Source: an uncultured Bacteroidales bacterium | Lineage (GTDB): Bacteria; Bacteroidota; Bacteroidia; Bacteroidales; Muribaculaceae | Assembly (NCBI GenBank): GCA_902768435.1 | Contig: CACXLJ010000007.1 | Span: 1-64,000, forward strand | Direction of reading: 5' to 3' | Length of the DNA: 64,000 nt | In this document: piece after piece, positions 1 through 64,000 of the stretch | How the letters are laid out: each line of letters opens with the position of its first letter | Numbering within the stretch: position 1 is the stretch's first letter | Program-made: the position numbers and the translations under genes | Notes under the pieces: generated by a model | Seen by the model: the letters and a program-made list of their open reading frames with translations, nothing else | Database searches by the model: none | What the model was told of the DNA's origin: nothing

Positions 1-36
1 CGTTCATCCTGAGCCAGGATCAAACTCTTCGTTGTT
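1..36 (-). rRNA. 16S rRNA, 5' end only
   Basis: On the minus strand the first bases read AGAGTTTGATCCTGGCTCAG, the universal 5' end of bacterial 16S rRNA, running off the left edge. The mature 5' end should lie about 8 bases before AGAGTTTG, near position 36. Only the first three dozen bases are in the window, so the rest of the rRNA operon lies outside it. Confidence 0.95.
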
Positions 37-274
37 GTATGTTGTATCTTTTTCTTCAAATTGAAAGACACGCAACGCTTCGCCTGCCCCCGCTCCGGCT
101 TCAAATTGCCGCTCGGATAAATCGTCTTCTGCCTGTTCGTCTTGGAATCACTGTTGACGGGAGACTCTGTAATGTTCCTTACTTGTCTCACTGTGTCTCT
201 GTCGTTCCTTTTCTCAGGTTATTGTAAGCATTTCAATGATCGAAATTTTGCTTTTCTTATTGCGAAAAGCGGTG

Positions 275-307
275 CAAAGTTACGACCTTTTTCCAATACG
301 CTCCAAA
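275..307 (-). promoter_or_regulatory. rRNA operon promoter (Bacteroidota type) and leader
   Basis: On the minus strand a -33 TTTG (304-307) is followed after 21 bases by TAACTTTG (275-282), the Bacteroidota sigma-factor consensus. It points at the 16S gene and leaves a leader of about 235 bases. No gene is visible in 37-436. Two upstream AT-rich patches (310-420) fit an UP-like region for a strong promoter; that last point is inference. Confidence 0.7.
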
Positions 308-436
308 TATTTTAGCAACTTTTTTTGAAAAATTTTTGAGATTTCTTGTAATACACTAATTTCAAGCAAATTACAAAAAACACGAAAATTTGCTCAAAAA
401 ACGAGGGCATTACCGAAAAAAGGGAGAAGGAGTGTA

Positions 437-1330
437 TTACTTGGCGTCGGCAAACCGATTCGGGTACTCCAGCGGCACACGCGGGCGTATCATGGCGCGC
501 ACCACGAGCCACACACCTAATATTATAAATGGAATGCTCAGAATCTGACCCATATCGAGGCCGCAGCTCTCGCGCAGCCCAATTTCCCACGCCTCCTGCA
601 CATTCTTCAGGAACTCGATGCAGAAACGCGGCACAAAGATGCCCAGCATAAACACGCCAAAGATGAGTCCCTCGCGTTCCTGCAGGTTGCGCTTCCAGTA
701 CATCCACATCACAATGCCAAAGATGAGCAAATAGCACAGCGCTTCATAGAGCTGAGTGGGATGGCACGGCACAGTGAAGAACTCGGGCGTGGGCGTGGCA
801 CCGTTCACAAACTGGTCGAGATAGCGCGTGGGCGCATCGTTAGTGATGAACTTGAAGCCCCAAGGCAATGTAGTGGGACCACCATATATCTCGTGATTCA
901 TCAGGTTGCCAATGCGTATGAGCGCCGCAACCAGCCCCACGGGAACCACCACGCGGTCGAAGGTCCACAGCATGGGTTTCTTGGTCACCCACTTGCTGTA
1001 GAGCCAAATGGCTATGATAATGCCCAACACGCCTCCATGGCTGGCAAGGCCGCCTTCCCAAATCTTGGGAATCTCGCTCAGATGCTGTGAATAATAGTCC
1101 CAGTCGTAGAAGAACACATGCCCCAAACGCGCACCCACCACCGTGGCAATGACCACGAAGAAAAAGAGGATGTTAACCCACTTCTCCTTGGCACCCTCGT
1201 GCCTGAAGATGCGGTAAACCACCTCGTAGCCAAACCAGAAACCGATGGCAAACATAACGCCATACCAGCGGACGGTCACAAACCCGTCGAAGATGTTAGG
1301 ACTCGCCGTCCATGTTACATAATTGAGCAT
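437..1330 (-). CDS. lgt: prolipoprotein diacylglyceryl transferase
   Basis: This 297-residue inner-membrane protein transfers diacylglycerol from phosphatidylglycerol to the lipobox cysteine of prolipoproteins, the first step of lipoprotein maturation. Diagnostic patches are visible: HGGVLG near residue 98, the Lgt signature around RIGNLMNHEIYG (near 138), and a C-terminal series of hydrophobic helices. Length is normal for the family. It starts at an ATG after an AT-rich gap and is transcribed in the same direction as the gene upstream of it (1396-2679). Several lipoproteins in this window (17188-18090, 24849-25430) would be substrates. Identification is secure. Confidence 0.95.
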   Translation of the reverse strand: MLNYVTWTASPNIFDGFVTVRWYGVMFAIGFWFGYEVVYRIFRHEGAKEKWVNILFFFVVIATVVGARLGHVFFYDWDYYSQHLSEIPKIWEGGLASHGGVLGIIIAIWLYSKWVTKKPMLWTFDRVVVPVGLVAALIRIGNLMNHEIYGGPTTLPWGFKFITNDAPTRYLDQFVNGATPTPEFFTVPCHPTQLYEALCYLLIFGIVMWMYWKRNLQEREGLIFGVFMLGIFVPRFCIEFLKNVQEAWEIGLRESCGLDMGQILSIPFIILGVWLVVRAMIRPRVPLEYPNRFADAK

Positions 1331-1395
1331 ATATCAGAAAAAAAATTCGTTACACATTAATTATATAAATAAAACCAATCTCTCAAACGACCACC

Positions 1396-2679
1396 TTATT
1401 TCTCGCCCACCACATTCACCTTGATGAGTTCCAGGCGCGGACCCACCTTCTTGAGCACAGTGAACTTGAAGCCGTCCATCTCCACCACCTCGCCCTCGGC
1501 AGGAATGGCGCCCAGATGGTGCAGCAGCAAGCCTGCAAGAGTCTGATAGTCGTCGTCCTCGGGCAGGTCGATATGGTAAGTCTCGTTGATTTTCTCTATC
1601 TCCACACGGCCCGAGAACTCGTAGGTATCCTCGTCGAGTTTCCTCGACACCAGCCGCTTGCGGTCATGTTCGTCCTCAATGTCGCCAAATATCTCCTCCA
1701 CCAGGTCCTCGAGCGTCACCATGCCGGCCGTGCCGCCAAACTCGTCGACCACGATGGCCATGCTGCGCTTCTCCTTGAGCAGGTTCTGCATCATCTGCTT
1801 GGCGAGCATCGTCTCGGGCGCAAACAGCACCGGCTTCATGCGGTCCTTCCAGTTCACATCGGTCACAAACAGCTCGCTCACCTGAATGAAGCCCAGCACA
1901 TTGTCCACATCGTCGTGATACACCACCAGCTTGCTCAATCCAGTGCGGGTGAACAATTCCACCAGCTCCTCGCGCGTGGTGTCGGCAATGTCAACGCCAA
2001 TGATTTCGTTGCGCGGCACCATGCAGTCGCGCAGCCGCGTGTCGCTGAAGTCGAGCGCGTTCTCAAATATCTTCACTTCGCGCTCCACTTCCTGATGCAG
2101 GTCCTCCTGCTTGTCGATGTTCTCCTGCAGGTAGGCATCCAGCTCCTGTACCGAGAGCACGCCAGTCTTCTCCTTGTCGGCCTTGATGCCGAAGAGCTTC
2201 ATCAGGCACCTCGACAGGAACTCGGTGAACTTGCTGATGGGATACAGCACGCAGTAGCAGGTGAACAGCGGCACCGAGAAGGTGCGCAGCGAGTAGTTGG
2301 GGTTGATGCGGAATATCGCTTTCGGCAAGAACTCGCACATGATGAGCACCACCACAGCGGCTATGATGGTCTGCAGCACCATGAGCAGCGCGTCGTTGTC
2401 GCCCACCAGCGGGCGCAGTGGCTCGGTGAGCAGCTGCACCATGGCTATGTTGTAGATCACATTCACCACATTGTTGCCAATGAGCAATGTGCTGATAAAC
2501 ATGTGGCTGTCGCTATAGAACAGGTTCAGGATGCGGTTCACCACCCCACCCCGCTTGATGTCGATCTCGGCGCGCACCTTGTTCGACGACACAAACGCTA
2601 TCTCCATCCCCGAAAAGAAGGCCGAGAACAGCATCGCCACAAGGGCTATGATTAACGGATATAGATAATTATCGCTCAT
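1396..2679 (-). CDS. CNNM/CorC-type membrane protein (GldE-like, CBS domains)
   Basis: The protein has 427 residues: an N-terminal DUF21/CNNM membrane domain with about four hydrophobic helices (residues 5-150), a paired CBS region (about 200-335, containing the stretch [20 protein letters not shown]), and a C-terminal CorC/HlyC-like domain (about 345-425). Relatives are annotated hemolysin, magnesium/cobalt efflux CorC, or GldE in gliding Bacteroidota. The CBS pair probably binds adenine nucleotides and gates the membrane part. No gliding genes are in the window, so I do not assign the motility role. It lies between lgt and a heptad repeat array. Confidence 0.85.
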
Positions 2680-2742
2680 GATGATGCAAAATTACAATGA
2701 TTGCCGCCAACTTACAACTTTTTTGCCCAAATCTTTTCAGTT

Positions 2743-2833
2743 AGCAGTTAGCAGTTATCAGTTGTCAGTTATCAGTTAGCAGTTATCAGCTAGCAGCTAG
2801 AGGCTAGCGGCTAGAGGCTAGCGGCTAGAGGCT
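2743..2833. repeat. heptad array, 13 perfect-phase units
   Basis: Thirteen consecutive 7-base units without a phase slip fill the gap between the TrmH gene and the CorC-like gene. Units drift from AGCAGTT and ATCAGTT at the left to AGAGGCT and AGCGGCT at the right. The last T is already part of the TrmH stop codon (complement, 2833-2835). The same family forms the much longer array at 56159-56525. Several units are joined through CTAG, which gives TAG on both strands. Confidence 0.9.
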
Positions 2834-3633
2834 CATCGTGCTCGCAACTGCCAGAAGGCAACGGCTGCGGCGGCCGCCACATTGAGCGAGTCCACGCCGT
2901 GGCTCATGGGGATGCGCACCACATAGTCGGTGGCGGCTATGGTGCACTGCGGCAGGCCGTCGCCCTCGGTGCCCATCACCAGGGCAAGGCGTGGCTCGGC
3001 CGCCAGTCGCGGGTCGTCGATGGGCACCGAGTCGTCGGTGAGCGCCATCGCCGCGGTCTTGAAGCCCAGTGCGTTCAGGCTGTTCACCGGGCCGTCGAGC
3101 CAGGTCCACGGCACCAGGAACACCGACCCCATCGACACCCTCACGGCGCGGCGGTTGAGCGGGTCGCACGAGTCGCGCGTGAGCAGCACGGCATCGATGC
3201 CCAGCGCTGCCGCCGAGCGGAAGATGGCACCTATGTTGGTCGTGTCGGTCACCGCCTCGATCACCACCACGCGGCGGGCATCGCGGCACACCTCCTGCAC
3301 CGTGGGCATCACCGGTCGGCGCATGGCGCACAGCACGCCGCGCGTCAGCACATAGCCCGTGAGCTGCGCCAGCAGCGCGCGTTCGCCGGTGTATACGGGG
3401 ATATCGCCGCAGCGCGCTATGATGTCTGCGGCATCGCCGGCTATGTGCTTGCGTTCGCACAGCAGCGCCAGCGGCTCGTAGCCCGCACGCAGCGCCACAT
3501 CAATCACTTTGGGGCTCTCGGCAATGAAAATACCCTTACCGGGTTCCAGCCTATTGCGCAGCTGGGCCTCGGTAAGGGTACCAAATATCTCTACTCCAGG
3601 CGTTTGGAGCGATGTTATCTCAATAATGGGCAT
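2833..3633 (-). CDS. TrmH-family (SPOUT) RNA 2'-O-methyltransferase
   Basis: This 266-residue protein has the two-part layout of the TrmH/SpoU family: an N-terminal RNA-binding domain of about 100 residues, then a SPOUT methyltransferase domain. The three family motifs are visible: TDTTNIGAIFRSAAALGIDA (motif 1, near 131), LVMGTEGDGLPQ (motif 2, near 218) and IPMSHGVDSLNVAAAAAVA (motif 3, near 241). These form the knotted S-adenosylmethionine pocket, and the family methylates ribose 2'-OH in tRNA or 23S rRNA. I cannot tell which nucleotide is the target. The stop codon overlaps the last unit of the heptad array. The upstream TGS-kinase gene ends only 12 bases away, so co-transcription is likely. 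Confidence 0.88.
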   Translation of the reverse strand: MPIIEITSLQTPGVEIFGTLTEAQLRNRLEPGKGIFIAESPKVIDVALRAGYEPLALLCERKHIAGDAADIIARCGDIPVYTGERALLAQLTGYVLTRGVLCAMRRPVMPTVQEVCRDARRVVVIEAVTDTTNIGAIFRSAAALGIDAVLLTRDSCDPLNRRAVRVSMGSVFLVPWTWLDGPVNSLNALGFKTAAMALTDDSVPIDDPRLAAEPRLALVMGTEGDGLPQCTIAATDYVVRIPMSHGVDSLNVAAAAAVAFWQLRAR

Positions 3634-3645
3634 AGCAGTGGGTGC

Positions 3646-5334
3646 CTATTTTTTGGCATATTTAAAGCTCGAGCCGCCCAAGAACTCGCGCATGATGCTT
3701 GTGGGAGGTATCTCCTTGTCGTCCACCGGAATAAAGTAGTGGATGAACTTCAGCAGGCGGTGTGCCTCGGCATATTCGGGGCAGTTTTTAGGCACCGATG
3801 CCAGAATCACTTCGGCATGCGTGCGCAGCACCGCAAACTCGATGTTGAGCGCCGAGTTAAACATCACATCGGCCGACTCCTGGAAGGGGAATATCCACTG
3901 CTCCTCGGCCTCGCACACATTTTTCCAGTGGCTGATGGTCTCGCGGGCACTGAAGGCCCCCTTGTTGTAGTCCCTGATGATGCGGCGCAACAGGCGGTTG
4001 TCGCGCGTGGGCACCCAGTTGTGGTCGTCGAGCGAGATGCTCGTCAGGGCCGACACATACACTTTGTACTTCGCGCTGTTGGGTATCTTCTCGGTGAGCA
4101 GCGGGTTCAGCGCGTGAATGCCCTCGATGATGAGCACCGTGTCCTTCTGCAGCTTCAGTTTCTTGCCGTTAAACTCGCGTTTGCCCGTCACAAAGTTGTA
4201 TTCGGGCACCTCCACGCGTTCGCCGTTCATCAGGCGCATCAGGTGGTCCTCGAGCAGCTCGCTGTCCACCGCCTTCACATTGTCGAAGTCGTAGTCGCCG
4301 TTAGGCAGCAGCGGCGTGTCCACGCGGTTCACGAAGTAGTCGTCGGTCGAGAACGACAGCGGACGCAGGCCGCACGCCAGCAGCTGAATCGACAGTCGCT
4401 TGCAGAAGGTGGTCTTGCCGCTCGACGACGGGCCCGTGATGAGCACCAGCCTGATGGGATTCTCCTCGGCGCGGAAGCGGCGGTCAATCTCCTCGGCAAT
4501 CTGCACAATCTTCTTCTCCTGCAGCGCCTCGCTCACCTGTATGAGCTGCGAAGCATAGCCGTTCAAGATGGCCTTGTTCACATCGCCGGCGTTCGACAGG
4601 CGCATGATCACGTCCCACTTCACCTTCTCGGCAAACATCTCAAACGTGTGCGGCATCTCCAGCTTCTCGGCCAGCTGCATGGGGTTGTGGCGGTCGGGCA
4701 CGCGCAGCAGCAGGCCCTCGTGGTACTTCTCCACGCCCCACACCTTCAGGTAGCCGGCCGACGGCACCAGCGGTCCGTAGTAGTAGTCCACCGTGTCGCC
4801 CAGCGTGTAGTAGTCGCTGTAGATCTGGCCGCTCGTCTCCAGCAGCTTCACCTTGTCGCTGAAGCCACGCTCCGAGAACACGCGCACCGCCTCCTCGGTC
4901 GTCGCCTCATGGCGGCGGAAGGGCATGTCCATGTCCACAATCTCCTGCATGCGCGTCCTGATTTGCTCCACATCCTCGTCGGTGAGCGCCTCGCCGCCGC
5001 GCTTGCGCACATTGCAGTAGTAGCCCAGCGACAGCGGATGCTCAATAAACAGCTTGCTGCCCGGCAGCACATCGGTCGTGGCCTTGTAGAGCACAAAGCA
5101 CAGCGAACGCACATACACGCGGTGACCCGAGCCGCCGCAAGCGTCCACAAACTCCACATCGCGGTTCTGGAACAGCCTGAACTTCAGGCCCTGAGAGGCG
5201 TTATTCACTTTTGCCGACACCACCGGATACTCAAAATTAAGCTCGTCGGCAAACTCCTTGTACACATCGAGCAACGAAGTGCCTTCGGGAAAGCTCTTCG
5301 TCACATTGTTGTTCTTGCATCTGATCTGAAGCAT
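3646..5334 (-). CDS. TGS-domain nucleoside (uridine-like) kinase
   Basis: The protein has 562 residues. The N-terminus (1-65) is a TGS domain; residues about 70-240 resemble the editing-like second domain of threonyl-tRNA synthetase; the C-terminal half is a phosphoribulokinase/uridine kinase domain with Walker A GPSSSGKT near residue 297 and the later STDDYF and GIHAL segments. This fusion is widespread in Bacteroidota and is annotated as nucleoside or uridine kinase. It probably phosphorylates salvaged nucleosides, which would suit a cell that exports several nucleases (this link is inference). The role of the synthetase-like half is unknown. The ATG start gives a full TGS domain. A TrmH gene follows 12 bases downstream. 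Confidence 0.85.
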   Translation of the reverse strand: MLQIRCKNNNVTKSFPEGTSLLDVYKEFADELNFEYPVVSAKVNNASQGLKFRLFQNRDVEFVDACGGSGHRVYVRSLCFVLYKATTDVLPGSKLFIEHPLSLGYYCNVRKRGGEALTDEDVEQIRTRMQEIVDMDMPFRRHEATTEEAVRVFSERGFSDKVKLLETSGQIYSDYYTLGDTVDYYYGPLVPSAGYLKVWGVEKYHEGLLLRVPDRHNPMQLAEKLEMPHTFEMFAEKVKWDVIMRLSNAGDVNKAILNGYASQLIQVSEALQEKKIVQIAEEIDRRFRAEENPIRLVLITGPSSSGKTTFCKRLSIQLLACGLRPLSFSTDDYFVNRVDTPLLPNGDYDFDNVKAVDSELLEDHLMRLMNGERVEVPEYNFVTGKREFNGKKLKLQKDTVLIIEGIHALNPLLTEKIPNSAKYKVYVSALTSISLDDHNWVPTRDNRLLRRIIRDYNKGAFSARETISHWKNVCEAEEQWIFPFQESADVMFNSALNIEFAVLRTHAEVILASVPKNCPEYAEAHRLLKFIHYFIPVDDKEIPPTSIMREFLGGSSFKYAKK

Positions 5335-5369
5335 CGCTGTTTATCTTTGTATTAAAGTTTCATTCGGCC

Positions 5370-5403
5370 GTGCTTCGCACTAAAAATTAAAACACTTCGT
5401 GTT
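5370..5403. repeat. paired TTC-loop mini-hairpins
   Basis: Two short perfect inverted repeats with a TTC loop lie side by side: GTGCTTCGCAC (5370-5380) and AACACTTCGTGTT (5391-5403), in AT-rich DNA upstream of the TGS-kinase gene. The first carries GCTTCGC, whose complement GCGAAGC is known to form an unusually stable DNA mini-hairpin. A related GCGCGACAGCGC sits at 5480-5491. The rest of the gap 5335-5808 shows no gene. Confidence 0.55.
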
Positions 5404-5506
5404 AAAATTATGATATTAAAAATTATTACAGCTATACCGTTAAGAAACGCATGTTTAATAATTCATTATCAATATTTTAGCGCGACAGCGCAAAGATTTT
5501 TACCTT

Positions 5507-5535
5507 TATAATTTTAGCGAAGCTGTAATTTTAAG
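5507..5535 (+). repeat. 29-bp dispersed repeat, copy 1
   Basis: A 29-base sequence beginning TATAATTTTAGCGAAGCTG is repeated without mismatch, in the same orientation, at 13769-13797. Its centre AGCGAAGCT is a GAA-loop hairpin. The two copies bracket the three-gene restriction-like operon (5809-12821). No integrase or tRNA lies beside either copy. Confidence 0.85.
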
Positions 5536-5740
5536 CCTGAAGGGCGTCACCCTTCTTGCCTATCTGGACCCATATTGGGCCAGCACAACTTTTCTGCAAA
5601 GATAAACATTTTTTCTCAATAATCCTATCCCCGCGCGGCTTTTAGATGTCCCCATCAATTATCATTGAATGAACCATGAATGAATTTGCGGCCAATTCGC
5701 AGCCATTTGTGTAAAACACCCCCTCGTGCCGTCAAGTAGT

Positions 5741-5788
5741 CGGCAACACCGTTGCCGAGCGTCCCTCTATGTGGCAACTCCCGTTGCC
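5741..5788. repeat. two hairpins sharing a GGCAAC/GTTGCC stem
   Basis: CGGCAAC-ACC-GTTGCCG (5741-5757) and GGCAAC-TCCC-GTTGCC (5773-5788) are perfect hairpins 15 bases apart with nearly the same stem. They lie just 3' of the small accessory gene of the defence-like operon. No T-run follows on the minus strand, so they are not a standard intrinsic terminator; they may still act as a 3' stabiliser or be a REP-like element. Confidence 0.6.
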
Positions 5789-5808
5789 TCATTCATTTCA
5801 AAAAGCTG

Positions 5809-6477
5809 CTATTGTGGTTTGCCTTCTTCGATTTTGAGGTTGAGACGGTAGAACTTTGAGATTTCTTTGAGGTGTTGGATTTTAGTGCCGTTGCTGATGT
5901 TGGAGTAGATGAACCAGCCGTCGCACTCGTGCTGCCAAATGTGACCTGGCACAGGCGGGCGTTTCTTTTTGCCCACAAGATTGTAACCCATGTGAGTGAT
6001 TCCTACCTGAGGTATTCTTGACAAGCCAATCTTGCGCAATGTCTCAATAAATGTATCTATGGCTTGGCGATGCCAAATCACGGTGCCATCGGTGAACGTG
6101 ACTCGCAAACCTTTAGTGGGATTCTTGACTTGTTTGGACGGCTTGTGCGGTGGAATCTCAGGCGGTGCTTCTCCGCTTGAGACTGGTTTACTGCTGCGAG
6201 GTGTCAGTGTCTTGGCATCGATGATTTCGCTAATCTTTGCCTTGCGCGACAGGGCTACGCTGATAGGTTCGCCCGGATGGTACTCCACCACAAGCACTAG
6301 GTCTCGCTTGATAGGTTCAAGACGAGGCGCAATGTCATCACTCAATGCAGGAAGTATTTCCTCTTTGATGATATTCTCCTCAAGTTCCTCGACTTGCTGG
6401 ATAACATCTTCAGGGAGTTTTACTCCCACATCACGTGAGTTCTCAATAATGCTGTATAACTTTTCAAGCTTTGACAT
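5809..6477 (-). CDS. small accessory protein of restriction-like operon, unknown function
   Basis: The protein has 222 residues from the ATG at 6477; an alternative TTG start at 6483 would add two. Residues 1-60 are charged and probably helical, 60-120 form a proline- and lysine-rich linker, and about 123-220 form a compact domain. That domain starts GLRVTFTDGTVIWHRQAID and ends with a helix and strand rich in Lys and Leu. I recall similar C-terminal domains in uncharacterised Bacteroidota proteins but cannot name the family. It follows the methyltransferase gene by 12 bases and is the last gene of the operon, so a role as specificity, inhibitor or sensor subunit is plausible. That role is inference only. 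Confidence 0.6.
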   Translation of the reverse strand: MSKLEKLYSIIENSRDVGVKLPEDVIQQVEELEENIIKEEILPALSDDIAPRLEPIKRDLVLVVEYHPGEPISVALSRKAKISEIIDAKTLTPRSSKPVSSGEAPPEIPPHKPSKQVKNPTKGLRVTFTDGTVIWHRQAIDTFIETLRKIGLSRIPQVGITHMGYNLVGKKKRPPVPGHIWQHECDGWFIYSNISNGTKIQHLKEISKFYRLNLKIEEGKPQ

Positions 6478-6489
6478 AAACAAGAATAA

Positions 6490-9400
6490 TTATTGCTCAA
6501 TTAAGCGAATTTCCTCATCGGTTAAAGCGTATAGATTATAAACTAATCTATCCAAATCATGTTCTAAATTTGAAGTATCTTCATCGCAATAATTTGCTTT
6601 GGCATTCAGAATAGTATTGACAATCGCTTCAATTTTGTTTTGTATTTCTTTAGTTGGAATTGGTATAGGTATAACTTCTAGCTGATACTTTTTTATATGC
6701 AGTCCTTCTGGAAAAATTCTTTTGTTCCAAAAACGTATTAGTTTTGAATTCAATAGCCCTAAAATATACTCAAAAGAAAATCCTTTTTTCAATGAGTAAA
6801 TTACATTTATAGAATCTGCACATAAGTATTGATTGAAGTCAATAGTTGCACATATTTCTTGTGCTATATCCTGTATTACAATTTTTTTATCTACAATGAA
6901 GTATTCAAGTTTTCTTGGACCTGCACCTTTCTTCTCCATAAATAAATCCGGTCGGTACCAGATCCACTCTTCAGCAATAGGCTTATTATATCGTTGAAGA
7001 TTTCTGCCGCGAATAAGTTTATATGAATCCTCAGGAAAAGGACGGCTACTTACAAATCTTTTGTCATTGCTGGTTTTAATACCTAATGTAAATGTGGCAA
7101 TATCACGAAGTAAAATGTTCTTCACTCGATTTAAATCAATTCCTTTTTCGAATGAGAATGGGTAATGTTCGTATTTCTTTATTTCGTTATATGTCAAAGG
7201 TCTATGCATAGGCAGAAAAGTTTTTCCGTCAAAATCAATCAATGATATTGCATGATTTAATACTTTGCACTTGGAAAATAGAATAATACAGGTTCTAACA
7301 GTAGCATTTTTGAAAACTTTATCTGGTAAATCAACAAGATTTATGATTTTAGTTTCATCTATTAGAAAATGGCGAAATATAGAAAAGCTATCAGTTCCCA
7401 TCCAACTATTAGAGAAGATAAAGCTGCAATGTCCATTGTCTTTGAGTAATCTATGGGCTCTTTCTGTGAATATACTATATAAATCACTCTTATTCTTAAC
7501 TGTTTTGTAGTTCGCTTGATAACATTTTCTCAAAGCATCGTCCTTAATGTTGGCAATGTTAACATATGGAGGATTTCCTATAACTATGTCAAAACCGCCT
7601 TTTGCAAACACATCATTGAACCAGGTGTGCCAGAGGAAGAATTTATCATTTTGCGCTCCCAATGTGTCAATTTCATTTTGCAACTCTGGTTTTGTAATTC
7701 TAGTACGCAAAAGATCTCTGAGCTGAGCATTAATTTTTGCCCTAAGTGCTTTCTTCTGATTTGCTTCAGAACAACTGTAGAAGTCACGTAAGGACTTGAG
7801 TAATAATTCTTGGGCGCAGCTTTCTTCATCGAAAATGATTCTAGCTTGATTAACTGCTTGTGTACCAAGCAAATTATTCAGTTCTACACCATGAAAACTC
7901 TCCAGCAGCGAGTTGCCCTGCATAATCTTGAAGTCAAGGTTTGGCAGAGCCTCGGGAGACTCCTCATCGACTATCAAAGCGAGCCAAAATCGCAAGCGAG
8001 CGGTGTCAACAGCGCCGCGCTCGATGTCAACGCCATAAATGTTCTGCTGGATGATGTGTTTTTTGATTTCGGCAGCTTTTTTTTGGTCGAAACCTTCAAG
8101 CGTTGCTCGGCATAGGTATAGTTCTTTCAGCAAGCCCATGGGGAACGCTCCCGAACCAATGGCCGGGTCGCAAATCTTCACATTCTTCAGCATCTCCAAC
8201 GTATCACTCGGAAGATGCTCTACAAACTGGTGCGTAGTTACGAATTGGCGTATCGCCTCTTTTTGTTCCTCTTTCTCAATATTGGTTTGAAGATAGGCTA
8301 TAAGGCTCTCACGGCACATATAGTTCACTATTTCCTTTGGAGTATAGAATGCGCCTTTATCTTTATTGTCTTCAAGCAGGTTCTCGAAAATGCGACCTAG
8401 CATTTCAGGGTCAACACCCATCTCGGCATCATCGGGATCGTTCTCGTCGATGGTGAAGTTGTAGGACGCAAAGAAGTCGAGCATCGACTTCATGAATCTT
8501 GCCGGCAAGGGGAAATTCACGGCATCGGCAGCATCAGGCTCAAACAAGCCGCCGTTAAGGTAGGGCACACGGATGTCCTTGCCCACGGCAGACGATGCGA
8601 TGTCGCCCTTGCGCTCGCTGTTGATGTCGTTGAATAGTGGTTCCAGCACATTATCGACAAAGGTATCCTTGTCGGCAGCGTTTTCAAATAAGTGCTGGAT
8701 AAACTCACGGTCGCCATCACCCCACTTGGCATTGACTGGTACGCCCAGCCAACCTTTCTTCTGCAAGAATTGCAAGAAAACAAGTCGGCCCATCAGTTTC
8801 TTGACATAATCACGGATGGCCTTTTCGGGGTCTGCAAATACACGAAATTCGGAGAATATCGTTTCGTTAGGCTCACCAACAACTCTTTCTTCCCATTTGT
8901 TAGAGACCTTGACCATGCGCTTGCCTGTGATAAAAGCAATAATATCTTCGTATTGCTGCTTGTAGTCATCGAAGAACATGTCGCTGACGGCATCCACCGA
9001 AAATGCCTTGGTCAAGTCTTTCAATGAAAGGCCGCTTTTTTTCAAGCCCTCGAACTGCTGAATGGCAGTGCGGCTGCGGTGACCTTCACCCAGCAAGTAG
9101 GTAAAGCGGCGCGTGTCGGTGCTGTCTTTCTTGTATGTGCCATCATCGGCAAACGACCACGACTCGCTGACGTAGGAGAAGCGCAGCACACTTTCGTTCT
9201 GGCGGTAGCAGAACATGAATGCACCAGCATAGCCCATGTTGCGCCAATCGGTGGTGAGCATATCACGGATGCCACGACGGTTGCGCTCAATATCCACATT
9301 GTCGGTGAGTTCAATCTCGTAGATGGCAATCGACTCACCGTCGGCAAGTGAAATCTTACCGAGGTTTAGGGCTTGTTTTGCAAGTCGGCTGCTGGCGTGC

Positions 9401-9510
9401 ACAGCCGATGGCTCTCTCCAAAAACTGACCTTGCTGCGGAAGATGTCATGCAAAAGCTCTTGCCACGCTTTGCGGTCGTATCTTGATTCGATAATGTCTC
9501 TGTAGTCCAT
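6490..9510 (-). CDS. Eco57I-type adenine-specific DNA methyltransferase
   Basis: The protein has 1006 residues. Residues 1-200 form an N-terminal domain with no nuclease motif I can defend. About 370-400 holds the GAFYTPKEIVNYMC segment typical of N6-adenine methylases, motif I is DPAIGSGAF (448-456, SAM binding), and motif IV is NPPY (646-649, catalysis). About 800-960 is a TaqI_C-like target-recognition region ending near the LEVIPIPIP segment. It should methylate adenine in double-stranded DNA. The size resembles type IIG enzymes, but the cutting activity may instead lie in the PLD-helicase encoded 8 bases upstream. Base composition is more AT-rich than flanking core genes, especially in the target-recognition half, which suggests transfer. 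Confidence 0.85.
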   Translation of the reverse strand: MDYRDIIESRYDRKAWQELLHDIFRSKVSFWREPSAVHASSRLAKQALNLGKISLADGESIAIYEIELTDNVDIERNRRGIRDMLTTDWRNMGYAGAFMFCYRQNESVLRFSYVSESWSFADDGTYKKDSTDTRRFTYLLGEGHRSRTAIQQFEGLKKSGLSLKDLTKAFSVDAVSDMFFDDYKQQYEDIIAFITGKRMVKVSNKWEERVVGEPNETIFSEFRVFADPEKAIRDYVKKLMGRLVFLQFLQKKGWLGVPVNAKWGDGDREFIQHLFENAADKDTFVDNVLEPLFNDINSERKGDIASSAVGKDIRVPYLNGGLFEPDAADAVNFPLPARFMKSMLDFFASYNFTIDENDPDDAEMGVDPEMLGRIFENLLEDNKDKGAFYTPKEIVNYMCRESLIAYLQTNIEKEEQKEAIRQFVTTHQFVEHLPSDTLEMLKNVKICDPAIGSGAFPMGLLKELYLCRATLEGFDQKKAAEIKKHIIQQNIYGVDIERGAVDTARLRFWLALIVDEESPEALPNLDFKIMQGNSLLESFHGVELNNLLGTQAVNQARIIFDEESCAQELLLKSLRDFYSCSEANQKKALRAKINAQLRDLLRTRITKPELQNEIDTLGAQNDKFFLWHTWFNDVFAKGGFDIVIGNPPYVNIANIKDDALRKCYQANYKTVKNKSDLYSIFTERAHRLLKDNGHCSFIFSNSWMGTDSFSIFRHFLIDETKIINLVDLPDKVFKNATVRTCIILFSKCKVLNHAISLIDFDGKTFLPMHRPLTYNEIKKYEHYPFSFEKGIDLNRVKNILLRDIATFTLGIKTSNDKRFVSSRPFPEDSYKLIRGRNLQRYNKPIAEEWIWYRPDLFMEKKGAGPRKLEYFIVDKKIVIQDIAQEICATIDFNQYLCADSINVIYSLKKGFSFEYILGLLNSKLIRFWNKRIFPEGLHIKKYQLEVIPIPIPTKEIQNKIEAIVNTILNAKANYCDEDTSNLEHDLDRLVYNLYALTDEEIRLIEQ

Positions 9511-9518
9511 ATCTAGAT

Positions 9519-12500
9519 TTACTTAAATGATTCTGAAAGTATGATTTCGGCCTCTATCTCCCCTTCGATTAACCTCGACTCCTCGGCCATATAATAAGGA
9601 GAATACTTTTTAGCCATTTCTATAATCTCGGCAAGTGCCTCGTCGTGGGTCATGCGTGCCTTGCCACCTGAGCGACGCAGGTTTTTCTGTATGCGTTGCA
9701 GTCGTTTAGCTATATATGTGATAACACCACGTTCTGCCAATGACTTGAGTTGAGCAACTTTCAAGTATAAATCACTGTCATCTATCTCACGCATAAAGTT
9801 AGTCAGCAAATTAACAGCGATGGTGACCTGTGCGCCCATGTTGCCCGAATCTTCTTTAGATGTCTCTTGCGACTGAGCTTCGGCATCACGAATTGAGCGA
9901 AACTTTTTCAAGGCTTTTTCCACATGGCTGTGGTGAGCTTCAATGCGTTCAACGGGTTGTTCGTCTTTTGCTGCCTTGAAATACTTCAGTGCATCAAGCA
10001 CCGAAATTTCTTCGGCATTCTCTGAAACAAGGAAGAACACCTTGCGGTAGTTGGTTTTTAGGAACACCAATGTGTCACCCGAGAGCGTAACGCCCTCAAC
10101 CATGCGAGGTTCACGACCGGTACGACTGCGCAACGACAGCTTGGCAATGCGGTTATATTCTCGTCGGTCAGTGAGATAGAGAGTGCGCAATTCCTCATAG
10201 TATGGTATTTCTTGATTGAAGTCTTTTTTCTGCTCTTTCATTGCCTCATCAAACAGCTTACTGAGGTTGCGGTCAATAATTTCGCTTCGAGAATAAATCT
10301 GGTTGTCTTCGCCAAATGTAGAGTGGAAAGTCTGAATCTTACTTACAGCAATCTGGTTGAGATTTATCTGCTGGTTGCCTTCTCTTGAGGGGTAGAACAC
10401 ATAGTTGTAGATGTGTTTAGACACCGAGCCAATGCGGTTCACACGACCGATGCGCTGCATGAGGCGTGTGGAGTTCCACGGAGTATCGTAATTGACAATC
10501 ACATTGGAGCGATGCAAGTTTACACCTTCGGCAAGCACGTCGGTTGTGAGAATTATATTGTAATCATCCAACTTCGTCTTATAGTTGGCATCAAAGTTTT
10601 CTCGTATGGTTTTGAACAACTTGCCTCGGTTATCCGACGAAATAACCAACACATCGGGGCGATTAATACGACGCTGCAGATAGTTGACGGTATCAACCGA
10701 CTCTGAGAATACAACAAGCTTCTGACCTGGGTTACGGTCTAGTTTGAATAACTCATGTTTAAGCAATTCATTGAACTTTGCAAATTTTGAGTCATCAGCA
10801 TCAGTGATATTTGCCCAGTCGTTGCACATCTTTTCTAAAATTGCCTGATCATGTTCTAGCATATTTATAAACTCAGGACGGAAATCGTCGGCTTTGAAAA
10901 TCGAATTCTTAGGATTATCCTCAGCTTTTGCATTTAACTTCTCCTCTATTTCTTCTTCTGAGAGTCCCGATTCAAGAAGCAGGTTGATATCAAGGTCTGG
11001 AGCGATGAAAACCTTATCGTTATTAAACATGTCAAGCATGTTCTGATTGGCTTTACGGAAATTGTCAATTGAAACTTGGAAAGCGTAGAAACTGCTTTCA
11101 AGACGTTTCACCAGTCCGTTTTTCCTGATTCCTGCCAAACTGCGACTCACGAGTTCTGCATTGTCATATAATCCATTTGCTGCTTCGGGTTTCAGATATG
11201 CGATAGCTTGGTAGCGCGCATAGGTAAGTTCCTTGTCAAGCGTTTGCATGGCTTGCTCAAACAGGTCGGCCAAATGCTCGTTCAATTCATAATTGCTCTC
11301 TATGGGCCGTTCCACCTTTGGGAAGCCGTTCACATCCTTGTTATAGCGAGGCACACTTTCGATATCGGTACGAGTACGACGAACGGTAAGTGGCTTAATA
11401 ATACGGTCTCTAACCCTTTCGGCAAGGTGTGTGAAATCTCTGATGTCGGCTTCTGGGTTATTACGAAGTCTTTTGAATTCACGAATCAGAGGTGAAAAGA
11501 ATGCTGTAAGGTTTACAACACCGTCTATTGTACAGTGGCGGGGGTCTTGAAAAAGTAATATTTGATTATATATATCCACCGGAGAGTTGTTCATCGGCGT
11601 TGCCGAAATAAGCATTACCTTTTTCTTGTAGCCAGGAATGTTACCGGTTTCGATGCGTGGCATTTTGCATATTTCTTGCAACTGTTCAAATGCCGAAGTG
11701 GTGTGGCTGCGGAACTTATGTGCCTCATCAACAAGCACGAGGTCATATTCATCAGCATTCCAATAATTATAGTTATCTTCATCCAGCACTTTCGACAAAC
11801 TACCGTTACTGATGAAGTTTGCGTATTTATCAATGCCAAAGTCTTTGAATGTTGTCTTCCAGTTTTGCTCAACTGCAGGTGGATAAACCACCAGAATTTT
11901 TGTGTGGTCACGTCCGTTCTCTATTAAGAACTTCTTTGCAATCATGGTGGCTATGACCGTTTTGCCGAGACCAACCACATCAGCAAGGAAAAAACCGTCG
12001 TATCGAATAAGTTTTTGATAACCTTCTACTACGGCATCAATTTGGTAGTCATATTTTGTGTAACCCTCAGGCATGTCAAATGGGTCGTCGTTATCAGTTT
12101 CCATTACGCGGTCTGAAAAATACTCCATGAGCATTTTGATATAAAGGTCATAAGGAGAGACATCGCCTTTGAGATATGTGTGCTCAATAGTCGTTTTTAC
12201 ATCTTCGGCAGTAATCTCACATCCTTTGGCTTCTTCCCAAAGAAGTTCAAACTCATCCTTGGCAAATTGCACATCCTCGTATTGTGTGAGTTTGACATTA
12301 AATTCATATTGATGATCGTTTGAAATACCAAGACCATTGCCCGACAGGTTGCTTGATCCTGTGATAGCCATCCCTTGGGTATATTGGTTGAAGTCGTCGG
12401 GATAAAGGATATAAATCTTGGCATGGATTTTCTTTGATGGGTGAGCACGCAGTTCTAGTTTTCCATCAAGAATATCTTGTACCATTTGAAACATACCATC

Positions 12501-12821
12501 CTCAATCTCTTTCTTGTAGAGAGAACTTTCAATATCTCGGCGCACCTCTTGCAAATAATCTTTCTTCACCTCATCTTCTGCACCAAAGAAAAGCTGTCCT
12601 CGTCTTGCAGCATCTGCGATGTATTTGTCAACATTGATGCCTATAAGCACTCTAACTTTTTTGATACTGTTAAGAAACGGCCTCAAATAAAAATAACCCG
12701 AAGCACGTAGAAAACCGACAACAGCATCTAAATTCTTAATTTGAGGATTATGTTCAAGCACACCTTCAAATTCTTTCATGAGGGTGTTCCCATTTCTATT
12801 AGTAAAAAACTTTGTACTCAT
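9519..12821 (-). CDS. PLD-nuclease/SNF2-like helicase fusion
   Basis: The protein has 1100 residues. The N-terminal domain is phospholipase-D-like: HAK at 133-135 and GSSNLS at 155-160 give a single HxK...GSxN half-site, so two subunits would build one nuclease site. A superfamily-2 helicase core follows: Walker A ADVVGLGKT (280-288), DEAH (365-368), SAT (406-408), then a C-terminal helicase domain near 690-840 ending in the motif-VI stretch QRIGRVNRIGS. The final 250 residues are helical and unassigned. Combined with the downstream methyltransferase this resembles a restriction system in which the helicase moves on DNA and the PLD domain cuts. It heads the operon. A weak promoter match TAAATTTG lies at 12924-12931. 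Confidence 0.85.
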   Translation of the reverse strand: MSTKFFTNRNGNTLMKEFEGVLEHNPQIKNLDAVVGFLRASGYFYLRPFLNSIKKVRVLIGINVDKYIADAARRGQLFFGAEDEVKKDYLQEVRRDIESSLYKKEIEDGMFQMVQDILDGKLELRAHPSKKIHAKIYILYPDDFNQYTQGMAITGSSNLSGNGLGISNDHQYEFNVKLTQYEDVQFAKDEFELLWEEAKGCEITAEDVKTTIEHTYLKGDVSPYDLYIKMLMEYFSDRVMETDNDDPFDMPEGYTKYDYQIDAVVEGYQKLIRYDGFFLADVVGLGKTVIATMIAKKFLIENGRDHTKILVVYPPAVEQNWKTTFKDFGIDKYANFISNGSLSKVLDEDNYNYWNADEYDLVLVDEAHKFRSHTTSAFEQLQEICKMPRIETGNIPGYKKKVMLISATPMNNSPVDIYNQILLFQDPRHCTIDGVVNLTAFFSPLIREFKRLRNNPEADIRDFTHLAERVRDRIIKPLTVRRTRTDIESVPRYNKDVNGFPKVERPIESNYELNEHLADLFEQAMQTLDKELTYARYQAIAYLKPEAANGLYDNAELVSRSLAGIRKNGLVKRLESSFYAFQVSIDNFRKANQNMLDMFNNDKVFIAPDLDINLLLESGLSEEEIEEKLNAKAEDNPKNSIFKADDFRPEFINMLEHDQAILEKMCNDWANITDADDSKFAKFNELLKHELFKLDRNPGQKLVVFSESVDTVNYLQRRINRPDVLVISSDNRGKLFKTIRENFDANYKTKLDDYNIILTTDVLAEGVNLHRSNVIVNYDTPWNSTRLMQRIGRVNRIGSVSKHIYNYVFYPSREGNQQINLNQIAVSKIQTFHSTFGEDNQIYSRSEIIDRNLSKLFDEAMKEQKKDFNQEIPYYEELRTLYLTDRREYNRIAKLSLRSRTGREPRMVEGVTLSGDTLVFLKTNYRKVFFLVSENAEEISVLDALKYFKAAKDEQPVERIEAHHSHVEKALKKFRSIRDAEAQSQETSKEDSGNMGAQVTIAVNLLTNFMREIDDSDLYLKVAQLKSLAERGVITYIAKRLQRIQKNLRRSGGKARMTHDEALAEIIEMAKKYSPYYMAEESRLIEGEIEAEIILSESFK

Positions 12822-12923
12822 ATTAATAAAAAAGAATTCCTAGGCAGTACCATTGAGCGACCTGAACTCATATAACTGCGATAAAGTTTGTAAGTTAGTT
12901 TATGTAAATCGGTCTAGATATCG

Positions 12924-12931
12924 CAAATTTA
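12924..12931 (-). promoter_or_regulatory. possible -7 element of the defence-like operon
   Basis: On the minus strand TAAATTTG fits the Bacteroidota -7 consensus TAnnTTTG, about 100 bases before the helicase start. I see no convincing -33 TTTG at the usual 19-22 base distance, so this is a weak call. Confidence 0.35.
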
Positions 12932-13170
12932 CAAAATACTCTCGAAAAAACCTTCTATCCCCTCCTTTTTCTTCCTCTCCCCTCAAAAATTCATGATAAT
13001 TCACGATAATTCGTGGAGCCACACCCCACACTGTCACTAAAAAAGAACCGCGCTCCGCGCGGCTTAGCGTGCAGCCCCTTTGTGCGAGTTATTTTTTCGC
13101 TGCCGGTGTGTCATTCTATATCATGTCAATGTATTGCGAGACGCAGTCTCGTACAAAAAACATTGCCCAA

Positions 13171-13205
13171 TTTGTTCCTGGGGTAAGATTTCTCGCGCGC
13201 CAGCA
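13171..13205 (+). repeat. dispersed element TTTGTTC...TTTCTCGCG, copy 1
   Basis: This copy begins TTTGTTCCTGG and reaches TTTCTCGCGCGCCAGC about 20 bases later. Related copies are at 13318-13360 in the same orientation and 62869-62903 in the opposite one. It lies in the gene-free stretch 12822-13881, where I see no supported protein gene. Confidence 0.7.
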
Positions 13206-13317
13206 CGACTCCTACACTCCCTTCCTCCGTAGAGTAAACTGTGCTTTCACCATCGCCCTGCCCCCAGTTTTCCCCTATCTTCGCCCACGCGAACCTTTAA
13301 AATGATAATTACAATGA

Positions 13318-13360
13318 TTTGTTCTTGGATTTGTAATATTTCTCGCGCGCCAGCGCGACC
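13318..13360 (+). repeat. dispersed element TTTGTTC...TTTCTCGCG, copy 2
   Basis: This second copy begins TTTGTTCTTGGATTTG and continues into TTTCTCGCGCGCCAGC, 147 bases from copy 1. Conserved blocks at both ends and a variable middle fit a decaying mobile or structural intergenic element. Confidence 0.7.
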
Positions 13361-13436
13361 CTCCCACTTCCGTACCACCTTCGTGTTATCACCCATTCAA
13401 TTCACGATTCATTTGTGGAAATTCGTGGAGGGTTAT

Positions 13437-13498
13437 CATACCACCTTCGTTACCGTTTTCATACCACCTTCGTTACCGTTTTCATACCACCTTCGTTC
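13437..13498 (+). repeat. 23-bp tandem repeat, about 2.7 units
   Basis: The unit beginning CATACCACCTTCGTTACCG repeats at 13437, 13460 and 13483 with a period of 23 bases. A diverged relative (GTACCACCTTCGTG) occurs about 65 bases earlier. It is not a multiple of three and lies between genes. Confidence 0.85.
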
Positions 13499-13544
13499 TA
13501 TCAAAATTTTCCAACAACCTGTCAATCAACCAATTCCAAAATTT

Positions 13545-13664
13545 CCCATTTTTCCCAACTTTCCCAACCTTCCCAACTTTCCCAACTTTCCCGCCTTTCC
13601 CAACCTTCCCGCCTTTCCCAACCTTCCCGCCTTTCCCCGCCTTCCCGCCTTTCCCCGCCATCCC
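13545..13664 (+). repeat. 9-bp C/T-rich array
   Basis: About a dozen 9-base units of the form CCCAACTTT, CCCAACCTT or CCCGCCTTT run in phase. On the minus strand they would read as a Gly-Lys-rich tripeptide repeat, but no signal or flanking domain supports a real protein. The strand asymmetry (pyrimidine only on the plus strand apart from A) could allow unusual DNA structure. Confidence 0.85.
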
Positions 13665-13768
13665 CAAAAATTCATGGTTCATCCGTGGCAACTTATGGAG
13701 ACATCAAAACATCCGAGCTTGCGAGGCTATGGCGGTGGGACAGTGCGACAAATCTGGAATTTTTATTC

Positions 13769-13797
13769 TATAATTTTAGCGAAGCTGTAATTTTAAG
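13769..13797 (+). repeat. 29-bp dispersed repeat, copy 2
   Basis: Identical to 5507-5535 over 29 bases, in the same orientation. It lies about 85 bases before the start of the fusion gene at 13882. Together the two copies enclose 8.2 kb holding the restriction-like operon and its upstream repeat-rich gap. Confidence 0.85.
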
Positions 13798-13881
13798 TGC
13801 GCAGCACGGCGTAAAATTTCTGAGGCAAGGGCGTGAGGATGCAGTTTTTTTTGTAATTTTACGGAAAAATACGACAAATCG

Positions 13882-14925
13882 ATGATGAAGAAGACGATGA
13901 TGGCACTGGTGCTGGCCTGCTTGGGCGGCGTGGTGCTGGCACAGGACATGAGAGAGTTTGTGAATCGTGAGCTGGGCAGCCATCCGCAGTCGCGGCTGAT
14001 TGACCTCTACAAGTCGTGCTTTCAGGACTTTATGGGTCCGGAGCACCTGATTAGCGACCGCGCGTCAGTGGAGGCGTATCTGGACCATGAGCTCGCCACG
14101 CCCATCGAGGGGGCGGCAGTGCTGCCCTACTACGAGCCTTGCGGGCCCGAGGGACGGCATGTGCGGGTGAACCTGAGCGCCGTGCAGCAGGGCGTGGTGA
14201 GCAAGGAGGCGCTGCTCGACGCGTTTGTGCGCAGCGCCAACGCAGGCCACCCCACAGTGAAGGCGTGGCAAAAGCGGTGGAGCAAGATGGTGCGCAACAT
14301 CGACCGCATGCAGCTCGGTCTGCCCTACCAGGCGCAGGACCGCGCGCTCATCGACAGCGTGCTGCGGGCGGGCCAATATGCCCTGAGCCACTCGCCCGAG
14401 TACCGCAGCGCCTACCAGCCCCACTACCGCATCGTGGAGCGCGGCATATTTGACCGCGAGATGAAGGCGAAACTCGACCAAGCCACTGAAATACAAACCA
14501 TAAAACTGAAAGAGATGCAACAGAACATGCAAGAAGTGCAGGCCTACCTCAAGGAGTGTGGAGCCTTCTACATCGCCACGACCGACGGCGACCAGCCACG
14601 GGTGCGACCCTTTGGCGTGTCGGAGATCATTGACGGCCGACTCTACATCATGACCGGCAAAGTGAAGGATGTGTACAAGCAGATGGCCGCCAATGGCAAG
14701 TTTGAGATTTGCGCCCTGAAGCCCAACGGCAGCGAGTGGATGCGCCTGAGCGGCACGCTGGTGCCCGACGAGACGCTCGCCACCAAGGAGGAGTTCCTGA
14801 ACCGCAACCCGGGCCTGAAGCGCATGTATAGCGCCGACGACGGCAACATGGCGATACTCTACATCACCCACGCCACCGCCCGCTTCTGCTCGTTTGCCGC
14901 GCCCGAGCGCCAGGTGAGGTTCTAA
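13882..14925 (+). CDS. exported domain fused to FMN-binding PNPOx-like domain
   Basis: The protein has 347 residues. Residues 1-20 are a signal peptide ending near VVLAQ. About 21-195 match a family of secreted Bacteroidales proteins of unknown function that I know as stand-alone proteins (features such as LYKSCFQDFMGPEHL). About 213-347 form a complete pyridoxamine-phosphate-oxidase-like split beta-barrel (IATTDGDQPRVRPFG and KVKDVYKQMAANGKFEICA), a family that binds FMN or F420 and is normally cytoplasmic. The linker near 14480-14515 is AT-rich and contains an ATG with a purine-rich lead, as if two adjacent genes had merged. An internal start at 14515 could still make the flavoprotein alone. 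The organism would otherwise need the cofactor outside the cytoplasm. Confidence 0.75.
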   Translation: MMKKTMMALVLACLGGVVLAQDMREFVNRELGSHPQSRLIDLYKSCFQDFMGPEHLISDRASVEAYLDHELATPIEGAAVLPYYEPCGPEGRHVRVNLSAVQQGVVSKEALLDAFVRSANAGHPTVKAWQKRWSKMVRNIDRMQLGLPYQAQDRALIDSVLRAGQYALSHSPEYRSAYQPHYRIVERGIFDREMKAKLDQATEIQTIKLKEMQQNMQEVQAYLKECGAFYIATTDGDQPRVRPFGVSEIIDGRLYIMTGKVKDVYKQMAANGKFEICALKPNGSEWMRLSGTLVPDETLATKEEFLNRNPGLKRMYSADDGNMAILYITHATARFCSFAAPERQVRF

Positions 14926-14948
14926 ATGCGAGGCAAGCCTCGCGGTTT

Positions 14949-15027
14949 AGGGTTGAGGGTTGAGAGAGCGAGCGGGGCTCGCGGTTGAGGGTTGAGGGAG
15001 CGAGCGGGGCTCGCGGTTGAGGGTTGA
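14949..15027 (+). repeat. 32-bp tandem repeat, about 2.3 units
   Basis: The unit GCGAGCGGGGCTCGCGGTTG... repeats at 14968 and 15000 (period 32), and a partial GGTTGAG run precedes it. GCGAGCGGGGCTCGC is itself a hairpin. It lies just after the fusion gene and before an octad array. Confidence 0.8.
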
Positions 15028-15035
15028 GGGGGGCG

Positions 15036-15084
15036 AATTTTCGATTATTCGAACATTCGAACATTCGAGTATTCGAGTATTCGA
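15036..15084 (+). repeat. 8-bp array with TTCG core
   Basis: About six 8-base units of the type ATTATTCG, AACATTCG and AGTATTCG run in phase. A longer array of the same period and TCGA core lies at 21549-21652. A short TTTTACTA repeat follows near 15110-15140. Confidence 0.85.
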
Positions 15085-15155
15085 TGTTTTATTGCGGAAG
15101 TGCTTGCTATTTTACTGCTTTACTATTTTACTATTTTACTAAAAGATAACTGGTT

Positions 15156-15701
15156 ATGATTGACGAGATTATTGCATATAACAGGGAGTTTGTGGACCGG
15201 AAGGGCTACGAACAGTATGTGACCGACAAGTATCCCAACAAGAAGCTGGCGGTGCTCACCTGCATGGACACCCGCCTGACCGAGCTGCTGCCCGCCGCGC
15301 TGGGGCTGAAGAACGGCGACGCCAAAATCATCAAGAACGCCGGCGGACTGGTGATCTCGCCCTTCGACTCGGCGATGCGCAGCCTGGTGGTGGCGGTGTA
15401 TGAGCTGGGGGTGGAAGAAATCATGGTGGTGGCACACTCCAACTGCGGCGCCTGCCACATGAGCTTTGACCACTTCCACCACGAGATGAATGCCCGCGGG
15501 GTGACCGACGCGACGCTCGACACCGTGCGCAAGTGCGGCATAGACCTGAACCACTGGCTCGAGGGCTTCCACGACCCCGCAGACTCGGTGCGCAACACCG
15601 TGGAGACCATCAAGACCCACCCGCTGATGCCCGCCGGCATGACGGTGCGCGGCTTCATCATCGACTCGGTGACAGGTGCCCTCGACGAGGTGCCCTGCTG
15701 A
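15156..15701 (+). CDS. beta-class carbonic anhydrase
   Basis: The protein has 181 residues. It catalyses reversible hydration of carbon dioxide to bicarbonate in the cytoplasm. Zinc and catalytic motifs are clear: CMDTR near residue 36 (Cys ligand and the Asp-Arg dyad) and HSNCGAC near 92 (His and Cys ligands). Its short length and motif spacing fit the small beta-class enzymes common in anaerobes. No signal peptide. The gene stands alone and converges on mnmE. I see no terminator of textbook form in the 89 bases between them. Confidence 0.93.
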   Translation: MIDEIIAYNREFVDRKGYEQYVTDKYPNKKLAVLTCMDTRLTELLPAALGLKNGDAKIIKNAGGLVISPFDSAMRSLVVAVYELGVEEIMVVAHSNCGACHMSFDHFHHEMNARGVTDATLDTVRKCGIDLNHWLEGFHDPADSVRNTVETIKTHPLMPAGMTVRGFIIDSVTGALDEVPC

Positions 15702-15790
15702 CCTGCGAGCACGAGCCGCCAGTCTAAAACGACATCAACCAGCCGCCACGAAAATGGCAGCCTGCAGAATCATATCTCACACAATAACAG

Positions 15791-17188
15791 TTATTTACCG
15801 ATGCAGAAGCGGGCGAAGATCTCGCCCAAGATGTCGTCGGTGCTGATTTCGCCGGTGATTTCGCCCAAGTAGTGCATGCACTCGCGTATGTCCTGGCTCA
15901 CGAAGTCGCCGCTCACCCCCGTGCGCAGTCCCTCGATGCTGCGCTCAATCGCCTCGCCGGCACGCACCAGCGCCTCGTAGTGACGCGCGTTGGTGACAAT
16001 GAGCGCCTCGCTGTCGACCTCGGGCAGCATGGCCCGCTCCACGATGAGTTGCTCCAGGCGCTCCACATCGGCGCTGCTCTTGGCCGAGATGGCCGTCACG
16101 GCAGTGCCCTCGGGCAGCAACTGCTGCAAGGCCGCCACAATGGGCTCGCCAACCGCCACATCGGTCTTGTTGACCACGGCAATGAGCTGCTTGCCTGCGC
16201 ATCGCTGCGCAATGGTTGCAGCCAGGCGTTCGGCCTCGCCCATGCCCGTGGTGGCATCAATCACCCACAGCACAATTTGCGCCTCGTCCATCTTCTGGAA
16301 CGAACGCTCGATGCCCATGTTCTCGATCACATCGGCCGACTCGCGGATGCCCGCCGTGTCGATGAAGCGGAACTGCACACCACCCAGCACCATGGTGTCC
16401 TCGATCACATCGCGAGTAGTGCCCGCAATGTCGCTCACCAGTGCGCGGTCGTCGCGCAGCAGGCCGTTGAGCAGCGTGGACTTGCCGGCATTGCTCGCGC
16501 CCACTATCGCCACCGGCACACCATGCTTGATGGCGTTGCCCACGGCAAACGAGCGCGACAGGCGGCCGATGACTCCGTGTATGTTGGTAGCGAGGTCGAT
16601 GAGGCGGCTGCGGTCGGCAAAGCTCACATCCTCCTCGCTGAAGTCGAGTTCCAATTCGATGAGCGAGACGAACTCCAGCAACTGGCTGCGCAGTGCCGAC
16701 AACTGGCGCCCGAAGGCGCCTCGCATCTGGTTCATCGCCACGCGGTGAGCGGCGCGCGACCCCGACGCGATGACATCGGCAATCGCCTCGGCCTGCGACA
16801 GGTCCATCTTGCCATTGGCAAAGGCGCGCTGCGTGAACTCGCCGCCCGTGGCAGCTCGGCAGCCCGCCTCGATGAGCGTGTTCACCACCTGGCGCTGAAT
16901 CCACACCGAGCCGTGGCACGCCAGCTCTACTACATCCTCGCCCGTGAACGAGTGCGGGCCACGATAGAGGGTGAGCACCACCTCGTCGAGCAGTTCGCCC
17001 TGCGCGTCGAGCAGCTGACCCAGATGTGCCGTGTGCGACTGCATGGTGGCGAGTTTGGCGCCCCGCCAGCGCTGTTCAACCAGGGGTAAGGCATCGGGGC
17101 CGCTCACACGCACCACCGCAATGCCGCCCATGCCGTGAGGGGTGCTCACGGCCACAATGGTGTCGCGGTTCAGGTCAAGAGCGTTCAT
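15791..17188 (-). CDS. mnmE: tRNA modification GTPase MnmE
   Basis: The protein has 465 residues. With MnmG it forms the complex that installs the 5-carboxymethylaminomethyl group on wobble uridine of several tRNAs. The N-terminal formyl-THF-binding domain starts with DTIVAVSTPHGMGGIAVVR; the G domain is inserted in a helical domain, with P-loop GASNAGKST near 230 and DIAGTTRD and DTAGIRE after it; the C-terminal CIGK supplies the catalytic Cys. Length is normal. The start codon overlaps the stop of the upstream nuclease by one base (TGATG), so translation is probably coupled. Its placement behind three nuclease genes looks accidental rather than functional. Confidence 0.96.
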   Translation of the reverse strand: MNALDLNRDTIVAVSTPHGMGGIAVVRVSGPDALPLVEQRWRGAKLATMQSHTAHLGQLLDAQGELLDEVVLTLYRGPHSFTGEDVVELACHGSVWIQRQVVNTLIEAGCRAATGGEFTQRAFANGKMDLSQAEAIADVIASGSRAAHRVAMNQMRGAFGRQLSALRSQLLEFVSLIELELDFSEEDVSFADRSRLIDLATNIHGVIGRLSRSFAVGNAIKHGVPVAIVGASNAGKSTLLNGLLRDDRALVSDIAGTTRDVIEDTMVLGGVQFRFIDTAGIRESADVIENMGIERSFQKMDEAQIVLWVIDATTGMGEAERLAATIAQRCAGKQLIAVVNKTDVAVGEPIVAALQQLLPEGTAVTAISAKSSADVERLEQLIVERAMLPEVDSEALIVTNARHYEALVRAGEAIERSIEGLRTGVSGDFVSQDIRECMHYLGEITGEISTDDILGEIFARFCIGK

Positions 17189-18090
17189 CAGTGCGTGCGT
17201 TTACGGTTTCGGGTATTATTGTAGTTGTAGCCGTCGTTAAACTCGCGGTCACGGTGATAAGGCCATTTCTTGAACTGGTTCTGCGCCTCGACGGCGTCCT
17301 CGGTGCTGTCGGGCAGTGCGGCAAAGAAGTCGATGCCCGTGAGGCGTTCCACCTCGTCGATGGTAGTGGAGTGGTTGCGCCACGAGTTGATGGCATTCTC
17401 GTTGTCGAAGAGGAAGGCGATGGCCATGCCCTGCTGCGGGGCATATACAATCTTGTAGAACTGCTGCGGCACAGCAATGTCGTTGTGCTTGCCGGTCATC
17501 TCAATGTTGTTCTTGGGCAGCACGGGGCCGGTCATGACATAAATCTGCTTGTAGGTGCGCGCCCAGCTGTGAATGGCCTCCTCCATCTTGCGCCACTCGC
17601 CGTTGTTCAGGTCGTGGTCTTGGGGGCAGATGTTGGTCATGTAGAAGCACTGCTCCATGCTCTTGGCACTCCAGCGCATGTCCATGGCGGGTGCCATGTG
17701 GCCGCGGTCGTAGTAGCTGTCCTTGTACTCCCACCACTCGGGGCAACTGCTCACCTTGGGGTCGGCGTTGAAGGTGTAGTTGTTGCGCTTTTGCGAGTCG
17801 GGCGCGTCGGCCTGGGCAATCTCGGTGGCGGTCAGTTCATAGGCCACGCAGTTGGGGATGTGGTATTTTGGGTTGAAGTACACTGTCATCGCCTCGTAGT
17901 CGATGCGCTGGTTGCTCGTGCCAGCGGGCAGTTTCACCTCGATGAGGTTGCCTCCCGACTGCTGCAGCTGTTGCTGCTTGTCGCTCCAGAACAGGTGCGA
18001 CGACTGCTGCTCCTCCTCGCGTGAGCAGTTCTTGCAGCTGGTGGTGGCGGCGAGTAGCGCCACACACGCCAGTATCAATGCTTTTTTCAT
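17188..18090 (-). CDS. lipoprotein NUC-type DNA/RNA endonuclease
   Basis: The protein has 300 residues and is a member of the beta-beta-alpha-metal DNA/RNA non-specific endonuclease family (NucA/Serratia type). The signal peptide ends in a lipobox (LAATTSC, Cys near 19), so it should be an outer-membrane or periplasmic lipoprotein. The catalytic stretch YDRGHMAPAMDM carries the general-base His, and TNICPQDHDLN supplies the metal-binding Asn. Expected action is unspecific cutting of DNA and RNA. It is the third of three tandem paralogues, 111 bases after the second, and is coupled to mnmE. It matches its neighbour (18202-19083) closely through the catalytic core. Confidence 0.9.
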   Translation of the reverse strand: MKKALILACVALLAATTSCKNCSREEEQQSSHLFWSDKQQQLQQSGGNLIEVKLPAGTSNQRIDYEAMTVYFNPKYHIPNCVAYELTATEIAQADAPDSQKRNNYTFNADPKVSSCPEWWEYKDSYYDRGHMAPAMDMRWSAKSMEQCFYMTNICPQDHDLNNGEWRKMEEAIHSWARTYKQIYVMTGPVLPKNNIEMTGKHNDIAVPQQFYKIVYAPQQGMAIAFLFDNENAINSWRNHSTTIDEVERLTGIDFFAALPDSTEDAVEAQNQFKKWPYHRDREFNDGYNYNNTRNRKRTH

Positions 18091-18201
18091 CTTGAATGCT
18101 GTATTTTTGCGTAAAATTACAAAAAAAAGTTCAAGTAGCGCAGGAAAATGGTAAAATAGTAAACGAGCTGACGAGGGGACAGGCTGACGAGGGGGGATTC
18201 A

Positions 18202-19083
18202 TCAGTTGGACCAGTGGTCGGGGTTGGCGTGGCTCTCGAGGACATTCTCCACATTGTCGGGGAGCGCGGGGAAGAAGTCGAGGCCTGTGAGCCGCTCTAC
18301 CTCGTCGACGGTGACGGCACGCTTCTTGAACGAGCCGCTCACGGGCTCGTTAGGATAAATGAAGCCGATGGCGCGACCTTGGTCGGGGGCATACACCACC
18401 TTGTAGAAGGCATCGGGGATGGCCACTGCACAGCTCTTGCCAGTGATTTTCACACTCTTGCCCATGATGGGACCGGTGGCAATGATGAGACGCTTGTCGC
18501 GCTTGCCCCAGCGGTGAATCTTCTCCTCGAGCAGTCGCCAGGCGCCGCCGTTCAGGTCGTGGTCCTGCGGGCACATGTTGGTCATGTAGAAGCACTGCCG
18601 CATGGCCGCGGGACTCCACTTCATGTCCATGGCGGGTGCCATGTGTCCACGGTCGTAGCCCGAGCCGCGGTAATCCAAGTGCTCGGGACTGTTGCGGGTG
18701 GAGGGGTCTTTGTCGTAGTTATAGTTCTTGCGCTTTTCGGCACCGGGACTGTCGGAGATGGTCACCTCGGTCTCGGTCAGCTCATAGATCACGCAGTTGG
18801 GGATATGGAGTTTGGGGTTGAAATACACCGTCATGGCCTCGCTGGTAAGCACCTCGTTGCTCATGCCACGGGGCACAGCCACATAGAGCAGCGAACTGCT
18901 CGCCACCGACTGCGACGGCTTTGCAGGCTTTGAAGGAGTTGTGAGCAACGGCACGCGCTGCAACACACGCTGCACGCGTTCGACCCGCGCCTTGCGGCGC
19001 TGCCGGCGTTTGTTCTTGCGAGCATCGGCAACTGCCGTCCCCAGCAACAAGGCCACCAATATAAGTATGAATGTCCGTTTCAT
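18202..19083 (-). CDS. exported NUC-type DNA/RNA endonuclease
   Basis: The protein has 293 residues. The signal peptide (1-21) ends near AVADA and is followed by a very basic stretch of Lys and Arg (22-45) before the nuclease domain. The catalytic motif YDRGHMAPAMDM and the TNMCPQDHDLN helix are intact. The basic stretch may bind nucleic acid or the cell surface (inference). No lipobox, so the product is periplasmic or secreted, unlike the lipoprotein paralogue next to it. It sits 66 bases after the third family member and in the same direction, probably one transcript. Confidence 0.9.
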   Translation of the reverse strand: MKRTFILILVALLLGTAVADARKNKRRQRRKARVERVQRVLQRVPLLTTPSKPAKPSQSVASSSLLYVAVPRGMSNEVLTSEAMTVYFNPKLHIPNCVIYELTETEVTISDSPGAEKRKNYNYDKDPSTRNSPEHLDYRGSGYDRGHMAPAMDMKWSPAAMRQCFYMTNMCPQDHDLNGGAWRLLEEKIHRWGKRDKRLIIATGPIMGKSVKITGKSCAVAIPDAFYKVVYAPDQGRAIGFIYPNEPVSGSFKKRAVTVDEVERLTGLDFFPALPDNVENVLESHANPDHWSN

Positions 19084-19149
19084 GTTGTCAGTAGTTTTTT
19101 AGCGTTTCATGGTTACGATATCAAAAACAATGCCACTTTTTCAGCCGGC

Positions 19150-19998
19150 TCAGCGGACGCCCCACTGCTTGAGGTTGCAGCGGCTCTCGAGCGGTTCCTC
19201 TATCTTGTCGGCCAGCGAGTGGAAAAAATTGAGCCGCGTGATGCGTTCCACCTCATCAACCGTCACGGCATAGTCGTTGAGGGCGCCATTGCTGGAACCG
19301 TTGGGGTAGATGAAACCTATGGCGCGCATGGGCTGGGCACATGGGGCAATAATCACCTTGAAAAAGTGCTGCGGAATGGCCACCTCGCTCGGCTCGATGC
19401 GGGCAAGCCTGTTGTGGAGCACAGGCCCTGTGACCACCACCAGCACGCTGTCGCGCTGCGCCCACTCGCGCACCTTTTCCTCGAGTTTGGCCCAGCCTCC
19501 CTCGTTGAGCCGCTTGTCTTGGGGACACACATTGATCATCATGAACGACTGATGCATCGCTGCCTCGCTCCATGCCATGTCTTGCGCCGGCGCCATGTGG
19601 CCGCGCTCATAACCGCTGCCGCTGTAAGCATCGGGTTGAGGGCAACCTCTCACACCAGGCGCCTGCTCAAACTCGCCATAGCGCTCTACCGCGCCATCCA
19701 GGCGGTCGCGGGTGAGCACATAGCTCACGCTGTTGGGCACATGCATCTGGGCATTGAAGTTCACGACGAAGCCCGTGAACGCCTCGCACTCGTTGCTCAC
19801 GCCACGGGGCACCACCACCTCGAGCAGGCCATTCACCTCATGGGCAGTGACCAGTTTGGCAGCACCCTTGTCATCACCACCACAGCGGAACAGCACGAGC
19901 GCCAGCACAAGGGCGAGCACCGCACACCACAAAGTCAGCCCCAGTTTCCAGCGGTTGCGTGACCACCAGTGCTTGATATTTTTCAGCGTTGCCATCAT
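19150..19998 (-). CDS. membrane-anchored NUC-type DNA/RNA endonuclease
   Basis: The protein has 282 residues from the second available ATG region (19998 or 19995; a TTG at 20001 also exists). A single hydrophobic helix near residues 18-38 without a clear cleavage site suggests an N-terminal anchor with the nuclease domain outside the cytoplasm. The motif reads YERGHMAPAQDMAW, so the Asp of DRGH is Glu while the catalytic His remains; the metal-binding Asn is in INVCPQDKRLN. It is the first gene of the three-nuclease tandem and is divergent from pepT with only 74 bases between starts. It is more diverged than the other two. Confidence 0.88.
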   Translation of the reverse strand: MMATLKNIKHWWSRNRWKLGLTLWCAVLALVLALVLFRCGGDDKGAAKLVTAHEVNGLLEVVVPRGVSNECEAFTGFVVNFNAQMHVPNSVSYVLTRDRLDGAVERYGEFEQAPGVRGCPQPDAYSGSGYERGHMAPAQDMAWSEAAMHQSFMMINVCPQDKRLNEGGWAKLEEKVREWAQRDSVLVVVTGPVLHNRLARIEPSEVAIPQHFFKVIIAPCAQPMRAIGFIYPNGSSNGALNDYAVTVDEVERITRLNFFHSLADKIEEPLESRCNLKQWGVR

Positions 19999-20018
19999 CA
20001 AAATAGGTGTAACAACTG

Positions 20019-20047
20019 CAAAAATACAAAAATTATTAGTAACTTTG
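20019..20047. promoter_or_regulatory. divergent promoters for nuclease cluster and pepT
   Basis: Minus-strand TATTTTTG (20019-20026) points at the nuclease cluster and plus-strand TAACTTTG (20040-20047) points at pepT. The -33 regions would overlap, so the two transcription units could compete or be regulated together. The -33 elements themselves are weak. Confidence 0.5.
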
Positions 20048-20072
20048 CACTATATTAAAAACTACAAAAACT

Positions 20073-21293
20073 ATGAAAATGATCGACCGCTTTTTGAATT
20101 ATGTGAAGTTTGACACGCAGAGCGACGAACTCACCAACCTCACCCCGTCAACACCCGGACAGATGGTGTTTGCCAAAAGTCTTTACGAAGAACTCCAAAA
20201 TATGGGGTTGAGCAACATCACGCTTGATGAAAACGGCTACCTGATGGCCACGCTGCCGTCGAACAGCCAAAAGAAGATACCCACCCTGGGCTTCATTGCT
20301 CACCTCGACACCGCCCCCGACATGAGTGGTCACAATGTGAACCCGCGCATTGTGCACTATGATGGCGGCAAGATTGTGCTCAACGAGGAGAAGGGCATTG
20401 TGCTCGATCCCGAGCAGTTCCCCGAACTCAACGACCATGTGGGCATGGACCTGATTGTGACCGACGGCAACACACTGCTTGGTGCCGACGACAAGGCAGG
20501 CATTGCTGAAATCATCAGCGCTGTGGAATATTTCCAGCAGCATCCCGAAATTGAGCATGGCGACATTCGCATTGCCTTCAATCCCGACGAGGAGATTGGC
20601 ATGGGTGCTCACCACTTTGATGTGAAGCAATTTGGCGCCGACTGGGCCTACACCATGGACGGTGGCGCTACGGGCGAACTCGAATATGAGAATTTCAACG
20701 CTGCCTCGGCACGCATCACCTTCAAGGGTCTGAATGTGCATCCCGGCGCTGCCAAAAACAAGATGATCAACTCGATTCGCGTAGCCAACCAGTTTGCCTC
20801 GATGCTCCCCCGCTGGGAGACACCCGAGCACACCGAGGGCTACGAGGGATTCTATCACCTGGTGGGCATCGAGGGCAATGTGGAGAAAACCACGCTCACC
20901 TATATCATCCGCGACCACGACCGCGCACGCTTCGAGAGCCGCAAGCGCGAAATCGAGCATCTGGTGCACAAGATCAATGCTGAATTCCCCGACTGCGCCA
21001 CGGCCGAAATCAAGGACCAGTACTACAACATGCGCGAGAAGATCGAGCCCGTGATGCACATCATCGAGGTGGCACAGAAGGCAATGGAAAATGCCGGCGT
21101 CACACCCAAGGTCCAGCCCATTCGCGGCGGAACCGACGGTGCTCAGCTCTCGTTCAAGGGCCTGCCCTGCCCCAACATCTTTGCCGGCGGCATGAACATG
21201 CACGGACGCTTCGAGTATGTCGCTGTGCAGTCGATGGAGAAGGCGATGAACACCATCATCGAGATTTGCAAGATTGTGGCTGCCGAGGCCTGA
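20073..21293 (+). CDS. pepT: peptidase T (tripeptidase)
   Basis: The protein has 406 residues and is a zinc aminotripeptidase of the M20 family that removes the N-terminal residue of tripeptides in the cytoplasm. Visible signatures are [10 protein letters not shown] near residue 79 (metal-binding His and Asp), [18 protein letters not shown] (second metal Asp), [14 protein letters not shown] (catalytic Glu pair) and [13 protein letters not shown] near the C-terminus. Length is typical. No signal peptide. It is transcribed alone, divergent from the nuclease cluster, and followed by the tRNA-Lys gene. Confidence 0.96.
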
Positions 21294-21351
21294 TTTCACG
21301 GCCCCCAAAACCACTATCGGAAATCATAAAAATAAAAAAGTTTGCAAAAAA

Positions 21352-21383
21352 TTTGGTGGTTTACAAAAATGCCACTACCTTTG
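21352..21383 (+). promoter_or_regulatory. tRNA-Lys promoter
   Basis: TTTG (21352-21355), 20 bases, then TACCTTTG (21376-21383) is an exact Bacteroidota promoter, 18 bases before the tRNA 5' end. The 15 bases CACTACCTTTGCAAC are also found in the nrnA promoter (23774-23788). Confidence 0.85.
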
Positions 21384-21401
21384 CAACGCTTTTTTAACGG
21401 A

Positions 21402-21477
21402 GATTCGCTAGCTCAGCAGGTAGAGCACAACACTTTTAATGTTGGGGTCGTGGGTTCGAGCCCCACGCGGATCACCA
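21402..21477 (+). tRNA. tRNA-Lys (anticodon TTT)
   Basis: A 76-base cloverleaf: acceptor GATTCGC pairs with GCGGATC (one G-T pair), the D arm has GCTCAGC...GGTAGAGC, the anticodon stem CAACA/TGTTG encloses CTTTTAA with anticodon TTT, and the T arm is GTGGG-TTCGAGC-CCCAC. The discriminator A and the 3' CCA are encoded. Confidence 0.97.
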
Positions 21478-21485
21478 AAACACAG

Positions 21486-21520
21486 CGAGGGAGTCACCAT
21501 GTGATTCCCTCGTTATTTGT
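21486..21520 (+). terminator. terminator after tRNA-Lys
   Basis: CGAGGGA (21486-21492) pairs with TCCCTCG (21506-21512); the inner GTCAC-CAT-GTGA extends the stem. The following TTATTTGTCT is T-rich but not a clean run. Confidence 0.7.
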
Positions 21521-21548
21521 CTAAGCTGACGGCTGACGAGCAAACAAA

Positions 21549-21652
21549 GAGTCGAGCACTCGAATGATCGAATAATCGAACAATCGAGGGAGCGAAGACT
21601 CGAGGGAGCGAGGGATCGAAGACTCGAGGGAGCGAGGGATCGAAGACTCGAG
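21549..21652 (+). repeat. 8-bp array with TCGA core, 13 units
   Basis: Thirteen 8-base units in perfect phase (for example CACTCGAA, TGATCGAA, GACTCGAG, GGAGCGAG) fill the space between the tRNA terminator and the dsbD stop. The last part repeats a 24-base super-unit (three octads). Most units contain TCGA, a palindrome. Confidence 0.9.
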
Positions 21653-21666
21653 AAGGGAAGCCTGTG

Positions 21667-23640
21667 TTAGAGGGCGGCTTTGAGGAAGCGGGTGAAAGTT
21701 TCGATATTCTCGTCGTAGGCAAAGGGGCCTGAAATAAGGTTGCCCTGGGCATCGAGGGTCACATAATAGGGCTGCGAATTGCTGCCGAACTTGTGCCGCT
21801 GCAGGTAACTCCACTTGTCGCCCACGGTGCTGAGCTTCACATTCTTGCCGTTTTCCTGTACAAAGATGGGCGTCTTGAGGTCGGTCTTGTCATCAACCAT
21901 GAGGCGAATGGTGACAAAATTGTCGTGGATGAGCTGTTTCACCTGCTCGTCGTCGAGCACGGCGGCCTCCATCTTGCGGCAGTTCACGCAGCCATAACCC
22001 GAGAAGTCGATGAACACGGGTTTGCCTTGCAGGGCAGCCGCCTTCATGCCGGCATCGAAGTCGTCATACTCCAGTTCGGCACTGCCATAGAGGTTGAAAT
22101 CCTGGGTGTAGAGCGGTGGCACAAACGCACTGGTGGCCTTGAGCGGAGCGCCCCACAATCCCGGCACGAGATAGGCAGTGAAGGCCAGCGAAATGAGTGC
22201 CAGGAAGAAGCGGAACACGCCAATGCCGCCCTTGGGCTCGTCGTCGCTCTTGAAGCGGAACATGCCCAGCAGGTAGAGCCCCAGCAGACCGAAGATGGCA
22301 ATCCACAGGGCCAGGAAGGTCTCGCGGTCGAGAATGTGCCAGCCATAGGCAAGGTCGGCCACCGAGAGGAACTTGAGCGAGAGCGCCAGTTCGATGAAAC
22401 CGAGCACTACCTTCACGGTGTTGAGCCATCCACCCGACTTGGGCAATTTCTTAAGCACCGAGGGGAAGAGTGCAAACAGGGCGAAGGGAATAGCCAAGGC
22501 AATGGCAAAGCCGAGCATGCCCACGGCAGGACCCATAAGGTTGCCTTGCGATGCAGCCTCGACAAGCAGGGTGCCAATGATGGGACCAGTGCAAGAGAAC
22601 GACACAATGACCAGTGTTGCAGCCATGAAGAAGATGCTGAACAGGCCCGTCGTCTTCTCGGCCGAGCGGTCCATCTTGTTGCTCCACGAGTCGGGGAGTT
22701 TTATTTCGAAAGCGCCAAAGAATGAAATGGCGAACACCACCAATAACAAGAAGAAAATGATGTTGGCCACAGCACTGGTGGCAAGAGCATTGAGCGCACT
22801 GGCGCCGAAGATGGCAGTGAACAGTACACCCAGCACGATGAAGATGACGATAATTGACAGGCCATAGAGCAACGCATTCTTGATAGACTTGGAGCGGCTA
22901 CCGCTCTTCTTGAGGAAGAAACTCACCGTGAGCGGAATCATGGGCCACACGCAGGGCGTGAGCAATGCCAGCAGACCACCCAGGAAGCATGCCCAGAAGA
23001 TGTACCACAGGCTCGACGACTGCTGTTGCGAAACAGCGTCGGCCGACTGGATGCGCGAGGTCGAGAAGTCGACAGGCGCCCAAGTATCGGCTGTGGGGGC
23101 TACTTCGGCATTTGCCGAGTCGCTGACTATAGCCTCGGATTCAGCGACTTGCTCTTCTTCGACTGGAGCTTCGTCTGGTTTTGCAGCAGTCTTGCCCGTG
23201 AAAGAGAACGACTCGCCAGTGGGCGGTGTGCACTCCTGGTCGTTGCAAGCCTGTGAGCGAATCTCGCCCACAATGTTATATTTCTCGCCAGTTACCTCAA
23301 AACGCTGCGTAAGCGCCACACTGCCAGTCCACCAGCTCAGGTTCATGTCGAAGGTTTCATCGTGCTTGGTGACAGGTTTCTTGTTGGGAGTCAAGTCGCC
23401 CACCAACTTCACGCCATCGAGTTTGTCCCATTTCACGGTAAGTGGATTAGGACCGCCGTCGGGCAGTTTGTCGCCATACATGTGCCAACCGGGTTCGATA
23501 GTGGCCGTGAAGGTCACAGCACCATGCTTGTCATCGGTCATTTTCACTGATTTCTGCCAGTTGACAGGATTCACGATTTGTGCCATGGCTGTGATGCACA
23601 CGAGGCAAAGCAGCAGGGCTAGGTAACGACGCGTTTTCAT
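21667..23640 (-). CDS. dsbD: thiol:disulfide interchange protein DsbD
   Basis: The protein has 657 residues from the ATG at 23640, chosen because it opens a proper signal peptide (MKTRRYLALLLCLVCITAMA). DsbD carries electrons from cytoplasmic thioredoxin to periplasmic thiol partners. Order of domains: DsbD-alpha-like N-terminal domain (about 22-130), an acidic linker, an eight-helix CcdA-like membrane domain (about 215-470), then a thioredoxin-like domain with CVNC in FSGYGCVNCRKME (about residue 550). A Bacteroidota promoter (TATCTTTG, 23672-23679) sits 32 bases before the start. The gene lies alone, divergent from nrnA. Confidence 0.93.
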   Translation of the reverse strand: MKTRRYLALLLCLVCITAMAQIVNPVNWQKSVKMTDDKHGAVTFTATIEPGWHMYGDKLPDGGPNPLTVKWDKLDGVKLVGDLTPNKKPVTKHDETFDMNLSWWTGSVALTQRFEVTGEKYNIVGEIRSQACNDQECTPPTGESFSFTGKTAAKPDEAPVEEEQVAESEAIVSDSANAEVAPTADTWAPVDFSTSRIQSADAVSQQQSSSLWYIFWACFLGGLLALLTPCVWPMIPLTVSFFLKKSGSRSKSIKNALLYGLSIIVIFIVLGVLFTAIFGASALNALATSAVANIIFFLLLVVFAISFFGAFEIKLPDSWSNKMDRSAEKTTGLFSIFFMAATLVIVSFSCTGPIIGTLLVEAASQGNLMGPAVGMLGFAIALAIPFALFALFPSVLKKLPKSGGWLNTVKVVLGFIELALSLKFLSVADLAYGWHILDRETFLALWIAIFGLLGLYLLGMFRFKSDDEPKGGIGVFRFFLALISLAFTAYLVPGLWGAPLKATSAFVPPLYTQDFNLYGSAELEYDDFDAGMKAAALQGKPVFIDFSGYGCVNCRKMEAAVLDDEQVKQLIHDNFVTIRLMVDDKTDLKTPIFVQENGKNVKLSTVGDKWSYLQRHKFGSNSQPYYVTLDAQGNLISGPFAYDENIETFTRFLKAAL

Positions 23641-23671
23641 CTTCTTAGTTGAAATATGTGTTATTAAGGCA

Positions 23672-23705
23672 CAAAGATACAAAAATAACGATAGAAATCT
23701 CCAAA
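23672..23705 (-). promoter_or_regulatory. dsbD promoter
   Basis: On the minus strand TTTG (23702-23705), 22 bases, then TATCTTTG (23672-23679). The spacer is slightly longer than usual. Confidence 0.65.
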
Positions 23706-23752
23706 GTTTGCAAAATTTAACTGTATCTTTGTTGTTTGGTTACACTAAAGGG

Positions 23753-23783
23753 TTGCAGTACCCGTAGTTTTGCACTACCTTTG
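23753..23783 (+). promoter_or_regulatory. nrnA promoter
   Basis: TTG (23753-23755), 20 bases, TACCTTTG (23776-23783), only 17 bases before the nrnA start codon, so the mRNA leader is very short. Confidence 0.8.
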
Positions 23784-23800
23784 CAACAATTTTCGTAGCG

Positions 23801-24841
23801 ATGATTCACACGATATTTGACCCCGACATATTAAATCGCATACACTGGCTCATTGAGCGGGCCGACAACATTGTTATCACCTGCCACAAGTCGCCCGACG
23901 GCGACGCCATTGGCTCGTCGTTAGCCTTGTGCCATGTGTTGCGCAAGCTGGGCAAGAACGCCAGTGTAGTGGTCCCCGACATGGTGCCGCGCACACTGCA
24001 TTTCCTGCCCATGATGCGCGATGTAACAGTCTACTCCAAGGCCGAGCCTCGTGCCAAGCGCATTGTGGGCGAAGCTCAGCTCATATTTTGCCTTGACTTC
24101 AACTCCATGTCGCGCATCGACAAACTGGGGGCACTTATCGCCGAATCGCAGGCACCGCGTGTACTCATCGACCATCACCTCGACCCAAATTCCACGGCAT
24201 TTGCCCAAATGCTGTCGTTTCCCGAGGCCTCGTCGACCTGCGAACTGGTGTATCGATTCCTGTGCGAATCGGGCTTTGGCCGATATATCGACCGAATTGC
24301 AGCCGAGTGCATCTATGTGGGCATCATGACCGACACGGGCAATTTCACCTATAGTTCGAGCAATCCCGAACTCTATGAAATCGTTGCCAACCTGATGAGT
24401 TATGGCATTGACAAGGAGCAACTGTACAAACTTGCGATGAACACCTTCAGTGCCGACAGCGTTCGTCTGCAAGGCTATGCGCTGAGCGAGAAGATGCAGA
24501 TTTTTGCCGACAAAGGCATGGCACTCATCACGCTCACCAAGGATGAACTGGCACGGTTCCACTACCGCAAGGGCGACACCGAAGGCCTAGTGAACAAGCC
24601 GCTCGCCATTCCCGAGGTGAATCGTGTGATATTCATGCGCGAAGATGCCGAGTGCATCAAGGTGTCGTGCCGCTCACAAGGCGAATACTCGGTGAACGAG
24701 ATATGCCAGCGCCACTTTAACGGAGGTGGACACCGCAATGCAGCAGGGGGCGACTTCTATGGTTCGATGGAAGAAGCGCTCACTGTGTTTTTCTCGATAT
24801 TGAGCCAACTTGATAACGAACAAACAGAAACAAATCAATAA
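23801..24841 (+). CDS. DHH/DHHA1 phosphoesterase, NrnA-like
   Basis: The protein has 346 residues. NrnA-type enzymes degrade short RNA (nanoRNA) and dephosphorylate 3'-phosphoadenosine 5'-phosphate; related ones cleave cyclic-dinucleotide products. The N-terminal DHH domain shows the metal motifs CHKSPDGDAIGSSLA (near 28) and LIDHHLDPN (near 115); the C-terminal DHHA1 domain has the substrate motif GGGHRNAAGG near 308. Length fits. The stop lies 7 bases before the next gene, so the two are probably co-transcribed from the promoter at 23753. Which activity dominates in this organism cannot be read from sequence. Confidence 0.88.
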   Translation: MIHTIFDPDILNRIHWLIERADNIVITCHKSPDGDAIGSSLALCHVLRKLGKNASVVVPDMVPRTLHFLPMMRDVTVYSKAEPRAKRIVGEAQLIFCLDFNSMSRIDKLGALIAESQAPRVLIDHHLDPNSTAFAQMLSFPEASSTCELVYRFLCESGFGRYIDRIAAECIYVGIMTDTGNFTYSSSNPELYEIVANLMSYGIDKEQLYKLAMNTFSADSVRLQGYALSEKMQIFADKGMALITLTKDELARFHYRKGDTEGLVNKPLAIPEVNRVIFMREDAECIKVSCRSQGEYSVNEICQRHFNGGGHRNAAGGDFYGSMEEALTVFFSILSQLDNEQTETNQ

Positions 24842-24848
24842 CAGCAAT

Positions 24849-25430
24849 ATGACAAATTCAATGAAATGGCTTGCAGCCGCAGTCCTGATGTTAGTGATGG
24901 CCTCACTCGGCTCGTGCAGTGACAACAAGAGCTATGCCGAGCAACTTGAAGACGAACGCCGCGCCTGCAACGCTTACCTCGCCAGCTTTGAGGTAATCAA
25001 CGAGATTCCAAAGGACACCGTGTTCCAGACCGGTGCTGATGCCCCCTTCTACCGCATTGACCCCGACGGTAATGTGTATATGCAAGTTATTAAGCCCGGA
25101 GACCGCAAGAACGACCGCGCCAAGACTTCGGAAACCATCTATTTCCGTTACACCCGCTACAACCTCACCTACTGGTACACCCAAGAGAAAGCGTGGATTG
25201 GCCAGGGCAATGCCGACGACATGAGTCTGGAGCCTTGCTACTTGAAGTATAACGACTTTTCGCTGCCCGCTTCAGCGCAATGGGGCTATGGACTGCAGTT
25301 GCCACTGGGCCTGCTGGGCGTGAACTGCGAGGTGAACCTGGTGATCAAGAGTCAGTTTGGCCTTGCCAACGAAATCAGCTATGTGACTCCGTTTGTGTAT
25401 CATGTGCGTTATTTCCACAGCAAAATCTAA
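24849..25430 (+). CDS. DUF4827-like lipoprotein
   Basis: The protein has 193 residues from the ATG at 24849; earlier in-frame codons would overlap nrnA and spoil the signal peptide. The signal peptide ends in the lipobox LGSC (Cys near 25). The mature part has a charged helix followed by a beta-rich domain with many aromatic residues (FRYTRYNLTYWYTQEKAW). I recognise it as a DUF4827-type protein, a Bacteroidota lipoprotein family that I recall being found near nrnA; its function is unknown, and a distant resemblance to FKBP-like folds has been suggested to me only by memory. It is followed after 40 bases by glmM. Confidence 0.75.
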   Translation: MTNSMKWLAAAVLMLVMASLGSCSDNKSYAEQLEDERRACNAYLASFEVINEIPKDTVFQTGADAPFYRIDPDGNVYMQVIKPGDRKNDRAKTSETIYFRYTRYNLTYWYTQEKAWIGQGNADDMSLEPCYLKYNDFSLPASAQWGYGLQLPLGLLGVNCEVNLVIKSQFGLANEISYVTPFVYHVRYFHSKI

Positions 25431-25470
25431 GTAAGCATTTATCAAAACAACAACTAACTATAGCAAAATT

Positions 25471-26856
25471 ATGTCATTAATAAAATCAATATCGGGCATT
25501 CGCGGCACCATAGGCGGCCCTGCAGGCGACGGACTCACGCCACTTGATGTGGTGAAGTTTACCAGTGCCTATGCCACCTTTATCAGGCGCAACACCACCA
25601 ACACAAGCAATGTGATTGTTGTGGGACGCGATGCACGACTCTCGGGCCGTATGGTGCTCGAACTCGTTACCGGAACCCTCATGGGCATGGGATTTGATGT
25701 GGTGAACATAGGCCTCGCCACTACCCCAACCACCGAACTGGCCGTTACCTGGGAGCATGCCTGCGGCGGCATCATCATCACCGCTTCGCACAACCCCAAG
25801 CAGTGGAATGCCTTGAAACTGCTCAACGACAAGGGAGAATTTCTCACCGATGAGCAAGGAAAAGAAGTGCTGCGCATTGCCGAGGCCGAAGACTTTGAAT
25901 ATGCCGATGTGGACCGTCTGGGACGCGAACAGAAGAACTACACCTGCCTGCGTCGCCACATTGAAGCCGTGAAGGCGCTGGAACTGGTGGATGTGGATGC
26001 CATCAGCAAGGCTAATTTTACCGTGGCCGTAGATGCCGTGAACTCGGTGGGCGGCATAGCAATTCCCAAGATGCTTGAGGCGCTGGGCGTGAAAAATGTG
26101 GTGAAACTCTTCTGCGACCCCACGGGCAACTTCGGTCACACGCCCGAACCCATTCCCGAAAACCTCACCGCCGTGAGCGACTACATGAAACGCGGCGAAG
26201 CCGATGTGGCATTTGTGGTTGACCCCGATGTTGACCGCCTGGCCATCATCATGGAGAACGGCGAATTCTTCGTTGAAGAATACACGCTTGTAGCAGTTGC
26301 CGACTATGTGCTGCAGCACACTCCAGGCTCGACGGTGAGCAACCTGTCGTCGTCGCGCGCGCTTCGTGATGTTACGATGAAGCACGGTTGCCAGTACACT
26401 GCCGCCGCTGTGGGCGAAGTGAATGTGACCACCGAGATGCGCCGCACAGGTGCCGTGATAGGCGGCGAGGGCAATGGCGGCGTGATTTATCCCGCCCTGC
26501 ACTATGGCCGCGACGCGCTGGTGGGTGTGGCACTCTTCCTCACGCTACTTGCCAAGAGCGGCATGAAGGTGAGCGAACTCAAGAAGACCTATCCGCAATA
26601 CAGCATAGCCAAGACCAAACTGGAACTGAAACCTGAGATGGATGTGGATGCCATTCTCGAGGCAGTGAAGCAGCATTATGCTGGCGAGAACCTCACCACC
26701 ATCGACGGCGTGAAGATTGACTTTGCCGACGGCTGGGTGCACCTGCGCAAGAGCAACACCGAACCCATCATACGCATCTACAGCGAAGCGCACACCATGG
26801 ACGAAGCCCAGCAACTGGGCGAAACGGTGAAGCAGATTGTGCTCAAACTCGTGTAA
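25471..26856 (+). CDS. glmM: phosphoglucosamine mutase (alpha-D-phosphohexomutase)
   Basis: The protein has 461 residues. It interconverts glucosamine-6-phosphate and glucosamine-1-phosphate on the way to UDP-GlcNAc for peptidoglycan and lipid A. Signs are the N-terminal SGIRGTIGG motif, the phosphoserine loop TASHNPKQWNALK near residue 107, the metal-binding DPDVDRLA near 251, GEGNGGV near 332 (sugar binding) and RKSNTEPIIRIYSE at the C-terminus (phosphate binding). Bacteroidota enzymes of this clade are named glmM or phosphomannomutase; I favour glmM on the SGIRGT start. It lies between the lipoprotein gene and valS, all in the same direction. Confidence 0.88.
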   Translation: MSLIKSISGIRGTIGGPAGDGLTPLDVVKFTSAYATFIRRNTTNTSNVIVVGRDARLSGRMVLELVTGTLMGMGFDVVNIGLATTPTTELAVTWEHACGGIIITASHNPKQWNALKLLNDKGEFLTDEQGKEVLRIAEAEDFEYADVDRLGREQKNYTCLRRHIEAVKALELVDVDAISKANFTVAVDAVNSVGGIAIPKMLEALGVKNVVKLFCDPTGNFGHTPEPIPENLTAVSDYMKRGEADVAFVVDPDVDRLAIIMENGEFFVEEYTLVAVADYVLQHTPGSTVSNLSSSRALRDVTMKHGCQYTAAAVGEVNVTTEMRRTGAVIGGEGNGGVIYPALHYGRDALVGVALFLTLLAKSGMKVSELKKTYPQYSIAKTKLELKPEMDVDAILEAVKQHYAGENLTTIDGVKIDFADGWVHLRKSNTEPIIRIYSEAHTMDEAQQLGETVKQIVLKLV

Positions 26857-26910
26857 AACAGTCAGCATCATATTTACGAAACAAACTAATAAATACATAT
26901 ATAATTTATT

Positions 26911-29607
26911 ATGAATACTTTAGCAACAAAGTACGACCCTAAGGCGGTTGAAGACAAATGGTACAAATACTGGGAGGAACATGACCTGTTCAAGTCCACC
27001 CCCGACGAACGCGAACCCTACACCATCGTCATTCCGCCGCCCAATGTGACGGGTGTGCTTCACATGGGCCACATGCTCAACAACACCATACAGGATATCC
27101 TCATTCGCCACGCACGCATGGAGGGCAAGAATGCCCTGTGGGTGCCCGGCACCGACCACGCTAGCATCGCTACCGAGGCCAAGGTGGTGAAACGCCTTGC
27201 CGAACAAGGCATCAAGAAGCGCGACCTCACTCGCGAGCAGTTCCTGGAGCATGCGTGGGCCTGGACTCACGAGCACGGCGGCATCATCTTGCAACAGCTG
27301 CGCAAACTGGGCGCCTCGTGCGACTGGAGCCGCACCGCCTTCACGATGGACGAAACACGCAGTGCGAGCGTGCTCAAGGTGTTCGTTGATCTCTACGAGA
27401 AAGGCTACATCTACCGCGGCCTGCGCATGGTGAACTGGGACCCCAAGGCCCAGACAGCCCTGAGCAACGAGGAGGTGATTTATCACGACGAGAAGAGCAA
27501 ACTCTACTACTTGAAATACTATGTGGCCGACGACGACCTCACCGGCGAGACCGGTCAGGAAGGCGAAGTGGTGCACCGCGATGAGCAGGGCCGCCGCTAT
27601 GCCGTGGTGGCTACTACCCGCCCCGAGACCATCATGGGCGACACAGCCATGTGCATCAACCCCAAGGATCCCAAGAACCAGTGGTTGCGTGGCAAAAAGG
27701 TGATTGTGCCGCTCGTGAACCGCGTGATTCCCGTCATCGAAGACCACTATGTGGAGATTGAGTTCGGTACCGGTTGTCTGAAGGTGACACCCGCGCACGA
27801 CCCCAACGACTACATGCTGGGCAAGACGCACAACCTGGACAGCATCGATATATTCAATCCCGACGCCACAATCAGCACCGAGTCGCCCCTGTATGTGGGC
27901 ATGGACCGCATGGAGTGCCGCAAGGTGATTGCCCGCGACCTAGAGGAAGCCGGTCTGATGGAGAAGGTGGAGGACTATGAGAACAAGGTGGGATATAGCG
28001 AACGCAATCCCGATACAGCCGTGGAACCTCGCCTGTGCAAGCAGTGGTTCTTGAAGATGAAACATTTTGCCGAAGTAGTGCTGCCCCCGGTGATGAACGA
28101 CGAAATCAAGTTCTTCCCGCCCAAGTACAAGAACATCTATAAGGTGTGGATGGAGGGCATCCAGGACTGGTGCATCAGCCGCCAGTTGTGGTGGGGACAT
28201 CGCATTCCCGCCTGGTTCCTGCCCACCGATGACCCCGAGAACGAGGTGTTTGTGGTTGCTCTGAACGAAGAAGAAGCACTGGAGAAAGCTCGCAAGATGC
28301 CAGGATATGAGAATATCACCGCCAGCGACCTGCACCACGACGACAATGCGCTCGACACCTGGTTCAGTTCGTGGCTGTGGCCCATCTCGCTGTTCGATGG
28401 CATCAACAATCCCGGCAACGAGGAAATGAAATACTACTACCCCACCAGCGACCTGGTGACCGCCCCCGACATCATCTTCTTCTGGGTGGCACGCATGATT
28501 ATGGCAGGCTATGAATTTGTGGGCGAAATGCCGTTCCGCAATGTGTATTTCACCGGTCTGGTACGCGACAAGTTGGGCCGCAAGATGTCGAAATCGCTGG
28601 GCAACAGCCCCGACCCGCTGATGCTCATCGACAAGTTTGGCGCCGACGGCGTGCGCATGGGCATGATGCTCAGCGCTCCTGCAGGCAACGACATCCTCTT
28701 CGACGAGGCACTGTGCGAGCAAGGCCGCAATTTCAACAACAAGATTTGGAACGCCTTCCGTCTGGTGAAAGGATGGGAAGTGGCCGACATCGAACAGCCC
28801 GAGCACAGCCGTCTGGCCGTGGAATGGTTCCACAGTGTGCTCGACGCAACACTGGCCGAGGTGAAGGACCTCTTCACCAAGTTCCGTCTCAACGAGGCGC
28901 TCATGGCCATCTACCGTCTGTTCTGGGAAGAGTTCTCGGCCTGGTATCTCGAAATCGTGAAACCTGCCTATCAAAAGCCCATCGATGCCAAGACGATGGA
29001 TGCCACGCTCTACTTCTTCGACACCCTGCTGCGTCTGCTGCACCCCTTCATGCCCTTCATCACTGAAGAGCTGTGGCAGCACATCAGCGAGCGCAAGGAT
29101 GGCGAGAGCATCATGTATGCCCGCATTCCCGAGCCTGGCACGCCCGACGAGGCACTGCTCAAAGCCATGGCCGAGGCCAAGGAGATTGTGGCCGGTGTGC
29201 GTAGCGTGCGCTTGAGCAAGAATATCCCCAACAAGACCGCCATGCAACTCAACATCGTGGGCAAGTGGACCAATCCGCTGAAAGCCATCATCAGCAAGGT
29301 GGCTGTGCTCGACGAGGTGAACGAAGTGGAAGCCAAAGATCCCACGGCAGCCTCGTTCATGGTGGGCACCACCGAGTTTGCCGTGCCATTGAGCGGCAGC
29401 ATCGATGTGGAGGAGGAACTCAAGAAACTTGAGGCCGAACTTCAGTATGCTCGCGGTTTCCTCGCCACCGTCGAGAAGAAACTGAGCAACGAGCGCTTCG
29501 TGGCCAATGCACCCGAGGCCGTTGTGGCTGGCGAACGCAAGAAACAGAGCGATGCCCTCTCGAAGATCCAGACCCTCGAAGAGAGCATCAAGGCCCTCAA
29601 GGGATAA
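26911..29607 (+). CDS. valS: valyl-tRNA synthetase
   Basis: The protein has 898 residues and is a class I synthetase that charges tRNA-Val and edits misactivated threonine. The HIGH-type motif is in [15 protein letters not shown] (near 45), the editing CP1 domain spans about 190-360 and contains [12 protein letters not shown], the KMSKS motif is in [14 protein letters not shown] (near 555), then the anticodon-binding domain and a C-terminal coiled coil from about residue 830 (many Glu, Lys, Leu). Length is normal. A strong terminator follows at 29661. Confidence 0.97.
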
Positions 29608-29660
29608 TCCCAAATTGGCCGTTAGACCGAAAAGGTTTGTAATTCAACCAAACCCAACAA

Positions 29661-29697
29661 AGAGGGGCGCCTCCATCAGGAAGCGCCCCTCTCTTGT
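29661..29697 (+). terminator. valS terminator
   Basis: A 10-base perfect stem AGAGGGGCGC (29661-29670) and GCGCCCCTCT (29683-29692), loop 12, followed by TTGTATC. It may also serve the convergent gene at 29735-30112. Confidence 0.8.
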
Positions 29698-29734
29698 ATC
29701 TATCATTATCACCCGAATGTGATGTGGTTACTCA

Positions 29735-30112
29735 TTAGTTGACTTTGCGCACCTTGACTTTAGAAGTGCGGAACCACGAAGCATTAGAGCGGTGGATGAG
29801 AAAGTCGATCTTGCGGTGACCGCCCATCTTGTCTTTCACCACCCACTTGCCATTGAGCTGAGGCATGGTTTCGCTTGTGACCTCGATGGTGTCGTTGATA
29901 TTGAAGCCAGCACGATACATGTCGCGCGACAGTGCCACCCAGCGAATCTCCTGATTCTTGAGCTTTGTGCGATCGATGTAGTCGCCACTTGCAGTGCGGC
30001 CGCCGGCACCCGACGAACCTGGATAATAATAGGAGGCCAAGAGGGTGTATTCATCTCCCGCCCATGCCGTGAAGGCCATGATTGATATGAGTAAAAACAG
30101 TATCTTTTTCAT
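29735..30112 (-). CDS. small exported RlpA/3D-like double-psi barrel protein
   Basis: The protein has 125 residues from the ATG at 30112, which opens a signal peptide (1-18, ending TAWA); an upstream extension to 30202 would run through the promoter and is rejected. The mature part looks like a 3D/RlpA-type domain: YYYPGSSGAGGRTASGDYID near the start, RWVALSRDM in the middle and DKMGGHRKIDFLI at the end, with the conserved Asp pair. Such domains act on or bind peptidoglycan glycans. It is only the domain, with no LysM or SPOR part. Its promoter is at 30169-30176. Confidence 0.75.
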   Translation of the reverse strand: MKKILFLLISIMAFTAWAGDEYTLLASYYYPGSSGAGGRTASGDYIDRTKLKNQEIRWVALSRDMYRAGFNINDTIEVTSETMPQLNGKWVVKDKMGGHRKIDFLIHRSNASWFRTSKVKVRKVN

Positions 30113-30168
30113 TGTTCTTTTCACGATTGTAGACGTTAATAATTGTAATATTTTTTGCTTTGATTCTG

Positions 30169-30176
30169 CAAAGATA
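30169..30176 (-). promoter_or_regulatory. -7 element for the RlpA-like gene
   Basis: TATCTTTG on the minus strand, 57 bases before the chosen ATG, supports the shorter reading frame. A leader of about 50 bases results. Confidence 0.6.
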
Positions 30177-30254
30177 TGATATCTAATTGAGAATGAACAC
30201 ATTTATTCATTCTTTAACGCGTTTGTTAAAGAATGTTTCGTCACAATTTGCCTG

Positions 30255-30294
30255 CAAAAAAGAACTCAGCCCTTGCCGAGATGCAAGAGCTGAG
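30255..30294 (-). terminator. terminator of the tyrosine autokinase gene
   Basis: On the minus strand CTCAGC..TTGC pairs across a 6-base loop with GCAA..GCTGAG (30265-30294), followed by TTCTTTTTTG. It lies about 48 bases after the kinase stop. Confidence 0.75.
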
Positions 30295-30341
30295 TGATGA
30301 TAAAAAGCAATGAAGCTCGTGAGAATAACCGTCCAAAAGGG

Positions 30342-32771
30342 TTAAGAACGATTCTTCTTGAACTTGTTGAGCAACGACTTGAACAAGCCAGGTTTCTCGT
30401 CGTCCTCCTTGCTGTAGCCGTAGCCGTAACCGTAGCCGTAGCCATAACCGTAGCCATAACCATAGCCATAACCATAGCCATAGCGTTTGTTGTTGACCTT
30501 CATGTCGTTGAGGAGAATTGACACATTCTTGATCTTGCCATCTTCGGACATGTGCTCAAGGTCGGACAGGAATCGGCGGTCGATTTTGCCGTCACGCATC
30601 ACATAGATGGTGAGGTCGACATGGCGGTTGATGATGGAAGCATCGGCGATAAGGCCATAAGGCACAGTGTCGAGCACGATATAATCGTAATGCTTGCGCA
30701 GTTCCTCGATTAGTCGGGCAAAGCGCTTTGACATGAGCAGATTGGTTGGGTTGGGAGGAATGGCACCCACGCACATGACATCGAGATTATCACTGATGTA
30801 TCCCTTGACTACCAGGCTCTCGATGTCGTCTTCCTTCCCTGAGAGGTAAGTGCTCACGCCACGGCCACTATTCTCGAGCTGCATGTACTCGGAGAAGCGG
30901 CCCTTGCGCAAGTCAAGGTCAACTGCAATGACCCGCTTTTCGGCATAGGCAAATGTGAGCGCGAGGTTGATGGCCACGAAACTCTTGCCCTCGCCCGCCA
31001 TGGTCGAGGTCATTTGCAGTACAATGCCTTCGCCTTCACGCTCGTGAACCACATAGTCGAGATTGTTGCGCACAATGCGCAGGGCCTCGGTTATGCGATC
31101 GTGGCCGTTCTCGGTGACAACGATTTCCTTGTCCTTCTGGTCGCCGCGTTTCTCGGGCAAGTCGCCAATGATGGGCAAGCCGCAGTTCTGCTCCACATCG
31201 CCGCGGGTGTGCACCATGGTATCGAGCGATTTAATCCAGTAAATGGCAAAGAGCACAAGTGCCGGCAACAACAGACCCAACAGCAGACCGGTGCTCATGA
31301 TTTTTGATGGCACGGGGGCAATTTGTCCAGTAGAGACGGCTTTCTCGATGACCTTGGCGTTGGGCTCGGTGATGGCGAGCTGCAGCGCATTCTCTTCACG
31401 CTTGTTGAGCAGGTAAAGATAGAGCTGTTCCTTGATTTGCTGCTGGCGAGTGACCTGTGTGAGAGCTTTCTCGTGCGATGGCACAGCCGTCATGCTGCTG
31501 GTGGCGCGTCCCTCTTGCGAACGGGCATTTGACACCTGCATGCGCAACGAGTTGAGGTAGGTGGTCAATGAGCTGATGATCGTGTTGCGCATCGATGACA
31601 GAGAATTGGTGAGTTCAATCATCACGGGATTCTCGGTGCTCGATGTGGCGGCAATCTTCTGATACTTGAGCATTGCCTCGTTATACTGTGCAATCTGGCT
31701 CTCGATACCCGTGTTGGCAATACCCGTGTTGCTGGGGATGAGTTCGTTGCCGCTCATGCGGCTCACATATTGCAGGATTTCGTTGGCCAGGCTGTATTGC
31801 ATATTGGCATTGTTGGCATTCTCGGCCATGCGCACGCCGGTGCTCGGGTCGCTGAACATGGTGGCATTCACCGAACCCACCTTGAGCTGGGCCACCTTGC
31901 TGTCGACACCGCTCAAGTCCTCGGCGATGGTCACGATACGGTCGGAAATGAATGCCTCGGTGCTGCGTGCCACGCGGTTCTTGTCGTTGATGGCATCCTG
32001 AATATAGACTGCGATGAGTGCATTGAGGATGTCGGTTGCCAGTCGGGGGTTGTCGCAGGTCATGGTGAGACGGAGCACATCGGTGTACTTCTCGGGCGAC
32101 TCGGCAGTGAGGTGTGCCTTGTAGGCCACAGCGGCGTCGTGAATGGTCTTCACCCTCACAATCACCTGGAAATCTTTGTGGTGATCGGTGAACTTCTGGG
32201 TCTTGGTGATGGCAATGGGGCCAAACGCCGTGTTCACCTTGTTGCCAAACTTCGCCTTAGTCCAGGGACCATCGTTGATTTTGAATTCCAGATTGTTGCC
32301 GCCCTTGGGCACCACAGTCATGGTGAAGGGTGTGGTGATTTCGCGAAGCGGAGTGATTTGCAGGGGCGATGTCTTGTAACTGTTCACATCGCGCAAATAC
32401 ACATGACCATAGTACTGGATGTTGAGTCCCAGCTGGTTCACCACCTCTTCCATGAGTTCGGTAGAGGTAATCTTGTAGATTTCATTGGGGATGAAATTGG
32501 AAGCCGGGGTTATGCCCAGGTCAGAAAACACCTGCGACTGGCTACCAGTTGACTTGCTGGTGCTGGTAGTGAGCAGGATGAGCGCCTGAGAGCGGTATTG
32601 CTGAATTTGCGACTTGCTGTAGAGATAAGCAAGCGAACCGCAAATGATGATGGAAATCACAAACCAATACCAATTACGGAGACACGCCATCAAGAACTCC
32701 TTAATCTGGACGCCAGTGTTTGAGTTTTTGCGCGTAGTTTTTTTCACGCCTTCTTCAATGATTTCTTGCAT
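30342..32771 (-). CDS. Wzc-like polysaccharide co-polymerase / tyrosine autokinase
   Basis: The protein has 809 residues. The N-terminal Wzz-type chain-length domain is bounded by helices near 30-55 and about 500-520 (GLLLGLLLPALVLFAIYW), with a long coiled coil between. The cytoplasmic BY-kinase domain has Walker A MAGEGKSFVAINLAL near 594, Walker A' VIAVDLDLRKG, and Walker B YDYIVLDTVPYG. The C-terminus carries about ten Gly-Tyr repeats, the autophosphorylation cluster, then SKEDDEKPG and a basic end. These proteins control capsule or exopolysaccharide length and export. No export or glycosyltransferase cluster is adjacent, so its partner locus is elsewhere. A Bacteroidota -7 box (32844-32851) precedes it. 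Confidence 0.92.
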   Translation of the reverse strand: MQEIIEEGVKKTTRKNSNTGVQIKEFLMACLRNWYWFVISIIICGSLAYLYSKSQIQQYRSQALILLTTSTSKSTGSQSQVFSDLGITPASNFIPNEIYKITSTELMEEVVNQLGLNIQYYGHVYLRDVNSYKTSPLQITPLREITTPFTMTVVPKGGNNLEFKINDGPWTKAKFGNKVNTAFGPIAITKTQKFTDHHKDFQVIVRVKTIHDAAVAYKAHLTAESPEKYTDVLRLTMTCDNPRLATDILNALIAVYIQDAINDKNRVARSTEAFISDRIVTIAEDLSGVDSKVAQLKVGSVNATMFSDPSTGVRMAENANNANMQYSLANEILQYVSRMSGNELIPSNTGIANTGIESQIAQYNEAMLKYQKIAATSSTENPVMIELTNSLSSMRNTIISSLTTYLNSLRMQVSNARSQEGRATSSMTAVPSHEKALTQVTRQQQIKEQLYLYLLNKREENALQLAITEPNAKVIEKAVSTGQIAPVPSKIMSTGLLLGLLLPALVLFAIYWIKSLDTMVHTRGDVEQNCGLPIIGDLPEKRGDQKDKEIVVTENGHDRITEALRIVRNNLDYVVHEREGEGIVLQMTSTMAGEGKSFVAINLALTFAYAEKRVIAVDLDLRKGRFSEYMQLENSGRGVSTYLSGKEDDIESLVVKGYISDNLDVMCVGAIPPNPTNLLMSKRFARLIEELRKHYDYIVLDTVPYGLIADASIINRHVDLTIYVMRDGKIDRRFLSDLEHMSEDGKIKNVSILLNDMKVNNKRYGYGYGYGYGYGYGYGYGYGYGYSKEDDEKPGLFKSLLNKFKKNRS
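30413..30485 (-). repeat. 6-bp coding repeat for the Gly-Tyr tail
   Basis: About ten tandem hexamers (GGCTAC, GGTTAC, GGCTAT, GGTTAT on the coding strand) encode the Gly-Tyr tail. Gain or loss of a unit would keep the reading frame and change the number of phosphorylatable tyrosines. Confidence 0.9.
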
Positions 32772-32843
32772 ATCGGGTGTAGTTTATGTTTCAAAAAATG
32801 AGCTTCACGGGGACAAAACCCCAAACTAACTATTTTAATCGTG

Positions 32844-32851
32844 CAAAGGTA
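32844..32851 (-). promoter_or_regulatory. -7 element of the autokinase gene
   Basis: TACCTTTG on the minus strand, 72 bases before the start; the -33 match is poor. The remaining gap to 33254 is AT-rich with no gene that I can support. Confidence 0.5.
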
Positions 32852-33170
32852 GTGATAAATTTTGGCTTTACAGTTATAAAATGAGCAAAAAGTGCGACAG
32901 AAAACCACAAGTGACTGTTCGAGTGCAAAAAAACCGTAAAACGGGAATTTGTAAAAAAATGTTTTTTTAGCGACTTGCGGGCAAAAAAAGCGATTTTTTC
33001 AAGAAAAACGCGCAAAACAAAGGAGTGTGCGTTTTTGTTTTATTAACAATCCGGACACGATATGGAGTATATTTACGACAGTTTAACTTTTGGCCGATTT
33101 TTTAAAAGAAATTAACTTGATATTCACATTATTAATGTTTTCTAGTCCAAAAAAAGGTACTAATTTTGGC

Positions 33171-33178
33171 GCGGTATT
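33171..33178 (+). promoter_or_regulatory. possible -7 element for inositol-phosphate synthase
   Basis: TAATTTTG lies 76 bases before the start codon of the synthase gene, with no clear -33 element upstream. The leader of about 70 bases shows no riboswitch that I recognise. Confidence 0.4.
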
Positions 33179-33254
33179 TCTCCATTTGTAGAGCGAGAGT
33201 ATACCATTATTAAATTAGAATATCAACCAATTAAAGTTTATACTACTTAGAGTT

Positions 33255-34562
33255 ATGACAAATTCAAACACAAAACCCGCTACCGGTAAGTTAGGTATTA
33301 TGGTAGTTGGACTCGGTGCCGTGAGCACAACCTTCATGACAGGCGTTATGATGACCCGCAAAGGGCTGACCAAGCCCGTAGGTTCGATGACACAATACGA
33401 CAAGATTCGTATTGGTCGCGGTGCCGACAAGAAGTATCTGCACTATAAAGACATTGTTCCTATTGCAGACTTGAACGATATTGAATTCGCTGCATGGGAT
33501 GTATTCCCCGTAAATGCCTATGAATCGGCCATGAGCGCAAATGTGCTGAAAGAGAAAGATATTGAACCCGTAAAAGACGAGCTGCTCAAGATTAAGCCCA
33601 TGAAGGCCGCTTTTGACAAGAACTATGCAAAGCGCCTTGACGGCGACAACATCATGCATGGCGCAACCCGTTGGGAAATGGTAGAAAACCTGCGTGCCGA
33701 CATCCGCAACTTCAAAAAGGAGAAAGGTGTTGACCGCGTTGTGGTTCTCTGGGCCGCTTCTACCGAAATCTATGTAGCTCCCGACATGAAGTATCATGGC
33801 ACAATCGAAGCCCTCGAGGCAGCCATGAAGGCCGACAACAAAGAACAGATTGCTCCCTCGATGTGCTATGCTTATGCAGCTCTGAAGGAGAACGCTCCCT
33901 TCATCATGGGTGCTCCTAACACCACCGTCGACATTCCCGCTATGTGGGATCTCGCCGAGGAGACTAAGGTGCCCATCGCAGGCAAGGACTTCAAAACAGG
34001 CCAAACACTGGTTAAGTCGGGCTTCGCTCCCATCATTGGCACCCGTTGCCTGGGTCTGAGCGGCTGGTTCTCGACCAACATTCTGGGTAACCGCGACGGT
34101 CTGGTGCTCGATGAGCCCGCCAACTTCCGCACCAAGGAGGTGAGCAAGCTGTCGACACTCGAGTCAATCCTCGTTGAGGAAGACCAACCCGACCTCTACA
34201 CCAACTACTTCCACAAAGTGCGCATCAACTACTATCCGCCTCGCGACGACAACAAGGAAGGCTGGGACAACATCGACATCTTCGGCTGGATGGGCTATCC
34301 CATGCAGATCAAGATCAACTTCCTGTGCCGCGACTCTATCCTTGCTGCTCCCTTGTGCCTTGACCTGTGTCTGCTCATCGACCTGGCTCACCGTGCCGGC
34401 CGTTATGGCACACAGCGCTTCTTGAGCTTCTTCCTCAAGAGCCCGATGCACGACTACACCAAGGACGAAGTTCCCGTGAACCACCTGTTCCAGCAGTATG
34501 TGATGCTGAAGAACGCGATTCGCGAAATGGGTGGCTACGAGGCCGACGAAGAAATCGACTAA
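33255..34562 (+). CDS. myo-inositol-1-phosphate synthase
   Basis: The protein has 435 residues. It converts glucose-6-phosphate to 1L-myo-inositol-1-phosphate with NAD, the committed step to inositol lipids. The NAD-binding fold begins with GIMVVGLGAVSTTFM near residue 14; the core includes VVLWAASTEIYV, SGFAPIIGTRCLGLSGWFS and KINFLCRDSILAAPLCLDL (catalytic lid). It is of the length seen in Bacteroidota and shorter than yeast Ino1. It is transcribed alone with a strong terminator (34593). The genes that could use its product lie about 8 kb away at 42880-46207. Confidence 0.93.
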   Translation: MTNSNTKPATGKLGIMVVGLGAVSTTFMTGVMMTRKGLTKPVGSMTQYDKIRIGRGADKKYLHYKDIVPIADLNDIEFAAWDVFPVNAYESAMSANVLKEKDIEPVKDELLKIKPMKAAFDKNYAKRLDGDNIMHGATRWEMVENLRADIRNFKKEKGVDRVVVLWAASTEIYVAPDMKYHGTIEALEAAMKADNKEQIAPSMCYAYAALKENAPFIMGAPNTTVDIPAMWDLAEETKVPIAGKDFKTGQTLVKSGFAPIIGTRCLGLSGWFSTNILGNRDGLVLDEPANFRTKEVSKLSTLESILVEEDQPDLYTNYFHKVRINYYPPRDDNKEGWDNIDIFGWMGYPMQIKINFLCRDSILAAPLCLDLCLLIDLAHRAGRYGTQRFLSFFLKSPMHDYTKDEVPVNHLFQQYVMLKNAIREMGGYEADEEID

Positions 34563-34592
34563 ACAAACGATTTGTTTTCATAATCATCAAGA

Positions 34593-34627
34593 AAGAATCC
34601 TGCGGTGAATGCCGCAGGATTCTTTTG
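34593..34627 (+). terminator. terminator of inositol-phosphate synthase
   Basis: A perfect 13-base stem AAGAATCCTGCGG / CCGCAGGATTCTT with loop TGAATG, followed by TTG. The rest of the gap to 34917 holds only the promoter at 34865. Confidence 0.9.
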
Positions 34628-34864
34628 TGTCTATACCCAAAACGGAATCGGACTATATGATTAAGACAATCTTAATATAAGGTATGGGTTAAAAAACTTT
34701 TTCGAGTTATTAATTAAAAATTTGCACACCTTATCCTTAGTCCATTCTCCCGTCGTGACAGTCAAACAAAGCTGGGAGGCAAAACATCAAGAATATTCCC
34801 ACATTGCATGATTAGCCTTGAAGATGACAAAAACGTGACATTAAATTAATTGTAATCCATATAG

Positions 34865-34895
34865 TTGCTTCTGAAACTAAAAATGATTATCTTTG
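34865..34895 (+). promoter_or_regulatory. promoter of the kinase pair
   Basis: TTG (34865-34867), 20 bases, TATCTTTG (34888-34895), 22 bases before the ATG at 34918. Confidence 0.75.
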
Positions 34896-34917
34896 CATTC
34901 ATACTATAAAGTAGTTA

Positions 34918-36366
34918 ATGGAGGAATATTATTACAGTGGCAGTGGCTTTTATGACGAAGAAGATGCAAATATCAGTTCGGCGTTTACCGACGTTTCCGA
35001 ATTGCGTTGTTCGCATCCTGACCGTGTCCAATACATGGCCCGCCGTTATGGCCAATGGTGGACACTGACCGCTATTGCACCAACATGCGCCAATCACATT
35101 AAGGCCCAAGAGCAGTTACGATTGGAATACGCAAGATTGCTAACACTACATCACCCTCACATAACTCGCGTTGTGGCTATGGTAGATGTGCCGTGGCTTG
35201 ATGATGAATGCGTTGTCGAAGAGCATGTCGATGGGCAGACGCTTAGCCTGTTCATGCAGAGTAATCCAAGTGAAAAGAATCGTTACGAGGTTCTTTCTCA
35301 AATAGTTGACGCATTACATTATTGCCATAGCAAGGGAATAGCCCATGGCCATTTGTCGGCCGACTCTGTTCTTGTTACTCATCAGAGTGCACAGGCCAGA
35401 TTGGTAAATTTCGATTGTTGCGATGATTTTCAAGCCGATTTGCTCTCAATGGCTACGATCATCGACATTTTGCAATTACCAAAACTCAAACGAGTTGCAT
35501 CCGATTGTCGCAATGGCGCCATACGTACTGCCGATGCTCTGCAAAAAGCCATTGAGCACAAGACCAGACTTGGGAGACGATGGATAATACCCGTTGTCGT
35601 TACTGTGGTTACCGTGGCTCTGCTTGTTTCTTTCTGGGCTGGCTATCGGACAACATTTGTTGAATCGTCGTTGCCACCTGACTCGCTACAACTGAAAGGA
35701 TTGTACTTCAGCGACACAGTACGCCTATCCCAAGCCGATGGTTTGCAGCACTTTTATTCAACATTAACAGGTGCAAATATCTATTATTGCGATTGGCGTG
35801 GCGCACAAAGAACTGAGATTGCCGAGAGCGAGGCCGTAGATTTGGGACTCAGCGTGTTGTGGGCACCGTTCAATGTGGGATGTACTGATGCCGATGTCAA
35901 TCATGTGGGCGCCTATTACTTGTGGTGCGACACAACTCATGCAGGGGCATTTCATCAGTTGGACGAATACTGGCCTCAGAATCAACCAATGGCTGATATA
36001 ACAGGCACACGACACGACCCGGCTCGTCAACAGTGGGGAGGCGGCTGGCGCATGCCATCACATGATGAGTTTATAGAGCTACGCGACAAATGTGTATGGT
36101 CTTTGGTTAGATATCGGGGACTTCCGTTGGGTTATAAAGTGAAAGGAGCTAATGGAGCGAGCATATATCTTCCTCTTGCCGGTTATCGTCTCAAATACCG
36201 TGAACACCAGATAGGCGCCGTGGGACACTACTGGAGCAGCACTCCTGTAGATGGGATTGACCGGCAGTCTTATGCCATGAGTCTTGATACCACTCTTATA
36301 AATCCCAACGACACCGTTTCGCTGGAATATTCCTTGTCTATCCGTCCTGTCCTTGACCGTAAATAG
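34918..36366 (+). CDS. membrane pseudokinase with FISUMP ectodomain
   Basis: The protein has 482 residues. Residues 40-215 follow a Ser/Thr kinase fold: a C-helix-like region, a hinge near EEHVDGQTL, and HCHS-type helix E. The catalytic loop, however, reads HGHLSADSV (143-151) where HRDxKxxN is expected, and the DFG site reads NFD (164-166), so both catalytic Asp residues are missing. One transmembrane helix (222-243) follows. The outer part (306-482) starts with EAVDLGLSVLWAPFNVGC and is a FISUMP domain. It lies 6 bases before an intact kinase of the same design. I infer a regulatory or scaffold partner. Confidence 0.8.
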   Translation: MEEYYYSGSGFYDEEDANISSAFTDVSELRCSHPDRVQYMARRYGQWWTLTAIAPTCANHIKAQEQLRLEYARLLTLHHPHITRVVAMVDVPWLDDECVVEEHVDGQTLSLFMQSNPSEKNRYEVLSQIVDALHYCHSKGIAHGHLSADSVLVTHQSAQARLVNFDCCDDFQADLLSMATIIDILQLPKLKRVASDCRNGAIRTADALQKAIEHKTRLGRRWIIPVVVTVVTVALLVSFWAGYRTTFVESSLPPDSLQLKGLYFSDTVRLSQADGLQHFYSTLTGANIYYCDWRGAQRTEIAESEAVDLGLSVLWAPFNVGCTDADVNHVGAYYLWCDTTHAGAFHQLDEYWPQNQPMADITGTRHDPARQQWGGGWRMPSHDEFIELRDKCVWSLVRYRGLPLGYKVKGANGASIYLPLAGYRLKYREHQIGAVGHYWSSTPVDGIDRQSYAMSLDTTLINPNDTVSLEYSLSIRPVLDRK

Positions 36367-36372
36367 TGTAGC

Positions 36373-37875
36373 ATGGCACAGCACAAATTCGACACATTAA
36401 TTCCTGTTGACTGCCAGAGTCGCTACAACCTATTGTTGCGGGCAAAGCGTGATGGCCAATGGTGGATGCTAAAAGGGCTGAAGAAAGAGTATGCCAATGA
36501 TGCTGTGATGCTTGAATTGCTTCGCAAAGAATTTCAATTGGGCATGATGCTTCGGCATCAGGGAGTAGTGGCCTTCGTCTCGCTTGAGCAAGTGCCTGAA
36601 ATGGGTGGCACATTTATAGTCCAGGAATGGGTTGAAGGAGTTACCCTAAAGCAATGGCTTACTTCCAACCATAGCACTTCTGAGAAAGTAAATGTATTGC
36701 TGCAGTTATGCGACGTGTTGTCGTACTGCCATAGCATGAATGTTGTGCATCGCGATATCAAACCCAGCAACATCATGATTACACCCTCCCAGCAAGTAGT
36801 GCTAATTGATTTTGGATTGGCTTTAGCAGGCAACCAAGCCATATTTCGTGCTCCTGCCGGCACTAAGCAATACATGGCACCCGAACAGAGCGACGAAACC
36901 GTGGTAGTTGATGGTCGCGCCGACCTCTATGCCGTTGGCGGCATCATGCAGGACATGAAACTGCCGTGCCCCTACCGAGGAGTAATGCGCAGTCTGTTAG
37001 AACGCGATCCAAACCGACGTCCACCAAATGCCTTGGAACTACGCAAGACACTTATAGCTGAGAGCAGAAAGCGAGGTAAACTTGTGCGATGGATTTCTTT
37101 GATGACAATAGTGGGGCTATGCATCGTAGGAGCTTATCGGTTAGGGAGTAGTCCTTTAGGTTATCATTTGTTTGGTACTTCGAATTTTCTTTCACCAAAA
37201 TTGCCCGACTATTTGACGCGAGATACCGCAAATCACTGGGCAGCCGATACATCCCGATACATCACTCTGGTAAAAGGAGACAGCATACGTTATAGCGTGC
37301 CAAAGACTATGACGGAAATACCTGGTAAAATAGATGAACATGAAGCCGTTGATTTGGGACTTAGCGTATTGTGGGCTCCGTTCAATGTGGGATGCGACCG
37401 CTCCAATCTCTCTATGCCTGGCGGCTATTATGGATATGGTGAACCTTCGGGAGTAATCACTTCTGACAATCCTGCTAACATCAATATGTACTGGACCAGT
37501 TATCATGGTGACTATAGTGGAACTGAATACGATATAGCCCATGAACATTGGGGCGAACGATGGCGAACACCACGCAAGACAGAATTTGATGAACTCATAG
37601 CAGAGTGCCAGTGGACACTAGTAAAGCCTGCGTGTGGACCTGCCGGTTACCTTGTCATTGGCCCTAATGGCAATCGCATTTTTCTGCCAATGGCAGGATT
37701 TCGCTATGGGGGTGAATACTATGAGATAGGAACAATGGGGTTCTATTGGATGACTGTTCCTGAAGGTGGTGAGAACGAAAGTGGCGTAGCGCTACGCATT
37801 CAACCTGAAGGTTTGCAGATAATATCAACAATCGCCAATAATGGCTTCAGCGTGCGCCCAGTGCGTGATCGTTAA
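36373..37875 (+). CDS. membrane Ser/Thr kinase with FISUMP ectodomain
   Basis: The protein has 500 residues. The kinase domain (about 15-230) has candidate Lys at 34 (WMLKGL), HRDIKPSN (126-133), DFG (146-148), and the P+1 segment GTKQYMAPEQ; the glycine-rich loop is not canonical. One membrane helix lies at 240-258. The C-terminal part (about 324-500) is a FISUMP domain starting HEAVDLGLSVLWAPFNVGC, close to that of the neighbouring pseudokinase. The kinase half would be cytoplasmic and the FISUMP half periplasmic or exposed. It is co-transcribed with the pseudokinase and faces a convergent HTH-like gene 21 bases away. Substrates are unknown. Confidence 0.85.
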   Translation: MAQHKFDTLIPVDCQSRYNLLLRAKRDGQWWMLKGLKKEYANDAVMLELLRKEFQLGMMLRHQGVVAFVSLEQVPEMGGTFIVQEWVEGVTLKQWLTSNHSTSEKVNVLLQLCDVLSYCHSMNVVHRDIKPSNIMITPSQQVVLIDFGLALAGNQAIFRAPAGTKQYMAPEQSDETVVVDGRADLYAVGGIMQDMKLPCPYRGVMRSLLERDPNRRPPNALELRKTLIAESRKRGKLVRWISLMTIVGLCIVGAYRLGSSPLGYHLFGTSNFLSPKLPDYLTRDTANHWAADTSRYITLVKGDSIRYSVPKTMTEIPGKIDEHEAVDLGLSVLWAPFNVGCDRSNLSMPGGYYGYGEPSGVITSDNPANINMYWTSYHGDYSGTEYDIAHEHWGERWRTPRKTEFDELIAECQWTLVKPACGPAGYLVIGPNGNRIFLPMAGFRYGGEYYEIGTMGFYWMTVPEGGENESGVALRIQPEGLQIISTIANNGFSVRPVRDR

Positions 37876-37896
37876 AGCCCCAACAATCGATTCAGC

Positions 37897-38460
37897 TTAC
37901 AGTTTGCGTGCGGTGATACCTCCATGCTTGCCACAGACGTAAGTCAGCACTTGGTCGGCATTGGCATGCTCTAATTGTGTCAGCACAAGAGGTTCACCAT
38001 TGACCATTCCTGAACACGAAAAAGTGTCACCGACAGCTAATTTGCTGCGCTCGCTTGCGATTACTCGCATTCGTCCCTGCCCCAGATACTTAACCACAAT
38101 GCGCCGGCCTGGACGCCAACGTACTTCTACCTCATCACCTACTTTTAAAGTGCTTAATGCCACAACTTCGCCGAGTGAAAAATCGCTTGTGTCGGCTTCG
38201 GTTAGAGTTTCACAAAACTCTTGCCAGTCGCGGCATCCCACATAACGCGACAGCACATTGAGCGATGAGACATAAACAGTCTTATACCCTGGCACATATT
38301 CCCACAATCGTTTAATAGTACTAACCGATAATGAGCCGGCGCCTTCATTCTGCAGTCGCTCACCTAAACACATGAAGTCGTGGGGGCTGTTTAGCGTTTG
38401 GCCATAACGGTTTTCTACAGCATTCCGTAAAGCCTCGAGTTGATGTTGTGAAACTTCCAT
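37897..38460 (-). CDS. HTH-like Bacteroidota protein with C-terminal beta domain
   Basis: The protein has 187 residues from the ATG at 38460; an extension to 38514 would pass through the promoter-like sequence at 38482. The N-terminal half (about 1-85) resembles a helix-turn-helix module common in Bacteroidota (SVSTIKRLWEYVPGYKTVYV, then LNVLSRYVGCRDWQEFCE). The second half (about 98-187) is beta-rich (GDEVEVRWRPGRRIVVKYLG). I recall such proteins near FISUMP genes, which would make it a regulator of the kinase pair; this is inference. It converges on the active kinase gene. Confidence 0.6.
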   Translation of the reverse strand: MEVSQHQLEALRNAVENRYGQTLNSPHDFMCLGERLQNEGAGSLSVSTIKRLWEYVPGYKTVYVSSLNVLSRYVGCRDWQEFCETLTEADTSDFSLGEVVALSTLKVGDEVEVRWRPGRRIVVKYLGQGRMRVIASERSKLAVGDTFSCSGMVNGEPLVLTQLEHANADQVLTYVCGKHGGITARKL

Positions 38461-38481
38461 ATTTCTTAGCAAATAACTTTG

Positions 38482-38489
38482 CAAAATTA
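38482..38489 (-). promoter_or_regulatory. possible promoter of the HTH-like gene
   Basis: TAATTTTG on the minus strand, 22 bases before the ATG at 38460, with a TTG near 38512-38514 at a 22-base spacing. A plus-strand TAACTTTG (38474-38481) overlaps it, pointing away from the gene. Confidence 0.4.
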
Positions 38490-38691
38490 CATTACTTTTC
38501 CATATTCCTAACAATTTATAAAGTTCTTAAAGTATCTTTTTTGTGAAAAGAACCAAGAAGAACCAAAAATGGTGTTTCTCGTTTGCTAAATCCCACATAA
38601 TTTTGCACATAAGAAAACCAAGAGTAAGCAGATTTTGATTGAAGTAATCAAATTAAAAACCTAGCGTTGTAAAGGTTAATCGCTTAATTAT

Positions 38692-38838
38692 ATGGAAGAA
38701 AACAAAATGTTTAGCGATGATTCTGACATTCATAGATTTGAAATCAGTTTCAAGAATGTAAAAGCAGGATTGTCACCGACAATCCCTTTCCCTGAAAGGT
38801 TTAGCGCAAATTTTTCATTGAATAAGGAGACACTTTAA
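38692..38838 (+). CDS. small hypothetical protein, 48 aa
   Basis: An ATG at 38692 opens 48 codons ending with TAA at 38836-38838. The product begins MEENKMFSDDSDIHRFEIS and is acidic at the start. No membrane segment or known motif. It sits 28 bases before the next gene in the same direction and in equally AT-rich DNA, which favours a real leader gene of that operon, but codon evidence over this length is thin. Confidence 0.45.
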   Translation: MEENKMFSDDSDIHRFEISFKNVKAGLSPTIPFPERFSANFSLNKETL

Positions 38839-38866
38839 AATAATTTATTAATTAAATCTCATAATT

Positions 38867-39691
38867 ATGACTAAAGCATTAGAAGCCAAGATTAATGGCT
38901 ATATAACCAATCCAGGTGACCGGTTATTAGTGATACTGGATAATGATTCCGGTATTGCCCTAAATGCTGTGAAACAATGCTGCGAGGCAGCACGTTTAAA
39001 CCTGTATTTTGATGGCCACTATAGTTCAAATCTACCTGTTCCAAGTAGGAATAGCCCCAATTTAATGTATGCGGATGTTTTGCTGGTAAATTATATTGCA
39101 TTGCTTGCAGACCTCTCTGATTTTGATGGTGTTGTCGAAAAGACCCTTCAGTCAAAGGATACATACAAAAAAACCGTCATTATCATAGGCGGTTTCGATA
39201 TTCCAAAAGACAGCGTTTGGAAAGACAATGAGCGTTTAATAATATTAGACATAAATACATTTGATTTTTGGCTGAAATGGGCTAAGTCAAAAGACCAGCA
39301 TGATCGTTCCAATATACATCCATTAATTACCGATTTCCTTGAGCAACACCCTGAATGGTTAGAACCATGTCCAAAGAAAGGCCAATTAATCTTCGCGACA
39401 AAAAAAAAATGGAAGGATGTGTCAAATGATATTTATAAAATGGTTGAACGAAAATTGAGATATAAATATCCAGAAACATATAGAAATGCTAAAGGCCAAA
39501 TGTTGGATGATGAATCAAAGAAAATGTTACTAATGCAATTGAAAGATGGCAGGGTTCCAAATGGATGGCATAGTTTAGATCCTAATGATAAGGAAGATAT
39601 CAAGGATATAATTGCTATAGGTGCTGGAGTTGATACCGCCGATGCATTTATAGCGTTCTTGAGCACCATTTCTCCATTTTCCTTTCTGTAG
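38867..39691 (+). CDS. hypothetical protein, AT-rich, unknown function
   Basis: The protein has 274 residues and no signal peptide or membrane helix. Residues 20-150 alternate strands and helices (RLLVILDNDSG, DVLLVNYIALLADL, KTVIIIGGFDI, RLIILDINTFDFW), as in a Rossmann-like or degenerate P-loop fold, but no Walker A motif is present. The C-terminal 110 residues are Lys-rich and helical. Base composition is markedly AT-rich compared with flanking core genes. It follows the 48-aa frame and precedes two further unknown genes, so I regard the block as acquired. Confidence 0.65.
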   Translation: MTKALEAKINGYITNPGDRLLVILDNDSGIALNAVKQCCEAARLNLYFDGHYSSNLPVPSRNSPNLMYADVLLVNYIALLADLSDFDGVVEKTLQSKDTYKKTVIIIGGFDIPKDSVWKDNERLIILDINTFDFWLKWAKSKDQHDRSNIHPLITDFLEQHPEWLEPCPKKGQLIFATKKKWKDVSNDIYKMVERKLRYKYPETYRNAKGQMLDDESKKMLLMQLKDGRVPNGWHSLDPNDKEDIKDIIAIGAGVDTADAFIAFLSTISPFSFL

Positions 39692-39750
39692 ATGGGGATG
39701 GTGCTCGAAGGGTATCGCTGTTAAGTGTTAAGTAAAATAATTCATAGGTA

Positions 39751-40689
39751 ATGATGAAACTGAAACAACTGAAAGAAATCATTAATGGCATTGACGTGCC
39801 TATCGACCGCATTGCCGGCTTTTGCGACAACTATGATCAAATGTTCGACACCTGCTATGTTGAGGTGGAGTATGGCGAAATTGTCATCGACACCAGTTTT
39901 GGGCTTCAGGAAGATAGCCATTTCTATCCTGTGAGCAAAGCCATTGCCGACTTGCTTGCGTTGCCGAACGAGTGCGACGATTATCCCGTATTTAAATCGG
40001 GCCTGGATAGCCAAGTGGAGATTGAGATTCTGTATCGCCAAGTGAGAAGCGCCAAGGTTGTGCAATCGGCACAAGGCGCCGGCATTTGTCTGCTGGGCCG
40101 AGAGACACTGAAATTCATCGACGAGGAAGATGCTTTGTATAATTCTGCCGTTGCTTATCACGTGGAGATAATTATTGAAGACCCTAGGGCTCAGAAGCTG
40201 AATGAGAAGTTCGCGGACTTTCTTTATGACTGCAGCAAAATGTGCTGCGACGATATTCATTACGACGATAATACATGTAACATCTCCAATTATGGTGATG
40301 TCACTATTTTAGATTTCGTTGCCAACGAGGCCACAAGTGACAATCTCATTGCGCTGATTACAGGGGCCTTTGATGGCGTTTATTTTAGCCGCACACCACT
40401 CACGCGTGCCACCGAGGTCGAACGCCTGTGCAACGACAGTGCCGGCAAGTATTATGGTCCACTGCAAGCCGTGGTTTATCCCGCTTATGTCCCCGATAAA
40501 GATCTGCTCAATAACCCTCCATACTTGACCGAGATTGCCGACTCCACCTGCTATGCCAAGGAGTTTGCCACAACCGATGAAATGGAGCAATTCATCAGCG
40601 ATCACAACCCCGACGAGGCTGCAGGCGACCTGGTACGCCGCATCAACACCCGCTACATCGATGACCCACTCACCCTAATCCTCGAATAG
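39751..40689 (+). CDS. hypothetical acidic protein, unknown function
   Basis: The protein has 312 residues, no signal peptide and no membrane helix. It is strongly acidic, with several Cys residues clustered near 197-213 (YDCSKMCCDDIHYDDNTC). The N-terminal part mixes strands and helices; I recognise no family. Base composition is closer to the core genome than the genes on either side. It lies 59 bases after the previous gene and 81 before the next, in the same direction. Confidence 0.65.
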   Translation: MMKLKQLKEIINGIDVPIDRIAGFCDNYDQMFDTCYVEVEYGEIVIDTSFGLQEDSHFYPVSKAIADLLALPNECDDYPVFKSGLDSQVEIEILYRQVRSAKVVQSAQGAGICLLGRETLKFIDEEDALYNSAVAYHVEIIIEDPRAQKLNEKFADFLYDCSKMCCDDIHYDDNTCNISNYGDVTILDFVANEATSDNLIALITGAFDGVYFSRTPLTRATEVERLCNDSAGKYYGPLQAVVYPAYVPDKDLLNNPPYLTEIADSTCYAKEFATTDEMEQFISDHNPDEAAGDLVRRINTRYIDDPLTLILE

Positions 40690-40770
40690 GTTTTACATCA
40701 CGCAAAACACCAAAAAGAAACCGCCGAACCGCTTGAAAGGAAGTAAGCATTATTCAAAAAAAATAAAAAT

Positions 40771-41832
40771 ATGGCAACACCTGCACAAATTTCTAATGTA
40801 TTGATTGAGTTTAAAAAATGGCTGAGTATTAACGGCATTACTTCTGGTAGAAGTTACCAAAGTTTGTTAAGTAATTTTCCCAATAGGCTCACTAATCCAA
40901 CGAGCCCATATTCAAATTATCTTGATACAATTACAGATTGTCTATTAGCTGGACAGCCTGTTTACGCGATAGCGGTGTGTGATATAATGATAGATGCTTT
41001 GCAAGGGAATATAAACACAAAACCAAATAGCTATTTGCAAAATGCTAAATCTTCTCTTTATCGGTTTAGAGAATTCTTGCACCAGCGTCTCCTTTCCCTT
41101 ATACCTGCAGCACCATATCATGTTGCTACAGTACCGATGGTTCAAGGGGGTGCCAAGGCTAAACTTGGAGGGGTAATTAATGGGACAAATACTCTCATTG
41201 GAGCTTTAGGTAATGGTAAGATTAATTATTTTATTAAGTTAGCTATTGAGTCATCTTTATTCTTTAGTGTTGATATTGTTTCTGATCGGTATGCCAGCCT
41301 GTCTCAGATGCTTAGTAAAGGAGTAAATGTCCCTGCACGTTATACCAATGACAAAACTATTTGCTCAGCACCAGTGAAGGGGCAACCGGCAGTATATAAT
41401 ATTAACGGAATACCTTACAATGTGATTGTTGACAAAGATGGAAATGACTCTGTTAGGAAACTGATTAACTATTACACAGGATATACAGTATCTACAGGAC
41501 AATCATCTATTATAACTGGATATGTTATATCTCATGTTTGGGGACGAGCTTTTGATCCAAGACACTTTACCAATTTTTGGAATATTGTGCTTATTCCATC
41601 ATGGGCAAATCCAGTGATGGATACTCCAAACCCGCCCGCAGGCTCATATGCCTCAAGATTACAGAACACTATTATGGAAATCTGTAGACAACTATATAAT
41701 GGAACATCATGCCAAATTCCCCTTGTAGTAAACCAGAAAGATATTGTTCATGGTATTTACACAGTCCCTGTAATTAACCAAAAAGTCAACCAACCGCTTG
41801 GCGCTATTTTAAAAACAGGTGTAAAGATTTAA
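40771..41832 (+). CDS. hypothetical protein, possible HNH-like nuclease
   Basis: The protein has 353 residues and is AT-rich. The N-terminal 120 residues are helical (EFKKWLSINGITSGRSYQSL, then SYLDT-like spacing), followed by a Gly-rich linker near 125-150. Residues about 245-290 read YVISHVWGRAFDPRHFTNFW then NIVLIPSWANPV; the His plus later Asn/His spacing recalls an HNH-type beta-beta-alpha core, but I cannot prove metal ligands. No neighbouring partner gene supports toxin or restriction function. The call is tentative. Confidence 0.6.
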   Translation: MATPAQISNVLIEFKKWLSINGITSGRSYQSLLSNFPNRLTNPTSPYSNYLDTITDCLLAGQPVYAIAVCDIMIDALQGNINTKPNSYLQNAKSSLYRFREFLHQRLLSLIPAAPYHVATVPMVQGGAKAKLGGVINGTNTLIGALGNGKINYFIKLAIESSLFFSVDIVSDRYASLSQMLSKGVNVPARYTNDKTICSAPVKGQPAVYNINGIPYNVIVDKDGNDSVRKLINYYTGYTVSTGQSSIITGYVISHVWGRAFDPRHFTNFWNIVLIPSWANPVMDTPNPPAGSYASRLQNTIMEICRQLYNGTSCQIPLVVNQKDIVHGIYTVPVINQKVNQPLGAILKTGVKI

Positions 41833-41882
41833 CAATAGTGTATATTTATAATCATTGTAGTCTGCCAAATCCATTTATGAAG

Positions 41883-41944
41883 GCAAGTCGGTAGACTTGC
41901 AATGTGCGAAACTCATTGTGCGTGCCAGTTCTACAAACTGGCAC
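41883..41944. terminator. two strong hairpins between convergent genes
   Basis: GCAAGTC-GGTA-GACTTGC (41883-41900) and GTGCCAGTT-CTACA-AACTGGCAC (41922-41944) are perfect. They lie between the ends of 40771-41832 (+) and 42055-42810 (-). Neither has a clear T-run, so they may be bidirectional terminators or repeat elements. Confidence 0.5.
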
Positions 41945-42054
41945 CCTCGTGAGAATAGGCCACTACATAATAATCGCACCTCGTAGAGAGTGCGGTCGTT
42001 GACGCACATTCTCGATGCTCCATGTGCCAAGTTATGGGGTCGGCAGGAGACTGT

Positions 42055-42810
42055 TTACAGCGATTTGAGGGCCTCGGTGTGGAGGGCGAAGGCTTCGGCA
42101 GCGCCGCAGCGGCATTCCAAGCCACGGAACTTCTCCATGGGAATGTGCCAGTCGTCGAGCAACGGCTGCATGCCCTGACTCACATGGCACAGACATGCCT
42201 CGTGCTTGAGATCGACCACAGGATCAATGTTCACCCAATGCGTGGGCGTGAACATCTGTGACTGTGTGCCCGACATCGCCTCCATATAATAGAGTCGGAA
42301 TGTGCGCCCTACTCGTCGCCAGGCGTCAAGCACCAGCAGTCCACAAGCGGCATGGTCGCGGTGACTATCGATGGGCCAATGGGTGATGACCACATCGGGG
42401 CGCTCGCGTTCGAGCAGCTCGCGCATCTCCTTGTAGCGGGCCAGGTTCACCTCGGTGTTGCCATCGACCTGGTCCATGAAGATGTGGCGGATACCCATCA
42501 CACGGCAGGCATTATCGGACTCGACCACACGCACGGCAGCGGCCTGTTCGTGACTCATGCCCTCGATGCCGGCCTCACCGCGTGTGAGATACACGCTCAC
42601 CACTTCATTACCCGCTTGCTTGAGCAGACACATGGTGCCACCGGCACAGGTCTCGGGGTCGTCGGGGTGAGCACCGATAACCAATATTTTCCTCTTTCCA
42701 CCATAGGCTGCCGCATTGTCTTGCGCAGCCGCAGTGAGCGGTAATCCTCCTAGAATGGTTGCTGCCGCAGCGGCGCCAGCACCCTTCAGCATGTCTCGTC
42801 GTGTAATCAT
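42055..42810 (-). CDS. Tat-exported PIG-L/LmbE-family deacetylase
   Basis: The protein has 251 residues. The N-terminus MITRRDMLKGAGAAAAATIL has the twin-arginine motif and a hydrophobic stretch, so a folded, metal-loaded enzyme is probably exported. The zinc motifs are AHPDD near residue 48 and HWPIDSHRDH near 144. The family removes N-acetyl groups from sugars linked to inositol or lipids (for example GlcNAc-PI, mycothiol and bacillithiol precursors). It is 69 bases downstream of the probable inositol-lipid operon, which makes an inositol-linked amino sugar an attractive substrate, but this is inference; many PIG-L proteins act on other glycans. Confidence 0.85.
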   Translation of the reverse strand: MITRRDMLKGAGAAAAATILGGLPLTAAAQDNAAAYGGKRKILVIGAHPDDPETCAGGTMCLLKQAGNEVVSVYLTRGEAGIEGMSHEQAAAVRVVESDNACRVMGIRHIFMDQVDGNTEVNLARYKEMRELLERERPDVVITHWPIDSHRDHAACGLLVLDAWRRVGRTFRLYYMEAMSGTQSQMFTPTHWVNIDPVVDLKHEACLCHVSQGMQPLLDDWHIPMEKFRGLECRCGAAEAFALHTEALKSL

Positions 42811-42879
42811 AGGTCCTATATTAATTTAATGAATAGTATGCACAAAATGCAACGCAGCCTCAACACCAAACTGAGGGAA

Positions 42880-43605
42880 TCAGAGCAGCTGGGTGAGGGA
42901 GGTGAGACGGCAGGTATCGGCTGGGATGTCGATGGCATCGTTCTCGTCTTCGGTCCAGCCAGGGCCCTGCATCCAAGCAGTGGCACAGCCCAGCGAGTGC
43001 GCAGGCAGTATGTCCTTCTTGAGGCTATCGCCCACGACCAACACCTGGTCGGCAGGGAGTTCAAGTGCATCCACACCCAGGCGGAACAGCGTGGGATTGG
43101 GTTTGCGAATGCCCACCACGGCACTCTCGATGATGCCCTTGAAGAAATGGCGAATGCCCAGGTCACGCACCACCTCGTCGATGTTGCCATAGAAATTGCT
43201 CACCAGCATGAGCGGGAACTGCTTAGAGAGCGACTCGAGCACGGGCATAGCCTCGGCAATGCTCTCTTGTGCCTCGTGATAGCAATGCTGCGCAATGCTT
43301 TCGGCCCACTCGTCGAACTGCTGCTGTGTGGCCTGGGTCCAGCCCTTCTGAGCCACATATTGCAGTTCTATAACCATTTTCTTGTGCAGCAACTGCAGGA
43401 AGTTGTCGCTGGGCAGGATGTGGCGCACCTTGGCGAGTTCGCGCTCGGCAAAGACATAGGCCTCGCGAAACTGCTCGAGGGTGATGGGCACCTGCGCCTG
43501 CTGATAGCCGTCCCAAATGATCCAGCTCCAGTGCACGCCGCGGCTGTCGATAGTGCCTCCGTAATCGAAGATAATGCCCCGTATGTTATTGCTGATATTT
43601 CCCAT
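42880..43605 (-). CDS. HAD-family phosphatase
   Basis: The protein has 241 residues from the ATG at 43605; a TTG at 43623 would add six. HAD motif I is FDYGGTID (nucleophile Asp; the usual second Asp is Gly), motif II is LVSNFYGN (Ser), motif III has the Lys in VGIRKPNP, and motif IV is VVGDSLKKD. The cap is helical (about 25-110). The lost second Asp is seen in other HAD members but may alter proton transfer. The start overlaps the CDP-alcohol transferase stop by 20 bases, which suggests coupled translation. A phosphatidylinositol-phosphate or inositol-phosphate substrate is plausible from context only. Confidence 0.82.
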   Translation of the reverse strand: MGNISNNIRGIIFDYGGTIDSRGVHWSWIIWDGYQQAQVPITLEQFREAYVFAERELAKVRHILPSDNFLQLLHKKMVIELQYVAQKGWTQATQQQFDEWAESIAQHCYHEAQESIAEAMPVLESLSKQFPLMLVSNFYGNIDEVVRDLGIRHFFKGIIESAVVGIRKPNPTLFRLGVDALELPADQVLVVGDSLKKDILPAHSLGCATAWMQGPGWTEDENDAIDIPADTCRLTSLTQLL

Positions 43606-44563
43606 CCTGAAGTTGCTTGACAAAATTCTTGCAGAAACGCTCGTGCGTAATCATCATGTAGGCCATCATAGCGTTGAGCACCACCACCTCGAAGACGAAG
43701 TAGAGCCACGGTGCCTTGACGATGACCGAGATGAACATGGCAATGATGCGCGTGTTGAACGAGAGCATGTTGGTGTACTTCATGAGGGGCAGACTCTTTT
43801 GCCTGAAATCGTCGCGGAACTGCTGCGGTATTGCACTGCCAAAGCGCGACTTGAGTTCGCGGCGCAAGTTTTGCAACGAGGGTGTGAAGGCCTCTTGCTG
43901 ACGGGTGTAATTGCGATAGAAGGCCAGCGTGAGTTTCTTCATGAAGTTCTTGCTCCACGAGAGTTGCTTATACTGTTCGGTAATTTGTTCTGAACTGTCG
44001 AGTTCACTCCCCTCCTCGCCCTTGAGGAAGAAGAGGTGGAACTGGCGGTAGTAGTCGGCACTTGCCGCCTGCTTGGCATGGCACAGGCCCGCAAACACGG
44101 CGAGCGACCAAATCATCCAGTTGTGTCCGTGGCCGTAGCAGAAGTAGTCGCCCAAAATGCTGTCGCCAAACTGCAACTCGCGGAATACGAGCGAGAAATA
44201 GATGGCAAAGAACCACAGATCGCCGCTCAGGCCGTCGAGGATGCGCCCAATGCGCGAATACTGATGGGTGAGGCGGGCGAGCTGGCCGTCGGCACTGTCA
44301 TAGGTGTTGGCCCAGATAATCAGGAAAATGCCCAGATAGTTGAGCCAAATGTAAGGTTTTGCTCCAAAATAGAGCAAGATGCCGCCAGCCACGCCCAAGA
44401 AGATGGATGCGATGGTGACAGCGTTGGGCGTAATGCCCAGTTTCGAGAACAGTTTTGCCCACGCGAAGCCGAGGGGGCGATAGAACCACAGGTCGATGGT
44501 CTCCTCGGTGTCGAGCGATTTGAGCGACTGCTTATATTCGTTTCTTAAGTCTTTAATTGCCAT
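43586..44563 (-). CDS. CDP-alcohol phosphatidyltransferase (inositol-lipid type?)
   Basis: The protein has 325 residues and several membrane helices. The family motif is in DSADGQLAR (near residue 90) followed after eight residues by GRILDGLSGD; the last Asp is one position later than in the textbook D-G-A-R-G-D-D pattern, so the alignment there deserves a check. It has an extra N-terminal segment (1-50) and a cytoplasmic insertion near 180-240. The enzyme joins a CDP-activated head group or lipid to an alcohol. With a nucleotidyltransferase in the same operon and inositol-phosphate synthase nearby, phosphatidylinositol (or its phosphate) is the likely product. Confidence 0.82.
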   Translation of the reverse strand: MAIKDLRNEYKQSLKSLDTEETIDLWFYRPLGFAWAKLFSKLGITPNAVTIASIFLGVAGGILLYFGAKPYIWLNYLGIFLIIWANTYDSADGQLARLTHQYSRIGRILDGLSGDLWFFAIYFSLVFRELQFGDSILGDYFCYGHGHNWMIWSLAVFAGLCHAKQAASADYYRQFHLFFLKGEEGSELDSSEQITEQYKQLSWSKNFMKKLTLAFYRNYTRQQEAFTPSLQNLRRELKSRFGSAIPQQFRDDFRQKSLPLMKYTNMLSFNTRIIAMFISVIVKAPWLYFVFEVVVLNAMMAYMMITHERFCKNFVKQLQDGKYQQ

Positions 44564-44608
44564 ATTGCGATGGAATTCTGATGAAAATAAGGTAGAGTGT
44601 GTGTTTGA

Positions 44609-45481
44609 TTAAGCGTTGCTCTGACGCTCCTTGATGAGCGTGAGAATGCGCTTGGCAATGTGCGGCGCTGCCTCGACTCGGCAAGGTGCAAAGCTGGGCC
44701 AGTCGTTAAAGTCGATGATCTGAATCTGGCCTTCGGGCGAAATGATGCAGTCGCCGCCATAAATCTCAATGTTGAGTTCGTTGGCCGCCTGGTTGCAGAT
44801 GCTCTTCAACTCCTTGACATCAAACGAAATGCCCTGCGACTTGCCGTTCACTTCCTCCAGACCATACTTGCTATGACCCTGGTCGAAGGGATAGAACCAG
44901 AAGAAGAAATTGGTGCCTTTCACGCCATAGAACTTGACGAGGTCGCCCTCGAGATGCACATTGATCACAGCACGCTTGATGCCACGCAGGAAATACTCTT
45001 GCAGCACCTCCTGGGCCTCCTCGGGATGGCGCACATAGGACACATCTTCCTTGTGCATGGCGTGGAAGTCGCCGCGCTTGATCCAGCAACTCTTGAAGCC
45101 ACTCTTCTTGAGCATGCCCTTGATGTTCTCGTCGGTGTTGACAATGAGGCTCTCGGGATAAGGAATGCCGTTGCCCAGCAAGATGCGTGTCATGCGCTCG
45201 CGGGTGCAATTCTCGATGCCGTAGCCCGAGTTGATGACCAGGCGTCCGCTGTCTTCCAGTTTCTGCAGGTTGTCGATAGATTCCTGTTGGCGACACATGG
45301 TCATGATAAAATCTTCGTTGACGCCCTGCTTGTTAAACTGCTCTTCACTATAGATGTTGACGATGCACCCCCGCTTGCGAAGCTGCTCGGCGGTGGCGTT
45401 GAAAATTGCGGTGTCGTTTCCTATGTGGTTAGGCGAGTAGGCTCCCGCACGCATGATTCCAGCTATATTGATAACTGCCAT
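44609..45481 (-). CDS. ATP-grasp ligase of unknown substrate
   Basis: The protein has 290 residues and the layout of an ATP-grasp enzyme: an N-terminal Rossmann-like part (SPNHIGNDTAIFNATAEQL), a central ATP-binding part with SCWIKRGDFHAMHKED, and a C-terminal part with EIYGGDCIISPEG and IIDFNDWPSF supplying the metal-binding Asp and Asn. Such ligases couple a carboxylate to an amine through an acyl phosphate (RimK-like). No signal peptide. It sits between the nucleotidyltransferase and the CDP-alcohol transferase. Why a peptide-type ligase belongs there is unclear; one idea is aminoacylation of a head group (inference). Confidence 0.78.
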   Translation of the reverse strand: MAVINIAGIMRAGAYSPNHIGNDTAIFNATAEQLRKRGCIVNIYSEEQFNKQGVNEDFIMTMCRQQESIDNLQKLEDSGRLVINSGYGIENCTRERMTRILLGNGIPYPESLIVNTDENIKGMLKKSGFKSCWIKRGDFHAMHKEDVSYVRHPEEAQEVLQEYFLRGIKRAVINVHLEGDLVKFYGVKGTNFFFWFYPFDQGHSKYGLEEVNGKSQGISFDVKELKSICNQAANELNIEIYGGDCIISPEGQIQIIDFNDWPSFAPCRVEAAPHIAKRILTLIKERQSNA

Positions 45482-45493
45482 ATTGTAAAGAAT

Positions 45494-46207
45494 TTAAGAG
45501 TTTGCTGATGTAATAAACTGTTGAGCCACCTCAATGTCGGAAGCATGATCCACATCGATAATCTTGTCGATAGAGAAAGCCTGCAGATTGAACTCATTGT
45601 CGATGAGAGCCCGCTGGAAATTGCGCATGCGCGAAATTCCCTGCTCGATGCACTGGTTGAGCACCCCAAATGCCTTGTGACTCATGGCATAGATGCCACC
45701 CGAGACATATTTGGCCCCCTCGAAGTGCTTGTCGCGGAACGCGAGGATGTTCATGTCGGTATCGTTATCGACCTCGACATAGAGCGGTTTCTCATCGTCG
45801 ATGAAAGGCGTCACCGCCCATAGCCCGTCGTGTGTGTCATCGGCCTCAAAAGCGGCCACATAACGGGCGAAGTCCTCTTCGCGGAAGATGGTGTCGACCG
45901 TGGTGAGGCAGAACTTGCCCTCAGGAATAACCTTGCTGAGTTCCCAAAAACTGTGCATCGAACTGGGTGTGGTCTTCACCACCATGTGGAGCGGCACAGG
46001 CAACTCAAGGCCTTCGAGGAACTCCCGCACCTGCGTCATGTGCTCGTTCACGACGACAGAGATGCTCTGCGCTCCACAACGGCAAAAAATGTTGATGAGC
46101 CTCAAAATCATAGGCTCGCCATTGAGATTAACCAGCGGCTTGGGTTTCCTGACGCCCTCTTGAACGAGTCGTGAACCCTCTCCAGCAGCAATGATAGCAA
46201 AGTTCAT
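45494..46207 (-). CDS. NTP-transferase (sugar/inositol-phosphate nucleotidyltransferase-like)
   Basis: The protein has 237 residues from the ATG at 46207; a GTG at 46216 also exists. The nucleotide-binding signature is FAIIAAGEGSRLVQEG followed by RKPKPLVNLNGEP, typical of enzymes that make NDP-sugars or CDP-alcohols. TTVDTIF near residue 105 fits the metal-binding Asp. Inositol-1-phosphate cytidylyltransferase belongs to this fold, and the CDP-alcohol transferase two genes downstream is what such an enzyme would feed. The ATP-grasp gene follows after 12 bases. The substrate cannot be fixed from sequence alone. Confidence 0.8.
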   Translation of the reverse strand: MNFAIIAAGEGSRLVQEGVRKPKPLVNLNGEPMILRLINIFCRCGAQSISVVVNEHMTQVREFLEGLELPVPLHMVVKTTPSSMHSFWELSKVIPEGKFCLTTVDTIFREEDFARYVAAFEADDTHDGLWAVTPFIDDEKPLYVEVDNDTDMNILAFRDKHFEGAKYVSGGIYAMSHKAFGVLNQCIEQGISRMRNFQRALIDNEFNLQAFSIDKIIDVDHASDIEVAQQFITSANS

Positions 46208-46225
46208 AGTTGTCACAATTTGAGG

Positions 46226-47353
46226 TTATGATAAAATGGGGTCGGTGTCGTCGCTGTCGTCCTTGGTGAGGTCGAGCACCACATTGTCCTTGCTGTGGTC
46301 GAAGTATTGCTTGCGCAGCGGGTTGCTGTGGTTCTCGTCGTAGGTAATGCGGTTGCGGAACACATCGATAGCCGTGTAGATGGCATGCCGCAGCGAGTCT
46401 TCGTGAGCAATGCCCTTGCCCACAATGTCGTAGCCCGTTCCATGGTCGGGGCTGGTGCGCACATAGGGCAGACCTGCGGTGAAATTCACGCCAGTCTCCA
46501 TGGCAATGGCCTTGAAAGGAGCCAGTCCCTGATCGTGATACATGGCAATCACGCCATCGAAGTGGTCATAGAGGCGGTTGCCAAAGAAACCATCGGCGGC
46601 ATAGGGGCCGAAGCACAGCACCTTCTTGTCGTTGGCTTCCTGAATGGCGGGAATGATTACCTCCTGCTCTTCCTTGCCCAGCAGGCCGTTTTCACCGGCA
46701 TGCGGGTTGAGTGCCAGCACGGCAATGCGCGGGCCTTGAATGGCGAAGTCGCGCTTGAGCGAACTGTTGAAACGCATGATGGTAGAAAGCACCGATTCCT
46801 TGGTGATGAACTTGGGCACCTCGGCAATGGGCTTGTGTATCGTGACGAGTGCCACCTTGAGTTGCTCGGCACACATGATCATGAGCGCCTTTTCGCCAGT
46901 GCCAAGGCTTGCCTCGAGATACTCGGTGTGGCCCGGGAACTGGAACTCGCTGCTCTGGATATTCTCCTTGTTGATTGGAGCAGTGACCAGCACATCGATT
47001 TTACCCTCTTTCAGGTGCTTGACGGCAGCCTCAAGTGCATCGAAGGCGGCTTTGCCTGCCTGCTTATCGGGCAGACCGAGTTCTATCTTCACCTCGTCGC
47101 GGCACACCTCAAACAGGTTGGGCATATTGTCCCTGAGGTTGTTGATGTCGCGCGTGAAATGAATTTGAAATGCAGGCATCTCGATGGCTTTGCGGTGATA
47201 GGTCAAAATTTTGCTGGAGCCATAGATGACGGGCTGGCACAACTCCAGCATGCCACTGTGGCTCAATGTTTTGAGTATAATTTCATATCCTATGCCGTTG
47301 GTATCACCTTGCGTGATGCCTATGCGTATCTTTTTATCTTTATTATTAGCCAT
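46226..47353 (-). CDS. pdxA: 4-hydroxythreonine-4-phosphate dehydrogenase
   Basis: The protein has 375 residues. PdxA oxidises 4-phospho-hydroxy-L-threonine with NAD in pyridoxal-phosphate synthesis. Signs are the opening RIGITQGDTNGIGYEII, APINKENIQ near 137 with FPGHTEYLE after it, NPHAGENGLLG near 232 and YHDQGLAPFKAI near 289 with DHGTGYDI (metal-binding His residues). It is slightly longer than the E. coli enzyme because of an insertion typical of Bacteroidota. It is the first gene of the minus-strand operon, 18 bases before the nucleotidyltransferase. Confidence 0.95.
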   Translation of the reverse strand: MANNKDKKIRIGITQGDTNGIGYEIILKTLSHSGMLELCQPVIYGSSKILTYHRKAIEMPAFQIHFTRDINNLRDNMPNLFEVCRDEVKIELGLPDKQAGKAAFDALEAAVKHLKEGKIDVLVTAPINKENIQSSEFQFPGHTEYLEASLGTGEKALMIMCAEQLKVALVTIHKPIAEVPKFITKESVLSTIMRFNSSLKRDFAIQGPRIAVLALNPHAGENGLLGKEEQEVIIPAIQEANDKKVLCFGPYAADGFFGNRLYDHFDGVIAMYHDQGLAPFKAIAMETGVNFTAGLPYVRTSPDHGTGYDIVGKGIAHEDSLRHAIYTAIDVFRNRITYDENHSNPLRKQYFDHSKDNVVLDLTKDDSDDTDPILS

Positions 47354-47446
47354 TTTAGAGAGAAATATATATTAGTTTATTTAAAACTTTAGATATAGTA
47401 TAATAATAGCGGTCAAAATTACAACAAATTCAGCAAATAGACAAAC

Positions 47447-49048
47447 TTATTTGACTACTGCTGCATTTTGAGCGCCAGGCGCTGCCTGTGCCCCATGCTG
47501 CCAATGCTTGAGAACGATTTCCTGAGGCGATGGCACGAGGAAAGGTTCGGGCGGCGGCGTGAGCGTGTGGCGGGTGTAGAGCGTGTAGAGCAAATCGTCG
47601 CAGCGGTCAATGCTGTCGCGGCGGTTATAGTCCCACTTGTGATAGCCCCACTGCGCCAGTTGTGCCTGATGTGTGGTGTCGGCAACCATCACAAAGTCGG
47701 GACGGCCGTCGCGCACGGTTGTTTCCTGTTCCTGCCGCATTTGGGGCGTAGCGCCGTTCTGCCCTGCCCAGTATCGGCAAGCAGGCAGTCCGTGGGCAGC
47801 AGTCTCAAAACCTGTGCTGTAGCAATCCCAGTAAATCACGGTGGGATTCTCGACCTGCTGCATGAGATAGGCATAGCGGTAATAGGTGTCGCGACCCTGG
47901 TGGTCGTAGGCGAAGAAATTGTGTGGCACAATGGCAACGCTCCATGCACCAGTTGCTGCAACCACCATCACAGCAGTGGCCGCAGTGGCAAGAATGCCTG
48001 GTTGCCTGTTGCCGCGGTCCTTGAGGGTAGCGAGCAATGCGGCGATGCCAAAGAAAAGCGTCCAGGTGCAAGTGTTGTAATAATAGAGCCACCATGCATT
48101 GGGCACCGTGCACAGGAAGAACCAGCAAGTGGCAACGACAGGGAAAAGCCTGAACCGACGGAACTTGAAGCCGTGCCACACAGCCCCGCCAAGGCAAAGC
48201 AGCGGGAAAAGCGTGACCACACGGTGGTGCTTGAGTTTGAGCAGAATGTCGATGAGGGTGCCATGCTCGCTGCGCAAGTGCTTGAGGGTGGTGAGGGTGT
48301 TCACAAAATATTCCTGCACAAAAGCCGAAAAATTGCCTGCAACAGCAAAATACACCACCCACGGCAGCAAGGCTGCCGCAGTGCCCACCGCAATCCAGCC
48401 AACGGACGCCAGAATGCCGGTTTCGTGCCGTCGGGCAGTGACTATGGCATAGAGGGCAAAAATGCCCAGCATGGGCACAAACGAGTATTTCATCATGAGT
48501 ACACAGCCCATCGAAAAACCGATGCCGATGAGAATGGCGACAATGCGGCGACGAGGCAGCGAGTGCATCATGGCGAGTTGCGTGCAGCCGTAAAGGCAAA
48601 AGGCGATGAGCGGCTGGGCAAAATCCTCGGTTTTGGTCTCCTCGTGGATGTAGGGATAGAAGTAAGCGAGCAGCATGAGCAAGGCGCAAAGCAACGCCCA
48701 TCGGTCGCTGTCGAGCAAGAGCCTTGCTGTGCGATAGATGAACCACAAGGTGACAATGTAACTGAGACAAGTGAGCCAGAACATGCCAGTGTAGTTGGTG
48801 GGGCTCATCAGATAGCCCGCCCCATAGATGAGCCACAGCAAGGGTCCTTTGGAGTCGGTGAAATCGACATAGGGCGTCATGCCGTTCATCCACGCCTTGC
48901 CGCAAATGTAGAACCATGCCGAGTCGACACGGTTGAACAGGTCGTGCAAGTAACTGTCGGGCGACACCAGCAAGAGCGCCGCTACCACGGTCACGGAGAT
49001 CCAAACCAGTATTTTTGTTCTGCTCAGCGCGTTGTCAGCGGGTGCCAT
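47447..49048 (-). CDS. GT-C-fold membrane glycosyltransferase (family 39-like)
   Basis: The protein has 533 residues with about ten membrane helices. Near residue 40 lies RVDSAWFYICGKAWMNG and then YVDFTDSKGPLLWLIY; an acidic residue in this first outer loop is the usual catalytic site of lipid-linked sugar transferases (PMT/ArnT type). The C-terminal third (about 390-533) is soluble and probably periplasmic. It follows the dolichyl/undecaprenyl-sugar synthase gene by 6 bases, so the pair probably makes and uses a polyprenyl-phosphate sugar. The acceptor is unknown. Confidence 0.75.
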   Translation of the reverse strand: MAPADNALSRTKILVWISVTVVAALLLVSPDSYLHDLFNRVDSAWFYICGKAWMNGMTPYVDFTDSKGPLLWLIYGAGYLMSPTNYTGMFWLTCLSYIVTLWFIYRTARLLLDSDRWALLCALLMLLAYFYPYIHEETKTEDFAQPLIAFCLYGCTQLAMMHSLPRRRIVAILIGIGFSMGCVLMMKYSFVPMLGIFALYAIVTARRHETGILASVGWIAVGTAAALLPWVVYFAVAGNFSAFVQEYFVNTLTTLKHLRSEHGTLIDILLKLKHHRVVTLFPLLCLGGAVWHGFKFRRFRLFPVVATCWFFLCTVPNAWWLYYYNTCTWTLFFGIAALLATLKDRGNRQPGILATAATAVMVVAATGAWSVAIVPHNFFAYDHQGRDTYYRYAYLMQQVENPTVIYWDCYSTGFETAAHGLPACRYWAGQNGATPQMRQEQETTVRDGRPDFVMVADTTHQAQLAQWGYHKWDYNRRDSIDRCDDLLYTLYTRHTLTPPPEPFLVPSPQEIVLKHWQHGAQAAPGAQNAAVVK

Positions 49049-49054
49049 GACTCC

Positions 49055-50005
49055 TTATTGGATGATTTCTTTCTCGATGTTATAGCGCGGACGGTCTTTA
49101 ACTTCAATGTAGATTTTGCCAATATACTCGCCCACGATGCCCAGGCCAATGAGCACACAACCACCAATGAACCACAGCGAAAGGATGAGCGAAGCCCAAC
49201 CGCTCACGGTGCGGCCGCTGAAGTAAGCAATGAGCACATAGACGAGAATGCCCAAGGCGATGAGCGTGAAAATGATGCCCAGCGTGAGCACCATGCGCAC
49301 AGGCTTGATGCTGAACGAGGTGATGCCGTTGACGGCAAAGTTTATCATCTTGCTGAGCGGGTACTTGCTCTCGCCCGCGAGGCGTTCGCTACGGTCGTAG
49401 AACACCGAGTCGGTCCTGTAACCCACCAGGGGTACGATGCCGCGCAAGAAGAGGTTGCGTTCGCGGTAGTTCAGCAACTGTTTCACCGCACGGCGGCTCA
49501 TGAGGCGATAGTCGGCATGGTTGTAGACGCTTTTCACGCCCAAGCGACGCATGAGCTTGTAGAAAGCGAGGGCCGAGTTGCGCTTGAACCAAGTGTCGGT
49601 CTTGCGCTCACGCCGCACGCCATAGACGATGTCGCAGCCTTCATGATACTTTTGCACCATGTCGCGCATCACAGCCACATCGTCCTGCAAGTCGGCATCG
49701 ATGCTAATGGTGATGTCGGCCCGTTCGCTGGCAGCCTCGAGCCCGGCCAAAAGGGCATTCTGATGCCCCACATTGCCAGCAAGTTTCACACCGCACACCT
49801 GAGGGTGCTGCTGCGTGTACTGCTCGATGAGCTGCCATGTGTCGTCGATAGAGCCGTCGTTGACATAGAGTATACGGCTTTCCTTGTCGATGAGCTGAGC
49901 CTCGACGAGCGCATTGAGTTGTTCAATCAGTTTCGGGGTTGTTATTGGCAACACTTCCTGCTCATTGTAACAGGGAACCACGATATACAAAATGTCTTGT
50001 TTCAT
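49055..50005 (-). CDS. GT2 glycosyltransferase, polyprenyl-phosphate sugar synthase (GtrB-like)
   Basis: The protein has 316 residues. The N-terminal GT-A domain has IVVPCYNEQEVLP, the nucleotide-binding YVNDGSIDDT and DADLQDD (DxD). Two C-terminal membrane helices (about 235-300) follow, the layout of GtrB and of dolichyl-phosphate-mannose synthase. It transfers a sugar from a nucleotide sugar to undecaprenyl phosphate on the cytoplasmic face. The paired membrane transferase gene starts 6 bases downstream. Confidence 0.9.
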   Translation of the reverse strand: MKQDILYIVVPCYNEQEVLPITTPKLIEQLNALVEAQLIDKESRILYVNDGSIDDTWQLIEQYTQQHPQVCGVKLAGNVGHQNALLAGLEAASERADITISIDADLQDDVAVMRDMVQKYHEGCDIVYGVRRERKTDTWFKRNSALAFYKLMRRLGVKSVYNHADYRLMSRRAVKQLLNYRERNLFLRGIVPLVGYRTDSVFYDRSERLAGESKYPLSKMINFAVNGITSFSIKPVRMVLTLGIIFTLIALGILVYVLIAYFSGRTVSGWASLILSLWFIGGCVLIGLGIVGEYIGKIYIEVKDRPRYNIEKEIIQ

Positions 50006-50019
50006 GACTTATTATTTGT

Positions 50020-52071
50020 TTATAAACTCATAATGATATCGATGAGGGCAGTGATGTCGCGCACATCAATGTCGCCATCACGGTTCACATCGGCTTCGGG
50101 ATTCACCGACGAATTCATGATGACATCGATGAGTGCGGTAATGTCGCGCACATCCACTTCGCCATCGTGGTTCACATCGCCCTGCAGCCACTGCGGTTGA
50201 TTGGCAAGTGCCACCTCGATGATGTTTGACCAGTCGCTTTCGGCACTGGCACCAATGGCCTTCACCTTGTACTCGTAGGTCGCATTCTCGGTGAGATTCT
50301 GAACCGTGTAGCTTGTTCCCGTGATGCCCGTGATGGTGCGGGTGTTCTCGTCGCCGCTCTCGCTCACAGCCTTGGCTCCCGAAGCGTCGCCGGCATAGAC
50401 CTGAACATGCTTGAGCAATACACGCTTTTTTGACACAAGGCTTTCAATCTTAATGCGATTGGTTGCGCTGGCTGCGCCTGTGAGCACAGCGGTGTAAACA
50501 GCATCGGTGGCTGTCAAGGTGAATGTCTTGCTGTCGAGTTCATTTTCATTGCCATCGATGACGCTCACCTTCATCTGCGTGCCAGTGTCGCTGCCGTAGT
50601 AACGAGCCGTGACTTTCACAGTGGTTACGCCGTTGCTTGTAGTGAGATTGACAAGTGGGCTTGTCACCGAACCATTGCCGCTACCTGTACCCAAGCGGAG
50701 ATAGCCGTTCTCTGGATAAGTACTGCCACCCGCAGTCCAAATGGTGGTACCGCTACTCATGTCCTCGTCAAGCAGCAAGGTAGCTGAGGGTGTGGGTGGC
50801 ACATAACCTTTCTTGTTGACATAGAGAGTATAGGTCTGCGCACCCGACACTGCGTTCCAGTTGGCGGTAAACGAGGTGGAGGTGATGCCGGTGGCATCGG
50901 TTGCAACGGGTGCATTGATGCTGGAGGCATTCACGGTAGCGGTGAGGGTAACGGTGGCGCTCACCTCACTGCTTGCAATGGTGAGGGTGCCGGTAAAGGT
51001 GCCCTCGGCAGTGGGACGGAAGGTGACATAGATGTTGGAGCCGTTAGAAGCATTGGCAGCAGTAATGGTGCTGGGATAAGCGCTGAAGCCAGTGCCGCTA
51101 ACGCTCACATTGAGCACTTGCGACAGGTCAATGCCCTTCACTGCCACTGTGGCCGAGAGGTTGTTGCCAACAGTAGTGCTGCCCATGTTGACGGTAGAGC
51201 CATTGACGGGCTGGGTGAGTGCCGGATTGGTGGTCGATGAACCGCCTGGGGTCCATGCCGTTCCCACCTTGTTACCCCACACATATTCAACCAGTTCGGG
51301 GTAGTCGATATAGGGGTTGCGGTTGCCCTGATATTCACTGCTATAGATGGCTTCATTACGGGCTATTTCCTTTTGACTCACAGGGTCGAGGCGGTGCCAC
51401 TCGAGCAGCATCTGCAATGTCCAGTCGGTGAACACTGGATATCTTGTGCCTCCTAAATTACCTTGTGTCCAATTGGCAATCTCGTCATTATAACAAGTGG
51501 CCATATAGAAGTAAGAGCGTGCAAAGTCGCCCTTGTACTCGTCGTCGGGTTCAAACACATCGCCGGTATAGCCACTGCGTGTGCTTGCACCCTTGCGACC
51601 TTTCGCCACGATATTGCCGTTCGACAAGCGCACGCCATTGGCACATTCTCCAAAGGGAAGATTGCCGCGCTGGTTATTCACATAAATGTCGGTGGGATAT
51701 AAGTGAAATAGGTCGGTGTAGGCAGTATGGCTGCTATTGCCTCCAAACCAACTGTTGGGCAGCGAGTGTTCGCGGTTCCAGCCTTGCCCCACATTATTGG
51801 CTCCTGAAGCATTATCGTTAGGCCCATACACAGCATTTGAGTACATATCAATGATGTGGTTGTTCTCATCCAAGTCTTTAGCCTGCATAAAAGAGAGCAC
51901 TTTACTATAGCTGAGCTTGGTGTGATTCTTGATAATGTTATAAAGCGCTGTGAGCAGTGCTTCGCCCGTCTTGTTCTGAGCTGCGTTGTAGTAGCCGGTG
52001 GGCACTGACGCCAAGAGCATTGCCGGGAAGGCAATGAGGGCCACCATGGTGCTGATAAAATACTTTTTCAT
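50020..52071 (-). CDS. secreted endonuclease I with FN3-like and dockerin modules
   Basis: The protein has 683 residues. Signal peptide 1-21. Residues about 25-270 are an endonuclease I (EndA) domain with the core GWNREHSLPNSWFGG (His general base) and DLFHLYPTD; it should nick and cut DNA, and some members RNA. About 285-395 is a beta-sandwich of the DUF1573/choice-anchor kind, 395-625 holds an FN3-like domain plus a carbohydrate-binding-like insert, and the last 55 residues are two dockerin-type calcium repeats (DVNHDGEVDVRDITALID and DVNRDGDIDVRDITALID). No cohesin protein is in the window. It is a tandem paralogue of the gene at 52103-54178. Confidence 0.88.
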   Translation of the reverse strand: MKKYFISTMVALIAFPAMLLASVPTGYYNAAQNKTGEALLTALYNIIKNHTKLSYSKVLSFMQAKDLDENNHIIDMYSNAVYGPNDNASGANNVGQGWNREHSLPNSWFGGNSSHTAYTDLFHLYPTDIYVNNQRGNLPFGECANGVRLSNGNIVAKGRKGASTRSGYTGDVFEPDDEYKGDFARSYFYMATCYNDEIANWTQGNLGGTRYPVFTDWTLQMLLEWHRLDPVSQKEIARNEAIYSSEYQGNRNPYIDYPELVEYVWGNKVGTAWTPGGSSTTNPALTQPVNGSTVNMGSTTVGNNLSATVAVKGIDLSQVLNVSVSGTGFSAYPSTITAANASNGSNIYVTFRPTAEGTFTGTLTIASSEVSATVTLTATVNASSINAPVATDATGITSTSFTANWNAVSGAQTYTLYVNKKGYVPPTPSATLLLDEDMSSGTTIWTAGGSTYPENGYLRLGTGSGNGSVTSPLVNLTTSNGVTTVKVTARYYGSDTGTQMKVSVIDGNENELDSKTFTLTATDAVYTAVLTGAASATNRIKIESLVSKKRVLLKHVQVYAGDASGAKAVSESGDENTRTITGITGTSYTVQNLTENATYEYKVKAIGASAESDWSNIIEVALANQPQWLQGDVNHDGEVDVRDITALIDVIMNSSVNPEADVNRDGDIDVRDITALIDIIMSL

Positions 52072-52102
52072 AGGTCTTATAGTTTTTTAGTGTGTTGTTT
52101 CT

Positions 52103-54178
52103 TTATTCGTTTATACCCAAAATGATGTTGATTAAAGCCGAAACATCGCTCACATTCACACGGCCATCGCCATTCACATCGGCGCGGGCCTCGGCCATGG
52201 GTTCAAGACCCAAAATCATGTTGATCAAGGCCGAGACATCGCTCACATTCACACGGCCGTCGCCGTTCACATCGCCTTGCAGCCCCTGCGACTGGTCGAC
52301 AAGCGTCACCTCGATGATGTTAGACCATGCACTCTCGGCATCGGCGCCAATGGCCTTCACCTTGTACTCGTAGGTGGCTTCCTCGGTGAGGTTCTCGACG
52401 GTGTAGCTTGTGCCGACAATGTCGGTGATGGTACGGGTTTCCTCGTCGCCGCTCTCGACTGGAGCGTTGGCAGCCGACGCATCGCCGGCATAGACCTTGA
52501 CATTCTTGAGCAAAACGCGTTTACCAGATACCAGATTTTCAATCTTGACGCGATTGCTGGTGCTTGCTGCGCCCGTGAGCACAGCAGTGTAAACAGCATC
52601 GGTGGCGGTGAGGGTGAAGGTTTCGCTGGCGAGCACGGCCTCGCTGCCGTCGAGCACACTCACTTTCATCTGTGTGCCGCTGTCGTTGCCGTAGTAACGC
52701 GCGGTCACCTTCACGGTGGTAATTCCATTGTTTGCTGTGAGATCCACGAGCGGACTTGTCACCCATCCTGTGCCGCTGCCAGTGCCCAAACGGAAATAAC
52801 CGTCGTCTTTATAGGTCTTGCCGCCGGCAGTCCAGGTGGTGGAACCGCCGCTCATGTCCTCGTCGAGCAGCAGGGTGTAGGTGGGTGCGGGAGGTTCAAC
52901 GCCTTTCTTGGTGACATAGAGGGTGTAGGTCTGTGCATCGGGCACTTCATTCCAGTTGGCCTGGAACGAGGTGGCGGTGATGCTGGTAGCATCGGTTGCA
53001 ACGGGGGCATCGATGAGAGTGCCGCTCACGACTGCATTGAGTGTGACGGTAGCACTCACCTCGTTGCTGGCAATGGTGAGCGTGCCGGTATAGTTGCCGG
53101 GAGTGGTGCCACTGAAGGTGACATAGACCTCACTGCCGCTGATGGCATCGGCGGCGCTGATGGTCGACGGACTGACGGCAAAGCCATCGCCTGTGACAGT
53201 CACATTGAGGTCTTGCAACAGGTCGAGGCCCTCAACATCAATGCTGGCTGTGAGTTCGTTGCCAGGGGTAGTGGCACCCATATCAATGGTAGAGCCATCG
53301 ACGGGCAGGGTGAGTTCGGCAGTGTTGGGGTTGACTGAGCCGCCAGGGGTCCAGTTGGTTCCCACCATGTTGCCCCACACATACTCGGCCAGTTCGGGGT
53401 AATCGATATAGGGATTGCGATTGCCCTGCTTGTCGTGGATGTTGTTGTTACGGGTTATCTCCTTCTGGCTCACGGGGTCCTTGCGGTGCCACTCGAGCAG
53501 CATCTGCAGGGCCCAGCCGGTGAACACGGGGTAATTGTTGCCGGCAAGCATGGTCGAGGCTTGGTTATATTTCCAGGTCGAGATTTCGTTGTTGTAGCAA
53601 GTGGCGAGATAGAAGTAACCGCGCGCAAAGTCGCCCTTGTACTCATCGTCGGGTTCAAACACGGTTCCGCTGAAGCCGCTGCGGGTGCTGGCGCCGAGTT
53701 TGCCCTTTGCTACGACATTGCCATTCGAGAGGCGTGTGCCATTGGCGCACTCGCCATAGGGGTTACTGCTTCGCTGGCCATTCACACGAATGTCGGTGGG
53801 AAAGAGATGAAACAGGTCGGTGTAGGCCGGATGATTTGAAGAGCCGCCAAACCAGCTGTTGGGCATCGAGTGCTCGCGGTTCCAGCCCTCACCCACATTA
53901 GAGGCACTCGAGCCGTTGTCGTTAGGCCCGTAAACGGCTGTGGAATACATGTCAATGATGTGATTGTTCGCGTCCAAATCTTTCGTTTTCATAAACGAGA
54001 GCACATCGCCATAGCTAAGTTTGGTGTGCGACTTAATGATGTTGTACAGCGCCGTGAGCAAGGCCTGACCAGTCTTGTTCTGCGCTGCATTGTAATAGCC
54101 TTCGGGCATAACCTTGGCCCAAAGCATTGCCGGGAAGGCAACGAGGACCACTATGGTGCTGATGAAATACTTTCTCAT
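52103..54178 (-). CDS. secreted endonuclease I with FN3-like and dockerin modules, paralogue
   Basis: The protein has 691 residues with the same order of parts as its neighbour: signal peptide ending near LWAKV, endonuclease I domain with GWNREHSMPNSWFGG and DLFHLFPTD, two beta-sandwich modules, an FN3-like domain and a C-terminal dockerin pair (DVNGDGRVNVSDVSALIN twice). The core of the dockerin repeats differs from that of the other copy (VSDVSALIN against VRDITALID), so any partner could differ. The gap between the two genes is 31 bases. It is the upstream member and probably the first gene of a transcript that also reads the glycosyltransferases. Confidence 0.88.
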   Translation of the reverse strand: MRKYFISTIVVLVAFPAMLWAKVMPEGYYNAAQNKTGQALLTALYNIIKSHTKLSYGDVLSFMKTKDLDANNHIIDMYSTAVYGPNDNGSSASNVGEGWNREHSMPNSWFGGSSNHPAYTDLFHLFPTDIRVNGQRSSNPYGECANGTRLSNGNVVAKGKLGASTRSGFSGTVFEPDDEYKGDFARGYFYLATCYNNEISTWKYNQASTMLAGNNYPVFTGWALQMLLEWHRKDPVSQKEITRNNNIHDKQGNRNPYIDYPELAEYVWGNMVGTNWTPGGSVNPNTAELTLPVDGSTIDMGATTPGNELTASIDVEGLDLLQDLNVTVTGDGFAVSPSTISAADAISGSEVYVTFSGTTPGNYTGTLTIASNEVSATVTLNAVVSGTLIDAPVATDATSITATSFQANWNEVPDAQTYTLYVTKKGVEPPAPTYTLLLDEDMSGGSTTWTAGGKTYKDDGYFRLGTGSGTGWVTSPLVDLTANNGITTVKVTARYYGNDSGTQMKVSVLDGSEAVLASETFTLTATDAVYTAVLTGAASTSNRVKIENLVSGKRVLLKNVKVYAGDASAANAPVESGDEETRTITDIVGTSYTVENLTEEATYEYKVKAIGADAESAWSNIIEVTLVDQSQGLQGDVNGDGRVNVSDVSALINMILGLEPMAEARADVNGDGRVNVSDVSALINIILGINE

Positions 54179-54211
54179 AGTTCGTTAGTTATTAAGCGTT
54201 TTTCACGGAAT

Positions 54212-55288
54212 TTATCGTTTGGTTCGGGTCGGTTGCGGTTTTGTGGCCTGCGGACCTTTTACCTTGCCGGCGAGCATGCCGCAGGCGGCACTGATGTCCT
54301 CGCCACGGCTGCGACGAATGGTGCAGGTGATGCCACGACTGTTGAGGTAGTCGCGGAACTGTGTCATGCGCTCTTCGCTGCTGGTGCGCAACTTGGGAAT
54401 GTCAGGAATCATGTGATAGCGAATGAGGTTGACGCGCACATGCTCGTTGGGGATGATTTCGCGCAGCGCCTCGGCGTGCTTGATGTCGTCGTTGAACCAT
54501 TGCCACATGATGTACTCGACCGAAAGGCGGCGCTGATGAGCAAAGTCGTAGTCGCTGAGCATCTGCATCACCTCCTTGATGGGATAAATCTTCTCGAGGG
54601 GCATCATGGACAGACGCTCCTCGGCAATGGCATTGTGGACGCTCACGGCGATGTGCACCTGGGTCTCCTCGACCAGTTGCTGCAAAGCGGGCTTCACGCC
54701 CACCGTCGACACCGTGATGCGCTTGGGACTCCAGGCAAAACCCCACGGAGCGGTCATGATTTCAATCACCTTCATCACCTCTTCGAGGTTGTCGAGCGGT
54801 TCGCCCATGCCCATAAACACCACATTGGTGATGTCGGCAGCCTCGGGCACGCTCAGCACCTGGTTGATGATTTGGCAGGCAGTGAGATTGCCATGATATC
54901 CCTGACGGCCCGTCATGCAGAAGTAGCAGTTCATGCGGCAGCCCTTTTGCGAAGAGATGCACAGCGTCACGCGGTCGTCCTCGGGTATCATCACACTCTC
55001 GATTTTTTTACCCTCGTCAACATCGAAGAGATATTTCACTGTACCATCGGCACTTGTCTGGGCATCGACAGGAGCATTCAATCCCACCACATACTGGGCG
55101 GCGAGTTTTTCACGGTTGGCCTTCGAGATGTTGGCCATCTGGTCGAAGGTTGTCACTCGCTTGCCATAAATCCACTCGGCAATCTGCTTGGCCACAAACT
55201 TGGGCATGCCCAGCCCCAGCACTGTGCGTTGCAGTTCTTCGAGCGTCATGCCCGCCAGCGGGCGTAGTTGTTTATCTTTTACTTGCAT
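54212..55288 (-). CDS. rlmN: 23S rRNA / tRNA adenine-C2 methyltransferase
   Basis: The protein has 358 residues from the ATG at 55288; the reading frame stays open to 55405 but the promoter at 55311 argues for the shorter form. RlmN is a radical-SAM enzyme that methylates C2 of adenine 2503 in 23S rRNA and adenine 37 in some tRNAs. The cluster motif is CRMNCYFCMTG near residue 118; GMGEPLDN follows near 165; the two-Cys mechanism needs a later Cys near the C-terminus, present in AACGM. Length is normal. It is followed 33 bases later by the endonuclease genes, but a functional link is not evident. Confidence 0.95.
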   Translation of the reverse strand: MQVKDKQLRPLAGMTLEELQRTVLGLGMPKFVAKQIAEWIYGKRVTTFDQMANISKANREKLAAQYVVGLNAPVDAQTSADGTVKYLFDVDEGKKIESVMIPEDDRVTLCISSQKGCRMNCYFCMTGRQGYHGNLTACQIINQVLSVPEAADITNVVFMGMGEPLDNLEEVMKVIEIMTAPWGFAWSPKRITVSTVGVKPALQQLVEETQVHIAVSVHNAIAEERLSMMPLEKIYPIKEVMQMLSDYDFAHQRRLSVEYIMWQWFNDDIKHAEALREIIPNEHVRVNLIRYHMIPDIPKLRTSSEERMTQFRDYLNSRGITCTIRRSRGEDISAACGMLAGKVKGPQATKPQPTRTKR

Positions 55289-55310
55289 AGTATCAGTATT
55301 AAATAAACTG

Positions 55311-55318
55311 CAAATATA
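55311..55318 (-). promoter_or_regulatory. -7 element of rlmN
   Basis: TATATTTG on the minus strand, 23 bases before the chosen start codon; it decides between the long and the short reading frame. Confidence 0.6.
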
Positions 55319-55445
55319 ATATTTTATATTTAATATTCCCACCCTTTGGCCCAAAAAACGCACACACCACAGTTGTGTGACACGGTATTGGGGGAGCCAC
55401 ATCACAGCATTGGGGTAGAGGGGTGTGAAAAAAGTGGGGGAAAAT

Positions 55446-55476
55446 TTTGTGGTTTAATGTGTTGGTTGTAACTTTG
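55446..55476 (+). promoter_or_regulatory. promoter of the 219-aa membrane protein
   Basis: TTTG (55446-55449), 19 bases, TAACTTTG (55469-55476), 31 bases before the ATG at 55508. Confidence 0.75.
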
Positions 55477-55507
55477 TTGGAGTATCAATGTGTAATCATC
55501 TACAATT

Positions 55508-56167
55508 ATGGCAAACAATCAAGAAGCAAACTACACCGACACCGTGCAGCTGTGCCAAGACGGCAAATACCGCTGGGTGTATGAGATGAGCCTTTACAAG
55601 AATCCCACCATTCTGCTTCTCGTGCTCAAGATCTTTGCATGGGTATGCTGCGGAATCTGGCTGTTCTCGATTCTGTTGCGAGGTTGCGATGCAATCGATT
55701 CAAAAGATTTCTTCGAGATGGCGTGGGGCGACACCAAGATGTTCCTGATTATCACGGCAGGCTTTATGTTGCTGTGTCTGATCGGTTATTACCTTTATGC
55801 GCTCATCATGGGCGGCAAGTACTGCGTGCTCTTTGAGATGGACCAGAATGGCGTGATGCACAAGCAAATGCCCAAGCAGGTGAAGAAAGCCCAACTCATT
55901 GGGGCCATCACTGCTCTGGCCGGCGTCATGAGCCACAATATCACCACCACAGCGGTGGGCTTGAATTCAGCGGCACGCACAGAGATGTACTCCCGATTTG
56001 CAAGCGTCAAGTCGGTGAAAGCCAATCCTCGCCGAGGCTTGATTAAAGTGAACGAGACACTCAACCACAACCAGGTGTATGTTTCGCCCCAGTATTTCGA
56101 CTTTGTGCTCCGTTTCATCCTGGACCATGTGCAGCCCCAAGTAAGGGAAAAGTTCAAGAGCAACTAG
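55508..56167 (+). CDS. membrane protein of unknown function
   Basis: The protein has 219 residues with two membrane helices (about 33-60 and 77-101) and a cytoplasmic C-terminal part with a PH-like beta pattern (KYCVLFEMDQNGVMHKQM, then RFASVKSVKANPRRGLIKV). The N-terminal stretch is also polar. I do not recognise a named family. Its last two codons and its stop (AGC AAC TAG) are already the first unit of the heptad array, so the 3' end of the gene may have been redefined by that array. A clean promoter precedes it. Confidence 0.7.
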   Translation: MANNQEANYTDTVQLCQDGKYRWVYEMSLYKNPTILLLVLKIFAWVCCGIWLFSILLRGCDAIDSKDFFEMAWGDTKMFLIITAGFMLLCLIGYYLYALIMGGKYCVLFEMDQNGVMHKQMPKQVKKAQLIGAITALAGVMSHNITTTAVGLNSAARTEMYSRFASVKSVKANPRRGLIKVNETLNHNQVYVSPQYFDFVLRFILDHVQPQVREKFKSN

Positions 56168-56525
56168 CAGTTAGCAACTAGCAGTTAGCAGATAGCAGTT
56201 AGCAACTAGCAACTAGCAGTTAGCAACTAGCAACTAGCAGTTAGCAACTAGCAGTTAGCAACTAGCAACTAGCAGTTAGCAACTAGCAGTTAGCAACTAG
56301 CAGTTAGCAACTAGCAGTTAGCAACTAGCAACTAGCAACTAGCAACTAGCAACTAGCAACTAGCAACTAGCAACTAGCAACTAGCAACTAGCAACTAGCA
56401 ACTAGCAACTAGCAACTCAGATAGCAATTAGCAATTAGCAGTTAGCAGATAGCTTTGGGGCTAGCGGCTAGCGGCTAGGGGCTAGCGGCTATAGGCTAGT
56501 GGCTAACGGCTATAGGCTAGCGGCC
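56159..56525. repeat. heptad array, about 52 units
   Basis: Seven-base units, mostly AGCAACT and AGCAGTT, run from inside the 219-aa gene to 4 bases before the alaS stop. The right end (after about 56460) changes to AGCGGCT, ATAGGCT and AGGGGCT, mirroring the gradient of the array at 2743-2833. There are one or two phase slips near 56417 and 56450. Successive units are joined by CTAG, so TAG occurs on both strands and in every frame. I see no terminator of hairpin-plus-T type between the two convergent genes. Confidence 0.92.
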
Positions 56526-56528
56526 CCA

Positions 56529-59150
56529 TCAGATGTTGATCATAGAGCGCATCTTGTCGAGGGCAGCGCTGAGGCCGTCGGCATTCTTGCCACCAGCCTG
56601 AGCAAAGTGCGGCTGTCCGCCACCACCACCCTGGATGAGTTTGGCAGCCTCGCGCACAATGGCACCTGCATTCAGACCGTAATTCTTCACAAGGTCTTCG
56701 GTAATGAGCACGGTGAGGGTGGGTCGGCCATTATCTTGCGTGGCAGCCAGGAAGATAGTGTTTTCTGGACACTCGGCCTTGATGGCAAAGGCAATACCCT
56801 TCACCACCTCGGACATCGCGGGGTAACACATCTTGGCAATGCGTACATTGCCCACCTGCTCGGCATCACGGAGCACAGCCTCCTTGGCCGACTTGATCTT
56901 GTCTTTAACAAAGGTGTCGATTTGTTTCTGCAAAGAGGCATTCTCGGCAATCGACTTCTTCACGGCCACCATGGCATCGGGTGCGTTGTTGAACAACGAT
57001 TTGATTTCGGTAAGCATGTCTTGAAAATGGTCGAGTGCGCTCTCCACCTTTTCTCCAGTAATGGCCTCGATACGGCGGATTCCGGCAGCAATGCTGCTCT
57101 CGCTCATGATCTTGATCATGCCTATGTTACCCGTGTTATCGACATGGGTACCACCGCACAACTCAACCGACGAACCATACTTGATAACGCGCACCTTGTC
57201 GCCATACTTCTCGCCGAAAAGTGCCATAGCGCCCATATCACGAGCCTCCTGGATGGGCACCTCGCGATACTCCTCGCGCACAGTGGCATTGCGCACCATG
57301 GCATTGGCCACATGCTCCACCTCACGAATTTCTTCGGGAGTCATCTTCTTGAAGTGCGAGAAGTCGAAGCGCAATATCTTGCTGTCGACATAAGAGCCTT
57401 TTTGCTCCACATGGGTGCCCAGCACCTGACGCAACGCGGCGTGCAGCAGGTGGGTTGCTGTGTGGTTGCAGGCAATGGCCTGGCGTGCCCTCGCGTCGAT
57501 GACAGCGTGCACGGGTTCGGTCACATCGCTCGGCAAACGCTTGGCAATGTGCACGGGCAGGTTGTTCTCGCGCTTGGTGTCGATGATTTCAATCTTCTCG
57601 TCACCGACCTGCAGGTAGCCCTTGTCGCCCACCTGACCGCCCATCTCGGCGTAGAAAGGCGTGCGAGCCAGCACTATCTGGTAGTATTCGTTGTTTTTCT
57701 GTTTCACCTTGCGGTAGCGCAGGATCTCGGTGTCGCACTCAGTCATGTCATAGCCCACAAACTCGGTCACGCCCTCGTGCAATTCCACCCAGTCGCTGGT
57801 TTCAACAGCGGCGGCATTGCGGGCACGCTCCTTTTGCTTCTTCATCTCGGCATTAAAACCGTCGATGTTCACGGTCATGCCGTTCTCGCGCAGGATGAGT
57901 TCGGTGAGGTCGAGCGGGAAGCCATAGGTGTCATAGAGCACGAAGGCCTTCTCGCCCTCGATCTCGGTCTTGCCCTGCTTCTTGGCCTCGGCCATCACAT
58001 TATCAATCATCTTCATACCGGTCTCGAGCGTGCGCAAGAACGATTCTTCCTCCTCCTTGGTCACATGCTTGATGAGGTCGGCTTGAGCCTTGATTTCGGG
58101 ATAGGCATCGCCCATGCTGTCGATGAGCGTATCGATAAGGCGATACATGAACGCCTCTTTCATGCCCAAGAAGGTGTAGCCGTAACGCACGGCACGACGC
58201 AAGATGCGGCGAATCACATAGCCAGCCTTGGCATTGCTCGGCAACTGTCCGTCGGCCACCGAGAAGGCGATGGTGCGCACATGGTCGGCCACCACGCGCA
58301 TGGCCACATCGGTGTCGTGGTTCTCGCCATAGCGCTTGCCGGCGATCTCGCCCAACTTGTTGATGAGTGGCTGGAACACATCGGTGTCGTAGTTCGATGT
58401 CTTGCCCTGCAAAGCCATGCACAGGCGCTCAAAGCCCATGCCGGTGTCGATCACCTTGGCAGGCAGCGGTTCCAGGCTCATGTCGGCCTTGCGGTTAAAC
58501 TGCATGAACACGAGATTCCAAATCTCAATCACCAGCGGGTTGTCCTTGTTCACCAGGTTGCGGCCAAGCTCACGGGCCTTTTCCTCGTCGCTACGCAGGT
58601 CGATGTGAATCTCGGAGCAGGGACCGCACGGACCCGTCTCGCCCATCTCCCAGAAGTTGTCGTGGCGATTGCCGTTGATGATGTGGTCCTCGGGCAGATA
58701 TTGAGCCCAATATGAGGCGGCCTCGTTGTCGCGCTCCAGACCTTCGGGCGCATAGCCCTCGAACACTGTGGCATAGAGATTGTCGGGGTTCAGTCCCAGA
58801 ACTTTCACCAGATATTCCCAGCAATAGTCGATGGCTTCCTTCTTGAAGTAGTCGCCAAACGACCAGTTGCCGAGCATCTCAAACATGGTGTGGTGATAGG
58901 TATCGTGTCCCACCTCTTCCAGGTCGTTGTGCTTGCCGCTCACGCGCAGGCACTTCTGCGAGTCGGCCACTCGGCGCCACTGGGGTTCCTTGTTACCCAG
59001 AATGATGTCTTTGAACTGGTTCATACCCGCATTGGTGAACATCAGCGTGGGGTCGTCCTTGATGACCATGGGAGCCGATGGCACAATGTGGTGGTCTTTG
59101 CTCTCGAAAAATCGCTTGAACGATTCTCTTATTTCTTTTGCAGTCAACAT
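56529..59150 (-). CDS. alaS: alanyl-tRNA synthetase
   Basis: The protein has 873 residues and is a class II synthetase that charges tRNA-Ala. The order is: catalytic domain starting [20 protein letters not shown] with [12 protein letters not shown], tRNA-recognition region (about 240-460), editing domain with the zinc HxxxH motif [12 protein letters not shown] near 560 and [10 protein letters not shown] near 668, then a coiled coil and a C-Ala domain ending near [18 protein letters not shown]. Length is normal. Stop codon lies just beyond the heptad array. Confidence 0.97.
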
Positions 59151-59213
59151 AATTTTATGATAGTGTTTTTATAGTTTTTCTCGCTTTTTTTATTGTGCAT
59201 TTGGAACGAAATG

Positions 59214-59247
59214 CCTAACTTTACGCAAAATAACCCACAAAGTTAGG
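59214..59247. promoter_or_regulatory. 9-bp perfect inverted repeat between alaS and merR-like gene
   Basis: CCTAACTTT (59214-59222) and AAAGTTAGG (59239-59247) are separated by 16 bases in the divergent space. A TATTTTTG (59259-59266) follows, 21 bases before the regulator start, without a good -33. The repeat could be an operator for the MerR-family protein encoded next to it, or a hairpin ending with TTTTT. Confidence 0.5.
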
Positions 59248-59287
59248 TTTTTATTATTATTTTTGCAAATTAAATACTCTCATAACT

Positions 59288-59632
59288 ATGGGCGACGAAC
59301 TAAATAAACGATTTTATCGCATTGGCGATGTGGCTGATATACTGGATATTCCGGCCAGCACACTGCGCTTTTGGGAAAAAGAATTCACCATCATCAAACC
59401 CCAGCGCAACGCCAAGAACATCAGACTTTACACCCCTAAGGACATCGAAACCATCAGAATGATTTACTTTCTGGTCAAGGAGAAGGGGTTGAAACTCGAT
59501 GCCGCGCAAGCCATGATCAGGCGCAACCGCGACGGCATCTCCAAGCAATTTGAGGTGATTGAGCGGCTCAAGGGAGTGCGCGCACAACTCAAATCGTTGC
59601 AGAAAGCCTTAGATACAGTGCCCACGACATGA
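59288..59632 (+). CDS. MerR-family transcriptional regulator, short form
   Basis: The protein has 114 residues. A winged helix starts RFYRIGDVADILDIPASTLR followed by FWEKEF and KNIRLYTPKDIETIRMIYFL, the DNA-binding domain of MerR proteins. The C-terminal part is a short dimerisation coiled coil (about 80-110) with no room for an effector domain and no Cys for a metal. Such short forms are common in Bacteroidota and act as dimers on an inverted repeat. The perfect repeat 41 bases upstream of its start is a candidate target. Confidence 0.9.
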   Translation: MGDELNKRFYRIGDVADILDIPASTLRFWEKEFTIIKPQRNAKNIRLYTPKDIETIRMIYFLVKEKGLKLDAAQAMIRRNRDGISKQFEVIERLKGVRAQLKSLQKALDTVPTT

Positions 59633-59639
59633 GAATGAA

Positions 59640-61397
59640 ATGAAAAAGAGATTTCTACTTTTAGTTGTAGGTGTGCTCGCCACACTCACATGCCTTGCAG
59701 GCACCACCGTGACGACCCACACAGTCACCTTCGACTTCAGCACCGTCGACGGACTCACCACGCTGGGCATTGCCGTGCCTGCCACGGGCGGCCGCACCTA
59801 CCTTGACAACAACGCCACCTTCACCCTTGGCGATGTGACCCTCACTAATACCAACAGCACCACCTCGTCGTACAAGAACAGCATTTACTACTATAGCGGT
59901 CAGCAAAGCTACGAACTCTACCTGAACAGCGGTGCCTCGCTCACTTTTGCTGTTCCGAGTAACTGCTCGCTCACAGCCATCTCGTTTAATGCCACCTATG
60001 CCAATAGCCTGACTGACAATGGGGAGTGGAACGGAAACGCCACGAGCAAGACATTCACTGCACAGGGCCGAACCGTGTATGTCTTCACGGTCGCCGTCAC
60101 CTATACCAAGACCGTGACCACGCCCGACCTGACTACCGTGACCGGCATCGGCAACTTCAAGCAAGCAACGCCCGGCACCCCCGTGCGCCTGTATCTGCCC
60201 GACAGCTACGATGCCCGCGTGCTGGCAGTGAAACACAATGCCAACGGCACTACCGACGCCTATGTGCGCGACAACACCGGTGCCATGCTCATGCAAGGCA
60301 TCAGCCCCAACCGCCCGATGGCGTGCAATCAGCACCTTGCCGGGTGGATCGACGGGCAATATGCCACCAACAGCCGTGGCCTGCCCTGCTTTGTGCCAGC
60401 CAGCGGCCTGACCAACACCACCCAACTTGTCATTGCCGACCCGGTGACCGAGGCTGCAGTGGAACCGCGAAGCATCACAGCCGACCAGTATAACAATTAT
60501 CTTGCCGACTGGGTGACCATGAGCGATGTGCGCGTGGGCAGCGGCAACATCACGGTGAGCAACGGCCTGAACATGAGCAATTACCAAGCGCCCTACAGCG
60601 GAGCGCTCATCGATGCCAGCGCCATTGTGGCGGGCAACGGTGCCCTCTATCTTGTGGACCAGAACGGTGTGACGCCCATCACCTATGTGATCGATGCCTC
60701 GCAACAGTTTGTGTCGCCGCCGCAAAATCTCGCAGGTGTGCGCGTGAGGCTGAACAGGACCTTTGCCGAGGGCGCCTGGACCACCTTCACCCTGCCCTTC
60801 ACAACCAGCGACTTCACGGGCGACATCATGGAGTATTACGGCCTCGCTTACGGACCGACAGCAGCAGAGACGGGCAACGCCTACGACACCGGCAGAATGA
60901 TGTTCCTGCCTGTGGGCGAGATGGAAGCGGGTCTGCCCTACCTCGTGCGGGCAAGTGCCGACATCGACGGCATGATATACGACAATGTGACGCTCATGTC
61001 GATGGCACCCATAGCCGTGACCTACACGGTGAACGACACACGAATGGGCGCAAGCGAGCCCTACAGTTTCGTGGGCACCTTCACGCCGCTGACCCTTGCC
61101 GTGAACAACGCCAACAAGGTGCTGGCCGACGGCGCCATCATCGAGTGGGTCAACAGCACCAACAACCAGCTTCCCGGCACGAGCGCCTACTTTGTGACTC
61201 CCGCCAACCAGGGGCTGGAACTGGATTTGCAAGGAATGAACGACGACATCGCCACAGGCGTGAAAGGCATCGTGATGGACCATGCGCCACGCCTGAAAGG
61301 CATCTACAACATGATGGGTGTGAAGATGCAACTTGAGTGGGAGCAGCTGCCGCCAGGCATCTACATAGTGAACGGCCGTAAAACCATTAAACGATGA
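59640..61397 (+). CDS. large secreted protein with beta-rich domains and C-terminal sorting-like tail
   Basis: The protein has 585 residues. Signal peptide 1-20. About 25-155 form a beta-sandwich; about 165-355 resemble an OB-fold-like part seen in Bacteroidota surface proteins (ATPGTPVRLYLPDSYDARVLAV, then YVRDNTGAMLMQG); 370-540 form further beta domains. The last 40 residues (GIYNMMGVKMQLEWEQLPPG then IYIVNGRKTIKR) look like the T9SS-type or related sorting tail of Bacteroidales. No catalytic motif is visible. Its stop overlaps the next reading frame, and the next gene encodes a secreted nuclease, so the two may act together outside the cell. It starts 7 bases after the MerR-like gene. Confidence 0.65.
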   Translation: MKKRFLLLVVGVLATLTCLAGTTVTTHTVTFDFSTVDGLTTLGIAVPATGGRTYLDNNATFTLGDVTLTNTNSTTSSYKNSIYYYSGQQSYELYLNSGASLTFAVPSNCSLTAISFNATYANSLTDNGEWNGNATSKTFTAQGRTVYVFTVAVTYTKTVTTPDLTTVTGIGNFKQATPGTPVRLYLPDSYDARVLAVKHNANGTTDAYVRDNTGAMLMQGISPNRPMACNQHLAGWIDGQYATNSRGLPCFVPASGLTNTTQLVIADPVTEAAVEPRSITADQYNNYLADWVTMSDVRVGSGNITVSNGLNMSNYQAPYSGALIDASAIVAGNGALYLVDQNGVTPITYVIDASQQFVSPPQNLAGVRVRLNRTFAEGAWTTFTLPFTTSDFTGDIMEYYGLAYGPTAAETGNAYDTGRMMFLPVGEMEAGLPYLVRASADIDGMIYDNVTLMSMAPIAVTYTVNDTRMGASEPYSFVGTFTPLTLAVNNANKVLADGAIIEWVNSTNNQLPGTSAYFVTPANQGLELDLQGMNDDIATGVKGIVMDHAPRLKGIYNMMGVKMQLEWEQLPPGIYIVNGRKTIKR

Positions 61398-61414
61398 AAG
61401 GAGGACGATGCACT

Positions 61415-62746
61415 ATGAAAAAGATTCAAGCCTTCCTGCTTTCAGCCGTTTGCATCCTGGCAGCCGCCCTTCCCGCCGCTGCACAGCAGTCGGTTACCGT
61501 CACCCTCAAAGATAGCACTACCCACTCATTCACCAGCATCGACTCGGTGCGGCTTGTGGGCGGCAACTTTGGCGACCCCATGGGCGTGGGTGTCAAAATC
61601 TATGTGAACGGAAGCACGCAAAGCCATGACTTCCTCTACTCGCAGATGCTCGACATCGTGATTACCGGACAGACCATTACCGTGGCAGCCCCCGTATTCT
61701 CGCCCAACGGTGGTGAATTCCTGCAGGCCACCACGGTCAGCATATCGTGCGCCACCACAGGGGCAATCATCTACTACACCACCGACGGCTCCACGCCAAC
61801 CGCCACCCATGGCACTCGCTACACGGGGCCCATCACCATCAGCGAGACCACCACGCTCAGCGCCATCGCCATTAAGGACGGCGTGAGCAGCACCCTCGCC
61901 ACCGCCACATTCACCCTTGTCGACAACAATGTGAATGCCAACAAGAATCCTGAACTGGCACAATGCTCGGTGGCATGGCGCATGGAGTTCCCCCACCTGG
62001 GAACCGCCGGCAACTATGTGTATAGTGTTCCTACCACCACCTACAACAACCAGGAAGTGATCACCTATCAGATTGAGTGGGACATCACCAAGAAGTCGAA
62101 CCACTGGACCGCCTACCGCTTCGACGCCAACACGCCCGACAACAATTTTGGCCGCACGCAGACACGATTCAGCGTCGACCCCAACATTCCCACCCAATAT
62201 CAGTGGACGCACGACAACTACACCAACTCGGGATTCTCGCGCGGCCACATGTGCATGTCCGACGACAGGCAATATAACGAAGAATCGAATACCCAGACAT
62301 TCTATACAACCAACATCCACCCGCAGCACCAGTCGCACAATGCCGGCGTGTGGCTCAAGCTTGAACAGTGGGTGAACAGCCGTGGTTACGACCGCAACTT
62401 CTGCGACACGCTCTATGTGGTGAAGGCGGGAACCATCGACAAGGCCGACCAGATTCGTGGCTATACCGACACCGACCCGCTGAATGTGCATTGCTCCAGC
62501 CACATCCTCATTCCGCAGTATTTCTATATGTGCATACTTGTAGTGAAAGATAATCAGTACAAGGCTATAGGTTTCTGGACCGAACACACTACCGGCCAGC
62601 AGCTTGGCACTATCACCTACAGCGACTACGCCAAGAGCATCGACGAGATTGAGGAGCTCACCGGGCTAGACTTCTTCTGCAACTTGCCCGACGATATCGA
62701 AGCGCAGGTGGAGGCGTCCTATGACATGAGCGACTGGAATCAATAG
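61415..62746 (+). CDS. secreted NUC-type nuclease with chitobiase-like module
   Basis: The protein has 443 residues from the ATG at 61415, preceded at 10 bases by AGGAGG (61399-61404), a rare clear Shine-Dalgarno in this phylum; an ATG at 61394 would put seven residues before the signal peptide. Signal peptide ends near PAAAQ. About 90-170 is a chitobiase C-terminal-like beta module (TTGAIIYYTTDGSTPTATHG). About 195-435 is a NucA-like domain with SRGHMCMSDDR in place of DRGH and TTNIHPQHQSHN for the metal Asn. The changed first residue leaves the catalytic His intact. It overlaps the preceding secreted-protein unit and ends with a terminator at 62773. Confidence 0.85.
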   Translation: MKKIQAFLLSAVCILAAALPAAAQQSVTVTLKDSTTHSFTSIDSVRLVGGNFGDPMGVGVKIYVNGSTQSHDFLYSQMLDIVITGQTITVAAPVFSPNGGEFLQATTVSISCATTGAIIYYTTDGSTPTATHGTRYTGPITISETTTLSAIAIKDGVSSTLATATFTLVDNNVNANKNPELAQCSVAWRMEFPHLGTAGNYVYSVPTTTYNNQEVITYQIEWDITKKSNHWTAYRFDANTPDNNFGRTQTRFSVDPNIPTQYQWTHDNYTNSGFSRGHMCMSDDRQYNEESNTQTFYTTNIHPQHQSHNAGVWLKLEQWVNSRGYDRNFCDTLYVVKAGTIDKADQIRGYTDTDPLNVHCSSHILIPQYFYMCILVVKDNQYKAIGFWTEHTTGQQLGTITYSDYAKSIDEIEELTGLDFFCNLPDDIEAQVEASYDMSDWNQ

Positions 62747-62772
62747 CGAGCCCAGACAATGGATTATCAGAC

Positions 62773-62806
62773 AATTGACGACTATTGATTGTCAATTATT
62801 TTATTG
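62773..62806 (+). terminator. terminator of the secreted-protein operon
   Basis: AATTGAC (62773-62779) pairs with GTCAATT (62791-62797), loop 11, followed by ATTTTATT. It lies 26 bases after the nuclease stop. Confidence 0.65.
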
Positions 62807-62868
62807 GGTCGAGTTCCATGATTCTCTAAGGAGTTAAGGAGTGGCTGACGCGACGGTAATTTTTGGGT

Positions 62869-62903
62869 CGCTTCGCGAGAAATCATTCAAATCCAGGAAC
62901 AAA
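62869..62903 (-). repeat. dispersed element TTTGTTC...TTTCTCGCG, copy 3
   Basis: On the minus strand this reads TTTGTTCCTGGATTTGAATG and reaches TTTCTCGCGAAGCG, the third copy of the element seen at 13171 and 13318. It includes CGCTTCGCG, a TTC-loop hairpin. Confidence 0.75.
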
Positions 62904-62932
62904 TCTTTATTTATGTTCTGTCGCCCCGATGG

Positions 62933-63027
62933 GGCTAATTGTAGAGGGGGGAATGCCTGATGCAGGGGTTCCGCTCGGCTTCGCCTCGCTGCACCACCTG
63001 CCTATTCTCTATCGCCCCTAACGGGGC
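62933..63027. repeat. two GCCCC/GGGGC hairpins
   Basis: GCCCCGATGGGGC (62933-62945) and GCCCCTAACGGGGC (63014-63027) are near-identical short hairpins about 68 bases apart, with a GC-rich CTCGGCTTCGCCTCGC hairpin between them. The second lies inside the last codons of the LAB_N gene. Confidence 0.7.
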
Positions 63028-63652
63028 TATTATTGCGGGAGTAGCGGAGGCCGATGTAGAGGTTGCGGGCGAAGATGATGATGGAGACCGACTGCCCGAG
63101 CATGAGGATGGGGTCGAGGCGGATGATGCCGTAGATGAGCGTGAGCGAGGCTCCCACTATGCTTATGGCCCAGAAAGTGGGCGGCAACAGCGACTCCTTG
63201 TGGCGCACACTCACCACCACCTGATAGGCATAGCGCGAGAGAAACACGAGTTGCGCACCTGTGCCGTAGCACATGAGCCACAAGGGTATCTCGGGATTGT
63301 GAATGAAGCGGTCGACCAGTTGCGGCGCCCTGATGCAAGTGGCCACCAGCGCCACAATGGGCAGACAGTAGAGCACCACGCGCACCGCCAGCGGAATCTT
63401 GTGCCAGGCACCCTTATAATCGAGATTGAGCACATACACATAGAACGAGAGCATCTGCCCGATGAGGATGGCGATGTCCTCACGCAGCCAGCCATACCAC
63501 AGCATGAAGCAGCAGCCAGCCAGCGAAAATGCCCAGTAGCCCGTGGGCGACACCACCCGCTTGAGGCGCTCGGTCATGATCCACTGCACGAGCTGGCGAG
63601 CAGCATAGCATGCCTGTGACAGAAGTCCTATGATTAGTATGAACACACTCAT
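63002..63652 (-). CDS. duplicated LAB_N-domain membrane protein
   Basis: The protein has 216 residues and about six membrane helices. It contains two copies of the LAB_N unit: residues 17-80 (ARQLVQWIMTERLKRVVSPT, then LAGCCFMLWYGWLREDIAI) and about 135-200 (SRYAYQVVVSVRHKESLLPP, then GASLTLIYGIIRLDPILML). Proteins of this type are annotated lipid-A-disaccharide synthase N-terminal domain and relate to lipid-linked sugar export; the precise role is unknown. The last residues (NSPVRGDRE) are encoded by the hairpin repeat at 63014-63027. The gene upstream, a nitroreductase, is 12 bases away. Confidence 0.8.
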   Translation of the reverse strand: MSVFILIIGLLSQACYAARQLVQWIMTERLKRVVSPTGYWAFSLAGCCFMLWYGWLREDIAILIGQMLSFYVYVLNLDYKGAWHKIPLAVRVVLYCLPIVALVATCIRAPQLVDRFIHNPEIPLWLMCYGTGAQLVFLSRYAYQVVVSVRHKESLLPPTFWAISIVGASLTLIYGIIRLDPILMLGQSVSIIIFARNLYIGLRYSRNNSPVRGDRE

Positions 63653-63664
63653 TTCAGCTCAAAA

Positions 63665-64000
63665 TCACTGTTTCCATGTGAAGTTTTCGGTTCCTGCGCC
63701 TTGTTCAAAGTGGTATTTCACGATGCCCAGGTCCACCTTCGAGAAATAGCCCATGCGTGCCTTTGCCTCGACCTGATTGCCAGGCAAGAGCGTGAGTCTG
63801 AACTTTTGCTGATTGAGTGCCGTGGGGGCCAGCATAGCGGCTGCCAGTCCGCGACAGAACCAGTCGGGCATCTCGCCTGTGCGCGAGCGGCACACTTTGC
63901 CCACATCCTTCACCTTGTGCGCCACGCCCTGAGTGGTGCCATAGCCCAGGGCTATCACGCAGCGCAGACGCTCGTCGTCGCCTATCTGCACCACATCGGC
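63665..64000 (-). CDS. nitroreductase family protein, C-terminal part only
   Basis: The frame is open to the right edge of the window, so at least the first part of the protein is missing. The visible C-terminal 111 residues show features of the nitroreductase fold: RCVIALGYGTTQGVAHK, then GLAAAMLAPTALNQQKFRLT. These flavoproteins reduce nitro groups, quinones or flavins with NAD(P)H. The stop lies 12 bases before the LAB_N start. Because the beginning is outside the window I do not assign a subfamily. Confidence 0.75.
   Translation of the reverse strand, partial: ADVVQIGDDERLRCVIALGYGTTQGVAHKVKDVGKVCRSRTGEMPDWFCRGLAAAMLAPTALNQQKFRLTLLPGNQVEAKARMGYFSKVDLGIVKYHFEQGAGTENFTWKQ

Follow-up and report, generated by a model that had tools for sequence, protein, structure and literature searches.

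Three adjacent genes in the genome of an uncultured Bacteroidales bacterium (Muribaculaceae) encode a helicase-nuclease, an adenine methylase and a small third protein, and they raise the question of what the three do together and what the third contributes. The original prediction placed nuclease and motor on one chain beside a separate methylase, could match this arrangement to no named class, and supposed that the third protein tunes or senses. The trio is very likely a restriction-like defence module.

Overall organization of the trio

All three genes lie on the minus strand of the window (the whole 64,000-nucleotide stretch analysed here) in the order helicase, methylase, small protein, with intergenic gaps of 8 and 12 bases. 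Each reading frame is open from end to end, in agreement with the compact gene arrangement first described.

The helicase-nuclease (9519-12821, 1100 residues) matches PLDc_2 (weakly), SNF2 and Helicase_C. Each chain has one PLD half-site, in the window at residues 110-195 (12237-12494), ahead of a complete SNF2-type motor of the SF2 class that profile matches place at residues 257-830 (10332-12053). Both half-site motifs are found as predicted (HAK 133-135, GSSNLS 155-160). Across 19 helicases no variation occurs at H133, K135, GSSN 155-158 or the core residues of the motor. In PLD nucleases, one half-site per chain implies a dimer, and a dimer is therefore implied here.

The trio is carried on a segment (5342-14523) that is missing from a genome of the same genus (G135), in which about 310 bases occupy the corresponding site. 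The flanks are collinear in the two genomes and comprise a kinase-family gene (3658-5341 in the window), a PNPOx domain (14524-14910) and a carbonic anhydrase (15155-15667). Local G+C content at the trio is 36-48%, whereas flanking coding DNA has 52-65%, so the trio is indeed as AT-rich as had been claimed. Because the segment is absent from G135 and richer in AT than its flanks, it is most likely acquired DNA. Tandem runs of TTTCCCAACCTTCCCGCC-like units are found in intergenic DNA at 13530-13660, within the inserted segment and adjoining the trio. Elsewhere in the window, a second AT-rich stretch (38867-41832, 38-45% G+C) holds three same-strand ORFs of 274, 312 and 353 residues, none of which matches a Pfam family at E 1e-5.

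A probable SeqA-type fold in the third protein

The small protein (5809-6477, 222 residues) is taken to begin at an ATG; the mechanically called ORF begins two codons earlier, at a TTG. No Pfam family was found in any of 39 members of its family. The full-length AlphaFold2 model consists of two domains, a helical N-domain (residues 1-79, 6241-6477) and a compact C-domain (residues 118-222, 5812-6126), joined by a disordered linker of low confidence (residues 80-120). When the C-domain was modelled alone from 36 sequences, including stand-alone copies of ~110 residues, it reached a pLDDT of 92.9 and a pTM of 0.86.

Comparison with known folds, proposed originally as a check on the third protein, gave a single answer: among the chains compared, the C-domain matches only SeqA, which binds half-methylated DNA in E. 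coli. The four SeqA entries align with the C-domain model (VIA-align) at Z-scores of 7.7, 7.6, 7.4 and 6.7 over 88-91 residues (rmsd 3.0-3.4), and the best non-SeqA chain among 326 PDB chains ranked by Foldseek reaches 2.5; Z-scores below 8 can reflect a common arrangement, and here the SeqA entries stand far above the next chain and cover nearly the whole domain. The full-length model gave SeqA too, in agreement with the C-domain model. Foldseek alone was rejected as proof, since the full-length model searched against the PDB and viral libraries yielded no E-value below 0.07, and its viral matches look like noise.

At the sequence level the resemblance is distant, with 8% identity between SeqA and the C-domain, a Foldseek E-value of about 1 and an HMM E-value of 0.1. 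In a PDB-wide profile search, SeqA chains took ranks 1, 2, 3 and 5 of 7 (E 0.1), and profile-profile alignment of the small protein with SeqA (hhalign) gave P 3.4e-5 with 84 columns in register. A SeqA profile searched against 1017 local ORFs returned the small-protein family as 24 of the top 30 (background 97). The third protein thus appears likely to have a SeqA-type DNA-binding fold, which lends the suggestion that it tunes or senses a concrete, if predicted, basis. No report of SeqA-fold proteins as restriction-system subunits was found in the open-access PMC literature.

SeqA is built from an N-terminal oligomer domain, a flexible linker and a C-terminal DNA-binding domain (PMC6225831), and the small protein is predicted to share this layout as well as the fold of the C-terminal domain. 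By this layout its N-domain is a possible partner or oligomer domain; structural comparison of the N-domain yielded nothing convincing (best Z 3.3). The best-aligned stretch is the N150-K156 recognition loop of SeqA, where TNTNTGRK in SeqA is aligned with SNISNGTK here and with TNSNTPTK in locus L012. There are also differences. The SeqA model PF03925 misses the small protein and has no match at E <= 10 in the window's genome, with the E. coli control matching. SeqA contacts GATC through R116, T117, R118, N150 and N152 (PMC6225831), and the hhalign equivalents here are Y165, N166, L167, N193 and S195, so that N150 is kept (as N193) and the other four are changed. With one of the five contacts kept, it would be premature to name the small protein a binder of GATC or of half-methylated DNA.

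Recurrence of the trio and its family

Relatives were collected by searching with the small protein and then adding genomic context, and they come chiefly from rumen and gut Bacteroidales. The search for the same trio elsewhere, also part of the original prediction, was productive: helicase, methylase and small protein occur in that order on one strand at 32 loci, the window and 31 other fetched loci. This recurrence is far beyond chance, and the trio is a real unit. In 12 of the 32 (the window and 11 others) the small protein follows the methylase by 60 bases or fewer with no effector between them, and the remaining trios have at least one gene in this slot. Among the intervening genes are SIR2-like genes (L038, L055), AbiGi (L033), DUF2971 (L047, L060), HNH_2 (L090) and, on a Parabacteroides plasmid, a gene for a TIR protein (L072); we take these to be established or suspected effectors of phage defence. 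Since the ORFs were called mechanically, small genes in these slots are provisional.

The small-protein family is common among genomes of the window's family (41 of 297) and rare among those of a phylum-wide draw (3 of 395), two counts made with different queries and cut-offs. Phage and plasmid collections gave one remote match each, and the plasmid match (Parabacteroides) belongs to a complete trio that has a TIR gene. Other relatives adjoin a Type I system (HsdR, HsdM; L079), Type III systems (Mod, Res; L104, L092), a BREX locus (PglZ, BrxL; L111) and Z1-domain genes (L091, L105, L107), and several have no recognisable methylase in the surrounding DNA examined.

Further variations were observed among these loci. 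In L031, L032, L049 and L065 the small protein has nearby a divergent serine recombinase that shares 70-76% identity with the one in L059, and in L032 and L049 this recombinase is followed by proteins of ~490 residues that have no Pfam family. The relatives in L040, L051 and L054 carry an extra domain at the C terminus, similar on visual inspection to the SAM-like DNA-binding domain of tyrosine recombinases, and those in L003, L007 and L020 carry a different extra domain with an SLNGG motif. Besides the full small protein, L033, L034, L035, L036, L038, L039 and L050 encode a stand-alone copy of the predicted SeqA-fold domain (~107-122 residues) directly 3' of the methylase. In trios of another helicase subtype, a protein of ~152 residues that by eye looks like a LOG/DprA-type fold recurs no more than a few genes from the small protein, namely in L037 (10672-11130), L043 (10677-11132), L108, L109 and L103.

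Conserved methylase core and variable recognition region

The methylase (6490-9510, 1006 residues) is an N6-adenine DNA methylase of Eco57I/TaqI_C type. Its matches at or above cut-off are Eco57I (Pfam E 2e-40), TaqI_C (Pfam E 8e-17), N6_Mtase and MmeI_Mtase. The predicted DPAIGSGAF and NPPY motifs are present, and DP..GSGAF and NPPY are invariant in 21 methylases. The N terminus of the window's methylase appears to lack a conserved E-x-K, consistent with the earlier remark that no nuclease motif could be seen; the site reads E-I/V-E-L in the window's clade, and E-V-K occurs there only in L072 and L083.

The target-recognition region (residues 651-950, 6661-7560) is hypervariable between loci. 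In pairwise comparisons of 14 close loci, its median identity is 20%, whereas that of the helicase is 82%, of the methylase up to NPPY 80% and of the small-protein C-domain 81%. Distances among the helicase, methylase core and small protein are correlated (Spearman 0.65-0.86), partly reflecting shared ancestry. The C-domain correlates with the helicase (0.75) and the methylase core (0.79) but not with the recognition region (-0.10), which tracks no other part (-0.10 to -0.17). The idea that the C-domain reads the target sequence of the methylase was rejected for this lack of correlation. Because the C-domain does not follow target specificity, any reading of methylation would be largely independent of sequence.

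A conserved catalytic half combined with a variable recognition region fits what would be expected if a restriction-modification system switches its specificity. Loci with very different helicases also share recognition regions, for example L038 and L074 (57% identical), as do L059 and L081 (57%), which have different backbones. L034, L036 and L039 are the three loci with a related recognition region, and each has a stand-alone SeqA-fold copy. The helicase of L048 is only 33% like that of the window, and its methylase is 22-34% alike over residues 1-150 and about 92-100% identical over 201-300 and 451-650. Since a different helicase and a different methylase N terminus are here joined to a near-identical core, residues 1-150 of the methylase probably form its contact with the helicase.

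One relative of the trio, L059, contains at 1673-4669 a perfect 51-base inverted repeat, one copy on the methylase codons for GFDIVIGNPPY and the other at the start of a second, reversed recognition region beside the serine recombinase; by sequence this layout is likely an invertible specificity switch. The window's genome has a single methylase copy, and no second, reversed recognition cassette was found in it, although one DNA pattern used for this also missed the NPPY codons of the window itself and so carries little weight. Alignment of upstream regions from the different loci revealed no common element that extends to the window, and a shared operator ahead of the helicase gene was set aside as not seen in the window.

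Comparison with known systems

As first suggested, the trio was compared with defence-system models, and no PADLOC, Pfam or NCBIfam model names it as a system. In PADLOC the helicase matches C3a139 'HKD+Snf2' (E 2e-37), DrmD of DISARM is among its best NCBIfam/PADLOC matches, and the trio methylases are labelled REase_MTase_IIG by PADLOC. None of the three proteins scores over the curated cut-off as HsdR/HsdM/HsdS of Type I or Mod/Res of Type III systems. The view that the trio belongs to no named class stands in that no named system fits, but the methylase itself is recognisably of the type IIG/TaqI-specificity class. Similar to type IIG enzymes (Eco57I, MmeI), it has a methylase core followed by a C-terminal specificity region, whereas, judged by the missing E-x-K, cutting would here be placed on the separate helicase chain.

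The Type-2 BREX-related (BR) systems of Rakesh and Krishnan 2026 (PMC12839542) likewise contain an HKD/PLD nuclease fused to an SNF2 helicase, a separate N6-adenine methylase and an extra small protein, although theirs is DUF3780, a proposed mark reader that is not SeqA-fold. They centre on a DUF499 ATPase, which is absent genome-wide here (control positive), and this assignment was dropped because DUF499 is missing. Their methylase carries DUF1156, which is not among the matches of the window's methylase (P0002), and the DUF3780 profile has no match here, its control also being without a match. SauUSI combines an N-terminal PLD nuclease, an ATPase/helicase and an SRA reader in one chain (PMC12707154). 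It resembles the trio in having a PLD nuclease, an ATPase/helicase and, should the third protein read methylation, a methyl-reader function, but its reader is fused into the single chain, it is 5mC-dependent and it has no methylase partner. DISARM shares with the trio an SNF2 helicase, an adenine methylase and a PLD, but its PLD is a separate protein, DrmC, whereas that of the window is fused to the helicase. MZB/DUF1998 (DrmB) was found nowhere in the window's genome, with the control positive in 8 genomes, and DISARM was dropped because DrmB is missing.

Nuclease and motor do share one chain in the window, but this is not itself new, because PLD-SNF2 fusions are already known in Type-2 BREX-related systems and SauUSI. 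The new element is the third subunit with its predicted SeqA fold.

Proposed mechanism and alternatives

The best overall explanation, to which we assign a probability of about 0.5, is that the trio is a mobile module for ATP-dependent restriction by the helicase-nuclease and methylase with a SeqA-fold DNA-binding subunit. The methylase, via its exchangeable C-terminal recognition region, would mark the host genome at one adenine motif. The PLD-SNF2 protein would serve as an ATP-driven DNA motor, probably docked on the methylase N terminus, whose half-sites would pair in a dimer and cut DNA that lacks the mark. The third protein would bind DNA through its predicted SeqA-fold domain, and its N-domain may oligomerise or contact the helicase-nuclease and methylase. 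Most likely it would signal to the complex whether DNA is fully methylated, half-methylated or unmethylated, which would allow freshly replicated host DNA to be spared or re-methylated; the recognition sequence itself would not be read, and the bound feature would presumably be N6-methyladenine. That the third protein reads adenine methylation is plausible, at a little under even odds. A broader and more tentative proposal is that it might be the first representative of a SeqA-fold family that reads methylated or half-methylated adenine, and that Bacteroidota attach this family as a common self-recognition subunit to numerous methylation-based systems that are otherwise unrelated (PLD-SNF2, Type I, Type III, BREX and Z1).

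The SeqA-fold protein could instead be an assembly or clamp subunit that binds DNA but reads no methylation, with the methylase alone recognising unmethylated sites. Such a role would suit both the changes at most SeqA contact residues and a C-domain that tracks the helicase and methylase core rather than the recognition region. It seems less likely, however, as relatives of the protein lie next to methylation-based systems of differing mechanism and the stretch that aligns best is the SeqA recognition loop.

A reader might also guide the PLD-SNF2 nuclease to foreign DNA that is methylated or half-methylated, as in SauUSI, itself a PLD-helicase with a methyl-reader domain (PMC12707154). This is improbable, because the operon also encodes a methylase, whose activity would expose host DNA to attack unless full methylation were spared. 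Similarly small is the chance that the third protein is a methylation-sensitive operon regulator, or a switch for adjoining death effectors (SIR2, TIR, AbiGi): many loci do have effector genes in the slot that separates methylase and small protein, but in the window and 11 other trios the small protein comes directly after the methylase, and the aligned upstream regions offer no common element in which the window takes part.

Just after replication the host's own DNA is half-methylated, and what lets a restriction system spare it at that stage is a fundamental question. A dedicated subunit that shares its fold with the best known binder of such DNA, and that recurs next to several unrelated types of system, would open this question to direct test. 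The SeqA-fold reading, if true, would suggest how such systems tell their own from foreign DNA, and a protein family outside Pfam would gain both a name and an initial mechanism.

Follow-up and report, generated by a model that had tools for sequence, protein, structure and literature searches.

The window, by which we mean the whole 64,000-nucleotide stretch of an uncultured Bacteroidales (Muribaculaceae) genome analysed here, encodes a tandem pair of membrane proteins, a pseudokinase (A) and a kinase with intact catalytic residues (B), which carry the same kind of C-terminal domain, are strictly paired across their genus and are linked to a third gene, R. Our preferred reading, for which we see about an even chance, is that of a two-chain receptor kinase in which A would regulate B and R would be the likely output.

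Gene A (34918..36366, plus strand) is an open reading frame of 482 residues that is recognised by the Pfam Pkinase profile (6e-10). The original prediction had described it as lacking both catalytic aspartates, with HGH for HRD and NFD for DFG, and the alignment bears this out, placing HGH at 35344..35352 and NFD, together with the junction left by the missing activation segment, at 35407..35439 (both plus strand). Three further losses had not been noticed: the ATP-binding β-3 lysine is replaced by T51 (35068..35070, plus strand), the asparagine of the KxxN motif by serine, and some 28 residues between DFG and APE, the activation segment, are gone, so that the helix F region follows almost directly. 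As bacterial pseudokinases are defined by the loss of at least one of the VAIK lysine, the HRD aspartate and the DFG aspartate from a domain that remains recognisable, A is, judged from its sequence, a pseudokinase by several losses. Its N-terminal segment (YYYSGSGFYDEED...FTD; 34918..35007, plus strand) is common to most single kinases of the family and missing in B.

Only 6 bp downstream, on the same strand, follows gene B (36373..37875, plus strand), an open reading frame of 500 residues with a much stronger Pkinase match (4.9e-29). The ATP-binding lysine K34 (36472..36474), HRD (36748..36756) and an activation segment running from DFG to APE (36808..36885, all plus strand) are in place, and K34, E53, H126-R127-D128, K130, N133, D146, G148, E171 and D184 are invariant in all 16 B proteins aligned, the HRD and DFG of the original prediction among them. 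The best matches to solved structures include PknB and StkP, and B combines the Lys, Glu, HRD, Asn, DFG and APE elements, the single helix and the extracytoplasmic domain by which PknB-type receptor Ser/Thr kinases are recognised. The canonical glycine-rich loop GxGxxG is not found in B, which has DCQSRYNLLLRAKRDG at that place; the loop is atypical in the related single-kinase family as well. In view of this loop, we call B no more than a likely active kinase.

Each protein has one membrane helix, as had been proposed, placed by hydrophobicity and charge at about residues 223-241 in A (35584..35640, plus strand; five K/R before it, one after) and 237-255 in B (37081..37137, plus strand; six before, one after), with the positive charges on the N-terminal side in both. 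The domains that follow (A, 35815..36363; B, 37327..37872; both plus strand; profile matches and tree) had been placed "outside" as a sensor; in a Gram-negative topology, the C-terminal domains of A and B are instead predicted to lie in the periplasm and not outside the cell. They had also been called FISUMP domains, a label that holds as a distant kinship to Lcl_C and FISUMP, but no curated FISUMP cut-off is reached: PF09603 (FISUMP) has no match anywhere in the window genome, and TIGR02145 (FISUMP) matches B at E=0.1 and 13.3 bits against a cut-off of 41.65. Lcl_C (PF07603) scores 14.4 bits on A of the window against a curated cut-off of 34.9. At E ≤0.5, Lcl_C matches all 12 A and 11 of the 16 B proteins (best 3.7e-6), and relatives of A match Lcl_C down to 3.7e-6 and FISUMP down to 6e-4. 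Since no curated FISUMP cut-off is reached and relatives of A match both families, we term the domain FISUMP/Lcl_C-like. In both proteins it does start with the same sequence, EAVDLGLSVLWAPFNVGC, which at the DNA level corresponds to a 53-bp direct repeat of 91% identity (35830-35882 and 37342-37394). Fusion of a kinase to a domain of this kind is not unique to the A-B pair. Another genus has a 650-residue protein (L108, G250) in which a canonical GGFG kinase is followed by a related domain at the C-terminus.

Across the genus, A adjoins B in 15 of 101 genomes, and a sixteenth case is cut by a contig end. A is dead in 13 of these pairs (the window genome, G007, G008, G019, G026, G031, G035, G046, G051, G057, G070, G076 and G086; assembly Ns fall in the N-lobe of A in G007) and intact in two (G043 and G044, the latter with one in-frame stop); in G041, B is present and the contig runs out within A. 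No complete solo A or solo B was found in the 101 genomes, neither A nor full-length B was found in other genera among 397 genomes of the family (30 genera), and the B profile yielded no further full-length B from a sample of 393 genomes that spans the order. A occurs without B twice. In G049 the contig ends inside A, and this fragment is therefore not counted as a solo A; in G072, at a locus shared with G007, a deletion runs from the membrane region of A through B and R, and this scar of a deletion is the sole such case in which the contig continues. Co-occurrence is thus strict, and frequent occurrence of either gene alone, named beforehand as evidence against a joint function, is not what we see.

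The trees and motif losses point to how the pair arose. In the kinase tree, all A proteins form one clade (98.2/99), within which the pseudokinases have the intact A of G043 and G044 as sister (84/89); B does not form a clean single clade, at weak support. In the tree of the C-terminal domains, those of A group with one another (91.2/94), and a larger group unites A with B to the exclusion of the other domains of this type that were examined (95.4/94). The simplest reading of these sequences is a duplication of the whole gene, kinase, membrane helix and sensor, followed by a single loss of catalysis in A. HRD, a DFG-like motif and APE are kept in all 24 single kinases, and A of the two deepest pairs retains HCD, DFG and APE; the HRD aspartate and the activation segment are lost in all 13 dead A; an intermediate clade (clade 2) keeps Lys, Asn and DFE, with HRD turned to HGN; and in the clade of the window the lysine and the DFG aspartate have gone too. 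Kinase activity in the first protein had also been named as counting against the proposal; it is very unlikely by sequence for A of the window, but A of the two deepest pairs still looks active. The N-terminal segment of A is found, by a loose pattern, in 21 of the 24 single kinases, and the one B protein of 16 that matches the pattern does so upstream of the start codon of its gene. With catalysis lost from A and the N-terminal segment lost from B, the pattern is complementary, as expected of two chains that work as one unit.

Comparison of close relatives indicates that the dead domain is being maintained. In seven close comparisons (Nei-Gojobori), dN/dS is 0.05-0.23 for the dead A domain and 0.08-0.18 for the kinase domain of B, the window-G008 pair contributing few substitutions; the dead A domain is under purifying selection and is not decaying. 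These values, the complementary losses and the strict co-retention in 13 dead-A genomes at several genomic sites argue against A and B being independent paralogous receptors that merely share an operon, with the dead domain anchoring the sensor or having some other activity. We hold that alternative to be quite improbable, even though tandem duplicates are common, the membrane-linker region of A evolves quickly in the window-G008 pair, and A of clade 2, which keeps Lys, Asn and DFE, might bind ATP. Obligate pairing, complementary losses and purifying selection thus support the two-chain unit of the original prediction, as distinct from the location given there for its sensor. In one operon (L044, G076), synonymous divergence from two relatives varies sharply from one domain of A and B to the next, as would be seen in a mosaic built by recombination.

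The third gene, R (37897..38514, minus strand; probable ATG start at 38460), had not been part of the original prediction. By eye, its N-terminal half looks helix-turn-helix-like (S.STLKRLWGY...TL..LARY.GYRDW) and its C-terminal half β-rich; the label "HTH-like" derives from this pattern, as no known DNA-binding family was recovered for 19 R proteins by significant Pfam, NCBIfam or PDB matches. With a set of R genes built from strong sense-strand matches, 65 of the 86 kinase-family matches in the genus have R at no more than 1.5 kb, and 77 have it at no more than 7.5 kb; R also adjoins most of the single kinases of the family. R and the kinase occur together in 50 of the 101 genomes, the kinase only in one and R only in six (Fisher p=7e-21, uncorrected for phylogeny). 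Two R genes, and no more, are present in the window genome, one by A-B and one by its single kinase. R is found within 7.5 kb of all 13 dead-A pairs, touching or at most ~0.6 kb away in the clade of the window and in G086, and 2.1-4.8 kb away in seven of the eight clade-2 genomes; the deletion that cut A in G072 took R along with B. Away from these kinases lie 42 of the 119 R matches, mostly weaker ones. Next to the three deepest loci (G041, G043 and G044) there is no R, and the G043 genome has none at all, so R is not indispensable. It is best read, from these patterns, as often partnering this kinase family and as having come to the A-B pair by inheritance, and the unit is probably A, B and R, derived from a common module of kinase and R. 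At G041 and G044, where no R is nearby, a gene that by eye resembles a Vsr-like endonuclease is convergent with B (L053, 8852-9484; L055, 2454-2987).

The surroundings of the unit differ between genomes. Over 34668-38625, the DNA of the A-B-R block in the window is 96.6% identical to that in G008, and the flanking genes differ. In the window it sits between a myo-inositol-phosphate synthase gene, which is inverted, and HAD and CDP-alcohol genes; in G035 the synthase directly adjoins the HAD and CDP-alcohol genes, without the block. As far as these sequences tell, A-B-R moves or is rearranged as a block. The segment shared with G008 also takes in the following gene of 274 residues (window 34668-39856 against L039/L040), at a non-homologous site; in G008 this gene is flanked by a 183-bp direct repeat (93%), which hints at a modular or mobile island. 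In the window, the island interrupts an apparent inositol-lipid cluster (33255-34562 and 42055-45481), whose synthase is inverted when compared with G035. A tie of the pair to inositol-lipid metabolism is unlikely and was rejected: the synthase is on a different contig from the pair in G057, G035, G007 and G046, and in G035 its adjacency to the HAD and CDP-alcohol genes is independent of the block. Three genes at 38867-41832 (274, 312 and 353 residues) have no Pfam, NCBIfam or PADLOC match, and several genomes carry relatives of the first two close to the pair. The PADLOC matches that were obtained (PD-T4-6, mad6 and PglW) are read as generic kinase similarity, and no defence assignment was made. 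On the other side, at 30342-32771 on the minus strand, lies a gene for a Wzc-like chain-length/tyrosine-kinase protein in which a long (YG)n repeat is found close to the C-terminus.

In the mechanism that we propose, A and B would both be anchored in the inner membrane, the kinase-like domain facing the cytoplasm and the FISUMP/Lcl_C-like domain projecting into the periplasm, where a ligand or a state of the envelope, sensed by both periplasmic domains, would alter the pairing of the chains. The dead domain of A would then control the activity of B, most likely by an N-lobe (back-to-back) contact as in PknB-type kinases; back-to-back dimers are formed by some canonical bacterial kinases and by the MviN pseudokinase domain (PMC12599244; PMC6180346). 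A would supply the N-terminal segment that B lost, B would be the only chain able to transfer phosphate, and the most likely output would be the nearby DNA-binding-like protein R. The contact between A and B, the direction of control, the role of R as substrate or output, and the ligand are the elements that we infer. Structure was modelled for the single chains from alignments of the window proteins with one relative, and the models of A and B were of low quality (mean pLDDT 38.0 and 35.7).

Two other roles for A deserve weighing against this mechanism. As a scaffold or substrate, A would be phosphorylated by B, for instance within the acidic, Ser/Tyr-rich segment at its N-terminus, and in that form would recruit R or another protein, leaving the activity of B unchanged. 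That A proteins have conserved the segment (YYYSGSGFYDEED / NSSSFFETEE) and B has lost it would fit, and there is a precedent in mycobacteria, where PknB phosphorylates the pseudokinase MviN, which thereupon binds FhaA (PMC12599244; PMC6180346). The same segment, however, is present in single active kinases and is hence not specific to a substrate, no gene for an FHA or other phospho-binding protein was seen at the locus, and a plain substrate would have no need of the complete second sensor domain that A keeps, so that we find this role rather doubtful. As an inhibitory or decoy chain, A would form A-B dimers that block productive B-B dimers, and with them trans-autophosphorylation, until a signal frees B. 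Lacking its activation segment, A cannot be trans-phosphorylated, parts of its N-lobe are kept, and the genetic evidence for a two-chain receptor serves this role equally, as it does not separate activation from inhibition; yet loss of a decoy should be better tolerated than the strict pairing suggests, and no complete B without A was found. We consider a decoy unlikely and retain the two-chain receptor in which A regulates B.

One genus thus holds A in an ancestor-like active, a half-degraded and a fully degraded state, each beside an active partner, and these three states make the transition from kinase to regulator directly testable with small soluble domains. The module of R and kinase also occurs in single-kinase form in the same family. 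If R is the output, the unit would link sensing in the periplasm to gene expression by a short path in Bacteroidales of the gut type.

Pseudokinases are already known from bacteria, among them membrane proteins whose activation loop is shortened, and have been described as a group that experiments have left largely unexplored (PMC12599244). The view that no system of this kind had been described in Bacteroidota agrees with our search of the open-licence literature, which gave nothing relevant on Bacteroidota pseudokinases or lectin-like kinases; nor did we find described there a tandem-duplicated, strictly paired kinase and pseudokinase with a shared sensor type, graded losses within one genus and a linked R. 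R, the deletion of the activation segment, the graded series of losses and the presence of the block at different genomic sites go beyond the original prediction. Among the known systems, MviN/MurJ (ActPs3) resembles A in being a membrane-protein pseudokinase with an activation-loop deletion and loss of all three motifs that acts with a receptor kinase (PMC12599244), but it is actinobacterial, is fused to a flippase, is not a tandem duplicate of its kinase and has no sensor in common with it. The features that define ActPs3, an activation-loop deletion with loss of the three motifs, are found in A, the deletion in all 13 dead A and the three-motif loss in the clade of the window only; A is not filed under ActPs3 because it groups with Bacteroidales kinases, in a tree that did not include MviN. 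EssB/YukC of type VII secretion is likewise a membrane pseudokinase of bacteria whose motifs are degraded and whose activation loop is shortened, but it is part of a secretion machine, and no kinase partner from the same duplication is described for it in that source (PMC12599244).

With PknB/StkP-type receptor Ser/Thr kinases the pair shares a cytoplasmic Hanks-type kinase, a single membrane helix and an extracytoplasmic sensor; the sensor there is of the PASTA type, whereas here it is FISUMP/Lcl_C-like, next to an atypical glycine loop, an obligate pseudokinase partner and the linked R.

In the JH2-JH1 arrangement of JAK, a eukaryotic tyrosine kinase, a pseudokinase lies beside a kinase in one chain, and HRD has become HGN, as in A of clade 2. 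A and B are two separate membrane chains of the Ser/Thr type, and the analogy would be one of working only. Tentatively, we put forward as possible a bolder version of our reading, an obligate two-chain receptor kinase with a dead tandem duplicate as its allosteric regulator and R as a dedicated DNA-binding output; if true, it would carry a transmembrane Ser/Thr phospho-signal to transcription in one step, with intermediate stages of loss persisting in related species, and would be a parallel to JAK JH2-JH1 that evolved independently.
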